From contig NZ_CP040517.1 in the NCBI RefSeq assembly GCF_005849285.1, positions 626,501 through 690,500 of the forward strand: a stretch of DNA of 64,000 bases, written 5' to 3'. The position numbers and the translations under genes are program-made. Positions 1-64,000 of this stretch are shown here, one piece after another (the first letter of the stretch is position 1; every line of letters starts with the position of its first letter). This DNA is from Luteithermobacter gelatinilyticus. Its GTDB lineage: Bacteria; Pseudomonadota; Alphaproteobacteria; Sphingomonadales; Emcibacteraceae. The notes below the pieces were generated by a model. That model saw only the letters and a list, made by a program, of their open reading frames with translations. It searched no databases and had not been told where the DNA came from.

Positions 1-359
1 GGTTACGATGGGAACCGCTGCATCGGACGGTTCACCGGTTGCGCAAGCATAAACATAAATGGCTTGGGTTGCGAGTTTTATCCTCCCCCGGCCCGCAAGA
101 TTGCGAACTTGAACAAATTCGGGAGCTGGTGGAAATTTTTAATTTCCTGCAACCGCTGCTTTTCACGGGTCGGAATCGGTGCCTGTTTCAATCCCTGGCC
201 CTGCTAGAGTTTCTGGCCGGTTACGGGATTTTTCCCGACTGGGTTTTCGGGGTCAAAATGAAACCTTTCGTTGCCCATTGCTGGCTGCAGACGCATGGGG
301 TGGTTCTCAACGATACGGTGGATCATGTAAGCCTTTACACGCCCATCATGATCGTTTGA
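1..359 (+). CDS. Lasso peptide leader peptidase B (B2 domain), 3' part only
   Basis: The frame is open back to base 3, so the gene starts left of the window; about 118 C-terminal residues are seen. They match the transglutaminase-like cysteine protease of lasso biosynthesis (B2/PF13471), which removes the leader from the precursor before ring closure. Visible marks are the catalytic Cys in NRCLFQSLALLEFL, the His in FVAHCWLQ and the Asp in VLNDTVDHV, followed by the typical LYTPIMIV end. In proteobacteria B usually also has an N-terminal leader-binding domain; that part would be outside the window. The stop lies 12 bases before the C gene, whose SD sits in the gap, so the two are one transcript. 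The internal TTG at base 39 is not a credible start because homology should extend upstream of it. Confidence 0.85.
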   Translation, partial: LRWEPLHRTVHRLRKHKHKWLGLRVLSSPGPQDCELEQIRELVEIFNFLQPLLFTGRNRCLFQSLALLEFLAGYGIFPDWVFGVKMKPFVAHCWLQTHGVVLNDTVDHVSLYTPIMIV

Positions 360-371
360 AAGGGGGAATTC

Positions 372-2198
372 ATGTATAGATATGTTGCCTTGACTTGGGA
401 TCAGGAGAATGCCCAGGCAAGGGAAGCCGTGCGTGACCTGATCGCAGCAATGGAGGGGGAGGCCGAGGGCTGGCGGAAGGTTCTAGCGGTGGACGGTTTC
501 ATGGTCTGGCATGTCGGGGAAAGAGAGGGCCGGATGCAAACCTATCTGATCCGGAATGACGCTGGCCTGGCAGAAGGTGGCGTCGTTTTGGGAAAACTCT
601 TCAAAAGAGCGACGGCCCAACATTTGGTTCCGACATGTCTGGACGGGCCGGAAAGCCATTCTATTATCCATACAAAGGGACGACATCTCACCACAAATTA
701 TTGGGGGCGCTATGTGGCCTTTATCCGGGATGAGAAAGGAGATGGGCTGAATATTTTGCGCGATCCCATCGGCTCCTTCCCCTGTTACTATATGCGCTAC
801 CGGATGGTGGAGATCTATTTTTCCTATATGCCGGATATCCGGAAAATTACAGGAATGTCTTTTTCCATAAACTGGGATCATGTGGCCCATTTTATGGCTT
901 ATGGTCCCCAGAAAACGGAACAGACCGGCCTCGGGGAAGTCTCGGAACTGTTACCCGGCCAATGTCTGGAAACGCCTTTTCCGGACAATGATCCGTCCTT
1001 TTACTGGTCTCCGGCGGATATTGCCCGGAACGATCCGTTAGAGGATATCGAGCAGGCAGCAAGGGAACTGCGGCAAACGACCCGCCATTGCGTGGCGGCC
1101 TGGGCGGCTTGTTATAACAATGTTTTTCACAACCTGTCCGGGGGGCTGGATTCCGCTATTGTGCTGAATTGCCTGAAACAGGCGGCTGTGCCGCCGCGCA
1201 TCAGTTGCATAAATTACTTTACCGAGGAGCGACAGGGGGATGAACGCTGTTACGCCCGGCTTGCTGCGGAGCAGGCCAGTGTACCGCTTTATGAAACCTG
1301 CCTGAGCAGTGCAAATATCAGCCTGAGAAGGGTTCTGCGTCTCATAAAAGAAGCCAAGCCGGGCAATTATCTTTATGAGCGGGCCCGGGATCATTTTGAG
1401 CCCACTTGGATCAGGGAAATCGGGGCGGAGGCCTGTTTTTATGGTTCGGGCGGCGATAATGTATTTTTCCAACCGGAAACGCATCTCGGCGCCGTTGACT
1501 TTGTGCAGTCCCACGGGCTGAGGTCGCTTTTATGGCGGGTTGCGCTGGAAGCGGCCCGGCTGGACCGGCGCTCCGTCTGGTCAGTTCTCACCATCCTGTT
1601 GAAGCAATGTTTCCTGAAATCCTATGATCGCATGAAATACATACGCAATGGTTACAAGACATCCCTGATGGCCCCGGATCTTATAGAAACGCTTGATCCG
1701 TCAAGGGTTTTGCATCCCGTTTTACGAATGGAGGAGCATATCCCGCCCGGCAAGTTTTTTCATATTTTTATTGCCACGAGTTGTCCGGACTATTACGAAC
1801 CGCTGGAACGGAAAGAAGATTTCCTGGAGCCGGTGTTGCCGCTGTTTTCACAGCCTCTTGTAGAGTTGTGCCTGAGAATCCCGACCTGGATCATGACCGC
1901 GGGCGGGCGCGAGCGCGGGCTGGCGCGTCGGGCGTTTTCCGATCATATTCCGCAGGAAATTGTCCGGCGGGAAGCAAAGGGCGGGGCGGACATTCTGTAT
2001 CATGCCGTGCTCAAGAGGAATTTACCCTTTGTAAAGGAGATGCTGCTGGACGGGCTTCTCGTGCGGCAGGGTTTGTTACAGCGGAAAGGCCTTGAAAAAG
2101 TCCTGTCCGGGGATGATCATTCGGTTTCTGCGGAACTGGTCAAGATATTGTTTCATGTGGGCACGGAAGCCTGGGCGAGGGATTGGTACAAAGGATAA
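372..2198 (+). CDS. Lasso peptide macrolactam synthetase C (asparagine synthase-like)
   Basis: 608 residues, the usual length for lasso C proteins. It adenylates the side-chain carboxylate of the ring Asp/Glu of the core peptide and joins it to the new N-terminal amine. The N-terminal half resembles the class II glutaminase fold but lacks Cys at position 2, so it should not hydrolyse glutamine, as expected for this family. The ATP-binding PP-loop SGGLDSA is at residues 256-262 and a second nucleotide-site motif, YGSGGDN, is near 357-363. An AAGGGGG ribosome site lies about 6 bases before the ATG. The last 46 bases overlap, tail to tail, the 3' end of the broken isopeptidase gene on the other strand. 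Together with the upstream B gene this identifies the locus as lasso peptide biosynthesis. Confidence 0.9.
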   Translation: MYRYVALTWDQENAQAREAVRDLIAAMEGEAEGWRKVLAVDGFMVWHVGEREGRMQTYLIRNDAGLAEGGVVLGKLFKRATAQHLVPTCLDGPESHSIIHTKGRHLTTNYWGRYVAFIRDEKGDGLNILRDPIGSFPCYYMRYRMVEIYFSYMPDIRKITGMSFSINWDHVAHFMAYGPQKTEQTGLGEVSELLPGQCLETPFPDNDPSFYWSPADIARNDPLEDIEQAARELRQTTRHCVAAWAACYNNVFHNLSGGLDSAIVLNCLKQAAVPPRISCINYFTEERQGDERCYARLAAEQASVPLYETCLSSANISLRRVLRLIKEAKPGNYLYERARDHFEPTWIREIGAEACFYGSGGDNVFFQPETHLGAVDFVQSHGLRSLLWRVALEAARLDRRSVWSVLTILLKQCFLKSYDRMKYIRNGYKTSLMAPDLIETLDPSRVLHPVLRMEEHIPPGKFFHIFIATSCPDYYEPLERKEDFLEPVLPLFSQPLVELCLRIPTWIMTAGGRERGLARRAFSDHIPQEIVRREAKGGADILYHAVLKRNLPFVKEMLLDGLLVRQGLLQRKGLEKVLSGDDHSVSAELVKILFHVGTEAWARDWYKG

Positions 2199-3924
2199 AA
2201 TAACATTTCCCCGACGCATAGCCTCACGGCGCGCTCAGATATTTTTGCAAAAATGCGTATGATCCGCCGGGTGGCGTCCAAGGCGTTTTGGCGACGCCAG
2301 TTCTCGATCACATGGCCTTCGCCGTCATAGAGGGCCAGTTGCGCGGTGCGGCCCAGACGGTGCAGGGCGTTGAACATTTTCTCGCTTTCCTCGGGCAGGT
2401 GGTCTTCGGTGCCCTGCAGCAACAGCAGCGGCGTCCTGATCCGGTCCGCCAGGTCGTAGGGGGAGTTTTCCAGATATCGCCGGGGATCCTCCCAGGGGGA
2501 GGCACCCATGCGGCCCTGGCCGTCCTCGTAATAGGTTGCGCCGAACATCATGTCGTTCAAAAAGCGGCCATAGGTGCCCGCCGGATCATAAAGGCCGGAA
2601 ATGGCCACGGCCGCCTTGAACAGGTTGGTGCGGGTCAGGACGCCGTCGGTGCTGTAGGCACCGTAAGACTGCCCCATCAGCGCCAGCCGCTCAAGATCCA
2701 CATACCCCAGTTCGGCCGCCCGATAGATCTGCGGCAGCAGGGCGTCGGTAATGATTTTCAGGCTGTTGACGGCCTGGCCCGGCGGCGGCATCGGCACATG
2801 GGTCAGCACCACGGCGTATCCGCGACCGGTCAGGGCCCGGGCCGGCACCGTCGCCGGGAAGCCGCCGCCATACTGTGACGCATACCAGGTCAGGTCGCTT
2901 TGCGGATAAATTATGACGACTGCCGGCGGCGGGGCGTCCTTTTCGTCCTTTTGCGGGCCGGGGCGGGGCGGCATCAACACCGCGCTTGTGATCTTGACAA
3001 TTCGTCCCCCCGGCATGGGGATTCTGCTGTCGAAATAGTGAACCTTGCCACTGGGCAGTTCATTCAGGCGGGGATCTATGGCGCTCAGCCGCTCTTTCCG
3101 GGAAAAATCCCCGGAAAACGGGTACAGGTCGGGAGGCGTGGCGTAATCTTCATAGGCCGCCAGGATAAAATCATGATGGCCGCCGCCAGTCATATGGCTG
3201 AACCGGCCTTTGCCCTGCCAGAGGACGCGAGGGGACTTCTCCCCGGGAGTGAGGCTCAGGATGGCCTGTTCGTCCGTGCGGACGTTGCGGGCCCGGATGA
3301 TTAGGGCCCGCCCGTCCGGCTGCCGGGGCGAGTGTTTTCTGAAGGGGCATGAGGGGCGAATTTGGGCATCAGCGGCACATAAACCGTCCGGTTATCGGCC
3401 CCCCAATAGGGTCCGGAGGCGACAAAGGGGGTCATCCGGATCCTGGGCGTGGCGATCGGGCGGCACTTGTCGCCGGTCCGGTCATAGAGCCAAAGCTGCG
3501 GCGTTCCGCCAGCGTTTGAATAACCGGCGTCTGAATAAAAGGGCAGCCTCCGGCCATCGGGCGACCAGACGGGAAACCACTGCTGACCTGCGGGCGCACA
3601 AATCTGGCGCGCGGCGTCCCGGTTTTTGAAGGAGCGGACATAAATGCGGATGCCGACGACCGTGGTGGGAAGCCCGCCCGCAGTGTAATAACCGTCCCGG
3701 TTGATGTTGGCGGGCGGGGTCCGGACCACAAACGCCAGATGAGCGCCGTTTGCGGAGACGGCCACGGCGCCTTCTTCGGGAAACTGCCGCTGGTTGAAGA
3801 CCAGTTCATCGACGACCTCGCGGGGGTGGTCGGCGGGACCGGCAGCGGCGGCAAGCACCGCGCCTATAAGGAAAATGAACCCCAGGCCCCCTTGCTTCAA
3901 AAGGCGGAATATCAAGGACGTCAC
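2153..3924 (-). pseudogene. Second lasso isopeptidase (S9 family), broken by frameshift and internal deletion
   Basis: Two - strand frames make up one damaged gene. The first (3924 to 3301) starts at a GTG with AGGAAAG about 7 bases upstream, has a signal peptide, and covers the first propeller blades. The second frame is open from about 3391 to 2153 and carries the end of the propeller (recognisable from ALIIRARNV onward) plus a complete alpha/beta-hydrolase domain. Numbered from its first ATG (3193), Ser176 in GQSYG, Asp264 in GTEDH and His294 in GEGHV form the triad. Compared with the intact neighbour, roughly 150 residues of propeller are missing at the junction, so one base change would not restore a full protein. 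The hydrolase half has no secretion signal. Most likely a decaying duplicate; production of a fragment cannot be excluded. Confidence 0.7.
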
Positions 3925-3961
3925 GGCAATCTTTCCTGTATGGCAATCTTTCTTGTGCGGC

Positions 3962-6139
3962 TCACGATGGATCTTCCTTATTCCGGTGCTGCCGGCGTAA
4001 TTTTTCCCAACGCTCATATTGCGCCGCCTTGGTGGGGTCTGGATCCTTCACGTCCCGCAGCCAGAAATTGAACCAGTCCACATTGCGCCGGTGGACGTTA
4101 TAACGGTGCGCGGGATGCCATTTCACATGATGTTCATCGGGAAAGACGCGCATCTCAATGGGCTTTTTTGCGACATTCCAGGTGATCACCGTCTGGATGG
4201 CGTGCAGATATTCCCGGTCGGCGGCTTGGATAAGCAGCGGCACGTCAATTTTATCCGCATTCAGGGCCAGGGAGAATTGCGGCCAGTTTTTGCCCTGTTC
4301 CTTGTCGAACGGATTGCCGAAGCCCAGGGGATGGAAAAAACTCTCCCGGCTGAAGGCGGTGGAGCCGAAATAGCTGATCGGTTCCGAGCCGCCGCCGGAG
4401 GTGGCCGCCGCCGCAAAGGCCCGGGAATGGATCAGCGCATATTGCAAAATCTCCACCCCGGCGCTGAGCCCGGTAAGGCCGACCCGGCGCGGATCAATCA
4501 CGCCCCGTTCGGCGAGCCGGTCGATGATGGCTTCGAGGGAAGACAGGCTTTGCTTGTGTTTGGCGAAGTCGCCATATTCCGCCCGCAGAATGGCGTGGGG
4601 ATCGGCGAGGGTTCTGTAAATTTCCGGATCGACGCCGGTTTGGGAAAAACACAGCACGACGAAGCCGTTGGCGGCGAAGGCGTGGGTCGGAAATTCATTA
4701 CCCGTGCCGCCGCGCAGGCATTCGTCCGGCGAATATTGCACAATGATCATGGGATAGCGTTTTGCGGGATCGAAAGCGGGCGGCTTGACGAGATAGGCCC
4801 AGGTTTTGCGGCCATACTCATTTTCCCAGATCAGGCGCTCCACCGGGCCGAGGCGGACCTGCCGGAATTCCGGATTGGGGTCCAGCACGACGGCCAGGTC
4901 GCCGCTTCTCAGATTCAGTGAAACGATCCGTCGCGGCACGGTGGGGGTTTCCACAAAACAGACCACCCGGTCCTGTGCCGGGGCACAGTCGGAAATCCAG
5001 TCGGTGGTGGCATAGATGGGACGTACCCTCGCCGCCCTTGGGGTCCAGCCGTAAAAGGCGCGCCTGCCGTATCCTTCCTGTTTCTGGAAGATCACCTCCT
5101 TTTCGTCAAGCCACCAGACATTAACGATGGCTCCCCTGCATTCCGGGGCCGGGCAGGCCGTGGCGGCCACATGATCGAGTGCCGCGCCGTCGGGGAATGA
5201 GGCGGCCATGAGCCGCAGCGGCGGCAGCGCGCCGGGATATTTTTCCGGATCCGCATTTTCCAGCCAGGCGGCGCTTGCGCCCTTGTCGGAGAAGACGACA
5301 TTGCGGGCGGCCGGTCGGCCGGGAAGTGCGGTCGGACGGACCAGGTCTTCATAGGCGCCGCGGTCGGCGTCGCTCGCCTTTCGGACCTGTCCACTGGCAA
5401 GGTCTTGCCGCCAGAGCCGGGGCGTGCCGCCGGCAAAATGATAGGGCGGATAGAACGGCCGGGCTTCGTAAAAAGGATTGAACAGCGCGTCATCCACCAG
5501 ATAGCCCTCCTCAGCGGCGCGCCGCTTTTCCGCATTGATCCGGGCCCGCGCCGCGCCGGTCGTAAAAAACAGGGACCGTCCCGCCGGGTCCAGCCGGAAA
5601 CCGGTTACGTCGGCGGCGGAGGTGGTGACCTGCTGTTGTGCGCTGCCGTCCCGGCGGCTGCGCCAGACCTGGGTTGCGCCGTCGGTTCTGCGCCGGTAAT
5701 AGATCCATTCGCCGTCTGCGGACCATTGCGCTTTCATGCTGGCCCAGCCGCCCTGGGGATTTTGGAACAGTAACGGATCCCCCGCATCCCCCACATTTAT
5801 GGCTTGGGCGCCGGGCGTTATGGCCGCCACGAACCAGGCGACCCGGTAGCTGTTGCTGTCGATGTCGGCCTGATGGGCTTCAAAGGCCACATGCCGGCCG
5901 TCCGGCGACAGGCTCAGGCCCCGGCCGCCCATGCCGCCAATGGTGCGCAGCGTGACGATATCGGCGATGGTGACGGGGCGGGAGGGCCAGATCTCTTGCG
6001 GCGCGGCGGCTGGAATTTGAAACTCCCGGGAGTTTTGCGGACCGGGGTTTTCAGGCAGGCTTGAATAGGAGTTTTCGGGGTTGCTACAGGCGGCGAGGAA
6101 AAAACAGCTTGTCATCACCGCCATGAAGAATCGGATCAT
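3962..6139 (-). CDS. Lasso peptide isopeptidase, Atxe2-type S9 peptidase, lipoprotein
   Basis: 725 residues. Enzymes of this family hydrolyse the isopeptide bond of a threaded lasso peptide and linearise it. An N-terminal lipobox (LAAC, Cys18) predicts a membrane-anchored periplasmic lipoprotein. A beta-propeller spans about residues 50-430 and a prolyl-oligopeptidase-like hydrolase domain about 450-700, with nucleophile Ser559 in GLSAG, probable Asp641 in AADREY and His670/671 in DEHHVKW. It lies downstream of the TonB receptor gene in the same direction (129 bases between the stop of one and the start of the other), and about 37 bases before the broken paralogue, so all three were probably co-transcribed. 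The neighbouring B and C genes make this role much more likely than a general dipeptidyl peptidase; the specific substrate is unknown because the precursor is not in the window. Confidence 0.88.
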   Translation of the reverse strand: MIRFFMAVMTSCFFLAACSNPENSYSSLPENPGPQNSREFQIPAAAPQEIWPSRPVTIADIVTLRTIGGMGGRGLSLSPDGRHVAFEAHQADIDSNSYRVAWFVAAITPGAQAINVGDAGDPLLFQNPQGGWASMKAQWSADGEWIYYRRRTDGATQVWRSRRDGSAQQQVTTSAADVTGFRLDPAGRSLFFTTGAARARINAEKRRAAEEGYLVDDALFNPFYEARPFYPPYHFAGGTPRLWRQDLASGQVRKASDADRGAYEDLVRPTALPGRPAARNVVFSDKGASAAWLENADPEKYPGALPPLRLMAASFPDGAALDHVAATACPAPECRGAIVNVWWLDEKEVIFQKQEGYGRRAFYGWTPRAARVRPIYATTDWISDCAPAQDRVVCFVETPTVPRRIVSLNLRSGDLAVVLDPNPEFRQVRLGPVERLIWENEYGRKTWAYLVKPPAFDPAKRYPMIIVQYSPDECLRGGTGNEFPTHAFAANGFVVLCFSQTGVDPEIYRTLADPHAILRAEYGDFAKHKQSLSSLEAIIDRLAERGVIDPRRVGLTGLSAGVEILQYALIHSRAFAAAATSGGGSEPISYFGSTAFSRESFFHPLGFGNPFDKEQGKNWPQFSLALNADKIDVPLLIQAADREYLHAIQTVITWNVAKKPIEMRVFPDEHHVKWHPAHRYNVHRRNVDWFNFWLRDVKDPDPTKAAQYERWEKLRRQHRNKEDPS

Positions 6140-6268
6140 CGCAGGATCTCCGTATGAGAAATATTCAGGACGATATATCGGATGAAAATGTCCCGGGCGA
6201 TGCGTCCTGGAGATTTTCAGGTCTTATCGCCCGGGGCAAAGGGTAAAAATTTTCCGCGTCAAGGGCCC

Positions 6269-9037
6269 TTACCAGTTTTTGGTGATCTGGAAAGAGATGA
6301 ACCGGCCCAGCGCATTGGCGTTGTTGGGGTCGAAATTTGTTTCCTGCCCCCCGAAAGCGGCGGCCACGAAGGGCGGATCCTCGTCAAACAGATTCTGGAC
6401 GCTGAACTGGAACTGCAAATTATTGAACAGGGAATTACTGAAACTATCCCTGGTGTTATAGGTCAGGGTCAGGTCAATCGTGGTCCAGGAATCGACCGGT
6501 GTTTCAGGGTCTGTCCGGTTGTCGGAATAACTGTCCACATAATTGATGAAAACATTTGTGGAAAACCCATTATGATTCCAACCGACAGTGCCCCGCAGTT
6601 TTAGGTCAACCGGATTATAAGGCGTATCCACCAGATCCACAGGATCGTCTGTCGGCAGGAGTTGTTCCTCCTGTTCAAACAGATAGGTGCCGCTGACGCC
6701 AAGGTTCCAGCTACCGAAGTTGCTGTCGAACCCGTAGGCAATGTTGAAATCAAGCCCACTGGTTTCCACCGTGGCGAAATTGCGTAGGCGGCCATCAAAA
6801 AAGGCTTCGGCAGTGAAAGGATCTGCGCCGCCACTGAAATCAAAAAAGTTACTGGGAGGCGTCGTGAGCTTGGTAATCAGAACCGGATCAGGGTCTAAGG
6901 TGATCAGAGAACTGAAACGGGGGTCAAGAAAGACATCAAAAAACGCAAATTCACTATCGATCCTGTCCTCGAACTTGATGTTGAAATAGGTCAACCCCAG
7001 GGTAAGCCCGGGAATGCCTTGCGGTTGGTAGTCAAGCCCGGCGGTCCAGGTGGTTGCTGTTTCCGCCGTAAGGTCGGCATTGTTGCCGAATCCGATCAGT
7101 GTCAGTGTGGTGCCAGTGGGCGAAGCGGGATTCGGCGCATTCAGCAGAATACTGGCGAGATTGATTTCCGCCAGTTCTGTCAGCAACGGCGCCCGGAAGG
7201 AGGTGCCGAAGGTGCCGCGCAGATTAAGGCCGCCGACCGGAGACCAGACAAGCCCGAATTTGGGATTGGTGGAAGAACCGAAGTCGCTGTATTCCTCGTG
7301 ACGGACCGCGGCGCTGAACTCCAGACGTTCAAGGCCAGGCCGACGATTGTCTTGGCTGACAAACGGGAAAAACAGCTCCCCGAAGAAGGCCGTGACGGTC
7401 CGTTCCTGATCCAGGGGAACCCTGCCCTCCGCCATTGAGAGCGGATCTTCAAGAGTTTCTTTCCTGAATTGGGTGCCGATGGCGCCTTTCACATCTCCTC
7501 CGGAAAGGGTGAATAACGTGCCATCGGCTTTGGCGTCGATGGACCACAGGGCGTTGATCGACTGGTTTTCCCCGCTGTCGAAGGGCTCATCATCCGTATC
7601 CACCGGGAAAAAGAATCTTTCAAAGGCGCTGTCCAGTTCGGTGCGGCTGTAGGTGGCGGCCACTTCTGCCTGCCAACTCTGGCCAATATCTACGGTTGTT
7701 CCGAAGATGCCGCCATATTGCTTGGTGGTGCTGCTGCTGAACTGAATGTTGCTGCCGACATTGCTGCCAAATGATCTTTCGCTGTCCCGTTCGCTGTAAA
7801 AGGCGGTCGCGAACAATTCCACGCGTTCTTTGAGTTCCTGGCGGCCGGTGAAAAAGACGCTGTGACGTTCCTGCCGCGGGATCAAATCGGTAGGGTCTAT
7901 GACGTCTTTTGTAAAGGAGCGGTCTTCGGAATCAAGCGGCGTGCGTTTGTAATATTCATAGCTGATCAGTGCATTGCCGCCTCGCCAGTTGGTGCCGAAA
8001 GTCTGGCCGACCTTATATTCTTCACTATCACCATCGGTGACGGTGCCGTAGCGGAGCCGGGTTTCCGCTCCCTCATAATCCTTGCGAAGTTGAAAATTGA
8101 CCACTCCGCCCACGGCGTCGGAGCCGTAAATGGCGGAGGCCCCATCGGTCAGGACCTCGACCCGTTCAATGGCGCTTAAGGGAATCAGGGAAACGTCCAC
8201 AAACTGACCGTTTCCAGAAGCGGATATCCGGTGGCCATTCAGCAGGATCAAAGAGGAATCACTGCCCTGACCGCGCAAATTAACGCCGGTGCCAAGCCCC
8301 AGATTGCTCTCATTGGGGCCTGCTGGGGCCAGTGTCGGGTTAAACTCTGCGATGCCGCCATTAAAGTTTTGCGGCATACGGCGAATAATGTCCTGAGGGG
8401 TGGCCAAGCCAGTTTTGTCGAAGTCCTCGCGATCAAAAGTAAAGACTGGGGATGCGGACCGGGCGCCCCGAATATGGGAACCGGTGACGATGATTTCCTC
8501 CAGAACCATGGCTTCTTCCTCTGTTTCAGCCATAGCTATTTGTTCTTCCCTGCCGGGTTGCTGTTGGCTCTGATCTGCCTGGTTTTGTTGAAGGCGGGCA
8601 TGGGCGGCGTTTCCGGCAGAAGAGGAATTGAGGTGCAGTTGGCTGTCCTGGTCGGACGCGTTGCTGATAATGGTCACCGTACCATTACCGCTGATCCGGT
8701 AGCGCAGGCCGCTTCCAGCCAGAAGGCGGTCAAGCGCTTCTTCCGGTGATAAAATACCATTCACGTCAGGGGCCTGAAGATTGTTCACCAGATCGCCGGA
8801 GGTCACGACCACATAATTGGATTGTTCGGAAAAACTGATCAACGCGGTGGAGAGCGGCTGCGCCGGGATGGAAAACTTCTGGTCGGCGGCCTGGGCGGCA
8901 GTACCGCAAGTGAGTGCCAATAGCGTGGTGGCCGCCAAGGTTTTCAGAAGACTGGTTTTGCCGTTTTTACCTTCGGTTGCAAGGTGGTGGGGATGCTGCG
9001 TATTTTGGAACATTGTGTCCTGTGAATCCTTTAACAT
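6269..9037 (-). CDS. TonB-dependent receptor with STN signalling domain
   Basis: 922 residues from the ATG at 9037, preceded by GGGAGG at 5 bases; an upstream in-frame ATG at 9115 would add a low-complexity head and lacks such a site. Order of parts: signal peptide (LLALTCGTAAQA), secretin/TonB short N-terminal (STN) domain, a Gln-rich linker, a TonB box-like EEIIVTGSHI, plug domain, then a 22-strand barrel ending in an aromatic residue (Trp). The STN domain is the part that contacts FecR-type anti-sigma factors, and fecR and ECF sigma genes lie directly upstream. In isopeptidase-type lasso loci the receptor is thought to import the lasso peptide; here the STN domain implies that binding also signals inward. 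An iron-siderophore receptor is the alternative if location is ignored. Confidence 0.88.
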   Translation of the reverse strand: MLKDSQDTMFQNTQHPHHLATEGKNGKTSLLKTLAATTLLALTCGTAAQAADQKFSIPAQPLSTALISFSEQSNYVVVTSGDLVNNLQAPDVNGILSPEEALDRLLAGSGLRYRISGNGTVTIISNASDQDSQLHLNSSSAGNAAHARLQQNQADQSQQQPGREEQIAMAETEEEAMVLEEIIVTGSHIRGARSASPVFTFDREDFDKTGLATPQDIIRRMPQNFNGGIAEFNPTLAPAGPNESNLGLGTGVNLRGQGSDSSLILLNGHRISASGNGQFVDVSLIPLSAIERVEVLTDGASAIYGSDAVGGVVNFQLRKDYEGAETRLRYGTVTDGDSEEYKVGQTFGTNWRGGNALISYEYYKRTPLDSEDRSFTKDVIDPTDLIPRQERHSVFFTGRQELKERVELFATAFYSERDSERSFGSNVGSNIQFSSSTTKQYGGIFGTTVDIGQSWQAEVAATYSRTELDSAFERFFFPVDTDDEPFDSGENQSINALWSIDAKADGTLFTLSGGDVKGAIGTQFRKETLEDPLSMAEGRVPLDQERTVTAFFGELFFPFVSQDNRRPGLERLEFSAAVRHEEYSDFGSSTNPKFGLVWSPVGGLNLRGTFGTSFRAPLLTELAEINLASILLNAPNPASPTGTTLTLIGFGNNADLTAETATTWTAGLDYQPQGIPGLTLGLTYFNIKFEDRIDSEFAFFDVFLDPRFSSLITLDPDPVLITKLTTPPSNFFDFSGGADPFTAEAFFDGRLRNFATVETSGLDFNIAYGFDSNFGSWNLGVSGTYLFEQEEQLLPTDDPVDLVDTPYNPVDLKLRGTVGWNHNGFSTNVFINYVDSYSDNRTDPETPVDSWTTIDLTLTYNTRDSFSNSLFNNLQFQFSVQNLFDEDPPFVAAAFGGQETNFDPNNANALGRFISFQITKNW

Positions 9038-9347
9038 GTATGCCTCCCGGATATGATTTGTTTGTCTTTGGATTTTTGGGGTTGGGATTTTTGGGGTTGT
9101 CTGGTTATCCTTCATTAAGAAGAGTTAGGTATTCCCAAGGCAATGTGTCAGATATCCGCCTCGGCACGGGGCGGTTTTGGGCGATATGATCTGGTCATGC
9201 ATTGGTAATACAGAAGACGTAAAATCCCTTCTCACAGGGACATTTTTTTATGTTTCGGTTTTATGTTTTGGGGTTTTATGTTTTGGCGATCAGGTCTGGC
9301 GTTCTGCCATGGGGCAGGCCAAAAGCAAAACAAAAGCAAGAAATGTG
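9038..9347 (-). promoter_or_regulatory. Gap between fecR and the TonB receptor gene
   Basis: 310 bases without a gene. It holds a perfect tandem duplication of 15 bases (GGATTTTTGGGGTTG on the + strand, 9070-9084 and 9085-9099) just upstream of the receptor start, and a short 5-bp hairpin (TCCCT/AGGGA, 9225-9240). The receptor promoter recognised by the local ECF sigma factor would be expected here, but I could not identify a convincing -35/-10 pair. Confidence 0.35.
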
Positions 9348-10445
9348 TTATTGAGGTTTTGTTGTGATTCGGACCTGCCTTCCAGGATCATGGATGACCT
9401 TGATGGGGAGGGCATCAGACAGGGCTTCGATCATCTGGTCAATCTGATCTGTGCGAAATGCGGCGGTCACTTTCAAGTCTCCCACGTCTTCAGGTTCAAT
9501 CACAATGGGAATATGGGAGTATCTGTTGGCATCCGCAATGACTTCGCGTAGGGTGGCGTAGTTATAGACAAGATGTCCTTTCAACCAGGCGTCCGGCTTC
9601 CTGCGGGGCTGGGCGATAATTTTGCGAAGCGGCTTGTTGTATTCCGATTCCAGTTGCTGGCCGGCCTTGACCGGCTGAAACTCTGTGGCGGGAATGGACA
9701 GGGCCAGAGACTGTGATTCCGGTCGGGCCTTGACCGGCGTTTTGGGAAAGGTTTTGGCCACTTCAACCTTACCTTCAAGAACGGAGACAATGACTTTCCG
9801 GGGGGCGTGATGGACATTGAATTTGGTGCCGGTGACCCGGATGACAGTATCCTGGGCCAGCACCAGAAAAGGCCGTAGGGGATCCTTGCTGACGGAAAAG
9901 AAGGCTTCTCCCCTGTTGAGGATAACCCGGCGTTCTGTATCTGTGAATTCAAGAGTAATCTGGGAATTTGCGCCCAAGGTGACATTGCTGTTGTCCGGCA
10001 GAACCAGGTCGCGAATTTCGGCAATCTGCGTCTGATATTGGGTGGCCGGCGACAGCAATGTGGCAACCAAGGCGACACCGACAATCATAAACAGCGCGAA
10101 CACCCCCGCGGCGATGGCACCGCTCCGGAGGGGGGGGCCTGGTTTAAGGATGTGCAGAATTTTGCGGCTTGCGCTGTTAGGTATCTCCTCATTGGACAGG
10201 TGACGCGGTTCAATGTGGTGGATTTCTTCAACCATGGCAGCTCCCTGCCAGACCGCTAAAATCTGGTTATAGGCGCGACGATGAACTGCTGAAAGGTCAA
10301 GCCATGCCTGAAAGGCTTGCCGGTCTTCATCGTTTGCCTGCCCAGATTCAAGATGGACAATCCATTTCATCGCTTGTTCCTGAACAGATTCCGCCGGAGA
10401 AGAGGAGTTAGGGCGAAATGGAGGATGTTTTCCTGGTTTTTTCAT
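9348..10445 (-). CDS. FecR-family anti-sigma factor / sigma regulator
   Basis: 365 residues with the family layout: an N-terminal cytoplasmic DUF4880 region (about residues 24-70, with MKWIVHLESG and FQAWLDLSAVHRRAY), one transmembrane helix (about 107-131), the periplasmic FecR domain (VLPDNSNVTLGANS onward) and a C-terminal DUF4974/STN-like domain (about 285-360). It relays the state of the TonB receptor across the inner membrane to the sigma factor encoded 8 bases upstream. Gene order sigma-fecR-receptor is the classical fec arrangement. Expression is probably coupled to the sigma gene. Confidence 0.9.
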   Translation of the reverse strand: MKKPGKHPPFRPNSSSPAESVQEQAMKWIVHLESGQANDEDRQAFQAWLDLSAVHRRAYNQILAVWQGAAMVEEIHHIEPRHLSNEEIPNSASRKILHILKPGPPLRSGAIAAGVFALFMIVGVALVATLLSPATQYQTQIAEIRDLVLPDNSNVTLGANSQITLEFTDTERRVILNRGEAFFSVSKDPLRPFLVLAQDTVIRVTGTKFNVHHAPRKVIVSVLEGKVEVAKTFPKTPVKARPESQSLALSIPATEFQPVKAGQQLESEYNKPLRKIIAQPRRKPDAWLKGHLVYNYATLREVIADANRYSHIPIVIEPEDVGDLKVTAAFRTDQIDQMIEALSDALPIKVIHDPGRQVRITTKPQ

Positions 10446-10453
10446 GGATGTTT

Positions 10454-11077
10454 CTATTTGCTGGATTTTGGCATTTCATCAGTTGGAGTGGAGGGGGCGC
10501 TGTTTTTATATATTTTTGCCATCTCTGTGGTGCATTTTTTCAGAGCCCGAAAGACATGCTTTTTGACATTTTCTTCCTTCAGTCCCATTTCTTCGGCGAT
10601 TTCCCTGTAACTCAACCCATATACGCGGTTCAACACGAAGATGCGACGGGGCTTGGCGGGCAAGTTTTCTATGACTGTCTTCAAAACGGCCAGCCGTTCG
10701 CGATCCAGAGCAATATGTTCCGGAGAAATGCCATGACCGGGCTCGTGCCAGCTTTCCAGCGGCACTTCTTCCATATGTTTGGCTTTCACCTGCCGCCGGC
10801 GCGCTCTGTCGATAACAATATTCCGGGCGGTTGTGTATAAAAAAGCCCGGGGGTTACGTAGCGTCTGGGGGTCTGTGAGGGCGGCCAGTCGGGTGAAAGC
10901 CATTTGGGTAATGTCCTTGGCTTCCTGACTGCGCCCGTTGACCATACGTCGCAGGTAACGGTAAAGTTCATCACGATACCGCTGATAACTTTCTTTTAAA
11001 AAACTGTCGCGCCGTTTCAGCATCATGCAGTTCTGTGGTCCGTTCCCAGACAATCGAGTGTCAGAATGACTTTTCAT
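10454..11077 (-). CDS. ECF sigma factor, FecI-like
   Basis: 207 residues with sigma-2 (YRDELYRYLRRMV...AFLYTTARNIVIDRARR) and sigma-4 (RIFVLNRVYGLSYREIAEEMGL) regions and no sigma-3, as in ECF factors. It starts at an ATG with AGGGAT five bases upstream; a TATAAT hexamer (- strand, 11103-11098) is placed to give a very short leader, although no good -35 is visible. It should direct transcription of the receptor and isopeptidase genes downstream when FecR is signalled. The B and C genes are on the other strand and may or may not belong to its regulon. Confidence 0.9.
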   Translation of the reverse strand: MKSHSDTRLSGNGPQNCMMLKRRDSFLKESYQRYRDELYRYLRRMVNGRSQEAKDITQMAFTRLAALTDPQTLRNPRAFLYTTARNIVIDRARRRQVKAKHMEEVPLESWHEPGHGISPEHIALDRERLAVLKTVIENLPAKPRRIFVLNRVYGLSYREIAEEMGLKEENVKKHVFRALKKCTTEMAKIYKNSAPSTPTDEMPKSSK

Positions 11078-11601
11078 TTTATCCCTATTTGGGATTTATT
11101 ATAAGTGTATTTGCATGTTTTGGTTTTATGCGGGAACCTCATATTCGGAATTATTCCCTCCTTTATGGGGTATTGACCATTTGGGGTCGGGGGATCTGAA
11201 ACTGTCGCGTGATGGCCGGTAAGCCGCTATTTGGATTAAAATGTTATCCTTTTGATGCTCATAAGACGCAAAAATCTATATTTAGGGGACATTTTTTGAT
11301 CTTTTGGTTGGTAAATATCCTGGATAATGAATGGAATAAAGGCAGGCTGCGGTAAAGAAGGGCGGCGGGCATCCGGACCCGCGGCTGTCCGCCCAGTTGG
11401 CCGCCAGTCCTTCTCATTTGGGTCGTCCGGAGCCGGCGGTATCTTCCTACGGAGGAAAGATCTGTGCATTTTGGGGCCCCGCCCGGCCAATGCCGCTGTT
11501 GATAAGGGGCTCTTATCCTATAGACGTCTGAGCCCCCAAAAAGGGACAATTTTTATTTCAAGAAAAGGAAGGGAGAGGGGCATAAATGACGCTTCGGGGG
11601 A
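11078..11601. other. GC-rich region with nested inverted repeats between sigma and luxR
   Basis: No convincing gene. Nested pairings are visible at 11361-11393 (GGCGG with CCGCC, enclosing GCGGG with CCCGC) and GGGGCTC/GAGCCCC at 11506-11512 and 11530-11536. The short frames on both strands here lack ribosome sites and family resemblance. The stretch is 3' of luxR and 5' of the sigma gene on the - strand, so it could be a 3' untranslated region, a leader or an independent RNA. I could not match it to a riboswitch class. Confidence 0.3.
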
Positions 11602-11612
11602 TTATGGCGTCA
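11587..11612 (-). terminator. Possible terminator spanning the luxR stop codon
   Basis: TGACGC and GCGTCA pair around the luxR stop codon on the - strand, followed by ATTTATG. The stem is short (6 bp) and the U-run weak. Confidence 0.3.
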
Positions 11613-12300
11613 TCAATCCCCGCCGCAGGGCCGTCATCACGGCCATAGCGCGGGTGGACACATCGAGCTTTTGGTAGATGTCGCGGATATACCCATTAAC
11701 GGTGTGTTCGCTAATGCCCAGAATTTTGCCGATTTCCCAGGAAGACTTGCCTTGAGCAACCCATTTCAGGCAGTCGATTTCCCGGGGAGTGAGGGGAGAA
11801 GAGGATGGCGGCACGGTGTTTAACGTCATCAGACAGATATGAAATTGCAGGGCCAGTAGCATCAACCGGTTATATATTGTTTTTCGGATTGCTCTTTTTT
11901 CCGGCCCAGCAAAAGACAGCAGGATGAGCCGCCCATAAGGGCCGAAAAGCGGGAGGGTCAGGCCCCGCTCCAGCCCGAATTGTTCAGCTTCTTGCATCAA
12001 CTGCTTTTGGGGGGCGGTGAGGGTGTCGTCGTTTCGGAGTTTTTTCCATTCCAGCCCGAGCGGACATCGGGGACAATATTGCAGCACGGGGTCGATATTC
12101 TGATAATTCCGGGCCAGATAATGATTGATCCAATCCTGCGGATAGCTCACACCATATGTTTGGGTTTTTCCCGTTTCACTGAGGATGACGCAGGCCAGGT
12201 ACGGGAATCCAAGATCGTGTGCTGCCTCACACAGCAGTTTAAATAGTTCCCTGGGGGTTTCGGCCTGTTGGCTTTCTTTAATGTAACGGGACAATTTCAT
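11602..12300 (-). CDS. LuxR-type regulator with autoinducer-binding domain, no LuxI neighbour
   Basis: 232 residues: an N-terminal autoinducer-binding-like domain (about 10-150) and a C-terminal LuxR helix-turn-helix (SPLTPREIDCLKWVAQGKSS...SEHTVNGYIRDIYQKLDV). The Trp, Tyr and Asp that line the acyl-homoserine-lactone pocket appear in the expected spacing in DWINHYLARNYQNIDPVL. No luxI synthase is present in the window, so it is either a solo receptor of an external signal or belongs to a synthase elsewhere. It lies upstream of and in the same direction as the ECF sigma gene, 524 bases apart, so control of the lasso import genes is possible but unproven. Confidence 0.88.
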   Translation of the reverse strand: MKLSRYIKESQQAETPRELFKLLCEAAHDLGFPYLACVILSETGKTQTYGVSYPQDWINHYLARNYQNIDPVLQYCPRCPLGLEWKKLRNDDTLTAPQKQLMQEAEQFGLERGLTLPLFGPYGRLILLSFAGPEKRAIRKTIYNRLMLLALQFHICLMTLNTVPPSSSPLTPREIDCLKWVAQGKSSWEIGKILGISEHTVNGYIRDIYQKLDVSTRAMAVMTALRRGLMTP

Positions 12301-12496
12301 CGCTGTTCCGTCCGGTGGCGTGCCCTGTGTGTTTTAGGCGTATCGAAATATATAAATTACGACTATAGATTGTGTTATTTCATTAAAATTGTAATAAAAT
12401 CAAAGACTTTTTTAGGAATTTAAGATATCTTCTATATACTAACACACCAATAAGTTTATTTCAATTCGTTTTGCTCCGGGGCTGTGTGATCAGTGG

Positions 12497-12524
12497 TGGG
12501 TCAACCTATTCGCAATTCACTCTA
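12497..12524 (-). repeat. Palindromic intergenic repeat, copy 1 (left arm decayed)
   Basis: Contains GTCAACCTATTCGCAATTC followed by ACTCTA, i.e. loop and one full arm of the repeat in the orientation of copy 6 (31149). The partner arm is not recognisable. Confidence 0.65.
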
Positions 12525-12678
12525 GGGATGGTGATGCAGGGAATCAGTTTTTGCCTTCTGTGTGAAATATTTTAGGGGGTTTTAACATCAATGACATAAA
12601 GGTCGATCATATAGAAGGGCGATATTCTTGTGGCTCTGAGGGGCCCCTGAGAAAGAGCGGAATAGTGCATAATGATGA

Positions 12679-12702
12679 GGCCATCTTTTCACAATTCACT
12701 CT
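12679..12702 (-). repeat. Palindromic intergenic repeat, copy 2 (half copy)
   Basis: TTCACAATTCACTCT preserves one arm and part of the loop; the rest has diverged. It lies about 50 bases before the phosphatase start. Confidence 0.55.
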
Positions 12703-12752
12703 GGATCACGGGCCACAGGGCAATATAGAGCAAAAGGTAGAAAGGAATGTAT

Positions 12753-14249
12753 ATGAAGCCGATGGGCGTCGTTGGGGCGGTAATGTTGTTGTGGTGCACC
12801 CTGATTTTGGCGGGGTGCCACGAGGTGCAGACGGATATCCATTCTGAGACGGCGCCGCCTGAAAAATCTGGTTCTGAAGAATCCGGTCCTGAGAAAGCCA
12901 AGAATGTGATTTTGTTTATTGGTGACGGGATGGGGGTCAGCACGGTCACGGCAATCCGTATTCTGGACGGGCAAAGGAAAGGTCTTGCGGGGGAGGATAA
13001 TGTTCTGTCCTGGGAGAAATTCCCGCATCTGGCCTTGGCCAAGACCTACAATACCAATCAGCAGGTGCCGGATTCCGCCGGCACAGCCACGGCCATGGTC
13101 ACCGGGCACAAAACCAAGGCCGGTCTGATCAGTGTATCGGCACAGGTAACGCGCGGTGCGTGTGCGTCCGCAAAAGACCAGCGGCTTCAGACCCTTCTGG
13201 AGCGGGCGGAGCGGGCCGGTCTGTCAACCGGGGTTGTGACCACGGCACGTCTTACCCATGCCACCCCCGCCGCCCTTTATGCCCATGTCCCGGAACGGGA
13301 CTGGGAAGCTGATTCTGACATGCCGGCGGAGGCGTTGGCACAGGGGTGTCGTGATATTGCCCGCCAGTTGATCGAATTTTCCGAAGGAGATGGCATTGAG
13401 GTGGCGCTGGGTGGCGGCCGGCGGGCTTTTTTTCCGCAGTATATGAAAGATCCGGAAACCGGCGCACCGGGCCGGCGCCGGGACGGGCGGAACCTGATTG
13501 AGGAATGGCTGGATAAACATAAAGGGGGACGTTATGTCTGGCGCGCCGAGGATTTTCGAGCTATTTCTCCCGAAGACACGGATCGGCTGCTGGGCTTATT
13601 TAATGCCAGTCATATGCAGTATGAAGCGCAACGGAGCCGGGATCAGGGCGGAGAACCCTCTCTGGCGGAGATGACGGAAAAGGCCATCAGGATCCTGGAA
13701 AAAAATGACGCCGGGTATTTCTTGATGGTTGAGGCCGGCCGGGTGGACCACGGCCATCATGCCGGCAGCGCCTATCTGGCGCTTCATGACGGTATCGCGC
13801 TGAATCAAGCTGTCGAACAGGCGGTGCGCATGACCAATCCGGACGATACTCTGATCATTGTTACCGCCGATCATTCCCATACCTTTGTGATGGCGGGTTA
13901 TCCCACTCGCGGCAATCCGATTCTGGGAAAGGTGGTCGGCAATGATGACAGAGGTTCCCCGGAAACGGCCCCGGCGCTAGCCGCCGATGGGAAGCCTTAT
14001 ACAACCTTGGGATATTATATGACCCCCCAAGGGCTTCGGCAGGGAGAAGACCGAGCGGACCTTGGTCCTGTGGACACAGAAGCGCCTGAGTTTCGTCAAC
14101 AGGCGCTGATCCCCGTTCGTACCGGCCATCATGCTGGTGAGGATGTGGCCATCTATGCGACCGGTCCGGGCGCCGCTAAAGTGCAGGGGGTGATGGAACA
14201 AAATAAAATTTTCGACGTGATGATAAAGGCGCTTAACTTGCCTCTGTAA
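12753..14249 (+). CDS. Alkaline phosphatase, PhoA-like, lipoprotein
   Basis: 498 residues from the ATG at 12753: AAAGGA ends directly at the ATG at 12747 but stands 6 bases before this one. Phosphate monoester hydrolysis in the periplasm or at the outer membrane; the lipobox (LAGC) predicts lipid anchoring. Family motifs are the metal ligand region FIGDGMG, the nucleophile Ser in PDSAGTATAMVTG, VEAGRVDHGHHAG, the late metal ligands TADHSHTF and TGHHAGEDVAIYATGP. All metal ligands and the nucleophile that can be recognised are present. It stands alone, followed at once by a repeat copy and a hairpin terminator. Phosphate starvation control would be usual but is not visible. Confidence 0.93.
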   Translation: MKPMGVVGAVMLLWCTLILAGCHEVQTDIHSETAPPEKSGSEESGPEKAKNVILFIGDGMGVSTVTAIRILDGQRKGLAGEDNVLSWEKFPHLALAKTYNTNQQVPDSAGTATAMVTGHKTKAGLISVSAQVTRGACASAKDQRLQTLLERAERAGLSTGVVTTARLTHATPAALYAHVPERDWEADSDMPAEALAQGCRDIARQLIEFSEGDGIEVALGGGRRAFFPQYMKDPETGAPGRRRDGRNLIEEWLDKHKGGRYVWRAEDFRAISPEDTDRLLGLFNASHMQYEAQRSRDQGGEPSLAEMTEKAIRILEKNDAGYFLMVEAGRVDHGHHAGSAYLALHDGIALNQAVEQAVRMTNPDDTLIIVTADHSHTFVMAGYPTRGNPILGKVVGNDDRGSPETAPALAADGKPYTTLGYYMTPQGLRQGEDRADLGPVDTEAPEFRQQALIPVRTGHHAGEDVAIYATGPGAAKVQGVMEQNKIFDVMIKALNLPL

Positions 14250-14251
14250 GT

Positions 14252-14283
14252 TAGAGTGAATTGTGCAGAGGTTGGCTCAATTC
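14252..14283 (+). repeat. Palindromic intergenic repeat, copy 3 (right arm partial)
   Basis: TAGAGTGAATTGTG, then the AGGTTGGCT loop and CAATTC; the last arm bases have diverged. It starts two bases after the phosphatase stop codon. Confidence 0.75.
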
Positions 14284-14330
14284 TGTTGGCGGATCACGCC
14301 ATGACTTGAGCTCCAGATATTTTGACAGGA

Positions 14331-14370
14331 AACTGCCCTTCTCGAATGGTGGGAAGGGCAGTTCTTTGAT
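14331..14370 (+). terminator. Rho-independent terminator after the phosphatase gene
   Basis: AACTGCCCTTC pairs with GAAGGGCAGTT around a short loop, followed by CTTTGATTAT. Strong stem, weak U-run. Confidence 0.55.
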
Positions 14371-14372
14371 TA

Positions 14373-14398
14373 TAATTAACACTTATAATGTGTAATTA
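14373..14398. promoter_or_regulatory. Inverted repeat in the AT-rich region upstream of cysD
   Basis: TAATTAACAC is mirrored by GTGTAATTA with a 7-base centre. It lies in about 100 bases of very AT-rich DNA, roughly 195 bases before cysD, and is a candidate operator for sulfate assimilation control. The regulator is unknown. Confidence 0.3.
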
Positions 14399-14593
14399 TT
14401 TGTAATATACACATATATTTTTCCAAAAACTTATAATTACCATTGTTTTTTTGTTAATGTGTCGTTATGTAAAGGGTCTGAGAATAAAACGGAAGAAAGA
14501 AGCGATGCTCTTTCATTAACCGGGAAATATGTTACGGAAAATATGGTATAAGCGGGTCTTCCGGATGAAGTTGGCGTTGAAAAGAGAAGAAAT

Positions 14594-15493
14594 ATGGACC
14601 TGACACATTTGAAAAGGCTGGAGGCCGAAAGCATTCACATCATCCGCGAAGTGGCGGCGGAATGTCAAAATCCGGTCATGCTGTATTCCATCGGCAAGGA
14701 CAGCTCCGTAATGCTTCATCTGGCGATGAAAGCCTTTTATCCCTCCCGGCCGCCTTTTCCGATTTTGCATGTGGACACCACCTGGAAATTCCGCGAAATG
14801 ATTGAGTTCCGGGACCGCATGGCGGCGGAGCTGGGCCTGGACCTGATCATCCATATCAATGAAGAAGGCGTGGCCCGGAATATCGGGCCCTTTACCCACG
14901 GGTCCGCCGTTCATACCGATGTGATGAAAACCCAGGCGCTAAAACAGGCGCTTGATAAATACGGCTTTGATGCGGCCTTTGGCGGCGCACGCCGGGATGA
15001 GGAAAAAAGTCGTGCTAAGGAACGGGTGTTTTCCTTCCGCTCCGCCCAGCATCGCTGGGACCCGAAAAATCAGCGACCTGAACTGTGGCGGCTTTATAAC
15101 AGCCGCATCAATAAAGGGGAAAGCATCCGGGTATTCCCGTTGAGCAACTGGACGGAACTGGACATCTGGCAGTATATTTATCTGGAAAACATTCCCATCG
15201 TCCCACTTTATTATGCCAAGGAGCGCCCGGTGGTGGAACGGGATGGCATGCTGATCATGGTCGATGACGACCGTATGCCGCTCGAACCCGGCGAGACGCC
15301 GCAGATGAAAAAAGTACGTTTCCGCACCCTGGGCTGTTACCCGCTCACTGGCGCCATAGAATCCGAGGCTGATACCTTGCCAGCGATTATTCAGGAAATG
15401 CTGCTGACGCGGACCTCGGAACGGCAGGGCCGGGCCATTGACAAGGACACCAATGCTTCCATGGAACAGAAGAAACAGGAAGGATATTTCTGA
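14594..15493 (+). CDS. cysD: Sulfate adenylyltransferase small subunit
   Basis: 299 residues, full length for CysD. With CysN it forms ATP sulfurylase, which makes adenosine phosphosulfate (APS) from ATP and sulfate in the cytoplasm. The PP-loop-type motif is in [15 protein letters not shown] near the N-terminus, and the family block [20 protein letters not shown] is intact. AAGAGAAGAA lies just upstream of the ATG. The TGA stop overlaps the ATG of cysNC by one base (TGATG), so the two are translationally coupled. The small subunit catalyses adenylyl transfer, while the CysN GTPase drives the reaction. Confidence 0.96.
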
Positions 15494-17427
15494 TGTCACA
15501 TAAATCTGAGCTCATCGCCGGCGACATTCTGGAATATCTGAAAGCCCAGGAGAATAAGGGGCTTTTGCGGTTTATTACCTGTGGCAGCGTGGATGACGGG
15601 AAAAGCACCCTGATCGGGCGACTGCTGTATGATTCCAAGCTGATTTTCGAGGACCAGCTCAATGCCCTGGAAAATGACAGCCGCAAAATGGGCACCCAGG
15701 GCGGGGACATCGACTTTGCCTTGCTGGTGGATGGGCTTTCGGCGGAACGGGAGCAGGGCATCACCATCGACGTGGCCTACCGGTTTTTTTCCACCGACAA
15801 ACGCAAATTTATTGTGGCGGACACGCCGGGTCATGAACAATATACCCGCAATATGGCAACGGGCGCTTCCACCGCCGATCTTGCGGTGATCCTGATTGAT
15901 GCGCGCAAGGGGGTTCTGACCCAGACCCGTCGCCACAGCTATATTGTCTCGCTTCTGGGCATCAAACATGTGGTGCTGGCGGTCAATAAAATGGACCTGG
16001 TGGACTACTCCCGACAGTTTTTTGACGATATCGAACAGGAATATCGGGCTTTTGCGGCCGAAATCGGCCTTGAAGATATTACCTGTATTCCCATTTCTGC
16101 CCTCAAGGGAGACAATATTCTGGACCGCGGCGAGGCCCTTGAGTGGTATGAGGGGCCGACCCTTATGCATCTTCTGGAAACCATTGACGTGGCCTCCGAT
16201 GAAACGTCGGCGCCGTTCCGGTTTCCGGTGCAGTGGGTGAACCGGCCCAACCTGGATTTTCGGGGATTTTCCGGCACCATCGTTAGCGGTCGTGTGGCCC
16301 AGGGAGACGAGATTGTTGTTCTGCCGTCGGCCCGGACCAGCCGCATCAAACGAATTGTCACCCATGACAGGGATCTGGAGCAGGCCGTGGCCGGGCAAGC
16401 GGTGACCCTGGTTCTGGAGGATGAGATTGATATTTCCCGAGGCGATGTGATCTGTCACACAGAGACCCGCGCCGAAATGTCGGACCAGTTCATGGCGCAT
16501 ATCCTGTGGATGGATGATGAACCGCTATTGCCGGGACGGCCTTATCTGATCAAGTCCGCAACCCGGACTTTGCCGGGCATGGTGACGGATCTGAAATACA
16601 AGGTGAATGTGAACTCCCTGGAACATGAAGCCGGCAAGAAGCTGGAACTCAATGAGGTGGGGGTTTGCAACCTGTCGCTCAGCGACCAGATCGCCTATGA
16701 CCGTTATGCGGACAACCGGGATATGGGCGGGTTTATCATTATCAACCGCCTGACCAACAATACGGTCGGGGTCGGCATGATTGATTACGGCTTGCGCCGG
16801 GCGGAAAATATTCACTGGCAGGCGCTGGATGTGAATAAACAGGCCCGTTCCGACATGAAAGGACAGAAACCGGTGGTGTTGTGGTTTACCGGCCTGTCCG
16901 GTTCCGGAAAATCCACCATTGCCAATCTGGTGGAAAAGAAACTGCACGCCCGGGCCAAGCATACCTATGTGCTGGACGGGGACAATGTGCGTCACGGCCT
17001 GAACAAGGATCTGGGCTTTACCGATGCGGACCGGGTGGAAAATATCCGTCGGGTGGCCGAAACTGCCAAGCTGATGGTGGATGCGGGGCTAATTACCCTG
17101 GTTTCGTTCATTTCTCCGTTCCGGGCCGAGCGTCGGATGGCGCGGGAACTGATGGGGGACAAGGAATTCCTGGAAATCTATGTGAATACGCCGCTGGAGG
17201 TCTGTGAGGAACGTGATCCCAAGGGACTGTATAAGAAGGCCCGCCGGGGAGAGATCAAGAACTTCACAGGATTTGACAGTCCGTATGAAGCACCGGAACG
17301 CGCCGATATTACCTTGGATACCACCCGCCTTGATGCGGAACAGGCGGCGGACCAGGTGATTGCCTATCTGGAGGATAACGGGTATCTGCAGCCGCAAAGT
17401 CCTCCGGTGATTGGTGGGTTTTTCTGA
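15493..17427 (+). CDS. cysNC: Bifunctional sulfate adenylyltransferase GTPase subunit / APS kinase
   Basis: 644 residues, a fusion seen in many alphaproteobacteria. The N-terminal CysN part (about 1-430) is an EF-Tu-like GTPase with G1 [14 protein letters not shown], the [17 protein letters not shown] block and NKMD. The C-terminal CysC part (about 455-635) is APS kinase with P-loop GLSGSGKST and the [13 protein letters not shown] and [15 protein letters not shown]-like blocks; it phosphorylates APS to PAPS. Together with CysD it carries out both activation steps of sulfate assimilation. No reductase genes follow; the operon ends at a hairpin terminator. Confidence 0.96.
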
Positions 17428-17448
17428 AGCTTCGTAAAATATCATGTG

Positions 17449-17479
17449 AGCGGCCGTTTGGGCCGCTTGACGTGTTTTT
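17449..17479 (+). terminator. Rho-independent terminator of cysD-cysNC
   Basis: AGCGGCC/GGCCGCT stem with a 5-base loop, then TGACGTGTTTTT. Confidence 0.6.
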
Positions 17480-17553
17480 GCCTGTCTCTCTCGAAAAATA
17501 CGAGACATTTACAAACCGGATTGTTAAGTTTCCTCCCTCACCAGTAGGGCTTT

Positions 17554-17585
17554 GGATCATAAGGGGCCTTGACCTCTTATGATCC
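17554..17585. promoter_or_regulatory. 10-bp perfect inverted repeat upstream of the flavin reductase gene
   Basis: GGATCATAAG and CTTATGATCC with a 12-base loop, about 55 bases before the start codon at 17642. No U-run follows, so an operator or leader hairpin is more likely than a terminator. Confidence 0.35.
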
Positions 17586-17641
17586 TTGGTCTGTAATTGA
17601 GGCTTTAAAAACAATATATAATATATAAAGGCATTTAAGAG

Positions 17642-18136
17642 ATGACTAATCCCACTTCCCTTGCCGCGGCCATGCGGCGGTATGCTTCATCGGTTTCTGT
17701 GGTTTCCTGCCGGGACAGGGAAGGAAACCTGCACGCTATGACCGCGACCGCGGTATCGTCGGTGTCCTTTGACCCGCCTTCCATGTTGATTTGTGTGAAC
17801 AAGCAGGCGCAGCTCAATGGCGCCATGGCGGGGGTTGATGCATTTGCCATTAATATTCTGAGCGAGGAACAGACCGACATCTCGAATATCTGCGCCGGTG
17901 GCAAGCCCGCCCTGGAAAGGGTTAATGACGAACACTGGATCGTCCAGGACCACAAGCCGCCGGTGCTCAAGGGGGCGCAGGCGATTATACACTGTATAAA
18001 AACCCAGTGTTTCAGTTATGGTAGTCATGACATCTTCATTGGTGACGTCACCGGGGTGAGCGTGGAAGGAAACGTCCGGCCATTGATTTATCTGGATGGA
18101 AAATATGGCACATTTGCGCCGTTTCAGGAGGCCTGA
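17642..18136 (+). CDS. Flavin reductase-like FMN-binding protein
   Basis: 164 residues, the full length of the HpaC/flavin reductase family. Such proteins reduce free FMN or FAD with NAD(P)H for a monooxygenase partner or bind flavin themselves. The family blocks RYASSVSVVSC, HAMTATAVSSVSFDPPSMLICVN and AFAINILSEEQ are present. No two-component oxygenase gene is nearby, so the electron acceptor is unknown. It is followed 47 bases later by a GST gene in the same direction and may share its transcript. Confidence 0.85.
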   Translation: MTNPTSLAAAMRRYASSVSVVSCRDREGNLHAMTATAVSSVSFDPPSMLICVNKQAQLNGAMAGVDAFAINILSEEQTDISNICAGGKPALERVNDEHWIVQDHKPPVLKGAQAIIHCIKTQCFSYGSHDIFIGDVTGVSVEGNVRPLIYLDGKYGTFAPFQEA

Positions 18137-18183
18137 TCCCCGAAGACGGACTCCGCAAGTCTCAAAAACAGGAGCAGATGGAG

Positions 18184-18798
18184 ATGATTACCATATTTGG
18201 CAGCGCCCGAACCCGGGCTTCAGTCGTGTTGTGGCTGGTCGAAGAACTGGGGCTGGACTATCGCCATGAAAATTATGACGCTGTCAGTGATCCCACCCGA
18301 ACGGAAGAATTTCGCCGGCTGAATCCTGCGGGAAAGTTGCCGGTTCTGATGGACGGGGATTTTGTGCTGACGGAAACCCTGGCCATATGTTTTTATCTGG
18401 CCAAAAAATATGGCCACAAATATGGCAATGGCCGGCTTCTGGGTGAGGGACTCGAAGAAGAAGCCCGGGTGATGAAATGGGCCTCTTTTGCCATGACCGA
18501 GCTGGATGCCTATGCCTTTCAGTTGCTGTTGGCCATCAAATTCAAACAACAGGATCCCCATTCGGAAATCTGCAGGGACTTTTTGGGCATGATTGACCGG
18601 TCTCTCAAGCTTTTAGAAGGGGATCTGAAGGGCCGTGACTGGCTTGTGGGGTCGGAATTCAGTCTGGCTGATATGCTGGTTTGTCACGGAGTGAATTTTG
18701 CCGCCATGATGGGCACAGATCTGTCCGCGTTTCCAGTGGTGAAGAACTGGCGCAAACAATGTTTGTCACGGCCGGCTTTTCAAAAAATCAGGACCTGA
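18184..18798 (+). CDS. Glutathione S-transferase family protein
   Basis: 204 residues from the ATG at 18184. An earlier ATG at 18178 is only 3 bases after CAGGAG, whereas this one is 9 bases away and begins directly with the first thioredoxin-fold strand (MITIFGSARTRASV). An N-terminal thioredoxin-like domain (about 1-80, with NPAGKLPVLMDGDFVLTETLAI holding the cis-Pro and the ES/ET glutathione-binding pair) is followed by the helical C-terminal domain. The substrate cannot be told from sequence. The catalytic residue is probably the Ser or Thr/Arg region near SARTRAS. Confidence 0.88.
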   Translation: MITIFGSARTRASVVLWLVEELGLDYRHENYDAVSDPTRTEEFRRLNPAGKLPVLMDGDFVLTETLAICFYLAKKYGHKYGNGRLLGEGLEEEARVMKWASFAMTELDAYAFQLLLAIKFKQQDPHSEICRDFLGMIDRSLKLLEGDLKGRDWLVGSEFSLADMLVCHGVNFAAMMGTDLSAFPVVKNWRKQCLSRPAFQKIRT

Positions 18799-18834
18799 TT
18801 CCGAACGCAAACGACAGCGGAGAAATGCACAGAC

Positions 18835-20091
18835 ATGGCGGATCTGGAAATCATCAAATTCCTGGGCATTGCTCTGGCTATTGGGCTGTTGATCGGACTT
18901 GAACGGGGATGGAGTGACAGGAATGAGGATGAAGGGCGCAGGATCGCCGGGGTGCGAACCTTTGGTCTGATCGGCCTGCTGGGCGGGATTGTGGCCTATC
19001 TTGCACAACCGGGAAATGTCTGGATTTTGGGGGTGGCATTTCTCGGACTCGCCGTGGTTCTGACCGCCGCCTATCTCATGCGGTTGCGGGTTCAGGAAGA
19101 CATTGGCATCACCAGCCTGATTGCGGCGCTCCTGACCTTTTGTCTTGGGGCCCTGGCCGTGGCGGGGCATATTTATGTGGCAATATCGGCGGCGGTGGTC
19201 ATCTCGCTGCTGTTGGGAATCAAGTCACAGCTGCATGATCTGGTCCACCGGCTTGAGCGGGTGGAGCTTTATGCCACATTAAAGCTGTTGCTGATTTCCG
19301 TTGTGCTGATTCCCCTGTTGCCGAACAGGGGATACGGGCCCTGGCAGATGATCAACCCCTTTGAAATCTGGTGGATGGTGGTGCTGGTCGCGGGAATCTC
19401 ATATGTGGGATATTTCGCCATGAAGATTGGCGGGCTGCGGTACGGCATTCTGGCAACGGGCATTTTCGGCGGGCTTGCCTCGTCAACGGCGGTCACGCTG
19501 ACGCTGTCGCGCATGGCCCGGGGAAATACGCGCTATCAGAACACATTGGCGGCCGGTATTCTGGCGGCCTGCGGGACAATGTATCCCCGGGTGCTTCTGG
19601 TCAGCGCCCTGATTAACCCGGCGGTGGCGCTGCGTTTGGCAGCGCCGTTGCTGGTGACGGCGGTTCTGACCTATGGGACAGCCCTGGTTTTATGGCAAAA
19701 ACACAGTTCGAAGTCGGTGGAAGAAGGGGATCTGTTGGTCAAAAATCCGTTTCAGCTTTCCATGGCGCTGCAATTTGGACTGTTGCTGGCGATCATCATG
19801 CTGTTGAGTAAATTGTTGCAGGTTTATCTGGGAGAGGCGGGGGTTTATTTGCTGTCGGCTTTCTCGGGGTTGACGGATGTGGATGCCATTACCCTGTCCA
19901 TGGCCCGGATGAGCGGCACGGATCTGACGATTGCGGTGGCCAGTCTGGCCATCTTTATCGCCGCAGCGACGAACAGTCTGGTCAAAGGCGGCCTGGCGCT
20001 TGGCGTGGGGCGGAAGGATTTCGGTCTCAAGGTGGCCGGCCCGCTCGTGATCAGCGTGATCGTGGGCGTTGGGGTATATTTTGTGCAGTAA
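18835..20091 (+). CDS. MgtC/SapB-DUF4010 family membrane protein
   Basis: 418 residues and about 11-12 hydrophobic segments. The N-terminal third is the MgtC/SapB domain (LAIGLLIGLERGWSDR..., with the conserved GVRTFGLIGLLGG); the rest is DUF4010 (GLASSTAVTLTLSRMARG and FSGLTDVDAITLSMA). MgtC domains are linked with magnesium limitation and membrane energetics, but full-length members of this subgroup have no established function. It starts 36 bases after the GST stop and may be co-transcribed. No magnesium-responsive leader is obvious. Confidence 0.85.
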   Translation: MADLEIIKFLGIALAIGLLIGLERGWSDRNEDEGRRIAGVRTFGLIGLLGGIVAYLAQPGNVWILGVAFLGLAVVLTAAYLMRLRVQEDIGITSLIAALLTFCLGALAVAGHIYVAISAAVVISLLLGIKSQLHDLVHRLERVELYATLKLLLISVVLIPLLPNRGYGPWQMINPFEIWWMVVLVAGISYVGYFAMKIGGLRYGILATGIFGGLASSTAVTLTLSRMARGNTRYQNTLAAGILAACGTMYPRVLLVSALINPAVALRLAAPLLVTAVLTYGTALVLWQKHSSKSVEEGDLLVKNPFQLSMALQFGLLLAIIMLLSKLLQVYLGEAGVYLLSAFSGLTDVDAITLSMARMSGTDLTIAVASLAIFIAAATNSLVKGGLALGVGRKDFGLKVAGPLVISVIVGVGVYFVQ

Positions 20092-20150
20092 TGGTGCAGT
20101 AATAGTAATATTGTATTGTGGGCTTATCGGGCACAAGGAGAAAATCAGGA

Positions 20151-20810
20151 ATGTTTGATCGGATTGTGGCATCTTTTCCGGAATTGGCCGAACTGGCTCC
20201 CGAAGCGCGGGATATTCTGGAAAAAAACGGTCAGCTTCGGCGCCTGCCTGCCGGGTCCGTCCTGTTTTCCGAAGGGGTACGGTGTGAAGGATATGTCCTG
20301 TTGCTGGACGGTAGCGTCAAGGTCAGAAAATTGTCCGAAGACGGTAGGGAACTGGTGCTATACCGGGTTGAAGCCGGGGAATCCTGTATCATGACTACCA
20401 CCTGCCTGATGTCCGATGAAGGGTATCAGGCCGAAGGGATCGCGGAAACTGATGTGGTGATGGCTCTGATCCCGCCGAACAGTTTTACCCGGCTTCTGGA
20501 AATATCCGACCCATTCCGACGGTTTGTTTTCGGGGTTTTTTCCCGACGGCTGTCCATGTTGACCATGCTGGTGGACGAGGTGGTGTTCAAGAAACTGGAC
20601 AAACGCCTGGCGCAGCTGTTGCTGGATTATGCCGATCGCAAGGGGCATGTCTTGTCCCTGACCCATCAGCATCTGGCCGGAGAGTTGGGATCTGTACGGG
20701 AAGTGGTCAGCCGCCAGCTCAAGCAATTTGAACGGGATGGTCTGGTGCGGCTGAGCCGGGGGGTGATTGAAATCCTGGACCGCGACGGGTTACAGGCCGT
20801 CACGCGCTAG
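20151..20810 (+). CDS. Crp/Fnr family transcription regulator
   Basis: 219 residues from the ATG at 20151 (AAGGAG 10 bases upstream; an in-frame GTG at 20118 has no ribosome site). A cyclic-nucleotide-binding-like beta-barrel (about 15-125), dimer helix, and a Crp-type winged helix (LTHQHLAGELGSVREVVSRQLKQFERDGLV) are seen. The N-terminus lacks the four-Cys cluster of oxygen-sensing Fnr. A Crp/Fnr-type palindrome stands at 21016, ahead of the next operon. Similar regulators often sit beside DUF2892 genes, as here; the effector is unknown. Confidence 0.9.
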   Translation: MFDRIVASFPELAELAPEARDILEKNGQLRRLPAGSVLFSEGVRCEGYVLLLDGSVKVRKLSEDGRELVLYRVEAGESCIMTTTCLMSDEGYQAEGIAETDVVMALIPPNSFTRLLEISDPFRRFVFGVFSRRLSMLTMLVDEVVFKKLDKRLAQLLLDYADRKGHVLSLTHQHLAGELGSVREVVSRQLKQFERDGLVRLSRGVIEILDRDGLQAVTR

Positions 20811-20849
20811 TTCACCTCTTATTTCCAGTCTTATCCGCACAGCTTCAAT

Positions 20850-20884
20850 GTCATTACGAGGCGCGACAGTAACGACGCAATCCA
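20850..20884 (+). repeat. Dispersed GTCATTACGAG...CAATCCA repeat, copy 1
   Basis: Matches the widespread bacterial repeat type that begins GTCATTGCGAGG and ends GCAATCC; a diverged second copy lies at 26692-26728 and a fragment at 26478. Probably non-coding and mobile or REP-like. Confidence 0.5.
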
Positions 20885-20899
20885 CGAGCCTGTGACGTA

Positions 20900-20936
20900 T
20901 AGAGTGAATTGTGAATAGGTTGGCACAATTCATCTA
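20900..20936 (+). repeat. Palindromic intergenic repeat, copy 4
   Basis: TAGAGTGAATTGTG, loop AATAGGTTGGC, then ACAATTCATCTA. One arm has lost a base. It lies 90 bases after the Crp/Fnr gene. A further half arm (CTCAATTCATTCTGG) follows at about 20976-20990. Confidence 0.8.
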
Positions 20937-20975
20937 AAACATGTCAAAACCCAGAACGGGGCAGATGACATGTTT
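20937..20975. repeat. Perfect 10-bp inverted repeat next to repeat copy 4
   Basis: AAACATGTCA (20937-20946) and TGACATGTTT (20966-20975), 19-base loop. It sits between copy 4 and an extra half arm of the same family, so it may have been inserted into or generated within the repeat. Confidence 0.5.
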
Positions 20976-21015
20976 CTCAATTCATTCTGGGGGAGCCCTT
21001 CCCGCTTGTGGTTTA

Positions 21016-21031
21016 TGTGACCTAGATCACA
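21016..21031. promoter_or_regulatory. CRP/FNR-type operator, TGTGA-N6-TCACA
   Basis: TGTGACCTAGATCACA has perfect half-sites of the CRP consensus. It is 73 bases before the first DUF2892 gene and 206 bases after the Crp/Fnr gene, so that regulator is the obvious candidate to bind. A TATGAT hexamer lies downstream near 21048, but the promoter is not resolved. Confidence 0.65.
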
Positions 21032-21103
21032 GACATTCATGGAAAAATATGATCTTCTTGGGCCTGAAGACTGTCATAGTGTGTCTGTATAAGGAGACAT
21101 CAG

Positions 21104-21316
21104 ATGAAGAAAAATGTGGGGTCACTGGATCGTATGATCCGCATCCTGGCCGGTCTTGTGCTAATTGGCCTGGAGGTTGCGGGAATTTTTTCGCCCTGGG
21201 GTTGGATCGGAATTGTGCCCCTGGCCACCGGACTTCTGAAATGGTGCCCGGCTTATAGCCTGTTGGGCCTGCGCACCTGTCCATTGGAGAACTTATCCCA
21301 GAAGAAAGGAAATTGA
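21104..21316 (+). CDS. DUF2892 (YgaP-like transmembrane) protein
   Basis: 70 residues with two hydrophobic helices ([18 protein letters not shown] and [21 protein letters not shown]). This is the membrane module found at the C-terminus of YgaP-type rhodanese sulfurtransferases, here without the rhodanese domain. The [14 protein letters not shown] block is typical. AAGGAG stands just ahead of the ATG. One base separates it from the next DUF2892 gene. Role unknown, perhaps linked to reactive sulfur or membrane redox chemistry. Confidence 0.85.
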
Positions 21317-21317
21317 C

Positions 21318-21521
21318 ATGAGCATTGATCGTATGGTGCTGGCTTTTGCCGGTTTTATGGTGCTGATCAGCCTGACATTGGGGATTTGGGTGCATCCCTA
21401 CTGGTTTGCCCTGACAGCGTTTGTCGGGCTTAACATGTTTCAGGCGGCTTTTACCCGGTTTTGCCCGCTGGCAATTTTTCTGAAAAAGCTGGGTGTGGCG
21501 CCGGGCAAAGCCTTTGATTGA
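21318..21521 (+). CDS. Second DUF2892 small membrane protein
   Basis: 67 residues with two hydrophobic helices and the [14 protein letters not shown] signature. A diverged neighbour of the preceding gene rather than a recent copy. AGAAAGGAAATTGAC precedes the ATG. It is followed 35 bases later by the RND transporter gene, which suggests that the pair and the transporter form one operon downstream of the CRP-like site. Confidence 0.82.
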
Positions 21522-21556
21522 GGTGCTGTTGATTAAGAAGCCAAGAGGAAAAGTCC

Positions 21557-24199
21557 ATGATTTTATTGTCTGAGTCTGCGGCCCGGTCGCCGAAAAAATA
21601 TTTCTGGATTTCCGGTTTGCTCAGTGTTTTGCTGATCCTGCTGGTTGCCCTGCCGACTCTGATGCCGGACAGGGTGCCCTTTCTGGCGCCACTGAAAATT
21701 GATACCGATCCGGAAAATATGTTGTCGGAAGAAGAACCGGTCCGGGTTTTCCATAATGCCCAGAAAAAGGACTTTTCCCTGTATGACATGGTGGTCGTGG
21801 GAGTTGTTAATGACCGTCACGATCAGGGTGTGTTCAATCCCCGGACCCTGGCCCATGTCTATGATCTGGCAAATTTTGCCAAAACGTTGAGTTGGACGGA
21901 TGAAAACGGCACCCGGCAAGGGGTGATTTCCGTGGACCTGATGGCGCCCAATACGGTGGATAATATCGAACCGGGTGGACCGGGGGTGGTGAAATTCGAC
22001 TATCTTATGCCCACGCCGCCCAAAACGGACGAAGAGGCGCTGGCGGTTCGCGACAAGGCCCGCAAGCTGCCTCTGCTGAACGGCACGCTGATCTCCGAAG
22101 GGGGAAATGCGCTGGCGCTTTATGTTCCGATTACGGCCAAGGATGTGAGCTATGACGTGGTTCAGCAGCTCAAGGGCCGCATTGCCGGATATGACGCTGA
22201 GGAACAATATTACATTACCGGCATGCCGGTGGCGCAGGACACTTTTGGGGTGGAAATGTTCAAACAGATGGCCATTTCCGCGCCGCTGGCCATGCTGCTG
22301 ATTTTTCTGTTGATGTGGTATTTCTTCAAAAGGGTCACGCTGGTGATCTCGCCCATGATCGTGGCGATGGTGTCGGTGATCGTGACCATGGGGCTTCTGG
22401 TGATTACCGGGAACACCGTGCATATCATGAGCAGCATGATTCCAATCTTTATCATGCCCATCGCCGTGCTGGACTCGATCCATATCCTGTCGGATTTTTA
22501 TGACACCTATCCGAAATATCGCGATCGCTATAAAACCCTCAGGCATGTGATGGAGGAGCTATCGCGGCCCATGCTGTATACCTCGCTGACCACGGCAGTG
22601 GGCTTCGGTTCCTTGGCGCTAACGCCCATCCCGCCGGTACAGGTGTTTGGTATTTTTGTGGCCATTGGGGTGTTGCTCGCCTGGTTTTTCACCATCACGC
22701 TGATCCCCGCCTATATCATGATGATGAGTGATGAAAAACTCGCCGGCTTTGGCATGGGCAGTGCGGACGCCACTGATCGCGATAACGCCACGCCGCTGGC
22801 CCGGCTGTTGAAACTCTGGGGCCGGGGCACCTATGCGGGAGCGAAGCTGATCCTGCTGGGTCTTGTGGTGCTGGGCGTGGGAGCCTGGTATGGCATTACT
22901 CAGATTGTGATCAACGACAACCCGGTGAAATGGTTTGACCCGGATCACGAAATCCGGATTGCCGACAAGGCGCTGAATGAGCGTTTTGCGGGGACCTATA
23001 TGGCCTATCTGCTGTTGCAGGACAAAACCCCGCCGCTGCCCTATGACGCCTATGTCAAAGAACTTTCTGCCCGGCTGGCGGCCAAGGACGGCGCCCCCTA
23101 TCAGGTGCTGGCGGCGGAACTTCCCGCTCTGGCGACGCAGGCCAGGGATCGGGACGGCCTGATTGATCTGTTGTCGGAAAAGGCGGAAGCCGGCTGGGAC
23201 AATGCCCCCGATGCCGATTATGAGCAGTGGGAAGCAGCCTATGATTTTGTGGAAACCCTCAGAACCGAGGATGAAATCTTCAAGAAGCCGGAAGTGCTCA
23301 GATATATGAGCGCGTTGCAGGACTATCTGCTGGAAACCGGGCTGGTGGGCAAAAGCAACAGCCTTGCAGACATGGTCAAGACCGTGCACCGCGAGTTGCA
23401 GGGCGGGGAGGCGGATGGCTTCCGCATTCCGGACACGCCCGCAGCGGTGGCCCAGACCCTGCTGACTTTTCAGAATTCGCACCGGCCCGATGACCTATGG
23501 CATTTTGTCACCCCGGATTATCAGAAAAGCAGTCTCTGGCTACAGCTGAAAAGCGGGGATAACCGGGATATGAGCGCCCTGCACGAGGCGGTGGCGCGCT
23601 ACATGGCCGCCCATCCGGCGCCCGAAGGGCTTGAGCATGACTGGTTCGGCCTCACCCATATCAACGTGATCTGGCAGCAGAAAATGGTGGCCGGCATGGC
23701 TGAAGCCTTTATCGGCAGTTTCATCATTGTGCTGATCATGATGGCGGTGTTGTTCCGTTCTCTCCTCTGGGCGGTGCTGGCGATGGTGCCATTGACTTTC
23801 ACCATTGGCATGATCTACGGCATTATCGGCCTGATCGGCAAGGATTACGATATGCCGGTGGCGGTTCTGTCCTCCCTGAGCCTGGGGCTGGCGGTGGACT
23901 ACGCTATTCACTTTCTGGCGCGCAGTCGGGAAATGCGCAAACGCTTTGCCAACTGGCGTGAGACCAGTACGGCGGTTTTTGGCGAACCCGCTCGGGCCAT
24001 TGCGCGTAATGTGATTGTGGTGGGCATTGGCTTCCTGCCGTTGCTGGCGGCGCCGCTGGTGCCGTATCAGACGGTGGGTACCTTTATCTCCGCCATTCTG
24101 GTGCTGGCCGGGATTGCGACATTGACCATATTGCCGGCCCTGGTCCGGCTGCTGGAGCCATTCCTGTTTAAAAAACAAAAGGAAAGGGTTACGACATGA
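21557..24199 (+). CDS. RND superfamily transporter of the MMPL/hydrophobe type
   Basis: 880 residues: an N-terminal helix, a first periplasmic loop, six helices (about 235-400), a second periplasmic loop (about 455-700) and a second six-helix block (about 705-870). SSMIPIFIMPIAVLDSIHIL and SLSLGLAVDYAIHFLARSRE are the family core segments; the Asp in each is where proton-coupling acids are expected. Subfamily members move lipids, hopanoids or other hydrophobic compounds. Overlaps the next gene by four bases (ATGA), and the following LolA-like and barrel proteins suggest a route across the periplasm to the outer membrane. Confidence 0.9.
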   Translation: MILLSESAARSPKKYFWISGLLSVLLILLVALPTLMPDRVPFLAPLKIDTDPENMLSEEEPVRVFHNAQKKDFSLYDMVVVGVVNDRHDQGVFNPRTLAHVYDLANFAKTLSWTDENGTRQGVISVDLMAPNTVDNIEPGGPGVVKFDYLMPTPPKTDEEALAVRDKARKLPLLNGTLISEGGNALALYVPITAKDVSYDVVQQLKGRIAGYDAEEQYYITGMPVAQDTFGVEMFKQMAISAPLAMLLIFLLMWYFFKRVTLVISPMIVAMVSVIVTMGLLVITGNTVHIMSSMIPIFIMPIAVLDSIHILSDFYDTYPKYRDRYKTLRHVMEELSRPMLYTSLTTAVGFGSLALTPIPPVQVFGIFVAIGVLLAWFFTITLIPAYIMMMSDEKLAGFGMGSADATDRDNATPLARLLKLWGRGTYAGAKLILLGLVVLGVGAWYGITQIVINDNPVKWFDPDHEIRIADKALNERFAGTYMAYLLLQDKTPPLPYDAYVKELSARLAAKDGAPYQVLAAELPALATQARDRDGLIDLLSEKAEAGWDNAPDADYEQWEAAYDFVETLRTEDEIFKKPEVLRYMSALQDYLLETGLVGKSNSLADMVKTVHRELQGGEADGFRIPDTPAAVAQTLLTFQNSHRPDDLWHFVTPDYQKSSLWLQLKSGDNRDMSALHEAVARYMAAHPAPEGLEHDWFGLTHINVIWQQKMVAGMAEAFIGSFIIVLIMMAVLFRSLLWAVLAMVPLTFTIGMIYGIIGLIGKDYDMPVAVLSSLSLGLAVDYAIHFLARSREMRKRFANWRETSTAVFGEPARAIARNVIVVGIGFLPLLAAPLVPYQTVGTFISAILVLAGIATLTILPALVRLLEPFLFKKQKERVTT

Positions 24200-24993
24200 A
24201 ACGCATGATCACGGTTTTGACGGTTCTGATCGCTCTGGCGGGGGGGGCAGCATCTCCCGCCGTCGCCGCCGAGGTGATGGATATTATCAAAAAAGCCAAT
24301 CACATGGCCTATTATCAGGGCAAGGATGGGCGTGCTCGGGTGGTGATGGCCATCACCGATGCGCAAGGCCGCGCGCGCGAGCGGGAGTTTGTCATCCTGC
24401 GCCGGGATGATGACGGTGAGGAGGATGCCGGACAGAAATTTTATGTCTATTTCAACAAACCGGCGGATGTGAAGAAAACCGTATTCATGGTGCATAAGAA
24501 CCTCGACCGGGATGATGATCGCTGGCTGTATCTACCGGCTCTGGATCTGGTAAAGCGTATTGCCGCCAGCGACGAACGCACCAGTTTTGTGGGGTCCCAT
24601 TTCTTTTACGAGGATGTGTCAGGCCGGGGCATTTATGAGGACACCCATGAACTGGTTGAGGAAAATGACGCCGTTTATGTAATCAAAAGCACGCCAAAGG
24701 ACCCCGCTGCGGTGGAGTTTGCCTATTATATAAACTGGATCCACAAAAAGACCTTCCTGCCAGTCAAAACCCTGTATTACGATTCCGAGGGAAAATTGTA
24801 CAGAACCTATTCCGCGCTCAAGGTTAATCCGGTGGACGGGCATCCAACGGTCACCCGCGCCCAGATGGAAGATCATCGCAGCGGCGGCAAGACGGTCATG
24901 GAATATACCGATGTCAATTATGACACAGACCTGCCGGAAGATATCTTTTCCGAACGCTACCTCCGAAAACCGCCCAGAAAATATTTAAGGTAA
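24196..24993 (+). CDS. LolA-like outer membrane lipoprotein-sorting protein
   Basis: 265 residues with a signal peptide (VLIALAGGAASPAVAA). The mature part is the LolA/LppX-like half-barrel of the type that accompanies MMPL transporters, with the YLPALDLVKRIAASDERTSFVGSHF-type family block (shown only in part: FVGSHFFYEDV). It probably shields a hydrophobic cargo in the periplasm. Start ATG overlaps the RND stop. Its last bases, including the stop codon, are duplicated 23 bases downstream. Confidence 0.85.
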   Translation: MKRMITVLTVLIALAGGAASPAVAAEVMDIIKKANHMAYYQGKDGRARVVMAITDAQGRAREREFVILRRDDDGEEDAGQKFYVYFNKPADVKKTVFMVHKNLDRDDDRWLYLPALDLVKRIAASDERTSFVGSHFFYEDVSGRGIYEDTHELVEENDAVYVIKSTPKDPAAVEFAYYINWIHKKTFLPVKTLYYDSEGKLYRTYSALKVNPVDGHPTVTRAQMEDHRSGGKTVMEYTDVNYDTDLPEDIFSERYLRKPPRKYLR

Positions 24994-25022
24994 GTGAATA
25001 TAACTATTTAAGGTAAGTGAAT
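24983..25022 (+). repeat. 17-bp direct repeat at the LolA-like/barrel gene junction
   Basis: ATTTAAGGTAAGTGAAT occurs at 24983-24999 and 25006-25022. The first copy contains the stop codon of the LolA-like gene, so the junction arose by a small tandem duplication. Confidence 0.85.
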
Positions 25023-25040
25023 GTTCGAGGTGGGCGTTGC

Positions 25041-26453
25041 ATGAAAAATCTTTCTATAATATTGCTTGTTGCGGCTCTTTCTTTCGGGACTGTCGCATCG
25101 GCCCAGGAAATGACTGTCCAGGAAATGACTGTCCAGGAAACGACCGCCCCGGAGACACCACTGCCTGAATTGCCCGAAGGGCTGGAGGATCTGTTTTCCG
25201 ATGAACCTCTGGCTGAGACCCCGGAAGAGCCGGCAAGAAGGGGGGGCGGCCTGCCTTTTGACCTCAGCGGTTTTGCAGAAGGGCGTTTCGGTCTGCGCCT
25301 GCAGGATGACCCGTTACAGAAGGATATCAGCCTCGGTGAGGCCCGCCTCCAGCTTGATGCGGAAAAATCCTGGGAGGGGTTTACGCTCAATCTGGTCAGT
25401 GATTTTATCCTTGATCCGGTGGCGGATGACTATGACATTGATCTGGAACGGGGGCGAGGCGCGGTGGACCTTCGGGAAGCCAATCTGGTGTTCAGCCCGC
25501 TGGACTTTGTGGACGTGAAGCTGGGGCGGCAGATCCTGACCTGGGGCACCGGCGATCTGGTGTTCATCAATGACCTGTTCCCCAAGGACTGGAACAGTTT
25601 TTTCATTGGTCGCGATACGGAATACCTGAAGGCGCCGTCGGACGCGCTGAAGGTGTCGTTGTTTTTTGACGCCTTTAATGTGAATGTGGTCTATACGCCG
25701 CGCTTCGACGCCGACCGCTTCATTGACGGGCATCGTGTGTCCTTTTTTGATGCCATGCGCGGCGGGACGCGCGGCCGGGAGGCACCGCTTCGGGACCTAA
25801 GGCCCGATGACTGGTTTTCCGATGATGAACTGGCGGTGCGGCTGTACCGGTCCTTCGGGGCCTATGAGACAGCGCTGTATTTTTACAGCGGCTACTGGAA
25901 AAGCCCCGGTGGACTTGATCCGGTGAGCGGGGCGGCGCTTTTCCCCCGCCTGGATGTGTATGGGGCCAGCATGCGGGGCCCTGTGGGCGCCGGTATCGGG
26001 GCCGTGGAACTGGGCTATTATGACAGTGCCGACGGGGCGGCCTCCAATCCTTTGATCAATAACAGCGAGTTCCGGTTTCTGGTGTCTTATGAGCAGGAAA
26101 TCGGCACCGAATTTACAGCCGCGATCCAGTATTATCTGGAACGCAAGCTGGATTATGACGCCTATCTTGCGAGCCTGCCGGCAGGGCTGCGGGCGGAGGA
26201 TGAAAACCGCCATCTGATTACGCTCAGGCTCACCAAGCTGCTGATGAACCAGGACCTGACCCTGAGCCTGTTTAATTTTTACAGCCCCTCGGACGAAGAC
26301 GGCTACCTGCGGCTGAATGTCAGCTACAAGCTGCGCGACAATTTGCGCGTCGAAGCTGGCGGCAACCTGTTCTACGGCCGCTTTCCAGACAGCTTCTTTG
26401 GTCAGTTCGAGGACGCCAGTAACCTCTATACCGGCCTGAGATACGAATTTTAG
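25041..26453 (+). CDS. Outer-membrane beta-barrel protein, DUF1302-like
   Basis: 470 residues from the ATG at 25041, which has GAGGTG 8 bases upstream and begins a clear signal peptide (LLVAALSFGTVASA); a GTG at 25017 is in frame but would hide the signal. After a short acidic region with three 15-base, 5-residue repeats (QEMTV QEMTV QETTA), alternating beta strands run to a C-terminal Phe, as in outer-membrane barrels. The LGRQILTWGTGDLVFINDLFPKDW block is typical of the barrel partner of MMPL plus LolA-like operons. It probably provides the outer-membrane exit or entry for the same cargo. Confidence 0.8.
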   Translation: MKNLSIILLVAALSFGTVASAQEMTVQEMTVQETTAPETPLPELPEGLEDLFSDEPLAETPEEPARRGGGLPFDLSGFAEGRFGLRLQDDPLQKDISLGEARLQLDAEKSWEGFTLNLVSDFILDPVADDYDIDLERGRGAVDLREANLVFSPLDFVDVKLGRQILTWGTGDLVFINDLFPKDWNSFFIGRDTEYLKAPSDALKVSLFFDAFNVNVVYTPRFDADRFIDGHRVSFFDAMRGGTRGREAPLRDLRPDDWFSDDELAVRLYRSFGAYETALYFYSGYWKSPGGLDPVSGAALFPRLDVYGASMRGPVGAGIGAVELGYYDSADGAASNPLINNSEFRFLVSYEQEIGTEFTAAIQYYLERKLDYDAYLASLPAGLRAEDENRHLITLRLTKLLMNQDLTLSLFNFYSPSDEDGYLRLNVSYKLRDNLRVEAGGNLFYGRFPDSFFGQFEDASNLYTGLRYEF

Positions 26454-26473
26454 AGTATATTGTGATGAGCCGG

Positions 26474-26507
26474 AACCGTCATTACGGGCGCGTGATGACG
26501 GTTTTCC
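26474..26507 (+). terminator. Terminator after the RND operon
   Basis: AACCGTCAT pairs with ATGACGGTT around a 12-base loop, followed by TTCCC. The left arm overlaps a fragment of the dispersed GTCATTACG repeat. Confidence 0.5.
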
Positions 26508-26518
26508 CTTCCTTGCCG

Positions 26519-26728
26519 CTTCTCCTTCACCAATGCCGCTTCTCCTTCACCAATGCCGCCTCTCCTTCGTCCTTGCCGCGAAGGCGGCAATCCAGCTCCT
26601 CACCAATGCGGTCTGCAAGCTCTGGGCTCCCGCCTGCGCGGGAGCGACGGGACGGGGGTCGCGGGTTCGCGATGACGACTTTTCTTTCATCGTCATGGCG
26701 AGGGCGCATCAGGAAACGTGGCCATCCA
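26519..26728 (+). repeat. Mosaic of tandem and palindromic repeats
   Basis: Three 20-base units starting CTTCTCCTTCACC (26519-26538 and 26539-26558 identical, 26559-26578 diverged), then TTGCCGC/GCGGCAA (26573-26590), then GCTCCCGC/GCGGGAGC (26626-26645), then a second copy of the GTCAT...CGAGG...CATCCA dispersed repeat (26692-26728). No gene is supported in 26454-26786. Confidence 0.65.
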
Positions 26729-26786
26729 TCCGCGCCGCCAACCATGATTCGGATGGTTCTTGCTTATGTGTCCCGCTACGGGCCGT

Positions 26787-27353
26787 TCAGCTCCGGTTGG
26801 CGCCGGGCACCCATTTGACATCTTTTGCGCCATTGTCATTGAGATGCCGGCTCATCACAAACAGATGGTCGGACAGCCGGTTGAGATATTTCACGGTTTC
26901 CGGGTTGATGTTCGCTTCCTCCGCCAGGCGGGTCGTGAGTCGTTCGGCCCGACGGGTGATGGTGCGGGCCAGATGCAGATAGGCGGCCGCGGGCGTCCCC
27001 CCAGGAAGGACAAAACTGTCCAGAGGCGGAATGTCCCGATTCATTGTGTCGATTTCCTGTTCCAGCCGTGTCACCTGCTCGGCGGTGATGCGCAGCGGTT
27101 CCCATTTATAGCTGTCCGCCAGGGGCGTGGACAGATCCGCCCCCAGATCGAACAGGTCATTTTGAATGCGCCCGAGCATCGCGTCCGGCTCGCCCGTGGT
27201 ATGCAGCCGTACGAGGCCCAGGGCAGCATTGGCTTCATCCACTGTGCCATAAGCCTCGATCCGCAGATCATGTTTCGGCAGGCGGGTGCCGTCGGCAAGC
27301 GAGGTTTGTCCCTTGTCGCCGCCGCGGGTATAGATTTTTGTCAGTTTGACCAT
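26787..27353 (-). CDS. Cob(I)yrinic acid a,c-diamide adenosyltransferase, PduO type
   Basis: 188 residues. Transfers the 5'-deoxyadenosyl group of ATP to cob(I)alamin to make adenosylcobalamin. The N-terminal ATP loop (YTRGGDKGQTSLADG), the EAYGTVDEANAALG block and the RRAERL motif are all in place. Length is that of the trimeric PduO family. Adenosylcobalamin is the cofactor of ethylmalonyl-CoA mutase at 34681, so this gene may serve that pathway, although the two are about 7 kb apart. The HIG1 gene lies 90 bases upstream on the same strand. Confidence 0.94.
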   Translation of the reverse strand: MVKLTKIYTRGGDKGQTSLADGTRLPKHDLRIEAYGTVDEANAALGLVRLHTTGEPDAMLGRIQNDLFDLGADLSTPLADSYKWEPLRITAEQVTRLEQEIDTMNRDIPPLDSFVLPGGTPAAAYLHLARTITRRAERLTTRLAEEANINPETVKYLNRLSDHLFVMSRHLNDNGAKDVKWVPGANRS

Positions 27354-27442
27354 AAACTGTTTTCCTTAATGATGTTGTGTCCCGGCGCGTTTGGGGGCGG
27401 GGGACAGACGATTGTTGGTTCCGAGATTAACAGGGAAGGCGC

Positions 27443-27634
27443 TTAAGCATACATCAGCAGATAAAGGACAATGAGCGCCAGGGTGACCCCTTGGGCGATG
27501 ACCCGGGCCCGCATTAGTTTATTGCCGTGTTTTTTGTTGAAATCTCCCCCCCGGCTCATGCTGAGCACACCGCCCAGCATGATTCCTCCGGTCACCACAA
27601 TACAGACAATGATGAGAATTTTGAGAAACAACAT
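27443..27634 (-). CDS. HIG1-domain twin transmembrane protein
   Basis: 63 residues with two hydrophobic helices (ILIIVCIVVTGGIMLGGVL and VIAQGVTLALIVLYLLMYA) joined by a basic loop with the HIG1-type segment LMRARVIAQG. Small proteins of this kind are common in alphaproteobacteria, often next to the cobalamin adenosyltransferase gene, and are related to mitochondrial respiratory supercomplex factors. A direct role here is not shown. Confidence 0.82.
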   Translation of the reverse strand: MLFLKILIIVCIVVTGGIMLGGVLSMSRGGDFNKKHGNKLMRARVIAQGVTLALIVLYLLMYA

Positions 27635-27863
27635 ACTATATTTCTTTCTTTTTTCAGAATTTTAATAATTTTTTTTGAGCCTGAACAGAATAAAAAAACA
27701 GATTTTACTCTAACGTTAATTATCCCTTGGAATTTTTGCAGGATTATATACAGTTTTCACCTCAGTCGGACGAACGTTTAAGTGACTCCTTGCGGGTTAT
27801 ATAGACCATATCCACTGACAGAGAAATATATAAAGCCGGAAAGGCGGTGTCTTCTACGGAGCA

Positions 27864-27911
27864 AGATAAAAAAAGGGCTGCTCAGGTCAGCGAATGCTTC
27901 GTGAGCAGCCC
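27864..27911 (-). terminator. Strong rho-independent terminator of an unannotated - strand transcript
   Basis: On the - strand GGGCTGCTCA pairs perfectly with TGAGCAGCCC (27911-27902 with 27884-27875), followed at once by TTTTTTTATC. It is not placed to serve any recognised gene: the nearest gene on this strand starts 230 bases further on. Confidence 0.8.
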
Positions 27912-28335
27912 CAGTTGGTATCTGTCAGAACCGCAGCCCGGATGCGTAATACCGGGATGATGGTCCTGATGGGGATATTTCAGACGCCGGGGTGCCCAGT
28001 ACGGGGGATCCCGGCGAAACCTTTTGTGCTCAACCGCGCCTTGCCAAGGCGGTTTGCCCTCAGCCCGTCTCAGGACCACGTTGGGGCAGAGCCAGTCTAC
28101 ATCAACATAATTCTACCAGATGCCCAGCGGTTTCAGGAACCTATTTTTCCGCTTTGTTGGCCATGATTTCCTCATGGATCTCCCGGATGAATATTCCGGC
28201 GCATCTGTATCTTTTGTTTCTTGTGCTCCTCTTAACACAGGCGTGAGGGGTTGTTCAAGCGAATAACAGACGAAAACGGCGTTTTATTTGATTGATGTGA
28301 CCATAAATAGAATAAAGTACTGATTTTGGTAGATA
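27868..28335 (-). ncRNA. Putative transcript of about 470 nt, non-coding or decayed gene
   Basis: Bounded by a promoter-like pair at 28370-28342 and the strong terminator at 27864-27911, with no family-like ORF. Features in transcript order: a frame without a start codon ending REIHEEIMANKAEK at the stop at 28143-28141, which could be the tail of a lost gene or a tiny ORF (MANKAEK, with AGGA 6 bases ahead); a stem-rich part with CGCCTT/AAGGCG; then the conserved two-helix element at 27974-27909 running into the terminator. It lacks hallmarks of RNase P RNA, tmRNA or SRP RNA. The 65-residue frame 28079-27882 resembles nothing known and I do not call it a gene. Confidence 0.35.
27909..27974 (-). 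ncRNA. Conserved structured RNA element, copy A
   Basis: On the - strand: CCCCA, UCAGGACC, a hairpin-bearing insert, GGUUCUGA, the bulge CAGAUACCAAC, then UGGGG. The outer 5 bp and inner 8 bp (one G.U) form a stem with a one-sided internal loop. The same plan recurs at 31289-31341. The final GGG is shared with the terminator stem, so the outer helix and the terminator partly compete. Confidence 0.5.
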
Positions 28336-28341
28336 AAGTGA

Positions 28342-28370
28342 ATATTATTCTGCATATGTGAGGTGTACAA
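28342..28370 (-). promoter_or_regulatory. Sigma-70-like promoter for the 27868-28335 transcript
   Basis: TTGTAC (28370-28365), 17-base spacer, TAATAT (28347-28342) on the - strand. It abuts palindromic repeat copy 5. Predicted start near 28335. Confidence 0.45.
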
Positions 28371-28374
28371 TCAC

Positions 28375-28412
28375 TAGAGTGAATTGTGGATAGGTTGGCT
28401 CAATTCACTCTA
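28375..28412 (+). repeat. Palindromic intergenic repeat, copy 5 (complete)
   Basis: 38 bp with perfect 12-bp arms TAGAGTGAATTG/CAATTCACTCTA and the loop TGGATAGGTTGGCT. Serves as a reference copy. Confidence 0.9.
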
Positions 28413-28809
28413 ACGCCTGTTTTGGGACGCGCCTCATGATATTTTGTCCAAGGGCTTTTTCTGGCGTCTTTGAATCCGGGAAAAAGCCGGGCGTCACTTT
28501 GACGGAGAAAATTTTTCTCAACCGTCATTCTAACGGATCTTTCCCCACTTTGTCAGGTTTGATCCGTCGTTTTCATGCACGAAAATATAAATACGTCATC
28601 AGAGACGAGCCAAATACCGTCCTTGACGGGGGAATGCACAGATTTGGCAACAGGCTGAGTTGATGGTCAAAAAAGCTAAATAACGCAAAAGGGTTGAATA
28701 ACGTCAGGATATTACCCTGGACGAAGAACACAGCAAAGACCCAACCATAGAATAAACACCAAGATAAGTAAGCCAGAATAAGTAAGCCAGAATAAGTAAG
28801 GATGTAGGG
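28413..28809 (+). promoter_or_regulatory. Leader region of the saccharopine dehydrogenase genes
   Basis: 397 bases with no supported gene. It has two consecutive hairpins: GGCTTTTTC/GAAAAAGCC (28453-28461 with 28480-28488) and TGACGG...CCGTCA with an inner AGAAAA/TTTTTCT (28500-28527). A small CCGTC/GACGG stem follows near 28618. The tandem repeat at 28763-28802 leads into the ribosome site. A short + frame at 28436-28663 has no ribosome site or resemblance. No promoter is assigned. Confidence 0.35.
28763..28802 (+). repeat. 13/14-base tandem repeat abutting the ribosome site
   Basis: GATAAGTAAGCCA, GAATAAGTAAGCCA and GAATAAGTAAGGA in a row; the last unit supplies AAGGA, 8 bases before the start codon at 28810. 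Copy number changes would move or duplicate the ribosome site. Confidence 0.85.
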
Positions 28810-29928
28810 ATGTCAGAAGTTATTTTATGGTTACGCGATGAAAGTCGTCTGACGGAAAGCCGCACGCCGCTTTTGCCGCAAGGTGCGCGTGAGCTTATCG
28901 AAGCGGGCATGACGGTTGTTGTGGAACGCTCCCGGAAACGTGTTTTTGCGGATGAGGCTTATGAACAGGCCGGGTGTCGCATGGTTCCGGCAGGAAGCTG
29001 GGTCGATGCGCCGGCAGAGGCCGTGATTCTGGGATTGAAGGAATTGCCGAAAACCCCCCGCCTTTTGCGCCATAAGCACATCTTTTTTGCCCATGCCTTC
29101 AAGGAACAGAACGGCTGGGCAGATCTGCTGAGCCGTTTTGTGGAAGGGGGCGGTGAGGTGCTGGACATCGAGTATATGGTGGACGAGGCGGGCCGCCGTG
29201 TTGTCGCCTTTGGATACTGGGCGGGGTATATGGGTGCGGCGCTGGCGCTGATGCAGTGGTATGACCGTCAAAGCGGCTATGGGCCGGCAGATCAGGGATT
29301 TGGCGGTGGACGGCCCATTCTGGATGACGGGCTGGCCCCGTTTGAAAATGCAGCGGCGCTGGATGCGCGTATCCTGTCCCGCAACAAAACCGGTGTGAAA
29401 CCGAAGGTTCTGGTGATCGGTGCGGGAGGGCGCAGCGGCAAGGGGGCCAGGGACCTGTTCCGCCGTCACGGAATCGAGGTGACGGGCTGGGGGCGGGCGG
29501 AAACCGCCAAGCTTGACCGGGCGGCGCTTCTGTCCCATGACATTGTGGTCAATTGTGTCTATGTGTCGGAAAAAATTGAACCGTTTATTCGTCCCGAAGA
29601 TCTTGAAAAGGACAGGACACTCAAGGTCATCAGCGACGTGTCCTGCGATCCTTACGGAGAATATAACCCGCTGCCGCTTTATACGGCGCCGACTTCCTGG
29701 GACAAACCGTACCTTACCCTCGGCCATAACGGCAGCGCCGTGGACCTGATTGCCATTGACAATCTGCCGTCCCTGTTGCCACGGGAAGCCAGTGTCGAGT
29801 TTGCGGGTCTGCTTCTGCCCTATCTGAAAACCCTGCCCAAGCGGCATCAGGATCCGGTCTGGCAGGCGTCCGAACTGGCCTTTCACAAGGCCTGCCAGGC
29901 TTTAGAGCAGGCCTGTTCACATATATAA
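28810..29928 (+). CDS. Saccharopine dehydrogenase, NAD+, L-lysine-forming type (LYS1-like)
   Basis: 372 residues, the length of fungal LYS1. It interconverts saccharopine with lysine and 2-oxoglutarate, using NAD(H). The N-terminal alanine-dehydrogenase-like domain (LWLRDESRLTESRTPLLP with the substrate Arg and Lys region), GLKELP, and a Rossmann motif VLVIGAGGRSGKGARDLF (about 198-215) are present. Together with the next gene it forms the two-step saccharopine route between lysine and aminoadipate semialdehyde. In a bacterium with the usual diaminopimelate route, breakdown is the likelier direction; that is inference. Confidence 0.88.
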   Translation: MSEVILWLRDESRLTESRTPLLPQGARELIEAGMTVVVERSRKRVFADEAYEQAGCRMVPAGSWVDAPAEAVILGLKELPKTPRLLRHKHIFFAHAFKEQNGWADLLSRFVEGGGEVLDIEYMVDEAGRRVVAFGYWAGYMGAALALMQWYDRQSGYGPADQGFGGGRPILDDGLAPFENAAALDARILSRNKTGVKPKVLVIGAGGRSGKGARDLFRRHGIEVTGWGRAETAKLDRAALLSHDIVVNCVYVSEKIEPFIRPEDLEKDRTLKVISDVSCDPYGEYNPLPLYTAPTSWDKPYLTLGHNGSAVDLIAIDNLPSLLPREASVEFAGLLLPYLKTLPKRHQDPVWQASELAFHKACQALEQACSHI

Positions 29929-29964
29929 CCCTATTATCAATCATCCATAAATCAGGGGTACCTT

Positions 29965-31140
29965 ATGGTTTCTACAGTGACGCCCACGGCATCCATACAT
30001 TGGGTCGGGGCCGGTTTGTCCTCCGGGCCCGGCATTGTTGATCTGGCGGACAGTTTCGGAAAAATCCATGTCTGGGACATGACGCCGGAAAGGGTTGATG
30101 CCTTGCGCGCCCATCTCAGCCCCGGGGCGGAGATTGATTTTCTCCGGCTGGACCTGGGAGATGAGCTGTCCGTGGCGCGGTTTCAAAACCGGGTTCAGGC
30201 CGGGGATGTGGTGGTATCCATGTTGCCGGCCGCCCTGCATGTGCAGCTGGCGCGGCTGGCGTTGGAAAAAGGTGCTCATCTGGTGACCTCCAGTTATCTT
30301 TCGGATGATATGCGGGCGCTCAACGACCTGGCCTGCCAACAAGGGGGCTGTGTGATCAATGAAGTGGGGTTGGATCCCGGACTGGATCATCTGTTTGCCC
30401 ATGTGTTGGTGGATGAGGCGCGCCGCGCCGGTGTTCTGGGACAGGGCCGCGAGATCGACTTTGTGTCCTATTGCGGGGGGGTGCCGGTGGAAAAGTCGGA
30501 CTTCACCTATAAATTCAGCTGGACGCCGCTTGGGGTGCTGACGGCCTTGAAAAATGAAGCCCGTCTGATCAGGGATCATGAGGAATACCGGGTCGCCAAG
30601 GCCTGGCAGGCCGTCTCTGAATTGCAGGTGGATGGGGAGACCTTCGAAGTCTACCCCAATCGCGACAGCATTCCTTATATTCGTGAATATGGGCTGGAGA
30701 AGGAAACAAATCTGAAAGGATTTGTGCGCGGCACTTTGCGGTTGGAAGGCTGGAAAGCGGCCTGGAAAGATATTTTTGCCCGGGTCGAGACGGCCGGTCC
30801 GGAGGAACTTAAGGAGTTGTCGGACAAATTATGGCGCGACTATGCCTATGCCGCGGGCGAACAGGATCGGGTGGTACTGCATGTAGCGCTCCGGGCGCTG
30901 GGCAAAGACGGTCAGGACTGGAACGCCTCGCTCACCCTTGATGAAGTGGGCAGCGGCTGGAAAAGCGCCATGGCATCCACTGTGTCGCTCACCGTAGCTC
31001 AGACGGTCAAGGCGGTGCTCGCTGGGCGTATGCCGCCGGGGGTGCAGGCGGGGCTGCATGACGTGGCGGAGGCCCGGCGCTGGCTGGATAATCTGCGCGA
31101 ACGGGGCCTGAGTGTTCGGGCGCAAAATGTGACGTTATAG
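29965..31140 (+). CDS. Saccharopine dehydrogenase, L-glutamate-forming type (LYS9-like)
   Basis: 391 residues. It begins with a nucleotide-binding fold (IHWVGAGLSSGPGIVDLA) and continues with the C-terminal saccharopine dehydrogenase domain (NEVGLDPGLDHLFAH, SYCGGVPVEKSDFTYKFSWTPLG). It would oxidise saccharopine to glutamate and 2-aminoadipate 6-semialdehyde. GVPVEKSDF is a hallmark of the family. It starts 36 bases after the LYS1-like gene, in one operon. The glycine pattern GAGLSSGP is a slightly loosened dinucleotide motif. No aminoadipate semialdehyde dehydrogenase is adjacent; the aldehyde dehydrogenase at 46370 is a possible but unsupported partner. Confidence 0.88.
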   Translation: MVSTVTPTASIHWVGAGLSSGPGIVDLADSFGKIHVWDMTPERVDALRAHLSPGAEIDFLRLDLGDELSVARFQNRVQAGDVVVSMLPAALHVQLARLALEKGAHLVTSSYLSDDMRALNDLACQQGGCVINEVGLDPGLDHLFAHVLVDEARRAGVLGQGREIDFVSYCGGVPVEKSDFTYKFSWTPLGVLTALKNEARLIRDHEEYRVAKAWQAVSELQVDGETFEVYPNRDSIPYIREYGLEKETNLKGFVRGTLRLEGWKAAWKDIFARVETAGPEELKELSDKLWRDYAYAAGEQDRVVLHVALRALGKDGQDWNASLTLDEVGSGWKSAMASTVSLTVAQTVKAVLAGRMPPGVQAGLHDVAEARRWLDNLRERGLSVRAQNVTL

Positions 31141-31148
31141 GGGGGGAG

Positions 31149-31186
31149 TAGAGTGAATTGAGCCAACCTATTCACAATTCACTCTA
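31149..31186 (-). repeat. Palindromic intergenic repeat, copy 6 (complete, reverse orientation)
   Basis: 38 bp with perfect 12-bp arms; the loop AGCCAACCTATTCA is the reverse complement of the copy 5 type. It lies 8 bases after the LYS9-like stop, between converging genes. Confidence 0.9.
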
Positions 31187-31251
31187 GCAATCGGAGAGGC
31201 CGCCTCGCAAGGCCGTAACCCGGGCGTGGCAATCCATAAGACAGTTTTCCG

Positions 31252-31288
31252 CCAAAGAAAAGACCGCCGAAGAAAAATCTTCAGGCGG
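31252..31288 (-). terminator. Terminator of the ccr-mcd operon
   Basis: On the - strand CCGCC-T-GAAGA pairs with TCTTC-GGCGG around TTTT, followed by TCTTTTCTTT. About 110 bases after the mcd stop. Confidence 0.75.
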
Positions 31289-31341
31289 CCCAGTTGGTTA
31301 TGTCAGAACCGTCTGTTGCATGACATCAGGTTCTGAGGGGG
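31289..31341 (-). ncRNA. Conserved structured RNA element, copy B, in the mcd 3' region
   Basis: On the - strand: CCCCC, UCAGAACC, an 18-base apical part, GGUUCUGA, bulge CAUAACCAAC, then UGGG, followed directly by the terminator. Same order and same bulge sequence as copy A at 27909-27974; the inner stem has A-U where copy A has G.U. It begins about 54 bases after the mcd stop codon, so it is a 3' untranslated element or a processed small RNA. Confidence 0.5.
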
Positions 31342-31394
31342 ATAACTTGTGTGTCAGATCCGGTCTGCAATATCTTGTGCCGTTGTCAGCGGCG

Positions 31395-33038
31395 TCAGCC
31401 CAGAAGCCGCCGGGCGATCACATCCGCCTGAATTTCCGCGGCCCCTTCAAAAATATTCAGGATTCGCGCATCACACAGCACCCGGCTGATGGGATATTCC
31501 AGGGCGTAGCCGTTGCCGCCATGAATTTGCAGGGCATTGTCGGCCGTGGACCAGGCGACGCGCGCGCCTAGAAGTTTGGCCATGCCGGCTTCAAGATCAC
31601 AGCGCTTGTCTTCATCCTTTTGCCGGGCGGCATGATAGGTCAGCTGACGGGTCATCATGATTTCCACCACGGCGAGAGCGATCTTGCCGTGCACCCGGGG
31701 AAAATTGAAAATGGGCTGGCCGAACTGGATGCGTTCAAGAGCATAGCGCAACCCCAGTTCCAGGGCGTTCTGAGCCACACCCAGCGCGCGGGCCGCAGTC
31801 TGGATCCGGGCGCTTTCAAAGGTGGTCATGAGCTGCTTGAAGCCCTTGCCTTCTTCGCCACCCAGGAGGTTTTCAGCCTTGACCTCGAAATTATCAAAGC
31901 CCAGCTCGAATTCCTTCATGCCGCGATAGCCGAGGACCTCGATCTCCCCCCCGGTCATGCCTTCAGACGGGAAGGGGGTTTCGTCAGTACCGCGCTGTTT
32001 TTCGGCCAGAAACATGCTCAGCCCCTTATAGCCCGGTTCGTTCGGGTTGGTACGGGCCAGCAGGGTCATGACATCGGCGCGGGCCGCATGGGTGATCCAG
32101 GTTTTGTTGCCGGTGATCTTGTAAACATCGCCGTCACGCACGGCACGGGTTTTCAGCGATCCCAGATCGGAGCCCGTATTGGGTTCCGTAAAGACCGCGG
32201 TGGGCAGAATTTCCCCGGTGGCGATTTTCGGCAGCCAATATTTTTTCTGGTCTTCAGTGCCGCCGCCCATGATAAGTTCCGCGGCAATTTCCGAACGGGT
32301 GCCGAGCGAACCGACGCCGATATACCCGCGGCTGAGCTCTTCGGAGACGATACACATGCTGGTCTTGCCAAGGCCGGATCCGCCATATTCTTCGGGAATG
32401 GTCAGGCCAAAGACGCCCATTTCACTCATCTTTTCGATGATTTCCATGGGAATGTAATCGTCTTTTTCATGCCAGTGATGGGCATGGGGCATTACTTCCT
32501 CATTGGCAAAACGGCGGAACTGATCGCGGATCATCTCATACATATCATCCAGACCGAGATTGCCGAAGGCGCCACTGTCCAGGCTGTGTTCCACCAGCCG
32601 GGCGATTTTTTCCCGGTTTGCCGCCGTATTGCCTTCCCGGATCAGGGTTTGCACTTCCGTCGTGGCAAAGGCAGCAATCTTGTCTTCGGGAACCCACATG
32701 TCCCTGGGGCGGATAATCTCGCCCTGGCTCATGGGAATACCGCCCATGATTTGGGCCAGATATTCCCCGAACCCGACCCTGAGAATCAGTTCCTCAAGTT
32801 CCCCAAACTTGCCGTCGCGATCAAGAGTTCGGGCCCAGTTCAGCGTTTCGCGCAGGGTTTCCACATAGGTGGCGAGCCAGGAAAAGCCGTGGGCCTCGAA
32901 TTGATATTGCTGCATCAGTTTGCGGTCCAGACGGCCGTCCTTGACCAGATGGGCCCGCAGAGCTTTCCGTGCCGCTTCAACCAGTGTACCGGCCGCGGCC
33001 AGGGCTGCGTCGCATTGGGTAAATAATAAACCGCTCAT
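31395..33038 (-). CDS. mcd: (2S)-methylsuccinyl-CoA dehydrogenase (acyl-CoA dehydrogenase family)
   Basis: 547 residues, about 150 longer at the N-terminus than ordinary acyl-CoA dehydrogenases, which is typical of Mcd. It oxidises (2S)-methylsuccinyl-CoA to mesaconyl-CoA using FAD in the ethylmalonyl-CoA pathway. Family marks: TAVFTEPNTGSDLGSLKTRA, KTWITHAARADVMTLLAR, the RIQTAARALGVAQNALE block, and NALQIHGGNGYALEYPISR near the end with INFEGAAEIQ-type FEGAAEIQADVIARRLLG closing the protein. It follows ccr by 12 bases on the same strand, which fixes the assignment. A short structured RNA and a terminator follow. Confidence 0.92.
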   Translation of the reverse strand: MSGLLFTQCDAALAAAGTLVEAARKALRAHLVKDGRLDRKLMQQYQFEAHGFSWLATYVETLRETLNWARTLDRDGKFGELEELILRVGFGEYLAQIMGGIPMSQGEIIRPRDMWVPEDKIAAFATTEVQTLIREGNTAANREKIARLVEHSLDSGAFGNLGLDDMYEMIRDQFRRFANEEVMPHAHHWHEKDDYIPMEIIEKMSEMGVFGLTIPEEYGGSGLGKTSMCIVSEELSRGYIGVGSLGTRSEIAAELIMGGGTEDQKKYWLPKIATGEILPTAVFTEPNTGSDLGSLKTRAVRDGDVYKITGNKTWITHAARADVMTLLARTNPNEPGYKGLSMFLAEKQRGTDETPFPSEGMTGGEIEVLGYRGMKEFELGFDNFEVKAENLLGGEEGKGFKQLMTTFESARIQTAARALGVAQNALELGLRYALERIQFGQPIFNFPRVHGKIALAVVEIMMTRQLTYHAARQKDEDKRCDLEAGMAKLLGARVAWSTADNALQIHGGNGYALEYPISRVLCDARILNIFEGAAEIQADVIARRLLG

Positions 33039-33050
33039 AGGTGACTGACC

Positions 33051-34361
33051 TTATCCGTTATTGCCGGCTTCAACGGCGTCTTCAAATGTGTGCAGCCCCG
33101 GCCGTTTGGCAGAGACCAGAACAGCCATATTGCCGGGTTTGTGCTGGTTTTTCCACATTTTGGTATGGGCCCGCGGGATATCTTCCCAAGAAAACACTTC
33201 GGACATGCAGGGGTCAATCCGCCGCTCAATCACCAGCTGGTTGGCCTGGGAGGCCTGTTTCAGATTGGCAAAATGGCTGCCCTGGATCCGTTTCTGACGC
33301 ATCCACACGAAACGGGCGTCAAAGGTCAGGTTGTAACCGGTGGTGCCGGCGCAGAAGACGACCATGCCGCCGCGTTTGACCACAAAACAGGAGACGGGGA
33401 ACGTGGCCTCGCCAGGATGCTCAAAGACAAAATCCACATCCTTGCCTTTGCCGGTGATGTCCCAGATGGCCTTGCCGAATTTACGCACCCGTTTCATATA
33501 ATCGCCGTAAACCTGCTGGTCCGTTACCGGCGGCAATTGACCCCAGCAATCGAAATCCTTTCGGTTGATCACCCCCTTGGCGCCCAGCGACATGACAAAA
33601 TCCCGCTTGTCCTCATCGGATATCACGCCGATGGCGTGCGCTCCGGCAGTAGCAATCAGTTGGATGGCCATGGACCCCAGGCCCCCGGAGGCGCCCCAGA
33701 CCAGAACGTTATGGCCGGGCCGCAGGATATGCGGACGATGGCCGAACAGCATGCGATAGGCAGTGGCCAGGGTGAGCGTGTAACAGGCGCTTTCTTCCCA
33801 GGTCAGATGTTTGGGCCGGGGCATCAGCTGACGGGCCTGCACCTTGGCAAACTGGGCAAAGCTGCCGTCCGGGGTTTCGTACCCCCAGATCCGCTGGCTG
33901 GGGGAATACATGGGGTCGCCGCCGTTACATTCCTCATCATCACCGTCGTCCTGGTTACAATGGACCACAACTTCGTCGCCGACCTTGAAACGTTTTACCC
34001 GGCGGCCGACTTTATAAACAATACCCGAGGCGTCGGACCCGGCAATGTGATAATCCGCCCCGTGCACGTCAAAGACGGACATGGGCACGCCGAGGCCGGC
34101 CCAGACGCCGTTGTAATTCACGCCGGCGGCCATCACCAGAATCAGGACTTCATCGGCTTCCAGTTCGGGGACGTCGACGATCTCCTGCTGGAAGGCCTGT
34201 TCCGGCGGACCGTGCCGTTCGCGGCGAATCGTCCAGGCATACATTTTTTTCGGAACATGGCCGAGCGGGGGAATCTCCCCGACTTCGTACAGGTCCTTTT
34301 TTACGAACTTTCCTTCAAGCGTTTCGCGTTCTTGGATTTCTTCCTGTGTCAGCTGAGTCAT
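33051..34361 (-). CDS. ccr: Crotonyl-CoA carboxylase/reductase
   Basis: 436 residues, medium-chain reductase fold, full length for Ccr. It reduces crotonyl-CoA with NADPH while fixing CO2 to give (2S)-ethylmalonyl-CoA, the key step of the ethylmalonyl-CoA pathway. The NADPH site VLVWGASGGLGSMAIQL, the specific insert VVHCNQDDGDDEECNGGDPM and the WGYETPDGSFAQF block mark the subfamily. The Asn of AAGVNYNGVWAG, the Glu of GYETPDG and the His of GSHFANL probably correspond to the CO2-pocket residues known in this family. GAGGGA stands about 6 bases before the ATG. mcd follows 12 bases later; ecm is divergent across a shared 319-base control region. Confidence 0.95.
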   Translation of the reverse strand: MTQLTQEEIQERETLEGKFVKKDLYEVGEIPPLGHVPKKMYAWTIRRERHGPPEQAFQQEIVDVPELEADEVLILVMAAGVNYNGVWAGLGVPMSVFDVHGADYHIAGSDASGIVYKVGRRVKRFKVGDEVVVHCNQDDGDDEECNGGDPMYSPSQRIWGYETPDGSFAQFAKVQARQLMPRPKHLTWEESACYTLTLATAYRMLFGHRPHILRPGHNVLVWGASGGLGSMAIQLIATAGAHAIGVISDEDKRDFVMSLGAKGVINRKDFDCWGQLPPVTDQQVYGDYMKRVRKFGKAIWDITGKGKDVDFVFEHPGEATFPVSCFVVKRGGMVVFCAGTTGYNLTFDARFVWMRQKRIQGSHFANLKQASQANQLVIERRIDPCMSEVFSWEDIPRAHTKMWKNQHKPGNMAVLVSAKRPGLHTFEDAVEAGNNG

Positions 34362-34680
34362 CTTGGTCCCTCAATAAGCTACTGGTTAACAGTAATATTC
34401 CCACCCCGACATGCTATATGCGCTGCAGCATAATGAGTTTTCCGCCCGTGTCGTTTTCGCAGAAAAACCTTGCATATGGGGGACTTCTTTCGCCTTCTGT
34501 TCAGTACCGTCTTGTGTTATAGTTTGATGGTATTTTTTATTGCAATGCAACAATAATTATATTATTTCTTCCTCTGCGTCTAGAAAGAAATTTTATTTTA
34601 TCGGTTTTTCCTTCGCGGAAACTAAAAATCAAACTAAACAAGTGTTTTAATGCTGCTATGCAGTATCAAGGGAGAATGAC
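34362..34680. promoter_or_regulatory. Divergent ccr/ecm control region
   Basis: 319 bases between the start codons of ccr (-) and ecm (+), AT-rich in its centre. It holds TTGCA-A-TGCAA at 34540-34550, an inverted repeat of the TGCA-rich type bound by some acyl-CoA-responsive or PHA-related regulators in alphaproteobacteria. A TATAGT hexamer at 34518-34523 is the best -10 candidate on the + strand but lacks a good -35. Nothing else recognised. Confidence 0.4.
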
Positions 34681-36663
34681 ATGAGTGAGAAAGAGGTGCA
34701 GAGGGACCGGCCCTGGCTGTTTCGGACCTATTCCGGGCATTCCTCCGCCAAGGCGTCCAATGCGCTCTACCGGACCAACCTAGCCAAGGGACAGACCGGG
34801 TTGTCCGTGGCGTTCGATCTGCCAACCCAGACCGGATATGACAGCGATCATGTACTCTCCCGCGGAGAAGTGGGCAAGGTCGGGGTGCCGATCTGTCATC
34901 TGGGCGACATGCGCACTCTGTTTGAGGGTATTCCCCTTGAACAGATGAATACTTCCATGACCATCAATGCCACAGCGCCGTGGCTCCTGGCGCTCTATGT
35001 GGCGACGGCGGAGGAGCAGGGCGCCGACCGGGCCAAACTCAGCGGCACGGTGCAGAATGATCTGATCAAGGAATATTTGAGCCGTGGCACCTATATTTTC
35101 CCGCCGAAACCCAGCATGAAGCTGATTACTGATGTGATCAGTTTCACGTACCGGGAAATTCCCAAATGGAACCCCACCAATGTGTGTTCCTATCATCTAC
35201 AGGAAGCGGGCGCGACGCCGGTGCAGGAACTGGCCTATGCGCTGGCGACGGCGATTGCGGTACTGGATGCCGTGCATGACAGCGGGCAGGTGCCGGCCGA
35301 GGATTTTCCGAAAGTGGTGGGCCGTATCAGTTTCTTTGTCAATGCGGGGCTGCGTTTTGTGACTGAAATCGCCAAGATGCGGGCTTTTGTGGAACTGTGG
35401 GATGAGATCACCCGTGAACGTTATGGGGTGGAAGAAGACAAATACCGCCGCTTTCGCTATGGCGTGCAGGTCAACTCCCTGGGCCTCACTGAACAGCAAC
35501 CGGAAAATAATGTCTATCGTATTCTGCTGGAAATGCTGGCGGTGGTGCTCAGCAAGAAGGCCCGGGCCCGGGCGGTGCAACTTCCGGCCTGGAACGAGGC
35601 CTTGGGCCTGCCGCGGCCGTGGGATCAACAGTGGTCGCTGCGCCTGCAGCAGATCATGGCCTTTGAAACGGATCTTCTGGAATATGAGGACCTGTTTGAC
35701 GGCTCCAGGGTGATGGAGGCCAAGGTGGCGGCCCTGAAAGAGGAGGCGCGCGCGGAACTGGCCCGTATCGAGGAGATGGGCGGTGCCATCGCCGCCGTGG
35801 AATCCAGCTATATGAAGCAGCGTCTGGTGGAAAGCAATACTGCCCGGCTCAAGGCCATTGAAAGCGGCGAACAGATTGTGGTTGGCGTGAACAAATATAC
35901 GGAAACCGCTCCTTCGCCGCTGGTTAGTGACGAGGATGGCGGCATTATGACCGTGGATCCGGCCGCCGAGGCGGAGCAGATCGAACGGCTCAGGGGCTGG
36001 CGTGAGAGCCGGGATCAGAAGGCGGTGGACAAGGCGCTTGCGGCACTCAGGGACGCCGCGCAAGAAGGCCGCAACGTGATGGAACCGTCCATCGAAGCGG
36101 CCCGGGCCGGAGCCACTACCGGCGAATGGGCCCAGACCCTGCGCGAGGTGTTTGGTGAATACCGGGCTCCTACCGGGGTCGGCAAGGCGGCGCGGGGGGT
36201 TGCGGGCGATAGTTTGGAACAGGTGCGCCAGGCCGTGGAAGAGGTAAGTGAAAAACTGGGCCGTCGTCTGAAATTCCTGGTGGGGAAACCGGGGCTTGAC
36301 GGGCATTCCAATGGCGCGGAACAGATCGCGGTCAAGGCGCGGGATGCGGGCATGGAAGTGGTCTATGAAGGCATCCGCCTGACCCCGGCGCAGATTGTCA
36401 ATGCGGCATTGGAGGAGGGTGTTCATGCGGTGGGCCTGTCGATCCTGTCCGGTTCACATCTGCCGCTGGTGGAAGAGATCATGACCCGCATGAAAAAAGC
36501 AGGGCTTCAGGATATTCCGGTGATCGTCGGCGGCATCATTCCACCGGAGGATGAAAAACAGTTGCGCGCCATGGGGGTCGCCCGGGTCTATACCCCGAAG
36601 GATTATCACATGTCCGATATCATGGCTGATATCGTGGAGATTGTGGCGGCGGGAGTTAATTGA
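34681..36663 (+). CDS. ecm: Ethylmalonyl-CoA mutase (adenosylcobalamin-dependent)
   Basis: 660 residues, single-chain mutase with the large catalytic barrel (about 1-510) and the C-terminal B12-binding domain (about 525-655) in one protein. It rearranges (2R)-ethylmalonyl-CoA to methylsuccinyl-CoA. The N-terminal RDRPWLFRTYSGHSSAKASN and GLSVAFDLPTQTGYDSDH blocks, and the base-off B12 motif GKPGLDGHSNGAEQ (D-x-H-x-x-G), are clear. The length and N-terminus fit Ecm, not methylmalonyl-CoA mutase, which is longer, and ccr/mcd next door agree. AAGGGAG lies upstream of the ATG. Divergent from ccr. Confidence 0.94.
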   Translation: MSEKEVQRDRPWLFRTYSGHSSAKASNALYRTNLAKGQTGLSVAFDLPTQTGYDSDHVLSRGEVGKVGVPICHLGDMRTLFEGIPLEQMNTSMTINATAPWLLALYVATAEEQGADRAKLSGTVQNDLIKEYLSRGTYIFPPKPSMKLITDVISFTYREIPKWNPTNVCSYHLQEAGATPVQELAYALATAIAVLDAVHDSGQVPAEDFPKVVGRISFFVNAGLRFVTEIAKMRAFVELWDEITRERYGVEEDKYRRFRYGVQVNSLGLTEQQPENNVYRILLEMLAVVLSKKARARAVQLPAWNEALGLPRPWDQQWSLRLQQIMAFETDLLEYEDLFDGSRVMEAKVAALKEEARAELARIEEMGGAIAAVESSYMKQRLVESNTARLKAIESGEQIVVGVNKYTETAPSPLVSDEDGGIMTVDPAAEAEQIERLRGWRESRDQKAVDKALAALRDAAQEGRNVMEPSIEAARAGATTGEWAQTLREVFGEYRAPTGVGKAARGVAGDSLEQVRQAVEEVSEKLGRRLKFLVGKPGLDGHSNGAEQIAVKARDAGMEVVYEGIRLTPAQIVNAALEEGVHAVGLSILSGSHLPLVEEIMTRMKKAGLQDIPVIVGGIIPPEDEKQLRAMGVARVYTPKDYHMSDIMADIVEIVAAGVN

Positions 36664-36671
36664 TTTCTCTT

Positions 36672-36695
36672 GAAATTTATATTATATATAATTTC
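36672..36695. promoter_or_regulatory. 24-bp AT-rich palindrome upstream of the antitoxin gene
   Basis: GAAATT and AATTTC flank a TATA-rich near-symmetric centre; it ends one base before the AGGAG ribosome site. This is the usual place for an antitoxin autoregulation operator, and it contains TATAAT. Confidence 0.5.
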
Positions 36696-36707
36696 AGGAG
36701 AAATATT

Positions 36708-37100
36708 ATGCCGACTGTCGGGGTACATTCCAGATCCGACCGGACCGAACCGGACAAGGACCGGGTTTTGAGCATGGCAGTGGCCCGGGCTGCGGGCTTT
36801 CTGGCGATTTCCAATAAGGAACTGGCGGGGATCCTCGGGCTATCGCAGGCTTCCGTGTCGCGCCTTATGAAGGGGCAATACCTGTTGCGCGAGGGCCGTA
36901 AGGAATATGAACTGGGGGTGCTCCTGGTGCGTTTGTTCCGTTCTCTGGATGCATTGACCGGCGGGGACGATCGTTCCAGCCGATCCTGGCTGCGGTCGGA
37001 AAATCTGGTGCTTGGAGGACGGCCCGTCGACCTGATCACCACCATCACCGGGCTCATGGGGGTTATCGCTTATGTGGACAGCCGGCGCGCTAAGCTCTGA
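36708..37100 (+). CDS. Xre/MbcA/ParS-type antitoxin (DUF2384)
   Basis: 130 residues from the ATG at 36708, which has AGGAG 7 bases upstream; the frame is open further back to 36660 but would overlap ecm and lacks a ribosome site. An N-terminal helix-turn-helix (ELAGILGLSQASVSRLMKG) binds DNA. The C-terminal toxin-binding domain is recognised by WLRSENLVLGGRPVDLITTITGL followed by YVDSRRAKL. It neutralises the RES toxin encoded next, whose start lies 29 bases inside this gene. The palindrome at 36672 is a likely operator. Confidence 0.9.
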   Translation: MPTVGVHSRSDRTEPDKDRVLSMAVARAAGFLAISNKELAGILGLSQASVSRLMKGQYLLREGRKEYELGVLLVRLFRSLDALTGGDDRSSRSWLRSENLVLGGRPVDLITTITGLMGVIAYVDSRRAKL

Positions 37101-37788
37101 GGCCCGTTCCTATAGTCACGATATCTGGCGGTTTGTCGAGTTTCAATACAAGACGGCGACCATGCGGCTTGTGGATCACGATCCGGGCGACCAGGCCGTG
37201 CTGGAGGATATTCTGGAGGACAGCAAGCCTGCGATTCCGGCTGGGGCCGAAGGTCTCCATTTCCTGCTGTTTACCCCATTCCGATATCAGGCTTATCCCA
37301 CCGGGTCCCGTTTCCGTCGGGTCGGAGACCTGAGGGGCGTTTATTATGCATCTGAAACAGTTGAGACGGCGCTTGCGGAGGCGGCATGGCATACCCGGCT
37401 GTTTTTTCAAGAATCCCCTGAAACGCTCTTGCCGCAACAACCTTTGTTAAAAACGGCTTTTCCGGTGTTGTGCCGGACGGACAGATTTCTGAACCTGACT
37501 TTGCCGCCGCTGGACCGGGATCGCGCCTTATGGACCTCCGCTGAGGAATATGGCGCTTGTCAGGATCTGGCGGATCAGGCGCGTCTCGCGCAAATGGAGG
37601 CCATCGGCTATGAGTCTGTCCGGGATGCCGGAGGGGGATTGAATGTGGCGGCGTTGAGTCCTGAGATCTTTCGGGGCCGGCGCATTGATTCGCAAAGATC
37701 CATGACCTGGCATCTTCTGGTTCATGCTACTGGCGTCGAGGCCTGGTGTGACTTGCCCACCTTAAGGGTAAGTTTTGAGTTTCCCTAA
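37072..37788 (+). CDS. RES-domain toxin (NAD+-depleting type)
   Basis: 238 residues. RES toxins of Xre-RES modules degrade NAD+ and arrest growth when free of antitoxin. The family block GSRFRRVGDLRGVYYASETVETALAEAAWH (only partly quoted: RGVYYASETVETALAE) holds the conserved Arg, Tyr and Glu; a later Ser-containing stretch, AIGYESVRDAGGGLNVAALSP, is also typical. It starts with an ATG inside the antitoxin gene and is therefore translationally coupled. Slightly longer than common members because of an N-terminal segment before HDIWRFVEF; a later start is possible. Confidence 0.88.
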   Translation: MWTAGALSSEARSYSHDIWRFVEFQYKTATMRLVDHDPGDQAVLEDILEDSKPAIPAGAEGLHFLLFTPFRYQAYPTGSRFRRVGDLRGVYYASETVETALAEAAWHTRLFFQESPETLLPQQPLLKTAFPVLCRTDRFLNLTLPPLDRDRALWTSAEEYGACQDLADQARLAQMEAIGYESVRDAGGGLNVAALSPEIFRGRRIDSQRSMTWHLLVHATGVEAWCDLPTLRVSFEFP

Positions 37789-37859
37789 GGCCGGGATTTC
37801 GCTACCGTAAGTTCGATCGGGCATGTGCCTGTTTTGCCACCAACCAGGGGGGATCCCTT

Positions 37860-38606
37860 ATGACCATAGAACTGTTTCGTGAGGATGCGTATCTGAAAGA
37901 ATGTGAGGCCACGGTCATGGCGGTGACCGAGCGGGGCGGTATTGTGCTGGACCAGACGGTGTTTTATCCCACCGGCGGCGGCCAGCCGGGGGACAGTGGC
38001 ATCTTGATCCCCGCGGACGGGCGGCGCCTGCGCATTGCCAGCACGGTTTATGACCGGGACAGCGGCGCGATTGTGCATGTGCCGGACGATAGCGGCGAGG
38101 TTGGGCAGGATTTGCCCGCGGTGGGGACGGCTGTCAAAGCCGTTATCGACTGGGATCGGCGGTACCGGCATATGCGCATGCATACGGCATTGCATCTGTT
38201 GTGCGCGGTGGTGCCCTGCGGCGTGACGGGAGGGCAGATCGGCGTAGAAAAAAGCCGACTGGATTTCGATATCGGGGAGCAAACGCTGGATAAGGAGGAG
38301 ATCACGGCGCAATTGAATGACCTGGTGGCGCGGGATATTTCGGTCAGCGCCAACTGGATCAGCGATGAGCAACTGGACCGGAATCCGGATCTGGTCCGGA
38401 CCATGTCGGTGGCACCGCCACGTGGCGCCGGGCGGGTGCGGCTGATCAAGGTGGGCGAGGATGTGGATCTTCAGCCGTGCGGCGGTACCCATGTGAAGCG
38501 GACTTCGGAAATCGGCCCGCTGCGGGTCAGCAAGATCGAAAACAAAGGCAAACGCAACCGCCGGGTCAATATTGTTTTTGCCGACCAGGCCGGCCGTGAC
38601 CAATAA
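37860..38606 (+). CDS. Alanyl-tRNA editing protein, AlaX type
   Basis: 248 residues. Free-standing editing domain that removes wrongly attached Ser or Gly from tRNA(Ala). The N-terminal beta-barrel has DQTVFYPTGGGQPGDSG, and the zinc ligands are in RMHTALHLL (H-x3-H, near residue 105) and QPCGGTHV (C-x3-H, near 208). Lies 71 bases after the RES toxin and opposite the YbaK-like gene, also a tRNA editing family; repeat copy 7 stands between the two converging genes. Confidence 0.92.
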   Translation: MTIELFREDAYLKECEATVMAVTERGGIVLDQTVFYPTGGGQPGDSGILIPADGRRLRIASTVYDRDSGAIVHVPDDSGEVGQDLPAVGTAVKAVIDWDRRYRHMRMHTALHLLCAVVPCGVTGGQIGVEKSRLDFDIGEQTLDKEEITAQLNDLVARDISVSANWISDEQLDRNPDLVRTMSVAPPRGAGRVRLIKVGEDVDLQPCGGTHVKRTSEIGPLRVSKIENKGKRNRRVNIVFADQAGRDQ

Positions 38607-38664
38607 GTTTGGGCCCATAGGCTTGAAAGATTTTCAGAACGATCAGCCTTGGGCCTTATCGGTC

Positions 38665-38702
38665 TAGAGTGAATTGTGTATAGGATGGCTCAATTCACTC
38701 TA
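38665..38702 (+). repeat. Palindromic intergenic repeat, copy 7 (complete)
   Basis: 38 bp with perfect 12-bp arms TAGAGTGAATTG/CAATTCACTCTA and loop TGTATAGGATGGCT, between the converging alaX-like and ybaK-like genes. Confidence 0.9.
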
Positions 38703-38728
38703 GAGGATGTTGTATTTTGTGCCTCGGA

Positions 38729-39205
38729 TCATTCATACATGGACTTGCTGAAATCACCATAGATGGCGCCTTGCATGATGCTGCGGAAATCAGACGCGGC
38801 AAGATGCAGCAGCGATTCATGATCGCCGCTTTCAAGGAACACATCTTCTTCATCGCAAAGGTCGTTATCCACCAGCACCATCAATCCGTAAGCTTGGCCA
38901 ATGGGCGGAACGGCGCCAGGGTCGCAGTCGTTGAAAATCATTTCAACTTCTTCTTCCTTGGCCATTTCGGTTTTTTCATTGATGGTGCGTTCGATTTTGT
39001 GCAAATCCACCTTGTGATCCGCCGGCACCACCACCATCAGGTAGCCGCTTCCGGTGGCAAGTAAGACTCCTTTGGCCAGTTTGTTGTCGGGGATATGCGC
39101 TTCGGCGGCGATTATCGAGCTGCGTTCCGCATGAGGGTGGGTGATGATCTCATACGAGGTATCCATGCTGCTGAGATAATCTCTGAGCGAGATTGCCATA
39201 CCCAT
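38729..39205 (-). CDS. YbaK/EbsC-type aminoacyl-tRNA deacylase
   Basis: 158 residues of the YbaK/ProX editing fold, which hydrolyses mischarged tRNAs such as Cys- or Ala-tRNA(Pro). Recognised by YEIITHPHAERSSIIAAEAHI near the N-terminus, the core KGVLLATGSGYLMVVVPADHKVDL with the conserved Lys, and DPGAVPPIGQAYGL. It is a lone gene on the - strand; GGAGAAAGATC lies upstream of the start. Which tRNA is edited is not clear from sequence. Confidence 0.88.
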   Translation of the reverse strand: MGMAISLRDYLSSMDTSYEIITHPHAERSSIIAAEAHIPDNKLAKGVLLATGSGYLMVVVPADHKVDLHKIERTINEKTEMAKEEEVEMIFNDCDPGAVPPIGQAYGLMVLVDNDLCDEEDVFLESGDHESLLHLAASDFRSIMQGAIYGDFSKSMYE

Positions 39206-39662
39206 GATCTTTCTCCTTTTGGAAGACTGGGGATAATGTCACAGGGACATTACGGAAAATATTTTACAATAATATCGCACATATTTCAGCTTTTTTGCAG
39301 ATGCCGACGGTCGGGAGCCCTTTGACAACCGCCTCACGGGCGGAAAAGAAGCGCATTGGCCGTTTCCGGCGGCTTCAGGCTTATATTCCGCCGGGCAAAA
39401 GGCCCGAGTCGGGTTCCGCTACGGACCGTCTACTGGTGGTTTTTGAGGGGTCAGGAGTCCTGTTTATAGGGGGAGGTTTTCGGGAGAAACCCATCACCTG
39501 CCAATAAGTTAGGATAAAACCGTTCCGCAGGCCCCGGCCCTGGCATCACAGATCGGATCACAGGCCGGATTACAGGCCGGATCACAGGCCGGATCACAGG
39601 AATGTGTACGGGGTCCCCCCTGTAATGTGGTATACTTAACATCGGTAACAGGCAATTTAAGT
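39206..39662. other. Intergenic region with a 12-bp tandem repeat
   Basis: 457 bases without a supported gene. A 70-residue + frame (39295-39507) has no ribosome site and resembles nothing known. The region ends in the tandem repeat at 39555-39600. The promoter of the TPR lipoprotein gene must be at its right end, but I see no clear hexamers. Confidence 0.35.
39555..39600 (+). repeat. 12-bp tandem repeat, nearly four units
   Basis: GGATCACAGGCC, GGATTACAGGCC, GGATCACAGGCC and a truncated GGATCACAGG; half a unit precedes. About 60 bases before the TPR lipoprotein start. Confidence 0.9.
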
Positions 39663-40862
39663 ATGACCCAGGCACTGTCCACGCCAGAACGGATCCCGCA
39701 ACGGATCAAGGCCGCGGTACCCAATTCCGCGGAGCGGGGAGGTTTACGAACTGTTGCCGGAATAGTCCTTCTTATCCTTATCGGTTTTTTTGTTGGTGTC
39801 CTGTCGGGATGTAGCCGCAACCATCAGGCTTATTTCCCGGATCTTGCGCAACGGGACATCAGCCGGGAGGATCTTCTGAGCGGACGCAGCCTGTGGGGGG
39901 AGGCGGCCGAGGAACTTGTCCTGCCCGAAGACCACGTCATGCGGATGAGCCCCCAGATGCGGGCCTTTCTTGATCGTTATGTGCCGGGAAACTATGCTGA
40001 CCCGATGAAAATCCGGGCCATACTGGAAGCCATTATTTCACCGGGGGCGCTGGGTATGGAATATGACAGAAGCCTGACTTTCACGGCTCGGGAATCTTTT
40101 CGCCGCGCCGAAGGCAACTGTCTGGGCTTCAGTTATGTATTTGTGCTTCTGGCCCGGGAGAGGGGGCTCAAGGCCTATTTTCAGGAGGTGGAAATTCCCC
40201 CGGACTGGACCCCGGCGGCGGAGCGACTGGTTTTTGTCAATCGCCACATCAATGTCCGGGTTGATACCCGTATTGGCCATGATATGGTCGTGGATATTGA
40301 TCGGGCCAACGTCAAACCTTTCTATCCCGTCCGGCGCATTTCGGACAAGGAAGCCGAAGCCCATTATTATAGCAACAAGGGTGCCGAATATCTGGATCGC
40401 GGGAACATGAAAAATGCCTTCCGGTATTTTGTGAAAGCGGTGAGGCTGATGCCGAAAAGCAGCGCCTTTTGGTCTAATCTGGGGGTATTTTACCGGCTGA
40501 ATAATCTGCCATGGCATGCCGAAAAGGCATATTTTATCGCCCTGAAATATAAACCGTCCAATTATTCCGTCATGACTAATCTGGCTATTTTATACGAAAT
40601 TCAGGGGGAGGTGGAAAAGGCGGAATATTTTACCGGACTGGCAAAACGCTATCAGCAGAAAAATCCCTATTACCATTATTACCGGGCCCAGGAAGCTTAT
40701 AACGACGGAGATTATCAGGCGACGCTCCGTCATCTCAGAGGGGTCATTCGCCAGAAAATCGAAGACTATCGTTTTTACGATCTCATGGCGGAAGCTTATA
40801 TAAAACTCGGCAAGCAGGATGAAGCTGAGGAGGTCCTTGCCAAGGGAGCCGACTACCGATAG
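39663..40862 (+). CDS. Lipoprotein with transglutaminase-like and TPR domains
   Basis: 399 residues from the ATG at 39663; a GTG at 39627 is in frame and neither has a good ribosome site, so the start is uncertain. About 40 residues precede the hydrophobic segment with lipobox LSGC, an unusually long head. A transglutaminase-like domain follows (Cys in RAEGNCLGFSYVFVLLARERG, His in VNRHINVRVD, Asp in HDMVVDID), then at least three TPR units (AEYLDRGNMKNAFRYFVKAVRL, AFWSNLGVFYRLN, MTNLAILYEIQGEVEKAEYF). The Cys-His-Asp set is complete, so protease or crosslinking-type activity in the periplasm is possible; the role is unknown. Confidence 0.8.
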   Translation: MTQALSTPERIPQRIKAAVPNSAERGGLRTVAGIVLLILIGFFVGVLSGCSRNHQAYFPDLAQRDISREDLLSGRSLWGEAAEELVLPEDHVMRMSPQMRAFLDRYVPGNYADPMKIRAILEAIISPGALGMEYDRSLTFTARESFRRAEGNCLGFSYVFVLLARERGLKAYFQEVEIPPDWTPAAERLVFVNRHINVRVDTRIGHDMVVDIDRANVKPFYPVRRISDKEAEAHYYSNKGAEYLDRGNMKNAFRYFVKAVRLMPKSSAFWSNLGVFYRLNNLPWHAEKAYFIALKYKPSNYSVMTNLAILYEIQGEVEKAEYFTGLAKRYQQKNPYYHYYRAQEAYNDGDYQATLRHLRGVIRQKIEDYRFYDLMAEAYIKLGKQDEAEEVLAKGADYR

Positions 40863-40936
40863 GGGATAGTGCTTTTTTTAAAGCAAAAAATAGTGTATTA
40901 TATTTCGGCTTTATGCAACTAAAAAGGGGAAGGACA

Positions 40937-41353
40937 ATGAATGTGACGCGTTTTGTTCTGGCCGTGATTGTCGCATATGTGGTCATGGCCGTTCTGGCAA
41001 TTGGGTTAGAGGCTCTATTGGGGGACATGACGAGCAGCTTCAAGGCGCTACACCGCCCGGAAGAGGCGCTGGCGGAATATCAAATCTGGATGTATCTGGC
41101 GTATCTGCTGCAGACCGTTGTTTTTTGCTATATTTTTACCCTGAACTATGAAAACAAAGGCTGGATGGAAGGGCTGCGTTATGGGCTTCTGATCGGCCTG
41201 TTTATGTCGTTTGAGGTGATGGCTTGGTACGGCATGATGCCGATAGCGGGCATGGACACCGTGGTGACCATGATCATGACTGTGGTGATCTATATGGGCG
41301 GCGGCATTGCCACGGCGTTGGTCTATAAACCGGCTGCCCAGCCTATGGCATAG
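40937..41353 (+). CDS. Small integral membrane protein of unknown function
   Basis: 138 residues from the ATG at 40937, preceded by GGGGAAGGA; an ATG at 40913 is in frame without such a site. Four hydrophobic segments (FVLAVIVAYVVMAVLAIG, MYLAYLLQTVVFCYIF, GLLIGLFMSFEVMAWYG, VVTMIMTVVIYMGGGIATAL). I do not recognise the family with certainty. A bidirectional terminator follows, so it is probably transcribed alone or with the TPR lipoprotein gene 74 bases upstream. Confidence 0.7.
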   Translation: MNVTRFVLAVIVAYVVMAVLAIGLEALLGDMTSSFKALHRPEEALAEYQIWMYLAYLLQTVVFCYIFTLNYENKGWMEGLRYGLLIGLFMSFEVMAWYGMMPIAGMDTVVTMIMTVVIYMGGGIATALVYKPAAQPMA

Positions 41354-41383
41354 ACGGGGGTGCCAGATAACGAAAAAATGAAA

Positions 41384-41418
41384 AGAGAGGGTCTTCTGGA
41401 CCCTCTCTTCTTTTTTGG
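41384..41418. terminator. Bidirectional rho-independent terminator
   Basis: AGAGAGGGTC/GACCCTCTCT with a 5-base loop; followed by TCTTTTTT on the + strand and by TTTTCATTTTTT on the - strand. It serves the small membrane protein gene and, from the other side, acs. Confidence 0.85.
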
Positions 41419-41449
41419 GGTTTGTTCAGAAACGCCAATCTTTGTGTGT

Positions 41450-43393
41450 TTACTGGTTCATGCGGTTTTCAATCAGGTCTTCCACCACGGAAGGATCAGC
41501 GAGCGTGGACGTATCACCAAGTGAGTTAAATTCATTGGCGGCGATCTTCCGGAGGATCCGGCGCATGATTTTGCCAGACCGGGTCTTGGGCAGATCGGGG
41601 GTGAACTGGATCAGATCGGGGCTGGCGATGGGGCCGATTTCCTTGCGCACCCACTGCACCAGTTCATCCCGCAGATCGTTGGAGCCCTCGATCCCGGCTT
41701 TGAGCGTGACATAGGCGTAGATGCCCTGTCCCTTGATGTCGTGGGGATAGCCGACCACTGCGGCTTCGGCCACCAGCTCATGAGCCACCAGCGCGCTTTC
41801 CACCTCGGCCGTACCCATACGGTGACCGGACACATTGATCACATCGTCCACGCGCCCAGTGATCCAGTAATACCCGTCTTCATCACGGCGGCAGCCGTCA
41901 CCGGTGAAATATTTGCCGGGATAGGTGGAAAAATAGGTGTCGATAAAACGCTGATGGTCCCCGTAAACGGTACGCATCTGGCCGGGCCAGCTGTCTGCGA
42001 TACAAAGATTGCCTTCCGCCGGCCCCTCCAGAACCGTTCCCTTGCTGTCCACCAGTTCCGGTTTGATGCCGAAAAACGGACGGGTGGCGGAGCCGGGTTT
42101 GAGTGGCGTGGCCCCCGGCAGCGGCGCAATCATGATGCCGCCGGTTTCCGTCTGCCACCAGGTGTCCACCACCGGGCAGCGGTCTTCGCCAACCACATGA
42201 TAGTACCATTCCCAGGCTTCGGGATTGATGGGTTCGCCCACCGTGCCGAGGATGCGCAGGGAAGAGCGATCATGTTTTTTGACAAAATCATCGCCGGCCC
42301 CCATCAAGGCGCGAATGGCCGTGGGCGCGGTATAGAAGATATTGACCCGGTGTTTGGCGACTACCCGCCAGAACCGGCCGTGATCCGGGTAGCTGGGCAC
42401 GCCTTCAAAAATTAGGCTGGTGGCACCATTGGCCAGCGGGCCATAGACCACATAGCTATGTCCCGTGACCCAGCCCACATCGGCGGTACACCAGTACACA
42501 TCTCCTTCATGATAATCAAACACATATTGATGGGTCATAGACACATATGTCAGATACCCGCCAGAGGTATGCAACACGCCCTTGGGTTTGCCGGTGGAAC
42601 CGGAGGTGTAAAGGATAAACAACGGGTCTTCCGCGCTCATTTCCTCTGGCGCGCAGTCGGTGGGGACCCCCTCGGCGGCGTCGTGATACCAGACGTCGCG
42701 GCCTTCGACCACATTGACCTTGCGGCCGCTGTGGCGGATCATGATAACGTGCTTCACATTAAGGTCCGGCTGCTCCAGCGCCTTGTCCACATTTCTTTTC
42801 AACTCAATGGTGCGGCCGCCGCGAATGCCGTGGTCAGCCGTGATCACCACATGGCTGTCGCAGTCACGAATACGCCCGGCAAGGGCATCGGGGGAAAAGC
42901 CGCCAAAAACCACGGAATGAATGGCGCCGATGCGGGCACAGGCCAGCATGGCAAAGGCCGCCTCCGGAATCATCGGCATATAAATGGTCACCCGGTCGCC
43001 TTTTTTGACCCCATGGTTTTTCAGCACATTGGCAAAACGGCAGACTTCCTCATACAGCTCGCGATAGGTGATGCGGCGGCGGGTGCCAAGGTCATCGCCC
43101 TCAAAAATAAAGGCGATCTGGTTGGCCCGATGCGGCAGATGCCGGTCTATGCAGTTGACACAGACATTCAGCGTGCCGTCTTCATACCAGCGGATATGCA
43201 GATCATCCTTATCATAGGACACATTTTTAACCCGGGTGTAGGGTTTGATCCATGTGAGACGTTTGCCCATTTCTCCCCAGAATCCTTCAGGATCATCAAG
43301 GGACCGCTGATACATTTCCCGGTACTGATCTTCATTAATGAAGGCGTTTTCGGCAATTTTCGGATGGACCGGATAGGTGTGGATTTCTGACAT
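41450..43393 (-). CDS. acs: Acetyl-CoA synthetase
   Basis: 647 residues, full-length AMP-forming acyl-CoA synthetase. Makes acetyl-CoA from acetate, ATP and CoA through acetyl-AMP. Signatures: [19 protein letters not shown] (P-loop-like), the [10 protein letters not shown] block of the acetate pocket, [29 protein letters not shown], and the C-terminal [11 protein letters not shown] with the regulatory acetylation lysine. The product feeds the ethylmalonyl-CoA pathway encoded at 31-37 kb, consistent with growth on acetate. Solitary gene with a terminator behind it. Confidence 0.96.
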
Positions 43394-43496
43394 GATCTGT
43401 CCCCTAGAAGATGACTGTTTTGTTTATGTTATTTTCTGGCCCTGGCGCTGTCAAAGGCAGAGGATTAAAAATCCTGCTTTTTACATCTCCTGCCTG

Positions 43497-44780
43497 TTAC
43501 CTGTTCTGTCTGTGGCGCTTCAGATTACGGATCAGAAAACGGGCTGGGTGCAGGGCCTCAATCACCGGACGCGGCACAGGTAGCGGCCGCCCCCCGATCA
43601 GCGCCGCCAGGTAATCGCTCAACAACGGGGCCGTAAGGAACCCCCGCGCGCCCAGTCCGCTGAAAATATAAAGATGGGAATGATAGGCGGCCGGGGGAAA
43701 GGAGCGGTGTCGGGGGCCGTGATGCAGACCCGCATAAGCCGCGCGGTATTGGTCGTCAACAGGGACCGGACCTACAAGCGGTAGACGGTCCGGTGTGAAA
43801 TAACGAATCCCGGCCCGTCCGCCAAGAACCGGTTGGTTGGCAAGGTCAGGCAACAGCCTGGCGGCCGCTTTCCGGTTCTGGTCATGTTCCTGCATGGTGA
43901 CTTTTTGCATGGTGACCTGCGATGTGATGTCAGCCTTGTCTGGTAGTCTCTCAAAGCTGGCTCCGGCAATGTGAACCGGACCGTCAATCTGGTCCGGGTC
44001 CAGAAACTCTTTTGGTAGAACGATCGGCGGCGTCAGATAACTTTGTGCGCTGATGACCCGGTTTGGGGCGTTCTGGGTAGCCGGGAAATAACTGATCTGC
44101 CCGCGCACCCTCTGTAGTGGCAGGCCCTGGCTTTGGGGCAGAAGACGCACCAGTTCGGGCGCCGTTAGCACAACGGCTGTTGCTGTAAAACGGACCTTGC
44201 CCGCCTGGTCCAGAAGATCCCATCCGCGAGAGTTCCGGATAAGGTGGTCTATATTTTCTTCGCCGTGAAATTCCAGCCGAGGCATGAGCGTCTCGCGCAG
44301 CCGGGCGGGATACAGATACCCGCAACTGGGGAAAATAAGGGTCCCGTCTTCTTTTTGGTCGATAAAGTCGTCTGGTAGCTGACCTGCCTGAAAAAAGGCG
44401 TCAAGGCGGTGTTTGTCTTTTGCATCGCTGGGGCGTCGCTCCAGGCCGCAGGGTATGAAAATATCCGGCTCCAGTGTTCTGTAGAACCGCAGGGCCTGAA
44501 CCAGGGCCTGCTGATAAAAACGGCTGGCTGGGGTGTGGCCCCGGTTGATCACAGGCTCCAGAATGGCGGCGGGATTGCCGGAGGCTTCATTCATCGGGCT
44601 TTTCCGACGGTCGATCAGAGTTACCTTGAAACCGTCCCGATGCAACCGGTGTGCCATGAGCAGTCCGGCGAGCCCCGCGCCCAGCACTGCGATGTGTGCC
44701 CCGGCTGGCACCGCCCGGGGCAGGGCGTACCAGGGCGGAAGATATGAACCGGTCTGGTCCGGGGTCAGGGGAGAAGCCAT
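43497..44780 (-). CDS. MnmC C-terminal domain-like FAD-dependent oxidoreductase
   Basis: 427 residues. Corresponds to the C-terminal half of MnmC, which oxidatively removes the carboxymethyl group of cmnm5-(s2)U34 in tRNA to give nm5-(s2)U. FAD-binding Rossmann motif IAVLGAGLAGLLMAHRL with the second-strand acid (LIDRR), then SGNPAAILEPVINRG, typical of MnmC2, and GARGFLTAPLLSDYLAALIGG near the end. Here it is a separate gene; the partner methyltransferase domain is encoded at 45411, with a GNAT gene between them. Its start overlaps the GNAT stop by 16 bases. Confidence 0.9.
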   Translation of the reverse strand: MASPLTPDQTGSYLPPWYALPRAVPAGAHIAVLGAGLAGLLMAHRLHRDGFKVTLIDRRKSPMNEASGNPAAILEPVINRGHTPASRFYQQALVQALRFYRTLEPDIFIPCGLERRPSDAKDKHRLDAFFQAGQLPDDFIDQKEDGTLIFPSCGYLYPARLRETLMPRLEFHGEENIDHLIRNSRGWDLLDQAGKVRFTATAVVLTAPELVRLLPQSQGLPLQRVRGQISYFPATQNAPNRVISAQSYLTPPIVLPKEFLDPDQIDGPVHIAGASFERLPDKADITSQVTMQKVTMQEHDQNRKAAARLLPDLANQPVLGGRAGIRYFTPDRLPLVGPVPVDDQYRAAYAGLHHGPRHRSFPPAAYHSHLYIFSGLGARGFLTAPLLSDYLAALIGGRPLPVPRPVIEALHPARFLIRNLKRHRQNR

Positions 44781-45253
44781 TTATACATTACCAGCGCATC
44801 AATATAGCCTTTATCGGGATGGTTGAAAGCCTTGGGCAGACGGCCCACGGTTTCAAATCCCAGTTTGGTCCAGAGCCGGATGGCACCTTCGTTGCTGGAA
44901 ATCACAAAATTGAACTGCATGGCTTTATAGCCCAGTTCGAGGGCAACCTTTTGGGAATGTTCACACATGGCCGTGGCAAGGCCTCTGCCTCGGGCGCTGG
45001 AGGAGACCATATAACCGCAGTTGCAGACATGGCTCGCCCGGCCGGGCTGGTTGGTTTTGATGTAATAAGTGCCAAGAATACGCCCTTTTTCCTCGGCCAC
45101 AAAGGTTTTGCGCGGGGCTTTTATCCAGATGTCAAAAGCTTCTTCCCTGGTTGTCTCCTGCGGATAGGTATAAGTGTCTCCAGTCGAGACCACTTCATGG
45201 AAAATGGGCCAGATGGCGTCGAAATCTGTTTCTTTGGCTTCTCTGATATGCAT
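44765..45253 (-). CDS. GNAT family N-acetyltransferase
   Basis: 162 residues from the ATG at 45253 (GGGGGAA 6 bases upstream), which gives the usual start MHIREAKETDFDAIW. An ATG at 45283 also has a ribosome-like site and would add ten residues. The acetyl-CoA loop is in VSSSARGRGLATAMCEHSQ (Arg/Gly-x-x-Gly/Ala pattern), followed by FNFVISSNEGAIRLWTKLGF. Substrate unknown. It is inserted between the two halves of the mnmC function and overlaps the second. Confidence 0.88.
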   Translation of the reverse strand: MHIREAKETDFDAIWPIFHEVVSTGDTYTYPQETTREEAFDIWIKAPRKTFVAEEKGRILGTYYIKTNQPGRASHVCNCGYMVSSSARGRGLATAMCEHSQKVALELGYKAMQFNFVISSNEGAIRLWTKLGFETVGRLPKAFNHPDKGYIDALVMYKWLLP

Positions 45254-45410
45254 GGCATTCCCCCGTTGATCACTAACTTTCATCACTACTCCCGCAGCAT
45301 CCCGCAAAGAGTACAGCAAAAATAGAGTCCTCTTCCTGAAAAGTCCATGCTCAGACGATGACACATTTATAACTTCTCAGGTCCATGAGATAGAGCAGAA
45401 TGGATCATAT

Positions 45411-46154
45411 TCATGAGTTTACGATCAGGGGACCGGCATATCGCCCCCGCAGGCATTCGCGTTTTTGGCCAAAGCCCGGATGCTTGTGCATTTCGAAACC
45501 CACATCCTCTAGGCCCCGACGGACAAATCCGGCTGCGGTAAAGGTGGCAAGACGAGCATTTGGGGCGCTCAGCCGGCCGATTTCCTTAAACAACGCCGGC
45601 GACCACATGTCCGGATTACGTGACGGGGCAAAACCGTCCAGATACCAAGCGTCTACCAGGCCGCCTTCCACTTCGGCCAACATTTTTGCGGCATCGCCCA
45701 CCAGCAGGAGAAGCCGCACCCGTCTGTCTGGCAATTCAAGGCTGTGATAGCCCGGTACGGGGCCGGGATAGGCTTCGCTCAATAAAGACAGTTCTGTATA
45801 CAGGTCTGGCCAACGGGACAGGGCGCGGCGGATGTCATCTTTTTGCAGGGGGTATTTTTCAGCAGAAATATAGGTCAGCCGTGCCTCTGCGTCCGATGTC
45901 TCATGCCAAAGCCGCACCGTGTTGAGGAAATTCAGGCCGGTGCCAAAGCCGGTTTCGCCGATGCAGAAATGTCGCTGTCCACGCCAGATGTCTGGTGTGC
46001 CGATGCCGTCCAGAAACACATAACGGCTTTCTTCCAGACCGTCCTCGGGCGAAAAATAAATGTCACGGAACCGTCTGGAAGCGGGCGTGTCTTCTGCTTG
46101 CCATTCTAGATCCTGGGCCGGTTTATGGAGCTGTCCTTTGCTTTTCCTGTTCAT
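45411..46154 (-). CDS. mnmD: tRNA (mnm5s2U34)-methyltransferase, MnmD type
   Basis: 247 residues, matching the N-terminal methyltransferase half of MnmC. It methylates nm5-(s2)U34 with S-adenosylmethionine. The SAM site is in FCIGETGFGTGLNFLNTV; the family blocks YISAEKYPLQ, DAWYLDGFAPSRNPDMWS and TFTAAGFVRRGLEDVGFEMHKHPGFGQKRECL are intact. Separate mnmD and mnmC2 genes occur in several bacterial groups. Encoded upstream of the GNAT and MnmC2 genes on the same strand, so one transcript could cover all three. Confidence 0.92.
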   Translation of the reverse strand: MNRKSKGQLHKPAQDLEWQAEDTPASRRFRDIYFSPEDGLEESRYVFLDGIGTPDIWRGQRHFCIGETGFGTGLNFLNTVRLWHETSDAEARLTYISAEKYPLQKDDIRRALSRWPDLYTELSLLSEAYPGPVPGYHSLELPDRRVRLLLLVGDAAKMLAEVEGGLVDAWYLDGFAPSRNPDMWSPALFKEIGRLSAPNARLATFTAAGFVRRGLEDVGFEMHKHPGFGQKRECLRGRYAGPLIVNS

Positions 46155-46223
46155 CTGCGCTTTCCCGGTTTGTGTCGACTATAGGCCGTTCGCTCTGCTG
46201 TGTCACCACTTCATCTTGCCTGC

Positions 46224-46283
46224 GTCGCCCAGAGTCCCTTGTGTCGCCCAGAGTCTCCAGAGTCCCTTGTGTCGCCCAGAGTC
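46224..46283 (+). repeat. Direct repeats GTCGCCCAGAGTC, three copies
   Basis: Exact 13-base copies at 46224-46236, 46243-46255 and 46271-46283, with CCCTTGT linking units. They fill the divergent region between mnmD and the aldehyde dehydrogenase gene. Confidence 0.85.
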
Positions 46284-46369
46284 TACTGTCAGGGCGCTCA
46301 GAAGCATGACAACGCCGATGCTTTTTGTCAGACTCGTGTCGTATACAAGAAAACTGGAGGCCCTTAACA

Positions 46370-47878
46370 ATGACTGCACAATCCGCACAAATCAGCAAAC
46401 TGGGCGCGGCAGCGCGCCGTTTTGTTTCCCAAACCCGTAACCTGTTGATAAACGGGGAACATGTTCCGGCCCGCAGCGGCAAGACCTTTGAAACGTTTGA
46501 CCCGGCCGATAACGGGGTAATTTGCGCCGTGGCCGAAGCCGGCGCAGAAGACATTGACCTTGCGGTCCAAGCGGCCCGCCGTCAGTTTGATGGCGGCGAA
46601 TGGTCAAAATTACGCCCGTCAGAGCGGGAAAGGCTGATTCTCCGCCTTGCCGATCTGGTGGAACAGCATGCGGATGAACTGGCCGAACTGGAAGCCATAG
46701 ACAATGGCAAGCTGTTGCCCTATGCCCGGTTCGGGGATGTGAGCATGGCGGTGGATTTTCTGCGGTATATGGCGGGCTGGGCGACCAAGATTGAAGGCCG
46801 CACCATTCACCCGAGTGTGCCCTATGTGCAGGAAGCGCGGTTCTGGTCCTATACGCTGAAGGAACCCGTAGGGGTGGTGGGACAAATTATTCCCTGGAAC
46901 TTTCCATTGGTGATGGCGGCCTGGAAAATCGGCCCGGCGCTGGCGACAGGTTGTACGGTGGTGCTGAAACCCGCAGAACAGACACCGCTTACCGCCTTGC
47001 GGCTTGGCGAGCTGTGTCTGGAAGCCGGCATTCCCGCCGGCGTGGTCAATGTGGTGCCCGGTTTCGGGCATACCGCAGGTGTTGCAATGGTGGAACATCC
47101 GGGCATTGACAAAATTGCCTTTACCGGCTCCACTGAAACAGGCAAGGCCATCGGCCGGGCCGCCGTGGACACCATGAAGCGGGTTTCGCTGGAACTGGGC
47201 GGCAAGTCCCCGATGATTGTCATGGCGGATGCCGACATGGATGTGGCGATCCCGGGCGCGGCCATGGGCATTTTCTTTAATCAGGGGCAGGTTTGTACGG
47301 CCGGCTCCCGGCTTTATGTGCAGAGGTCGGTGTTTGACAAGGTGACCGAAGGCATCGCTGAAATTGCCAAAAGCTTCAAGCTGGGCCCGGCCTTTGCCGA
47401 AGATGCCCAACTGGGGCCGCTGGTCAGCAAGGCGCAGCAGGAACGGGTGGGCAGTTATATCCAGAGCGGCCTTGACCAGGGGGCCGTGGCGCTGTCTGGT
47501 GGTCGGGTTGTTGAAGGACAGGGCTGTTTTGTGGAGCCCACGGTGTTTGTCAATGCCAACCGGGATATGAAAATCGTACAGGAAGAGATTTTCGGTCCCG
47601 TTATTGTGGCCCAGCCGATTGATGATCTGGATGACATTGCCGCTGTGGCCAATGACACGATTTATGGTCTGGGGGCCAGCATCTGGACCACAAACCTGAA
47701 TACGGCACACGGGCTGGCGGCCAAAATCCGCGCCGGATCTGTGTGGATCAACAGCCATAATATTGTTGATCCGGCCGTACCTTTCGGCGGCTTTAAACAG
47801 TCCGGATACGGCCGTGAAATGGGACAGGAGGTCATTGATCTTTATACGGAAACCAAGGCTGTCACCATGATGGTCTGA
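46370..47878 (+). CDS. Aldehyde dehydrogenase family protein
   Basis: 502 residues from the ATG at 46370, which has CTGGAGG 9 bases upstream. Oxidises an aldehyde to its acid with NAD(P)+. The fold is complete: VVGQIIPWNFPLVMAAWKI, cofactor-site FTGSTETGKAIG, catalytic Glu in LELGGKSPMIV and catalytic Cys in NQGQVCTAGSRLY. Most like the broad group that includes phenylacetaldehyde, betaine aldehyde and gamma-glutamyl-aminobutyraldehyde dehydrogenases. The natural aldehyde cannot be assigned. Single gene followed by a strong terminator. Confidence 0.92.
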   Translation: MTAQSAQISKLGAAARRFVSQTRNLLINGEHVPARSGKTFETFDPADNGVICAVAEAGAEDIDLAVQAARRQFDGGEWSKLRPSERERLILRLADLVEQHADELAELEAIDNGKLLPYARFGDVSMAVDFLRYMAGWATKIEGRTIHPSVPYVQEARFWSYTLKEPVGVVGQIIPWNFPLVMAAWKIGPALATGCTVVLKPAEQTPLTALRLGELCLEAGIPAGVVNVVPGFGHTAGVAMVEHPGIDKIAFTGSTETGKAIGRAAVDTMKRVSLELGGKSPMIVMADADMDVAIPGAAMGIFFNQGQVCTAGSRLYVQRSVFDKVTEGIAEIAKSFKLGPAFAEDAQLGPLVSKAQQERVGSYIQSGLDQGAVALSGGRVVEGQGCFVEPTVFVNANRDMKIVQEEIFGPVIVAQPIDDLDDIAAVANDTIYGLGASIWTTNLNTAHGLAAKIRAGSVWINSHNIVDPAVPFGGFKQSGYGREMGQEVIDLYTETKAVTMMV

Positions 47879-47967
47879 TCCGGAAAAAGGATCGACGGAT
47901 TCTCTCCGTCAGATATTCTCCGGGCTTGTGTCACCTCACAGAATACCGGGGAATGCGATCTGAACTG

Positions 47968-48001
47968 AAGCCGCCAGATTTTTTCTGGCGGCTTTTTTTT
48001 T
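47968..48001 (+). terminator. Rho-independent terminator of the aldehyde dehydrogenase gene
   Basis: AAGCCGCCAGA/TCTGGCGGCTT with a T-rich loop, then a run of T. Confidence 0.9.
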
Positions 48002-48043
48002 GCATGACATTGCGCTAAGACTGAACAAAACAGGAGGTCTGTC

Positions 48044-48628
48044 ATGCGTTATCCCGTCCGTTTTCTTCTGCTGTGTATTCTGGCTGCGCTGGCCGCTTCG
48101 CGCCCGGCTTCTGCCGAGGATAAAAAGATTGTCATTCCCTGCGGACATCCCGTGTTCCGGGTGTTTGATTTTTGGGTGGGGGACTGGCAGGTTTTCCATC
48201 GGGACAGTGGAAAACTGGCGGGATTTGATCGGATTGGTCGCACACTGGGCGGCTGTGCCTTGCAGCAAAGCTGGATTTCCCTGGATGATCATTTTTCATC
48301 GCCTTATGTGCCGTTTCGCATGAATGGCAAGAGCCTTACGGCTTTTAACGGGACGGAATGGGTGCAGTTTTGGGTGGACAACCAGGCGGGTATGCAGCTC
48401 CTGCGAGGCGGTCCCGAGGAAGGGGCATTTGTCCTGCGGTCGCAGACACCGGTGGGCGGATATCTGTACCGGATCAGCTGGACGCCACAGGAGGACGGGA
48501 CAATTCACAATATTTCCGAACGGCGTAAGGTGGATGACGGAACCTGGGAGACAGTGTTCGACTTTATCTATCGGCGCAACGGCAATGCCATGCCCTCCCC
48601 AGAAGAACCATCAGAAGAAAGTGAATAA
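48044..48628 (+). CDS. Secreted DUF1579-like protein
   Basis: 194 residues with a signal peptide (LLLCILAALAASRPASA). The mature part begins with the FDFWVGDWQVF motif typical of DUF1579-like lipocalin-type proteins, followed by GGCALQQSWIS and WTPQEDGTI. Two Cys (in IPCGHPVF and GGCALQQ) could form a disulfide. Function unknown. CAGGAGG lies just upstream of the ATG. Confidence 0.75.
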   Translation: MRYPVRFLLLCILAALAASRPASAEDKKIVIPCGHPVFRVFDFWVGDWQVFHRDSGKLAGFDRIGRTLGGCALQQSWISLDDHFSSPYVPFRMNGKSLTAFNGTEWVQFWVDNQAGMQLLRGGPEEGAFVLRSQTPVGGYLYRISWTPQEDGTIHNISERRKVDDGTWETVFDFIYRRNGNAMPSPEEPSEESE

Positions 48629-48720
48629 CGCCCAAGGGAGATGGCAGGCTGGGCTGGGAGACGGGATTGTGCTAATCTTTTTAAGAGATGTTAAGCTTCC
48701 AGTAAGTCCGCCGGCGTAGG

Positions 48721-48750
48721 CTTTTTCAGGGGGCGGGTATTCTGAAAAAG
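48721..48750. promoter_or_regulatory. Perfect 9-bp hairpin in the leader of the S8 protease gene
   Basis: CTTTTTCAG and CTGAAAAAG with a 12-base loop, ending 20 bases before the start codon. It could be a terminator for the upstream gene or a leader structure near the ribosome site. Confidence 0.4.
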
Positions 48751-48770
48751 ACAGCGGGATCAGCAGAGGT

Positions 48771-51089
48771 ATGAAAATTGTTTTCCAGAAAGGCCTGATG
48801 GGGCTTGCCTTGTCGGTAATCGTGTCTGCCTGTGGCGGCGGGGGGGGCGGGATGCCGGGACTAAGTACACCGGTTGTGCCTCCGGATAATACCGGACCGA
48901 CGGCTTCGCCGGACCCGGACATTGACTATGATACCGTCGAATACCGGGACAATTACGGACTTGATCAGATCGGCGCGATTTCGGCGTATGAAGCCGGGGC
49001 GACCGGCGAAGGAATTACCGTTGCCGTCATTGATAGCGGCATTGACCGGGATCATCCGCAAATCGCTGCCAATGTTCACCCGCAAAGCACCAATATAGTG
49101 ACCGGCAATGTGGCCGACCTTGAGGATGTGGACGGGCACGGTACGGGGGTGGCCGGGGTGATTGCGGCAACACGGGATGATACCCGCATGCATGGCGTGG
49201 CGTTTGATGCTTCCATTCTGGCGCTGAATACGGCGGAAACGGGAAGCTGCGAAAGTGAAGACGGCTGCACCTTTCGGGATAATGACATTGCCAGTGCACT
49301 GGATTATGCCCGCACCCACGGGGCCAAGGTGGTGAATATCAGCCTGGGCGGCGATACACCCAACAATTTCCGGCTGAGATCGGCCCTGCAAAATGCGGTG
49401 GCAGCAGGTATGGTGATTGTGGTCTCCGCCGGCAATATTGACGAGGACACCCCTCCGGGGGCCGGAGACAGTCCCAATCCTTCCGCCTCTGATGCCTGGG
49501 CGGCCTGGGCCAATGGGCAGATCATCGTGGCCGGATCCGTGAATGAAAATGGCGAACTTTCCTCTTTCAGCCACCGGGCCGGGGAAGAGGCAAAAGATGT
49601 GTATCTGGTGGCAGCAGGGGAAAATATCCGCACCCTGTACAAAGACGGCGAGTTCGCACTGTTTGACGGTACCTCCTTTTCCGCCCCGCATATTGCCGGG
49701 GCGGCGGCGCTGCTATTTCAGGCGTTTCCCAACCTGACCGGTCCAGAGGTGGCGGAACTGCTCTATACCACGGCGACAGATCTGGGGGCAGAAGGTGTTG
49801 ATGTGATTTATGGCCGGGGACTGGTCAACCTGGCTGCCGCCTTTGCGCCACAAGGCAGCACCAGCGTGGCGGTTCAAACCACTGAAGGGGCGGTGGTAAC
49901 GTTTTCCACTGACCAGAGCCAGATTTATACCGGCGGGGCGTTCGGGGACCTGTCGGGCCTTGGCCGGGCCGTGGCGAACAGCATGATTCTGGACGGGTAT
50001 AATCGTTCTTTTGTGATGGATCTGGGCACACAGGTTCATCGTGATGAGGGGAGCTTATCCCTGCAAAATGTGCTGGACAGCCGCAACCAGTCCCGTGAGG
50101 CTACGCTGTCATTGTCCCCACAGGCGTCGTTGAATTTTTATTGGCGCGAGCAGATCCGGTTTGCGGAAATCGACAGACGGTATTTTGCCCATTTCAACAG
50201 ACCGGAACGGTCCGTGGCGGATCTGCGGTTTTCTTTGGCCTATCAACTCGGCAAAGGACAAAAATTGAGCGTGGCGCAGGGGTTGAGCCTGACGGAACTG
50301 ACCGAAGACTACCGCTATGATGATTATCTTGCCCTAGGCAAGGGGGACTTTCTTTCTCTCATGCCGCGGGATGGCAGCAGGGCGGCCCTTTTTTCCCTGG
50401 GGCAGCCTGCCAAAACCCGATTGCAGATTGCCGCCGGACAAGGGCGGAAAGATTATGCAGAACTTAACCTTGAAACCCGTCATACCATACTTGCCGTGCG
50501 CCTGGATCGTGGTGTCACAAAAGGGGTGAGTGTGGGCTTTGATATGGGGGCTCTACAGGAGGAAGGCAGTGTGTTGGGCAGTCTGTCGGACGGGGCCCTG
50601 AAAATCGGGGACGGCGCCACGAGTGTGTTTGGCACGCTGCGTCTGGATGTGAGCCTGGGTGGGGGGGTGAGTTTGTATGGTCGCTATAGCGCGGGGCTTA
50701 CGAATGTCGACAATGCCCCCGCCAGCCTGATCCGCGCCGGGGGCGCGCTTCGGGCCCAAAGTTTTGCGCTAGGCCTTCGCACGGGCGGGCTTTTGCAATC
50801 CGGGGACAGTCTTACCTTGGGGTTCCGTCAGCCGTTGCGGGTGGAAACCGGCTCGGCCGAGATCAGTTATGTGGCAAACCGGGATTATGAAAATGACGTC
50901 CTGAATTTTGCTACCCGCGCCGTGACACTTTCTCCGAGCGGGCGGGAGCGGGATATTGAGCTGGCTTACAGAATGCCGGCTTTCTGGGGGGCAGAGATGC
51001 AGATCAACCTGCTGCATCAGGTCAATCCGGGACATCAGGCCGGGACGGCGGCCAGTTCCGTGTTGTTGCGCTTGGGCTCGCGGTTTTAG
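48771..51089 (+). CDS. Subtilisin-type (S8) serine protease, autotransporter-like lipoprotein
   Basis: 772 residues. Lipobox VSAC at Cys21, then a Gly-run and a Pro-rich linker. The S8 catalytic domain covers about 60-360 with Asp88 (VIDSGID), His123 (DGHGTGVAG) and Ser302 (GTSFSAPH). The remaining 400 residues are beta-rich with strand patterns (LRLDVSLGGGVSLYGRYSAG, LLRLGSRF at the end) and a C-terminal Phe, resembling an autotransporter barrel. A lipidated N-terminus with a C-terminal barrel suggests a surface protease of the SphB1 type. The TAG stop is the first three bases of a palindromic repeat copy. Confidence 0.87.
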   Translation: MKIVFQKGLMGLALSVIVSACGGGGGGMPGLSTPVVPPDNTGPTASPDPDIDYDTVEYRDNYGLDQIGAISAYEAGATGEGITVAVIDSGIDRDHPQIAANVHPQSTNIVTGNVADLEDVDGHGTGVAGVIAATRDDTRMHGVAFDASILALNTAETGSCESEDGCTFRDNDIASALDYARTHGAKVVNISLGGDTPNNFRLRSALQNAVAAGMVIVVSAGNIDEDTPPGAGDSPNPSASDAWAAWANGQIIVAGSVNENGELSSFSHRAGEEAKDVYLVAAGENIRTLYKDGEFALFDGTSFSAPHIAGAAALLFQAFPNLTGPEVAELLYTTATDLGAEGVDVIYGRGLVNLAAAFAPQGSTSVAVQTTEGAVVTFSTDQSQIYTGGAFGDLSGLGRAVANSMILDGYNRSFVMDLGTQVHRDEGSLSLQNVLDSRNQSREATLSLSPQASLNFYWREQIRFAEIDRRYFAHFNRPERSVADLRFSLAYQLGKGQKLSVAQGLSLTELTEDYRYDDYLALGKGDFLSLMPRDGSRAALFSLGQPAKTRLQIAAGQGRKDYAELNLETRHTILAVRLDRGVTKGVSVGFDMGALQEEGSVLGSLSDGALKIGDGATSVFGTLRLDVSLGGGVSLYGRYSAGLTNVDNAPASLIRAGGALRAQSFALGLRTGGLLQSGDSLTLGFRQPLRVETGSAEISYVANRDYENDVLNFATRAVTLSPSGRERDIELAYRMPAFWGAEMQINLLHQVNPGHQAGTAASSVLLRLGSRF

Positions 51090-51130
51090 AGTGAACTGTG
51101 CATGGGTTGACCCATTCACAATTCACTCTA
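51087..51130. repeat. Palindromic intergenic repeat, copy 8 (44 bp, overlaps a stop codon)
   Basis: Arms TAGAGTGAACTG and CAATTCACTCTA around a longer centre containing GGGTTGACCC. The first three bases are the stop codon of the S8 protease gene. The inner sequence has features of both orientations. Confidence 0.8.
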
Positions 51131-51141
51131 GGGGACAAGGT

Positions 51142-51408
51142 ATGAAAAAAACATTCACAATGCTGATGGGACTTGGGCTTTGTGCCTGTACTTATGGAGG
51201 TCCGGACAGTTCCCCCGACGGCTGGCCGCCGGGCACCATTGAACACCCCCAGGGAGTGTATTATGTGCCGGTGGGAAGAGACAACCAGGGTTGCCAGCGT
51301 TATCAGAAAAAGGTACCGGGGAAGATGACGGCTCAGGTCATTCAGTATCGCCGCAAGGATGGCAGCTTTACCGCCAACAAGGAAGACGCAGCGTGTCTCC
51401 CCAGATAA
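51142..51408 (+). CDS. Small lipoprotein of unknown function
   Basis: 88 residues from the ATG at 51142, with GGGGA about 6 bases upstream, just after repeat copy 8. Lipobox GLCAC near residue 15. The mature part has IEHPQGVYYVPVGRDNQGCQRYQKK and two further Cys, suggesting a small folded domain. I recognise no family. It may be co-transcribed with the S8 protease. Confidence 0.65.
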   Translation: MKKTFTMLMGLGLCACTYGGPDSSPDGWPPGTIEHPQGVYYVPVGRDNQGCQRYQKKVPGKMTAQVIQYRRKDGSFTANKEDAACLPR

Positions 51409-51425
51409 GAAACCCCGGGTAAGCT

Positions 51426-53660
51426 TTATCGACTGTTATATTGTTCTAACCAGACCTCGAAAGCCCGGGCGTCCAGGGGGCGGCTGAAATAATATCCTTG
51501 CATCACGTCACAACCTTTCTGGCGCAGAAGCTGGACATGTTCTTCGGTTTCCACGCCTTCGGCCACCACCGTAAGACCCAAGCTGTGGCCCAGCCGGATC
51601 ACGGCGTCCGTGATGGCGGCATCGTCATGATCTTCGGTAATGTCACGAATGAAGGATTGGTCGATCTTGAGCTGGTGCACGGAAAACCTTTTGAGATAGG
51701 CGAGAGAGGAGTACCCGGTGCCGAAATCATCAATGGCCAGGGTCACGCCAAGAGACGCCAGTTTTTCCAGTTTGGTGATCACTTCTTCTTTGTCCGCAAT
51801 CACCATACCTTCGGTAATTTCCAGTTCCAGCCAGCGGGCGTCAAGATTCGATTTTATCAGTGCCTCCTGAACATTTTCGCAGAAATTCTTCAACTGAAAC
51901 TGTTTGGCGGAGATGTTGACACAGACCCGGAAAGGGGGAATGCCCCTGTCCTGCCATGCTTTGGCCTGTCGGCAGGCGGTTTCCAGAATCCATTGCCCCA
52001 GGGGAATGATAAGGCCGCTGTTTTCGGCAATAGCGATAAAGGAGTCGGGAGGGATGAATCCTTTTTTCGGGTGTTTCCAGCGGGCCAGGGCCTCGGCACC
52101 GACGACGCTGTTGTCGATGCTGTCGATTTGTGGCTGAAAATGCAGGAAAAGCTCGCCATTTTTAATGGCGTTGCTCAGTTCCATTTCGATTTCTTTTTCG
52201 GCCTTGGCGGAAGCGTCCATTTTCGGATCATAAATCCTGAAAATCCGCCGGCCATCATCCTTGGCCTGATAAAGGGCGACGTCGGCCATGCGGATCAGCT
52301 CATTGGGATCTTTGGAATCATGAGGGTAGAAGCTGATGCCCACACTGGTGCCTACGCTGAGAATTTTGTCATCCACCTCGATCGGCAGCTGGATATTGTC
52401 AATGATCCGTCGGGCGATTTTGGTGACATGGCTTTCATCGTCCAGATTGGTGAAGACGATGGCGAATTCATCTCCGCCAAGACGGGCGACGGTATCCACT
52501 TCGCGGGCGCATTTGCTCAACCTTTCGGCCACAATCTGTAAAAGTTTGTCCCCGGTGGCGTGGCCGTAAAGATCATTGACCGGCTTGAAAAGGTCCAGAT
52601 CCAGAAACATGACGGCAACTTTTTTGCCCAGGCGTTTTGCCATTTTCAGGGCATCGTTCAGCCGTTGATGCAACAAATTCCGATTGGCCAGTCCGGTGAG
52701 GCTGTCATGCAAGGCCATTTTGCGAATCGTGGCTTCGGCCTCGTGACGTTCCGTGACGTCCCGGATGAGCACCGTAAACTGTTTCTGACCAATAAAATTG
52801 ACTTCCCGTAAGCTGATTTCAATGGGAAATGTGCGGCCATCCTTTCGCCGTCCGGTTTCTTCGCGTTTATATTCCCGTTCGGTTTCAATGAGGGAATTAA
52901 TGGAAGAAATCAGATCATTTTCCGTTTTGTATAATTGGGAATGCAGTAGCAACAGCAGGTTCTGGCCCAAAATTTCATTCTGGGCATATCCGAACATTTC
53001 TTCGACGGCGTGATTGGCGGTTTGAATGACGCCGTTTGTGTCCACAGTGACCAGACCATCAGCCATGGCATTCAGAATGGCCTGGATACGCCGAGCGGAA
53101 TCTTCGGCTTCCTGCTGGGCAATAGCCAGATCTTCGGCCAGACGAACGGCTTCGGCCGCCTGTTCCTCCATGATTTTTCTGTGGCCATAGGTTTCGATCA
53201 ACTGGTCCGTTATTGATTGTGAATTATGCTGTATGAAGTCTTCCACTTCCTTGCGGCTGGTAATATCGGCAAAAAGAAGGACATATCCCCCGTTGGGCAG
53301 GGGGTTGCCTTTGACTTCCAGCCATTTGTTGTTGACCAGACAATATTCATAGGACAACGGCCCCAGATCCCCGGCGCAAGGGGTGGTGCGCAGTTCGGAA
53401 AAAATCTGACCGGTCAGATCATGGTCGCCGGTACGGTTCTGGTTCCAGTTTAGACCAATAAAGTCCCTGAACTGGCACGGTTTGGCCAGAAACGTATCCG
53501 TCAGGCCAAGAAGGGTCGCAAAGGTCCGATTCCAGTCCGTCAGATACAGTTCTTTGTCAAAAAAGGCCACGCCAATCGGCAGCCCTTCCAACAGATTCTG
53601 TGGGTCGACGATGCCAAATTGTGATGAGATCGTCTTGATTTTTACCGCATTACCCTTCAT
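51426..53660 (-). CDS. PAS-GGDEF-EAL cyclic di-GMP protein
   Basis: 744 residues, no membrane segment. Order: PAS-like domain (about 20-135), a coiled region (about 136-190), a second PAS (about 190-305), GGDEF domain (about 315-475) and EAL domain (about 490-740). The synthase motif is an intact RLGGDEF (395-399), and an inhibitory-site REVD stands five residues before it, so feedback inhibition by c-di-GMP is likely. The phosphodiesterase domain has EAL (523-525), the metal/catalytic blocks LELEITEG and AIDDFGTGYSSL, and KIDQSFIRD. Both activities may be present, with the PAS domains deciding the balance. Solitary gene. Confidence 0.93.
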   Translation of the reverse strand: MKGNAVKIKTISSQFGIVDPQNLLEGLPIGVAFFDKELYLTDWNRTFATLLGLTDTFLAKPCQFRDFIGLNWNQNRTGDHDLTGQIFSELRTTPCAGDLGPLSYEYCLVNNKWLEVKGNPLPNGGYVLLFADITSRKEVEDFIQHNSQSITDQLIETYGHRKIMEEQAAEAVRLAEDLAIAQQEAEDSARRIQAILNAMADGLVTVDTNGVIQTANHAVEEMFGYAQNEILGQNLLLLLHSQLYKTENDLISSINSLIETEREYKREETGRRKDGRTFPIEISLREVNFIGQKQFTVLIRDVTERHEAEATIRKMALHDSLTGLANRNLLHQRLNDALKMAKRLGKKVAVMFLDLDLFKPVNDLYGHATGDKLLQIVAERLSKCAREVDTVARLGGDEFAIVFTNLDDESHVTKIARRIIDNIQLPIEVDDKILSVGTSVGISFYPHDSKDPNELIRMADVALYQAKDDGRRIFRIYDPKMDASAKAEKEIEMELSNAIKNGELFLHFQPQIDSIDNSVVGAEALARWKHPKKGFIPPDSFIAIAENSGLIIPLGQWILETACRQAKAWQDRGIPPFRVCVNISAKQFQLKNFCENVQEALIKSNLDARWLELEITEGMVIADKEEVITKLEKLASLGVTLAIDDFGTGYSSLAYLKRFSVHQLKIDQSFIRDITEDHDDAAITDAVIRLGHSLGLTVVAEGVETEEHVQLLRQKGCDVMQGYYFSRPLDARAFEVWLEQYNSR

Positions 53661-53792
53661 AGGCTATGACTAATCCCCTTTAAGCGACAATAGAGGCATG
53701 CTATAGAACCAGGCTTAATTAGTGGTTAACAGTCCGGCATTATTTGAGGCTGCAAGTATTCCGTCGGAAAACGGCCGGGTAAAGGAAACAAG

Positions 53793-54047
53793 GTGGCGAT
53801 CAGCAACACACAAGTTTACCATCTGGATGTCACAGGGCATAAATGTCCGATTCCCGTATTGCGCCTGAGAAAAATGCTGGAAATTGTGCCCGTGGGCACT
53901 TATATCAGCATTAAGGCCACGGACCCTATGACCCAGCTGGATATCCCGCATTTCTGTCATGAAAAGGGCTGTATGCTCGAAAAACAGTGGGAAGAAAACG
54001 GGATATATCATTATCTGGTCCGCCATGACGATGCGGATGAAAAGTAA
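53793..54047 (+). CDS. TusA-family sulfurtransferase
   Basis: 84 residues from a GTG that has AAAGGA 6 bases upstream. The sulfur carrier Cys is in GHKCPIPVLRLRK, the family signature C-P-x-P. TusA-like proteins pass persulfide sulfur for tRNA thiolation, molybdenum cofactor or other routes. The next gene encodes SufE, another sulfur relay protein, 18 bases on, so the two are probably used together. Confidence 0.88.
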   Translation: MAISNTQVYHLDVTGHKCPIPVLRLRKMLEIVPVGTYISIKATDPMTQLDIPHFCHEKGCMLEKQWEENGIYHYLVRHDDADEK

Positions 54048-54065
54048 AGCAGGTGTAACAGCAGA

Positions 54066-54473
54066 ATGACTATTGATGAGGTCGTCGAAACCTTTGAATT
54101 CCTGGATGACTGGGAAGATCGTTACAAATATATCATTGATCTGGGGCGGGAGCTTCCCGAACTGGAAGACGCCGCGCGCACGGAAGAAAACCGGGTGCAG
54201 GGCTGCACCAGCCGGGTCTGGCTGGTTTATCAGGAACAAGACGGCAAAATTGTCTTCCGTGGCGATAGTGATGCCCATATTGTGCGGGGACTGGTGGCAT
54301 TGATGCTGATGATTTTTTCTGGCAAAAGTCCGCAAGAGATCCTGGGAACGGATGCTAAAGGTATTCTGAACCGGCTGGGACTTGAAAAACACCTTTCCCC
54401 CATGCGCACCAATGGGCTGTATGCCATGGTGGAACGAATCAAGGCGATCGCCCGGTCTTTCTGTAACCGGTGA
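54066..54473 (+). CDS. sufE: SufE family cysteine desulfurase acceptor
   Basis: 135 residues, complete SufE fold. Accepts persulfide sulfur from a SufS-type cysteine desulfurase during Fe-S cluster assembly. The active Cys is in ENRVQGCTSRVWLV, and GDSDAHIVRGLVALMLMIFSGKSP is the other family block. No sufS or sufBCD in the window. Between tusA and a truncated hemoglobin gene in one run. Confidence 0.92.
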   Translation: MTIDEVVETFEFLDDWEDRYKYIIDLGRELPELEDAARTEENRVQGCTSRVWLVYQEQDGKIVFRGDSDAHIVRGLVALMLMIFSGKSPQEILGTDAKGILNRLGLEKHLSPMRTNGLYAMVERIKAIARSFCNR

Positions 54474-54505
54474 GGGTGGTTTTGTCGTCTTTGAAAAGGG
54501 AAAAC

Positions 54506-54937
54506 ATGAGCGGGAAACAGACGCGACCATATCGCGATATTACCGAAGACAGCATCAGGGATCTGGTGGACAGTTTTTATGCGCGTGTGCGGAAGGATGC
54601 TCTTCTGGGGCCGATTTTTGAAGAAAAAATCGGGGACAAGTGGGATGAGCATCTGCCCAAAATGTATGCTTTCTGGTCAAGCGTAATGTTGAAAACCGGC
54701 CGTTATCACGGTCGGCCGGTTCCGCGCCATGTGGGAATCAGGGGGTTGAACAAGAATCACTTTTCCCACTGGCTTGCAATGTTCCATGATACGGCGCGGG
54801 AGCTGTTTGTGCCGGAGTGCGCGGAAAAATTTGTTGAAAAAAGCAATCTGATTGCGGAAAGTTTGCAAATTGCCATTTTCAGGGTTCTGGGCATGGAAGG
54901 TGGGTTTGCCCCGAAACCCTGGACACCTGATGCCTAG
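54506..54937 (+). CDS. Group III truncated hemoglobin
   Basis: 143 residues from the ATG at 54506 (AAAAGGGAAA upstream). Heme protein of the trHbIII group, usually linked with NO or oxygen chemistry. Group marks: LVDSFYARVRKDALLGPIF, WDEHLPKMYAFWSSVML, the HGRPVPRH segment, and HFSHWLAMFHDT with the likely proximal His region. It follows sufE by 32 bases and precedes two thioesterase genes, all in the same direction. Protection of Fe-S or sulfur relay enzymes from NO would fit the neighbours but is inference. Confidence 0.9.
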   Translation: MSGKQTRPYRDITEDSIRDLVDSFYARVRKDALLGPIFEEKIGDKWDEHLPKMYAFWSSVMLKTGRYHGRPVPRHVGIRGLNKNHFSHWLAMFHDTARELFVPECAEKFVEKSNLIAESLQIAIFRVLGMEGGFAPKPWTPDA

Positions 54938-54960
54938 ATCCGGACAGGGTCCAGGCCGGA

Positions 54961-55446
54961 ATGACACGACCCAAAGAAGGAGGGGAAACGATTTCGGCTC
55001 AAAACATTGAACTCACCCAGCTGATTCTGCATATCCCGCATGCCCGCAAACTGGGGCTTAAACTGGTGGATTGCGCTGAAGACAGTCTCATTGTCGAACT
55101 GCCCTACAGTTCCCAGATCGAAGCCCGCCCGGGAAGTGGCGTGATAGCCAATGGCGCGATTACCACATTGTTGGATACCGCCTTCGGGGCCGCCGTTTTC
55201 AATCAGTTTACCGAAATCCGCCAGTTGGCGACCCTTGACCTTCGCGTGGATTTTATGAGTGCCGCCAAACCCTTCTCCCCGGTGTTCGCCAAAGTCAGTT
55301 GTCGCCGGATTACCCGTGAAGTGGTGTTTGTGCGCGGTGATGCCTATTGCGATGACCCGGATATGCCCATTGCTCATGCCACAGGGGCGTTTTCCCACGC
55401 GGATCTTCCCCGGGAGATTCTGTCACATATGGGGCAGAACATATGA
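54961..55446 (+). CDS. PaaI-like hotdog thioesterase (first of two)
   Basis: 161 residues from the ATG at 54961. The start is unsure: a strong AAGGAGGGG lies inside this frame, about 5 bases before an ATT codon at 54991, so a shorter protein from a rare start is conceivable. Hotdog fold with GSGVIANGAITTLLDTAFGAAVF, the PaaI-type active region (Asp in TLLDTAFG), and TLDLRVDFMSAA. Acyl-CoA hydrolysis is the likely activity; the acyl group is unknown. Its stop overlaps the start of the next thioesterase gene by four bases. Confidence 0.85.
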   Translation: MTRPKEGGETISAQNIELTQLILHIPHARKLGLKLVDCAEDSLIVELPYSSQIEARPGSGVIANGAITTLLDTAFGAAVFNQFTEIRQLATLDLRVDFMSAAKPFSPVFAKVSCRRITREVVFVRGDAYCDDPDMPIAHATGAFSHADLPREILSHMGQNI

Positions 55447-55886
55447 TTATCGAAGAGCTTATCCCCTTAAAAGATCAGGAAGAGTTTACCTATGCCGTCA
55501 CGGATGGCGGCTATGGGGAATTCCTGAATATCCATCTACAGCGCAAAAGGGGGGAACTGCTGACGCTGATGAAATTTGATCAGGACTTGATCGGTACGCC
55601 TTATCCGCCGGCTTTACATGGCGGGACTATTGCGGCGCTGCTGGAAATTGCTGCCTATTGCCAGCTGGCATGGGAAACACAAATGACGGTTCATCCCAAG
55701 ACCGTGGATATCAATATTGATTATTTGCGAAGTGGCAAGCCCCTTGATACATGGGCCCGGGCCAAGGTCTTCCGCATGGGGCGGCGCTTTGCCAATCTAC
55801 ATGTAGAGGCCTGGCAGGACAATCCGGAAAAACCCATTGCCACCGCGCATTTGCATTTTCTGATTATTGACCCTGTCAAGGGCTGA
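55443..55886 (+). CDS. PaaI-like hotdog thioesterase (second of two)
   Basis: 147 residues; ATG overlaps the previous stop (ATGA). Hotdog fold recognised by PPALHGGTIAALLEIAAYCQLAWE, where Glu replaces the Asp of the first enzyme at the helix start, and VDINIDYLRSGKPLDTWARAKVFRMGRR. The tandem pair may work as a heteromer or have different chain preferences. The last 11 bases overlap, tail to tail, the histidine kinase gene. Confidence 0.85.
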   Translation: MIIEELIPLKDQEEFTYAVTDGGYGEFLNIHLQRKRGELLTLMKFDQDLIGTPYPPALHGGTIAALLEIAAYCQLAWETQMTVHPKTVDINIDYLRSGKPLDTWARAKVFRMGRRFANLHVEAWQDNPEKPIATAHLHFLIIDPVKG

Positions 55887-58014
55887 AAGGGGACGCCTCC
55901 TTCCAGTTCTTAGTGGCGCTGGTATGTTCAAGAGAGGTCGCTTCGGAAGCGTCGGGTATGGGGGTGGGAAGGGGACAGGCTTCGGTGACGATGGGCAGGT
56001 CAATATAAAAAGTGGAACCCTCGCCAACCTTGCTCTCAAAACCAATGGTGCCCTGCATGGCTTCGACCAGGGCTTTGACAATGGACAGACCTGCACCGGT
56101 GCCTTCGATGCCGGAATCTTCCATACCGGCGCGGTTAAAAGGGATAAAAACATTATCAAACTGGTCTTCCGGGATGCCAATACCGTCATCCCTGACACTG
56201 ATTCTGACCTTATCTAGAAAGACCTTGTCCACAGTTAGCCAGATATTCCCGCCCGAATGGCCATATTTCACGGCATTGGAAATGAGATTGAGCAGGACCT
56301 GTTCGAAACGCAGCTTGTCCACTTTTACTTTTTTTGCGGTCTCTGTGTTTATGTCCACATGTAAATGTATATTTTTCTGGGCCAGAAGATGTTCGGTCAG
56401 GGGAATGGTCTCTTCAACGACTTCTTCAATATCATAAATATCCAGGTCCAGTTTGATGGAACCGGATTCGATTTTTGACAGATGCAGCAGGTCGTTGATC
56501 AGTTTCAGAAGCAGTTTGCCACTTTCATGGATATGATTGACAAATTCCTTCTGTTTGGCCGTCAGTGGACCGAAAATGTCAAGTTTGAGGGTTTCGGAAA
56601 AGCCGATCACTGCATTGAGCGGCGTGCGCAGTTCATGGCTCATGAAAGACAGAAATTCCGATTTGGCGCGGTTGGCGTTTTCGGCGGCTGTCTTGGCTTT
56701 AAACAGTTCACGCTCCCTTTGCTTGGCGACTCTGGAGGCCTGGGATTTGATGCGCAGAATATACAACAGAACTCCCATTCCGATTAACAGTGAAAAGACC
56801 ATGAGATAGCTGACATAACGCATGGTCTGGGAGTCTTTGAGCAGCAGCCTTTGAATCTCATTATCTCGTTGCAGCAAGGCGATTTCGCGCTGGCGTTCCT
56901 TCAACTGGAATTCTTCTTCGAGCAATGACAGGGCCTGAATGACTTTTTCATTGCTTATTTTGTTTTTGTAATACAGGTGTTGTTCCAGATTGGTCAGGGC
57001 GGCTTGGTAATTTTGGCGCTGTTTGGCCTGATGGGACAGCAGCTGGTAAAGATTGGCCAGGATCAGGGCGTCTTCGTTTTTTTGCGCCAGCGCCAGCGCT
57101 TCACGGGCATAGGCTTCGGACTGATCCAGCTGTCCCTGCGCCATTTTAGTCAGGCCCAGATAATACAGGGTTCCCACCTCCAGAGTTTCGGAATGATTTT
57201 CCCGGGCGCCTTTCAACCCGATTTGCAAATATTCTTCTGCTGTTTCGTATGCGCCGGTGTGATAATAGGCTTCCCCCGAATTTTCATAGGTATAGGCCAG
57301 GAGCAGCGGGTTGTTCAGATTGCGGGCGACTTCTCTGGCTTTTGCCAGATAGTCGAGAGCCTTTTCAGGCATGCCGTTATGGATATAGGCATAGCCAATA
57401 TTATTCAGGGCCCGAGCCAATAGGAAATGTTCCTCCCCGTCCTCAAGAAGAGAGATGGCTTTACGATAGTTGGTGATGGCCTTGTCATGCAGTCCCACTT
57501 CAAGATAAAGCCCGGAAAAATCCATTAGCAGGGACGACATGCCTTTTTGGTCATTGGCTTTTTCATAAACCTGATAGGATTGCTGGTAATATTTCAGGGC
57601 CTCGGGAAAATGTCCCAGTCCTTCGTGGCCCCGGCCCGCAACATTGAGAATATAGGCCCGACGGGGCGCAGAGACTGAGGCATGTTCAGAGAGCGCCAGG
57701 GCTTTTTCGATATTCTGCAGGGCGGCGTTAAAGTTGCCCATGCGCAGCTGTGCTGCGGCTTTGAGGGCAAAAGCATAGGCTTCCTGTTCAGGGGAGAGGG
57801 CGTCGCCGAACCGCTCCAGAATGGTGGTGCTGATTTGTACCCCTTCGGGTGGTGAGGAATCAACCTTTGTCCTGGCCAAAGTAAACAGGGCATCCAGATT
57901 CTGGGTCTGTACGAACCACACCTTTTCTGCCGGTCCGTCAGAGGTTGTCGCTTCAGCCTTGCTCACGTTCAGACTGAACAAGCATAGAAAACATAAAAAC
58001 GTAAATTTGTACAT
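55876..58014 (-). CDS. Sensor histidine kinase with periplasmic TPR domain
   Basis: 712 residues. Signal peptide or first helix (1-20), an all-helical TPR region (about 75-350, several units such as ARALNNIGYAYIHNGMPEKAL), a coiled segment, one transmembrane helix (402-421), then HisKA with His460 in SHELRTPL and an ATPase domain with N-box Asn580, DDGIGIPE (609-616) and GTGAGLSIVK (638-647). The TPR part would sense a peptide or protein partner outside the inner membrane. No response regulator is adjacent, so it is an orphan kinase here. Confidence 0.9.
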   Translation of the reverse strand: MYKFTFLCFLCLFSLNVSKAEATTSDGPAEKVWFVQTQNLDALFTLARTKVDSSPPEGVQISTTILERFGDALSPEQEAYAFALKAAAQLRMGNFNAALQNIEKALALSEHASVSAPRRAYILNVAGRGHEGLGHFPEALKYYQQSYQVYEKANDQKGMSSLLMDFSGLYLEVGLHDKAITNYRKAISLLEDGEEHFLLARALNNIGYAYIHNGMPEKALDYLAKAREVARNLNNPLLLAYTYENSGEAYYHTGAYETAEEYLQIGLKGARENHSETLEVGTLYYLGLTKMAQGQLDQSEAYAREALALAQKNEDALILANLYQLLSHQAKQRQNYQAALTNLEQHLYYKNKISNEKVIQALSLLEEEFQLKERQREIALLQRDNEIQRLLLKDSQTMRYVSYLMVFSLLIGMGVLLYILRIKSQASRVAKQRERELFKAKTAAENANRAKSEFLSFMSHELRTPLNAVIGFSETLKLDIFGPLTAKQKEFVNHIHESGKLLLKLINDLLHLSKIESGSIKLDLDIYDIEEVVEETIPLTEHLLAQKNIHLHVDINTETAKKVKVDKLRFEQVLLNLISNAVKYGHSGGNIWLTVDKVFLDKVRISVRDDGIGIPEDQFDNVFIPFNRAGMEDSGIEGTGAGLSIVKALVEAMQGTIGFESKVGEGSTFYIDLPIVTEACPLPTPIPDASEATSLEHTSATKNWKEASPFSP

Positions 58015-58168
58015 GACCTCCGCGGACCCAGAAATATTATATTTATGGTGGTTATATTTATGCCCAGGCTATTCTAGGGCCATAGGGTTAAGAAGCCCTT
58101 AACCGGATCGGGGCGCGTTGAAGGGCCAGCCGTCATCGAGGACCTGCTTGGTCTTTTTTGGGGACGTC

Positions 58169-59179
58169 TTATGGGGCAATGTTGGTTTCAGAGGTGTTTT
58201 TGAAGATCGCGCACGGGTCGGGGCGCGGCTGCTGTGCCGTGAACCAGATATAATCCCAGATATAATTATAGGGGAGATGGTTTTCTTCAGGGTTACCGGT
58301 ATATTCTGCAAGGCTGTTTTTTTCGACATCGGCTTCCAGAAAGGCCAGGCTCAGTATTTTTCCTTCAGCCTTCATTCCCCTTAAATAATAGGGTACCCCC
58401 AGATCCTGCCGAACGTGACCATTGCCAGCGATCAGGATGGCCCCGTCGCGAGCAAATTCCTTTTCATGTTTCTGCAAGGCCCAAGCCATGAAGGCGTCAC
58501 GGGTTCGCTGGATTTCCATGAAACGGGTCACTGCCGTTTCGGGGAGTGTGTTGCAGTGTCCCGTGACAATCGTTTGGCGTAGGCGGTTGTCTAACGCTGG
58601 CGGCAGCGTTTTTTTCAGATACGGCAGGAGTGGCGCCCTTAACTCCTCCGGTATCCCCTCAAGCCCCTGCTGATGCATCCGGCCAATCTCATGACGGGAA
58701 AGTCCGGCCGCCCCAAGCGCCAGCCCCTTCAGATAGGCGATATCGAACAGCGGTTTGTAAAAGGACCAGTCGGGCCAGCCGCTGTTGTCCCAATCCAGAA
58801 ACAGGTTTAACCCTGTGGCATCATGGCGTTGAGGAGCCTGCTGTCCACGTCCGGGACGAAATCTTTGGGCAAACAAGGCGAAGGCGTTCTGCTTGTGGCG
58901 TTCCACCATTTCAAAAACCAGCGCAAAGCGACGATCCGTCTGGCTCAGCTTGTCAATGAGCCAGGCCTGGTGTTGATGATGGCGGATATTGTCATGCCTT
59001 TCTCCCAGCAGAATAAATCTGGCCGGGCGAAGTTTTTTGATCAGCTCTTCCCGGCTGATTTCCCGCCCCTCCCGGACGTCCCAGATGGTGTCCTCTAGTG
59101 GGGGGCTCTCTGCCGTCGCTCCGGGGGCGGACGACAGGACAAAGATCATAAGCAGCAGCAAAAGGCGTATCTGTGTCAT
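58169..59179 (-). CDS. ChaN family heme-binding-like protein
   Basis: 336 residues with a signal peptide (LLLLLMIFVLSSAPGATA) but no lipobox. The DUF399/ChaN domain is recognised by PARFILLGERHDNIRHHQHQ, ALVFEMVERHKQ and WDNSGWPDWSFYKPLFDIA, then ILIAGNGHVRQDLGVPYYLR. ChaN-type proteins bind heme or are suspected hydrolases; the ERHD and GNGHVR motifs are the conserved polar sites. Its C-terminal tail after the domain is short. Solitary. Confidence 0.85.
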   Translation of the reverse strand: MTQIRLLLLLMIFVLSSAPGATAESPPLEDTIWDVREGREISREELIKKLRPARFILLGERHDNIRHHQHQAWLIDKLSQTDRRFALVFEMVERHKQNAFALFAQRFRPGRGQQAPQRHDATGLNLFLDWDNSGWPDWSFYKPLFDIAYLKGLALGAAGLSRHEIGRMHQQGLEGIPEELRAPLLPYLKKTLPPALDNRLRQTIVTGHCNTLPETAVTRFMEIQRTRDAFMAWALQKHEKEFARDGAILIAGNGHVRQDLGVPYYLRGMKAEGKILSLAFLEADVEKNSLAEYTGNPEENHLPYNYIWDYIWFTAQQPRPDPCAIFKNTSETNIAP

Positions 59180-59298
59180 CGGCTGTTTCTTTGTTATACT
59201 GCGATCTGGTGAGGGTACGGATTACAGCATTCCTGTCAATCCATGTTGCCCATATAGAAAAAATTATATATCTTGAAGATATATAAAAGGAGAAGGAT

Positions 59299-60306
59299 AT
59301 GTCCGAAAAAAATTATCAGATCCGCCTGAAAAGCCGCCCTAAAGGTTGGGTAAGCCCGGAAAATTTTGACTATGTCGAGGCGGAAATTCCCGACATCGGT
59401 GACGGGCAGGTCCTGATCCGCAATCTGTATCTGTCGGTAGACCCTTATATGCGCGGGCGGATGAATGACGCCCCGTCCTATATCCCGCCGTTTCAGATTG
59501 GAGAAGTACTGGAAGCCGGTGTTGTGGGACAGGTGATCAAGTCCAATAATCCAAAATTCGCCCAAGGAGACCATGTGGTCGGCATGTTGGGGTGGGAGCT
59601 TTATTCCCGTTCTGACGGGTCGGGGCTGATGAAGGTGGATCCGTCGCTTGCCCCGTTGTCTTATTATCTGGGCATATTGGGCATGCCGGGCATGACCGCC
59701 TATGTGGGGCTCACGGCCATCGGGGAGGCCAAAAAAGGCGAAACCCTGTTTGTTTCCGCCGCGTCCGGTGCAGTGGGCAGCGTGGTTGGCCAATTGGGCC
59801 GGATTTTCGGCTGTCATGTGGTGGGGTGCGCCGGGGCTGATGACAAGGTAGCCTACCTCACGCAAGAGCTCGGTTTTGACCGGGCGTTCAACTATAAGAC
59901 CGCAGGGCAGGTGCACAAAAAACTTGCGGAACTGTGTCCTGCGGGCATTGATGTGAATTTTGAAAATGTGGGCGGGGAGATTCTGGAAGCGGCCTTGTGG
60001 AACATGAGCAATTTTGGTCGGATTGTCCTGTGTGGCCTGATTGCCCATTATAATGACGAAAAAATGGCGCCCGGGCCACGGGGCATGGGCCTGATCATCC
60101 AGCGTCGCCTGAAAGTGCAGGGATTTATCGTGTTTGATCATATGGATCTGGGCATGGAATATATCCAGAAAGCGGCCGGATGGCTGAAGGACGGGCAACT
60201 GAAATATCACGAAAGTGTCGCCGAAGGGCTTGACCAGGCCCCACAAGCCTTTATCGGCATGTTGAAGGGGGAAAATTTCGGCAAGCAGGTGGTGAAACTG
60301 GATTGA
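59299..60306 (+). CDS. NADP-dependent zinc-free medium-chain reductase (2-alkenal/curcumin reductase type)
   Basis: 335 residues. Reduces the double bond of alpha,beta-unsaturated aldehydes or ketones with NADPH. The NADPH site is in LFVSAASGAVGSVVGQLGRI; LSVDPYMRGRMND and GMPGMTAYVGL are subfamily marks. The Cys/His zinc ligands of alcohol dehydrogenases are absent, as expected. AAGGAGAAGGAT lies directly upstream of the ATG. It precedes the HlyD-like gene by 48 bases. Natural substrate unknown. Confidence 0.9.
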   Translation: MSEKNYQIRLKSRPKGWVSPENFDYVEAEIPDIGDGQVLIRNLYLSVDPYMRGRMNDAPSYIPPFQIGEVLEAGVVGQVIKSNNPKFAQGDHVVGMLGWELYSRSDGSGLMKVDPSLAPLSYYLGILGMPGMTAYVGLTAIGEAKKGETLFVSAASGAVGSVVGQLGRIFGCHVVGCAGADDKVAYLTQELGFDRAFNYKTAGQVHKKLAELCPAGIDVNFENVGGEILEAALWNMSNFGRIVLCGLIAHYNDEKMAPGPRGMGLIIQRRLKVQGFIVFDHMDLGMEYIQKAAGWLKDGQLKYHESVAEGLDQAPQAFIGMLKGENFGKQVVKLD

Positions 60307-60354
60307 TGGCTGTCTGGATTTGCGCGTCGGATTACCCGGGCGGGCAGGAGATAT

Positions 60355-61278
60355 ATGGCCGAAAGGAAACCCATGAGTGGGAAGAAGCTGAGCTTCCTCG
60401 GCCGGATCGAAGCGGACCAGGTGGATATTTCCAGCAAATATGGCGGCCGTATTGTGAGTATTCATGCCACGGAAGGCGACCTGGTGGAAAAAAGGCAGGT
60501 GCTGGCGGTCATGGATACGGCCGCAGACGAGGCCCTTCTGGCGGAGACCATGGCCGCAGTGGCCGAGGCCCGTGAAAGTATTGAGGAAGCCAAAGCCGCC
60601 ATTCTCCAGCGGGAAAGTGAGCTGAAATTTGCCGAACAGGAACTGGCCCGGGCCCGTGCATTGGTGGAAAAGGGCCATATCTCGCAGCAGCAGGCGGATC
60701 AGAAACTAAGTGCCACTACCATCGCCCAGGCGGCGCTTGAGACGGCAAAGGCCCGCCTGGAGAGCGTGCGTCAGCGGGCGGCCTTACGACAGGCGGAAGT
60801 CCGCCGGATCGGGGTCAGAATTGGCGAAGCGACGTTGAACGCACCTGTCAAGGGCCGGGTTCTCTATCGTCTGGCGGAACCGGGTGAGGTTTTGCCGGCC
60901 GGGGGCAAGATCATGAGCCTGATTGATTTCAGTGACGTGTCCATGACCATTTTCCTGCCTTCGGAAGAAGCCGGGCGCACCAAAACAGGGGCCGAGGGAC
61001 GCATCCGCATTGATGCGCTGCCGGATTTTGTACTGCCGGGGTGGGTGAGTTTTGTTTCTCCCGAGGCCCAGTTCACACCCGAACAGGTGGAAAGCCGCAG
61101 CGAGCGAGGCCGGCTGATGTTTCGCATCAAGGTGAAGATTCCCACCGACCTGGTTATGGGGAATCTTGAGAAGGTGAAAATTGGGAGCCGCGGGGTCGCA
61201 TATGTGCGCTTGAATGAGGCTGCCGAATGGCCGGCACACCTGACAGTGAATCTGCCGCGGGACGCCGCTGGGCGATAA
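60355..61278 (+). CDS. HlyD-like membrane fusion protein without a membrane anchor
   Basis: 307 residues: lipoyl/barrel-sandwich half (GRIVSIHATEGDLVEKRQVLA), a long coiled-coil hairpin (about 70-160), the second lipoyl half (APVKGRVLYRLAEPGEVLPAGG) and a beta-barrel domain. Such adaptors bridge inner-membrane pumps and outer-membrane channels and normally begin with a signal peptide or helix; this one starts MAERKPMSGKKLSFLGRIE with no hydrophobic stretch. The start is well supported (GCAGGAG 6 bases upstream), and no partner pump gene follows. It may be a truncated remnant, or exported with a partner by other means. Confidence 0.8.
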   Translation: MAERKPMSGKKLSFLGRIEADQVDISSKYGGRIVSIHATEGDLVEKRQVLAVMDTAADEALLAETMAAVAEARESIEEAKAAILQRESELKFAEQELARARALVEKGHISQQQADQKLSATTIAQAALETAKARLESVRQRAALRQAEVRRIGVRIGEATLNAPVKGRVLYRLAEPGEVLPAGGKIMSLIDFSDVSMTIFLPSEEAGRTKTGAEGRIRIDALPDFVLPGWVSFVSPEAQFTPEQVESRSERGRLMFRIKVKIPTDLVMGNLEKVKIGSRGVAYVRLNEAAEWPAHLTVNLPRDAAGR

Positions 61279-61285
61279 GAGGCTG

Positions 61286-62548
61286 TTAGACGGCCTGACC
61301 ACAGGCATGGCCCGAAGCCCAGGCCCACTGGAAATTATACCCGCCCAGATGTCCAGTGACATCCACCACCTCACCGATAAAATAAAGCCCTTTGATTTTT
61401 TTGCATTCAAAAGTTCTGGACGATAGTTCATCAGTATCCACCCCGCCAAGCGTTACTTCCGCCGTCCGGTATCCTTCGGTGCCGTTGGGCAGGACTTGCC
61501 AGTCCTGTATCATTCGGGCCACATGGTCCAGCTTTTTGTGGCTGAGATCCGCAAGACGACCGCTGATGCCGCTTTCCTCACAGATGAACCGGGCCAGGCG
61601 TCGGGGCAGGTATTCGGCCAGTATCGTGGCCAGCTCCTGCCGGGGGTGGCTTTCCTTGGCCTCTCTCAGCATGGCGGTTATATCAGTGTCGGGCGCCATG
61701 TTGATCCGAATGGGCCGCCCTTCGCGCCAATAGCTGGAAATCTGCAATATAGCCGGCCCGCTGAGGCCCCGATGGGTAAACAGCAGGGCGTCCCGAAACA
61801 CCGTTTTGCCGAACTGGACCTCGGCATTGACCGAAACGCCAGCCAGGGTTGCCAGTTTGTCTTTGAGCGGGCCGGAAAAGGTCAGGGGAACCAGCGCCGG
61901 CCGCGGCGGAATGACGTTCAGTCCGAATTGCTCGGCAATGCGGTAGCCAAAAGGACTCGCGCCCATTTTCGGAATGGACGGTCCACCGGTGGCGATCACC
62001 AGCGCAGGACTGGTAAAATCCCCCCGTGTGGTGGATAGGTGGAACAAACCGTCCCGTTTTTCAATATAATCGACCGTGGTTTCGGTTTGAAGGGTTACAT
62101 CCGCAATGCGGCATTCCGTCAGCAGCATGTCAATAATCTGTTTTGAACTTTCATCGCAGAACAGTTGGCCCAGCGTTTTTTCGTGCCAAGCGATGCCATA
62201 ACTGTCCACCAGAGCGATAAAATCCTCAGGCCTATACCGTTTCAGCGCTGAGATGCAAAACCGTGGGTTCTGCGACAGGTAGGGCATCATGCCCCCTTGG
62301 AAATCTGAGGCGTAAATATTGGTGAAATTACACCGTCCGCCACCGGATATTCGGATCTTTTCCCCTGGTTTCGCGGCCTGCTCCAGCAATAGAACCCTGC
62401 GGTCCCGCTTCCCGGCTTCCCGGGCACACATCAGGCCGGCGGCGCCGGCGCCGATGATGATCACGTCATAAGGTTCAGAAGACTCAGGCAGCCCGCCGTT
62501 TTGAAGATTCGGTAGTTTTTCGGTTCTGGACGACCTTGTTGTTGCCAT
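61286..62548 (-). CDS. HI0933/BaiN-like FAD-dependent oxidoreductase
   Basis: 420 residues. FAD-binding motif VIIIGAGAAGLMCAREAG, then the family signature KPGEKIRISGGGRCNFTN, LVIATGGPSIPKMGASPFGY and the C-terminal GLYFIGEVVDVTGHLGGYNFQWAWASG. Related proteins are BaiN-type or RdsA-like flavoproteins; the substrate of this one is not known. Its N-terminal 20 codons overlap the end of the helicase gene, from which it is probably translated in a coupled way. Confidence 0.9.
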   Translation of the reverse strand: MATTRSSRTEKLPNLQNGGLPESSEPYDVIIIGAGAAGLMCAREAGKRDRRVLLLEQAAKPGEKIRISGGGRCNFTNIYASDFQGGMMPYLSQNPRFCISALKRYRPEDFIALVDSYGIAWHEKTLGQLFCDESSKQIIDMLLTECRIADVTLQTETTVDYIEKRDGLFHLSTTRGDFTSPALVIATGGPSIPKMGASPFGYRIAEQFGLNVIPPRPALVPLTFSGPLKDKLATLAGVSVNAEVQFGKTVFRDALLFTHRGLSGPAILQISSYWREGRPIRINMAPDTDITAMLREAKESHPRQELATILAEYLPRRLARFICEESGISGRLADLSHKKLDHVARMIQDWQVLPNGTEGYRTAEVTLGGVDTDELSSRTFECKKIKGLYFIGEVVDVTGHLGGYNFQWAWASGHACGQAV

Positions 62549-63899
62549 GATGTATCCCGTTGGGTTTGGAGCCTGTGCGGGCCTTCAACGTCCCCTTGGG
62601 GCGGGTGTCGGATTTTGTTCCGGTGTTTTTCCGTGCGCTCTCTCTGCCCCCGAAGCCTTTGAAAGCCTTGGTGTTTTTGCTTCCTCTCTCTTTGCGAAAG
62701 GGACGTTTCTTGCCCTTGTAGCCGCGGGAGGTTTTGATTTCGCTCACCTCTACATGAAAATCATGGTCCAGGTCCACCTCAATTTTCTGCCCCATTTGTT
62801 TTTCGATCAGCCGCAACAGGCCCTTGTCGCGGGCCTCGCAAAAGGAAATGGCCTGCCCGCTTTCCCCGTTGCGGCCCGTTCTGCCGACCCGGTGCACATA
62901 ATTTTCCGGTTCCATCGGCAGGTCATAATTGATCACATGAGAAATGCCGGGCACATCAATGCCGCGCGCCGCCACATCGGTGGCCACCAGAAAACGCAGC
63001 GTGCCGTTGCGGAATCGTTTCAGGATTTTTTCCCGTATCTGCTGATGCTTGTCACCATGAATCGCGGCGGTTTTGTGTCCTTCCTGTGCCAGGGATCGCG
63101 CCAGATTGTCGGAACCGGCCTTGGTTTTGGCAAAGATAATCGCCTGTCCGGGATTTTCCTTGTTCAGGATGTCCTTCAGCAGCGCGCGCTTATTCTGGCC
63201 TTCAAGAAACATGACTTTGTGGCTGATGGTATCGGCCACGGCGGTTTCCTGCGGCATCTCCACAAAGGCCGGATCCCGCAGGATCTGCTCGGTGAGTTTC
63301 TTAACGGTGGTGTTCATGGTGGCGGAAAACAGAATGGTCTGATGTTCGCTTTTGAGGCTCGCCGCGATTTCCTTCACATCGTGAATGAAGCCCATGTCCA
63401 GCATACGATCCGCTTCATCAAGAATGAAGACTTCCACATCGTCGAATTTGACGCTGCCGCGGCGCTTGTGGTCCAGAAGTCGGCCGGGTGTTGCGACCAG
63501 CAGGTCCACGCCCTGGCGCAGAAGGCCGATCTGTTTGCCCATGGGGGCGCCGCCGAATATGGCGGTCTGCTTCAGGCCCAGCCCGATGTTAAAGGGGGCA
63601 AGGCTGTCGGCAATCTGTTTGGCCAGTTCCCGTGTGGGGGCAAGAATGATGGCGCGCGGGCAATGGGGCCGCCGCCGGATTCGGGTTTCGGACAGGCGTT
63701 GCAATGTGGGCAGGCCAAAAGCCGCCGTTTTGCCGCCGCCGGTTTGTGCTAGGCCAATCAGGTCTTGCCCAGCCAGCAGCAGCGGAATGGCGCCTTGCTG
63801 GATGGGGGTCGGGGTCTCAAAGCCCTGACGGGAAATGTTTTTCAGCAGCGGGCCGTAAAGACCCAGTTCGGCAAAAGCCGAAGGGGTAGGTGATGTCAC
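62484..63899 (-). CDS. DEAD-box RNA helicase, RhlE-like
   Basis: 471 residues from the GTG at 63899, which has AAAGGA 6 bases upstream; a TTG at 63959 is in frame without one. ATP-dependent RNA unwinding. Motifs in order: Q motif (FETPTPIQQGAIP), AQTGGGKTAAF (I), PTRELAKQ (Ia), VATPGRLLDH (Ib), ILDEADRMLDMGF (II, DEAD), FSATMNTTV (III, SAT), IIFAKTKAGSD (IV), ATDVAARGIDVPGI (V) and HRVGRTGRNGE (VI). A basic low-complexity tail (KGKKRPFRKERGSKNTK onward) probably aids RNA binding. All motifs are intact. Confidence 0.95.
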   Translation of the reverse strand: MTSPTPSAFAELGLYGPLLKNISRQGFETPTPIQQGAIPLLLAGQDLIGLAQTGGGKTAAFGLPTLQRLSETRIRRRPHCPRAIILAPTRELAKQIADSLAPFNIGLGLKQTAIFGGAPMGKQIGLLRQGVDLLVATPGRLLDHKRRGSVKFDDVEVFILDEADRMLDMGFIHDVKEIAASLKSEHQTILFSATMNTTVKKLTEQILRDPAFVEMPQETAVADTISHKVMFLEGQNKRALLKDILNKENPGQAIIFAKTKAGSDNLARSLAQEGHKTAAIHGDKHQQIREKILKRFRNGTLRFLVATDVAARGIDVPGISHVINYDLPMEPENYVHRVGRTGRNGESGQAISFCEARDKGLLRLIEKQMGQKIEVDLDHDFHVEVSEIKTSRGYKGKKRPFRKERGSKNTKAFKGFGGRESARKNTGTKSDTRPKGTLKARTGSKPNGIHHGNNKVVQNRKTTESSKRRAA

Positions 63900-64000
63900 A
63901 GAGTTTCCTTTCGCGACTGTTACGTCAGTTGCCTGACAATTTTCCGCGATGATACCCAATAACTCTCTGACTGGTCTGGCCGGCCCGAAGGCCCGCTTTC
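63900..64000. other. Right edge, upstream region of the helicase gene
   Basis: Holds the helicase ribosome site and an open TTG-started extension that I do not accept. GGCCGGCC and the rest of the last 40 bases show no further feature. Confidence 0.4.

Follow-up and report, generated by a model that had tools for sequence, protein, structure and literature searches.

The window, a stretch of 64,000 nt from Luteithermobacter gelatinilyticus (GCF_005849285.1, NZ_CP040517.1:626,501-690,500, forward strand), belongs at its left end to a complete isopeptidase-type lasso peptide cluster of known kind, the core of which has the layout given in the available text of a review (PMC9266682). As described in the initial annotation, the lasso B gene, cut at the window edge, and the C gene lie on one strand, and the genes for an ECF sigma factor, a FecR-type regulator, a TonB-dependent receptor with an STN domain and the isopeptidase all lie on the other (Table 1). 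Its statement that no ABC exporter is present also agrees with our data, as a home-made ABC model labelled none in positions 1-8000 of L002, the fetched stretch that reaches left of window base 1, and in positions 1-20000 of the window.

Table 1. Features of the lasso peptide locus. Positions are those of the window unless preceded by L002 or by G000, the window's own genome; the slash separates putative leader and core.
Feature	Position	Strand	Support
LuxR-type gene, upstream flank	L002:6092-6862	+	Autoind_bind 78.4, GerE 62.6 bits
Candidate precursor A1	L002:6978-7094	+	38 aa, MLKKIGAVSEETR/GFDGNYLEIPANPTNLRRTPMSSDD
Candidate precursor A2	L002:7120-7236	+	38 aa, MLKKHGFVSKETR/GIEGNFLEVPANPTNLRRTPLPPND
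MITE-like element	L002:7289-7584		between A2 and B
Lasso B, full length	L002:7634-8359 = G000:C1:626134-626859	+	241 aa, NF033537 lasso B2 67.7 bits (cut-off 33)
Lasso B, 3' part	3-359 (listed as 1..359)	+	Transglut_core3 65.8 bits
Lasso C, asparagine-synthetase-like cyclase	372-2198	+	Asn_synthase 72.1 bits
Second S9 peptidase, C-terminal piece, different frame	2153-3193	-	Peptidase_S9 80.8 bits
Second S9 peptidase, N-terminal (PD40) piece	3301-4017	-	PD40 27.3 bits
Lasso isopeptidase, Atxe2 family	3962-6139	-	NF033523 629 bits
TonB-dependent receptor with STN	6269-9115	-	barrel 115.6, Plug 67.4, STN 47.7 bits
FecR-type anti-sigma/sigma regulator	9348-10445	-	FecR 81.0, DUF4880 48.5, FecR_C 24.4 bits
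ECF sigma factor	10454-11077	-	Sigma70_r4_2 66.0, Sigma70_r2 46.7 bits
LuxR-type regulator, far flank	11602-12300	-	Autoind_bind 106.5, GerE 66.9 bits

When the sequence was extended to the left of base 1, as the initial annotation had proposed for finding the precursor, the full-length B gene was recovered together with candidate precursors in two tandem copies, A1 and A2. The absence of an upstream precursor, which would have refuted the initial proposal, was thus not observed. The order left of the window is LuxR-type gene, A1, A2, MITE-like element and then B, and the ends of the MITE-like element occur 253 times in the genome. An AGGAG-like site precedes A1 and A2 alike. Lasso precursors begin their core with Gly1, have an acidic residue (Asp/Glu) at one of core positions 7-9 and carry a Thr at -2 (available text of PMC11006600), and by eye both candidates carry ETR ahead of Gly as well as a Glu8. 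Cleavage at the putative leader/core boundary would give leaders of 13 residues and cores of 25. Read from the sequence, neither core contains Cys or His. Library matches were weak (Subterisin with an E value of 0.046 for A1, none for A2). C scored 57.4, under the NCBIfam lasso-cyclase cut-off of 525.

The isopeptidase lies above the cut-off of 400 bits that was used for NF033523 ('Atxe2 family lasso peptide isopeptidase') and matched the AtxE2 structure 5txc (E 2.7e-97). Its Ser, Glu and His align opposite AtxE2 positions counted as 527, 610 and 638, which we take to be the catalytic triad residues. Between C and the isopeptidase gene we observed a further S9 peptidase that is split into two frames and was absent from the initial annotation. 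At only 48.5 bits for NF033523 (C-terminal piece), it is too distant to count as a recent duplicate of the isopeptidase.

As far as the available descriptions go, the locus resembles the astexin, benenodin and sphingopyxin clusters (AtxE2 family) in having A-B-C on one strand and the genes for isopeptidase, TonB receptor, FecR and ECF sigma factor on the other, and in that no ABC exporter was found here. Unlike these clusters, it has two flanking luxR genes and no lasso gntR, two tandem precursors with 13-residue putative leaders, a split second S9 peptidase and an insertion element that separates A2 from B. The sphingocin cluster of Sphingomonas BPH is, in the available text of PMC11006600, alike in its C-terminal SDD, isopeptidase, TonB receptor and lack of an ABC transporter, and its motif DLGSVTEETK-G resembles IGAVSEETR-G here, but its leader is longer and the section on it names neither LuxR nor LuxI.

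LuxR and LuxI genes at the locus and in relatives

LuxR-type genes flank the locus on both sides, which had not been recorded in the initial annotation. Both products have W Y D P W G at the positions of the AHL pocket, as we presume them from TraR numbering, and in the LuxR tree both cluster with the lasso-linked LuxR of another genome, G024 (100/98). No lasso gntR was found at the locus by model labels and domain check. The nearest GntR gene, at L002:1984, was rejected for this role, as its product has an FCD domain and it adjoins an acyl-CoA ligase gene. Nor is there a linked luxI, the nearest being about 160 kb off; the genome has strong LuxI matches at 799645 and 1645196 and a weak one at 1157645. 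Since LuxR solos are common, the absence of a linked luxI is compatible with AHL receptors at this locus, for which the unlinked luxI genes of this genome would supply the AHL.

Our survey of the window's own order, the Sphingomonadales, covered 68 genomes with a total of 86 isopeptidase loci; locus counts and linkage statistics are taken as they stand, with kinship among genomes ignored. On this basis, LuxI was found within 10 kb of 49 loci compared to 0.70 expected, leaving 37 without, and LuxR within 10 kb of 52 compared to 1.09 expected. LuxI was present in 63 of the 68 genomes, but in just 10 of 80 congeners that were picked by hand and have no isopeptidase above the cut-off. Its presence followed that of C (49/73 loci with C, 0/12 without), also when only loci with full flanks were counted (47/63 and 0/8, respectively). 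At 55 of the 59 LuxI loci, luxI is followed at a distance of no more than 3 kb by a gntR gene in the same orientation, and phyH was detected between the two at 38. The available text of PMC9266682 includes a GntR regulator before the precursor in the typical layout, a place that a luxR gene takes at the L. gelatinilyticus locus. AHL-pocket positions are largely kept in the lasso-linked LuxRs (n=59), and in five genomes with at least two isopeptidase loci each, every locus has a LuxR near.

Because a scan of named genomes with a single isopeptidase query gave only three loci (34%, 27% and 38% identity), plasmids supplied the named examples. Of 13 plasmid stretches, just 3 have LuxI; none was found on an Asticcacaulis plasmid or in G408. 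Conversely, 12 of 20 fetched LuxI stretches have no B, C or isopeptidase label. The genome search did not reach the Caulobacterales: the class sample gave matches in 2 of 210 genomes, and the order of the other match was represented by 5 genomes.

A luxR-luxR-luxI-phyH-X-virB layout has been described in sphingomonads (Gan et al. 2015, available text of PMC4288048). These systems are alike in autoinducer-binding and GerE domains, a largely kept AHL pocket and the luxI-phyH order, but the LuxR-LuxI genes of the relatives studied here are linked to the lasso cluster and its gntR; a term search of the available text of PMC4288048 gave no 'lasso', 'asparagine' or 'TonB'. The link of isopeptidase lasso loci to AHL quorum sensing looks new; our literature searches found no report of it.

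Receptor signalling genes and candidate control sites

With STN receptor, FecR and ECF sigma factor, the FecI-FecR-FecA gene set is complete at the locus. The initial annotation had stated that isopeptidase loci carry a TonB receptor, in line with the available text of PMC9266682, in which the FecI-FecR-TonB layout is nearly constant. The genes are like those of FecI-FecR-FecA signalling in the ECF sigma factor, the FecR with DUF4880 and the STN receptor; unlike there, a lasso isopeptidase gene comes after the receptor gene, and one clade of relatives has lost FecR and STN and has LuxR near the sigma gene.

Among 93 scored receptors, STN is missing in 11 of 11 from loci with ECF but without FecR. 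It is also missing at L063, a locus of the window's own family, where the FecR match spans only 114 aa. With two gene fragments set aside, the remaining 79 receptors have STN at 33.9 bits or more, and for two of these (L074 and L124) no FecR was found in the stretch fetched. These calls were made with an STN model rebuilt leaving the FecR-less loci out; it superseded a first model, which had included rows without STN and scored eight FecR-less receptors STN-positive. In the LuxR tree the 11 FecR-less loci fall into a single clade, and LuxR adjoins the sigma gene in all 11, 1.0-2.5 kb away. STN and FecR were lost jointly in relatives, in about two events and not many. This co-variation supports the ligand-sensing circuit through STN proposed in the initial annotation, but the metal or cargo part of that proposal is unsupported by the data.

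Lux-box-like palindromes (at least 13 bits) were found ahead of 33 of 52 luxI genes and ahead of the ECF gene at 7 of 79 loci, all seven within the 11 FecR-less loci and none among the 68 others. As no palindrome lies ahead of B (0/72) and 19 of the 52 luxI genes have none, direct control of the precursors is unsupported; LuxR may bind the candidate palindromes. At the L. gelatinilyticus locus there is no palindrome of 13 bits or more, and at its LuxI loci (L154 and L155) none of 10.5 bits or more. Dyads near the locus were listed, none of which we put forward as a site. An ECF-type motif occurs 13 times, always ahead of the receptor gene. One lead of a blind paired-4-mer search before receptors and before B led to this motif; in that search receptors did no better than shuffles. 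We claim no ECF promoter in L. gelatinilyticus.

Density and returning peptide as possible inputs

The interpretation in the initial annotation is partly supported, and its reading omits the LuxR/LuxI layer. On balance, we think it somewhat probable that this is an isopeptidase-type lasso locus under two inputs, cell density through AHL and LuxR, and the returning peptide. Density would act through AHL-type LuxR receptors controlling peptide production, with AHL exerting control over the precursors; in most producing relatives a linked luxR-luxI pair precedes the lasso gntR in the same orientation, and phyH is often found between them. The exported peptide, as the presumed ligand of the TonB receptor, would bind it on return, and STN would signal via FecR to the ECF sigma factor, which would raise receptor and isopeptidase, while the imported peptide would be linearised after uptake. 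One clade of relatives has lost STN and FecR; there luxR adjoins the sigma gene, which in most cases is preceded by a LuxR-type palindrome. The sequences themselves show which genes are present and linked, how STN and FecR co-vary and where the palindromes lie; the regulatory and ligand steps are inferred, and so is the whole scheme as applied to L. gelatinilyticus.

An ordinary isopeptidase-type cluster, with LuxR and LuxI as merely co-inherited neighbours without control, is unlikely. In its favour, the core matches the published layout (available text of PMC9266682), the loci without near LuxI and the LuxI stretches without lasso labels indicate that each can exist alone, and shared ancestry could inflate the counts. 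The excess of LuxI over expectation, its absence at loci without C, the LuxR near every locus of the five multi-locus genomes and the restriction of the sigma-gene palindrome to FecR-less loci all speak against it. Decay of the window's own locus, with no peptide being made, is rather improbable. The MITE-like element, the split S9 peptidase, the unlinked luxI and the missing gntR would fit decay, but the frames of A1, A2, B, C, the isopeptidase, the receptor, FecR, the ECF sigma factor and the two LuxRs are all open, and a single insertion of an element so frequent in the genome tells little. Still less probable is a peptide that acts as scavenger or carrier of a metal or hydrophobic compound, the receptor sensing the loaded form and density control being secondary. 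A siderophore-like cargo is mentioned in the review, and disruption of a lasso B gene by a transposon abolished phenanthrene use in Sphingomonas BPH (available texts of PMC9266682 and PMC11006600, respectively); against this, an unsystematic look identified no cargo, metal-binding or siderophore gene at the locus, and the cores lack Cys and His. That LuxR-LuxI steer conjugation of plasmids or integrated elements, with the lasso cluster as adjoining cargo, is very doubtful. In its favour, the cluster on plasmid Lpl of Novosphingobium sp. PP1Y, an environmental sphingomonad with the full linked set, adjoins trb genes, and the sphingomonad layout ends in virB (available text of PMC4288048); against it, tra-adjoining plasmid clusters of Sphingomonas panacis, Novosphingobium resinovorum, Sphingobium RAC03 and Sphingobium indicum have no LuxI by our model, and gntR almost always follows luxI.

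Returning to the two-input reading, it is possible, as a more tentative extension, that in this order the isopeptidase-type lasso peptides serve as a second tier of cell-cell signalling, forming a circuit of two signals together with AHL. If so, AHL would report density and turn the peptide on, return of the peptide via the STN receptor would report its persistence around the cell, and the isopeptidase would end the signal. Listeners would be those loci that have receptor and isopeptidase but lack both B and C, and in one lineage the return input would have been cut and LuxR would have taken over the sigma factor. The function of isopeptidase-type lasso peptides has been called enigmatic (available text of PMC9266682); the strong statistical link to AHL quorum sensing and the candidate control sites make this puzzling function testable. 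Where STN and FecR are both gone and luxR adjoins the sigma gene, the sigma factor looks to have had its input exchanged by nature, and quorum sensing in sphingomonads gains a concrete candidate target.

The lasso peptide locus and its left extension

The genes named in the initial annotation were all present and on the strands that it had given them, in a genome (G000) that consists of a single contig of 3.15 Mb (window at C1:626501-690500). The isopeptidase scores far over the cut-off of the Atxe2 family model and can be aligned to AtxE2. In the sections of a 2022 review that treat isopeptidase clusters (PMC9266682), their layout is described as nearly invariant, with a GntR-like regulator ahead of the precursor and a TonB transporter and a sigma/anti-sigma pair after the isopeptidase; a siderophore-like cargo is mentioned as an idea there and the function of the peptides is called enigmatic. 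The lasso locus with its receptor signalling set, as first titled, is thus of a known kind.

Features of the lasso locus and its surroundings (L002, stretch covering the left extension of the window)
Feature	Position	Remarks
LuxR-type regulator (LuxR-up)	L002:6092-6862	Autoind_bind 78.4, GerE 62.6 bits
Candidate precursors A1, A2, tandem, 38 codons each	L002:6978-7094 and 7120-7236	left extension of window
MITE-like element, 28-nt inverted ends, about 300 bp	L002:7289-7584	between A2 and B
B, full length	L002:7634-8359	left extension of window
Second S9 peptidase, in two reading frames	window 2153-4017	between C and isopeptidase
Second LuxR (LuxR-down)	window 11602-12300	beyond ECF gene
Alkaline phosphatase gene	window 12747-14249	475.5 bits; 446-bp gap to LuxR-down, facing away from it

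From left to right, the extension carries LuxR-up, A1, A2, the MITE-like element and B. The inferred leaders of A1 and A2 end in ETR; the next residue is Gly, and core position 8 is Glu. Their motif IGAVSEETR resembles pattern-picked leaders upstream of B in several relatives, as well as the leader motif DLGSVTEETK quoted for sphingocin in PMC11006600. As library matches were weak or absent, A1 and A2 are identified by their location, motif and duplication, and we regard both as candidate lasso precursors.

The 22-base end of the MITE-like element had 253 matches in the genome (at most three mismatches) versus 0 for a reversed control, and ends like these can also be seen in the gap that separates LuxR-down from the alkaline phosphatase gene. 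The isopeptidase model also matches two short C-terminal fragments (C1:3033060-3033200, 74 bits; C1:33198-33428, 47.7 bits), which are possibly remnants of other lasso loci. In the window's family, L064 (G002:C1:3223001-3243000) contains two isopeptidases and two B-C pairs with one receptor set. In loci L063 and L072, B and C are accompanied by an ABC transporter as well as an isopeptidase, an arrangement similar to that described for rubrinodin in PMC9266682.

Quorum-sensing genes near isopeptidase loci

Isopeptidase matches above the NF033523 cut-off (400 bits) were found in 68 of the 396 genomes of the order, at 86 loci. Expected numbers were calculated from the sizes of the genomes and their LuxI counts; kinship among genomes is ignored in this and all other linkage and co-occurrence counts. 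LuxI was located within 10 kb of 49 loci (0.70 expected) and within 15 kb of 53 (1.01 expected). For LuxR, where 134 of 137 rows were used, the numbers were 52 (1.09 expected) and 55 (1.57 expected). Of the 91 LuxI genes in the 68 genomes, 53 have an isopeptidase no more than 15 kb away. LuxI was present in 63 of these genomes versus 10 of 80 comparison genomes, which were hand-picked from seven genera and lack an over-cut-off isopeptidase. In two of the ten (G376 and G065), an isopeptidase-like gene that scores under the cut-off was found at distances of 9 and 14 kb from LuxI, and one of the 80 (G104) has a truncated match of 369 bits.

We also fetched 20 LuxI stretches in which LuxI has no isopeptidase above the cut-off at 15 kb or less (18 of 38 from the 68 genomes, 2 of 13 from the comparison genomes). 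Seven (L157-L161, L170, L171) contained C and an isopeptidase-type gene and one (L162) isopeptidase-like genes without B or C, while our home-made profile models labelled none of B, C and isopeptidase in 12.

LuxI was found at 49 of 73 loci with C versus 0 of 12 without C; with flanks of at least 7.5 kb, the numbers were 47 of 63 versus 0 of 8. Overlaps were unfiltered here, which is why LuxI totals 49 and not the 47 of the overlap-filtered map given below. The eight full-flank loci without C (L074, L078, L125, L129, L130, L132, L137 and L149) carry an isopeptidase and a receptor but neither B nor C over some 20 kb, and ECF and FecR genes in seven cases. Such loci are possible listeners for peptides produced elsewhere. 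Five genomes (G093, G212, G316, G322 and G384) hold at least two isopeptidase loci each, with LuxR near every one. Thirteen of 15 plasmid records were analysed (H4 and H14, with species and scores those of H3 and H13, were omitted); LuxI was detected by model in three of the 13 stretches, and neither on the Asticcacaulis plasmid nor in G408, from another order.

No report of a link between lasso peptides and quorum sensing was found among titles and abstract starts of the open-licence papers listed by the literature searches, a scope outside which key chemistry papers on these clusters lie, or by term searches of the text of PMC4288048, PMC13352647, PMC6163740 and PMC11024222. This is an absence within the searched literature and not proof of novelty.

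A possible STN/FecR module and the proposed wiring in relatives

We mapped 105 stretches with the home-made models. The 86 over-cut-off loci fall on 85 of these, with one stretch holding two loci. Counted above 60 bits, with overlaps filtered and contig ends uncorrected, the 85 contained receptor (85), ECF (80), C (73), FecR (72), B (67), GntR (63, including an unrelated one in G000), LuxR (51) and LuxI (47) genes. Pfam searches with 49 of 84 listed receptors detected Plug in all and STN in 38. When 93 receptors adjoining isopeptidase-type genes were scored with a cleaned STN model, STN was absent from 11 receptors of loci with an ECF gene and without FecR, from that of L063 (a locus from the window's family, where the FecR match is 114 aa) and from two gene fragments (L069 and L070); the remaining 79 scored at least 33.9. 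L074 and L124 are exceptions, with STN present, yet FecR and ECF not found in the fetched stretch. In the LuxR tree, the 11 FecR-less loci group together as a single clade of 11 rows (100/99), so that the joint loss of STN and FecR amounts to about two events. The pattern fits STN and FecR working as a single module. The proposal that the STN domain makes the receptor part of a sensing circuit thus gains from their joint loss, but through only about two losses.

The distance between LuxR and the sigma gene is 1.0-2.5 kb in all 11 FecR-less loci; among 80 FecR-bearing loci, eight have the two genes no more than 2.5 kb apart. An ECF-type motif, AACTA[AG]GGT-N13-17-[GA]CGTC, occurred 13 times in the scanned loci (the 11, L096 and L102), each time with the receptor gene nearest. 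An 18-base palindrome, approximately AT(T/C)CCCA-N4-TGGG(G/A)AT, was located about 30-70 bp ahead of many predicted luxI starts. Using a model built from 12 of these sites (threshold 13 bits), we found it ahead of 33 of 52 luxI genes (with 13 of the best luxI sites belonging to the training set) and 7 of 79 ECF genes, all seven in the FecR-less loci (0 of 68 elsewhere). It also preceded luxR (2/59), gntR (1/65) and receptor genes (1/94); at this threshold none was found ahead of FecR (0/76), B (0/72), C (0/76) or isopeptidase genes (0/93). At 14 bits its density was 23.6 per Mb in real loci versus about 1.9 when a quarter of the loci was simulated once. In the simplest reading of the FecR-less loci, LuxR would act on the sigma gene, and the sigma factor in turn on receptor and isopeptidase. 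Three FecR-less loci without a palindrome ahead of the sigma gene (L097 ~1368, L098 ~18537, L099 ~1429) have one of 14.0-18.7 bits about 1 kb past luxR, ahead of another open frame.

At what we take to be the AHL-pocket positions, the 59 lasso-linked LuxRs have W (55), Y (37) or F (19), D (59), P (57), W (59) and G (59). In 55 of 59 LuxI loci, plasmids counted, luxI has a gntR gene downstream on its own strand at no more than 3 kb, with phyH detected in between in 38; luxI, phyH and gntR stand in a run on annotated plasmids of Sphingomonas paeninsulae, Novosphingobium PP1Y and Novosphingobium ES2-1. Eight GntR proteins from lasso loci, three submitted as partial frames, matched Pfam GntR without FCD.

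Possible regulatory inputs in Luteithermobacter gelatinilyticus

LuxR-up and LuxR-down cluster with the lasso-linked LuxR of G024 (100/98), and the two LuxI-paired LuxRs elsewhere in the genome with those of G001 and G076 (99/93). These placements are provisional, because LuxR-up has a long branch and a letter make-up warning applies to LuxR-down and three of these relatives. LuxR is present in the two strong LuxI loci of this genome; GntR and PhyH were not found there by model. The palindrome model gave no site of the relatives' type in the lasso locus (at 13 bits or more) or in the fetched LuxI loci L154 and L155 (at 10.5 bits or more). We infer the quorum link, the wiring and the sensing circuit from sequence throughout. 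As FecR and STN are intact in the window's locus, LuxR and STN/FecR inputs may both be at work there.
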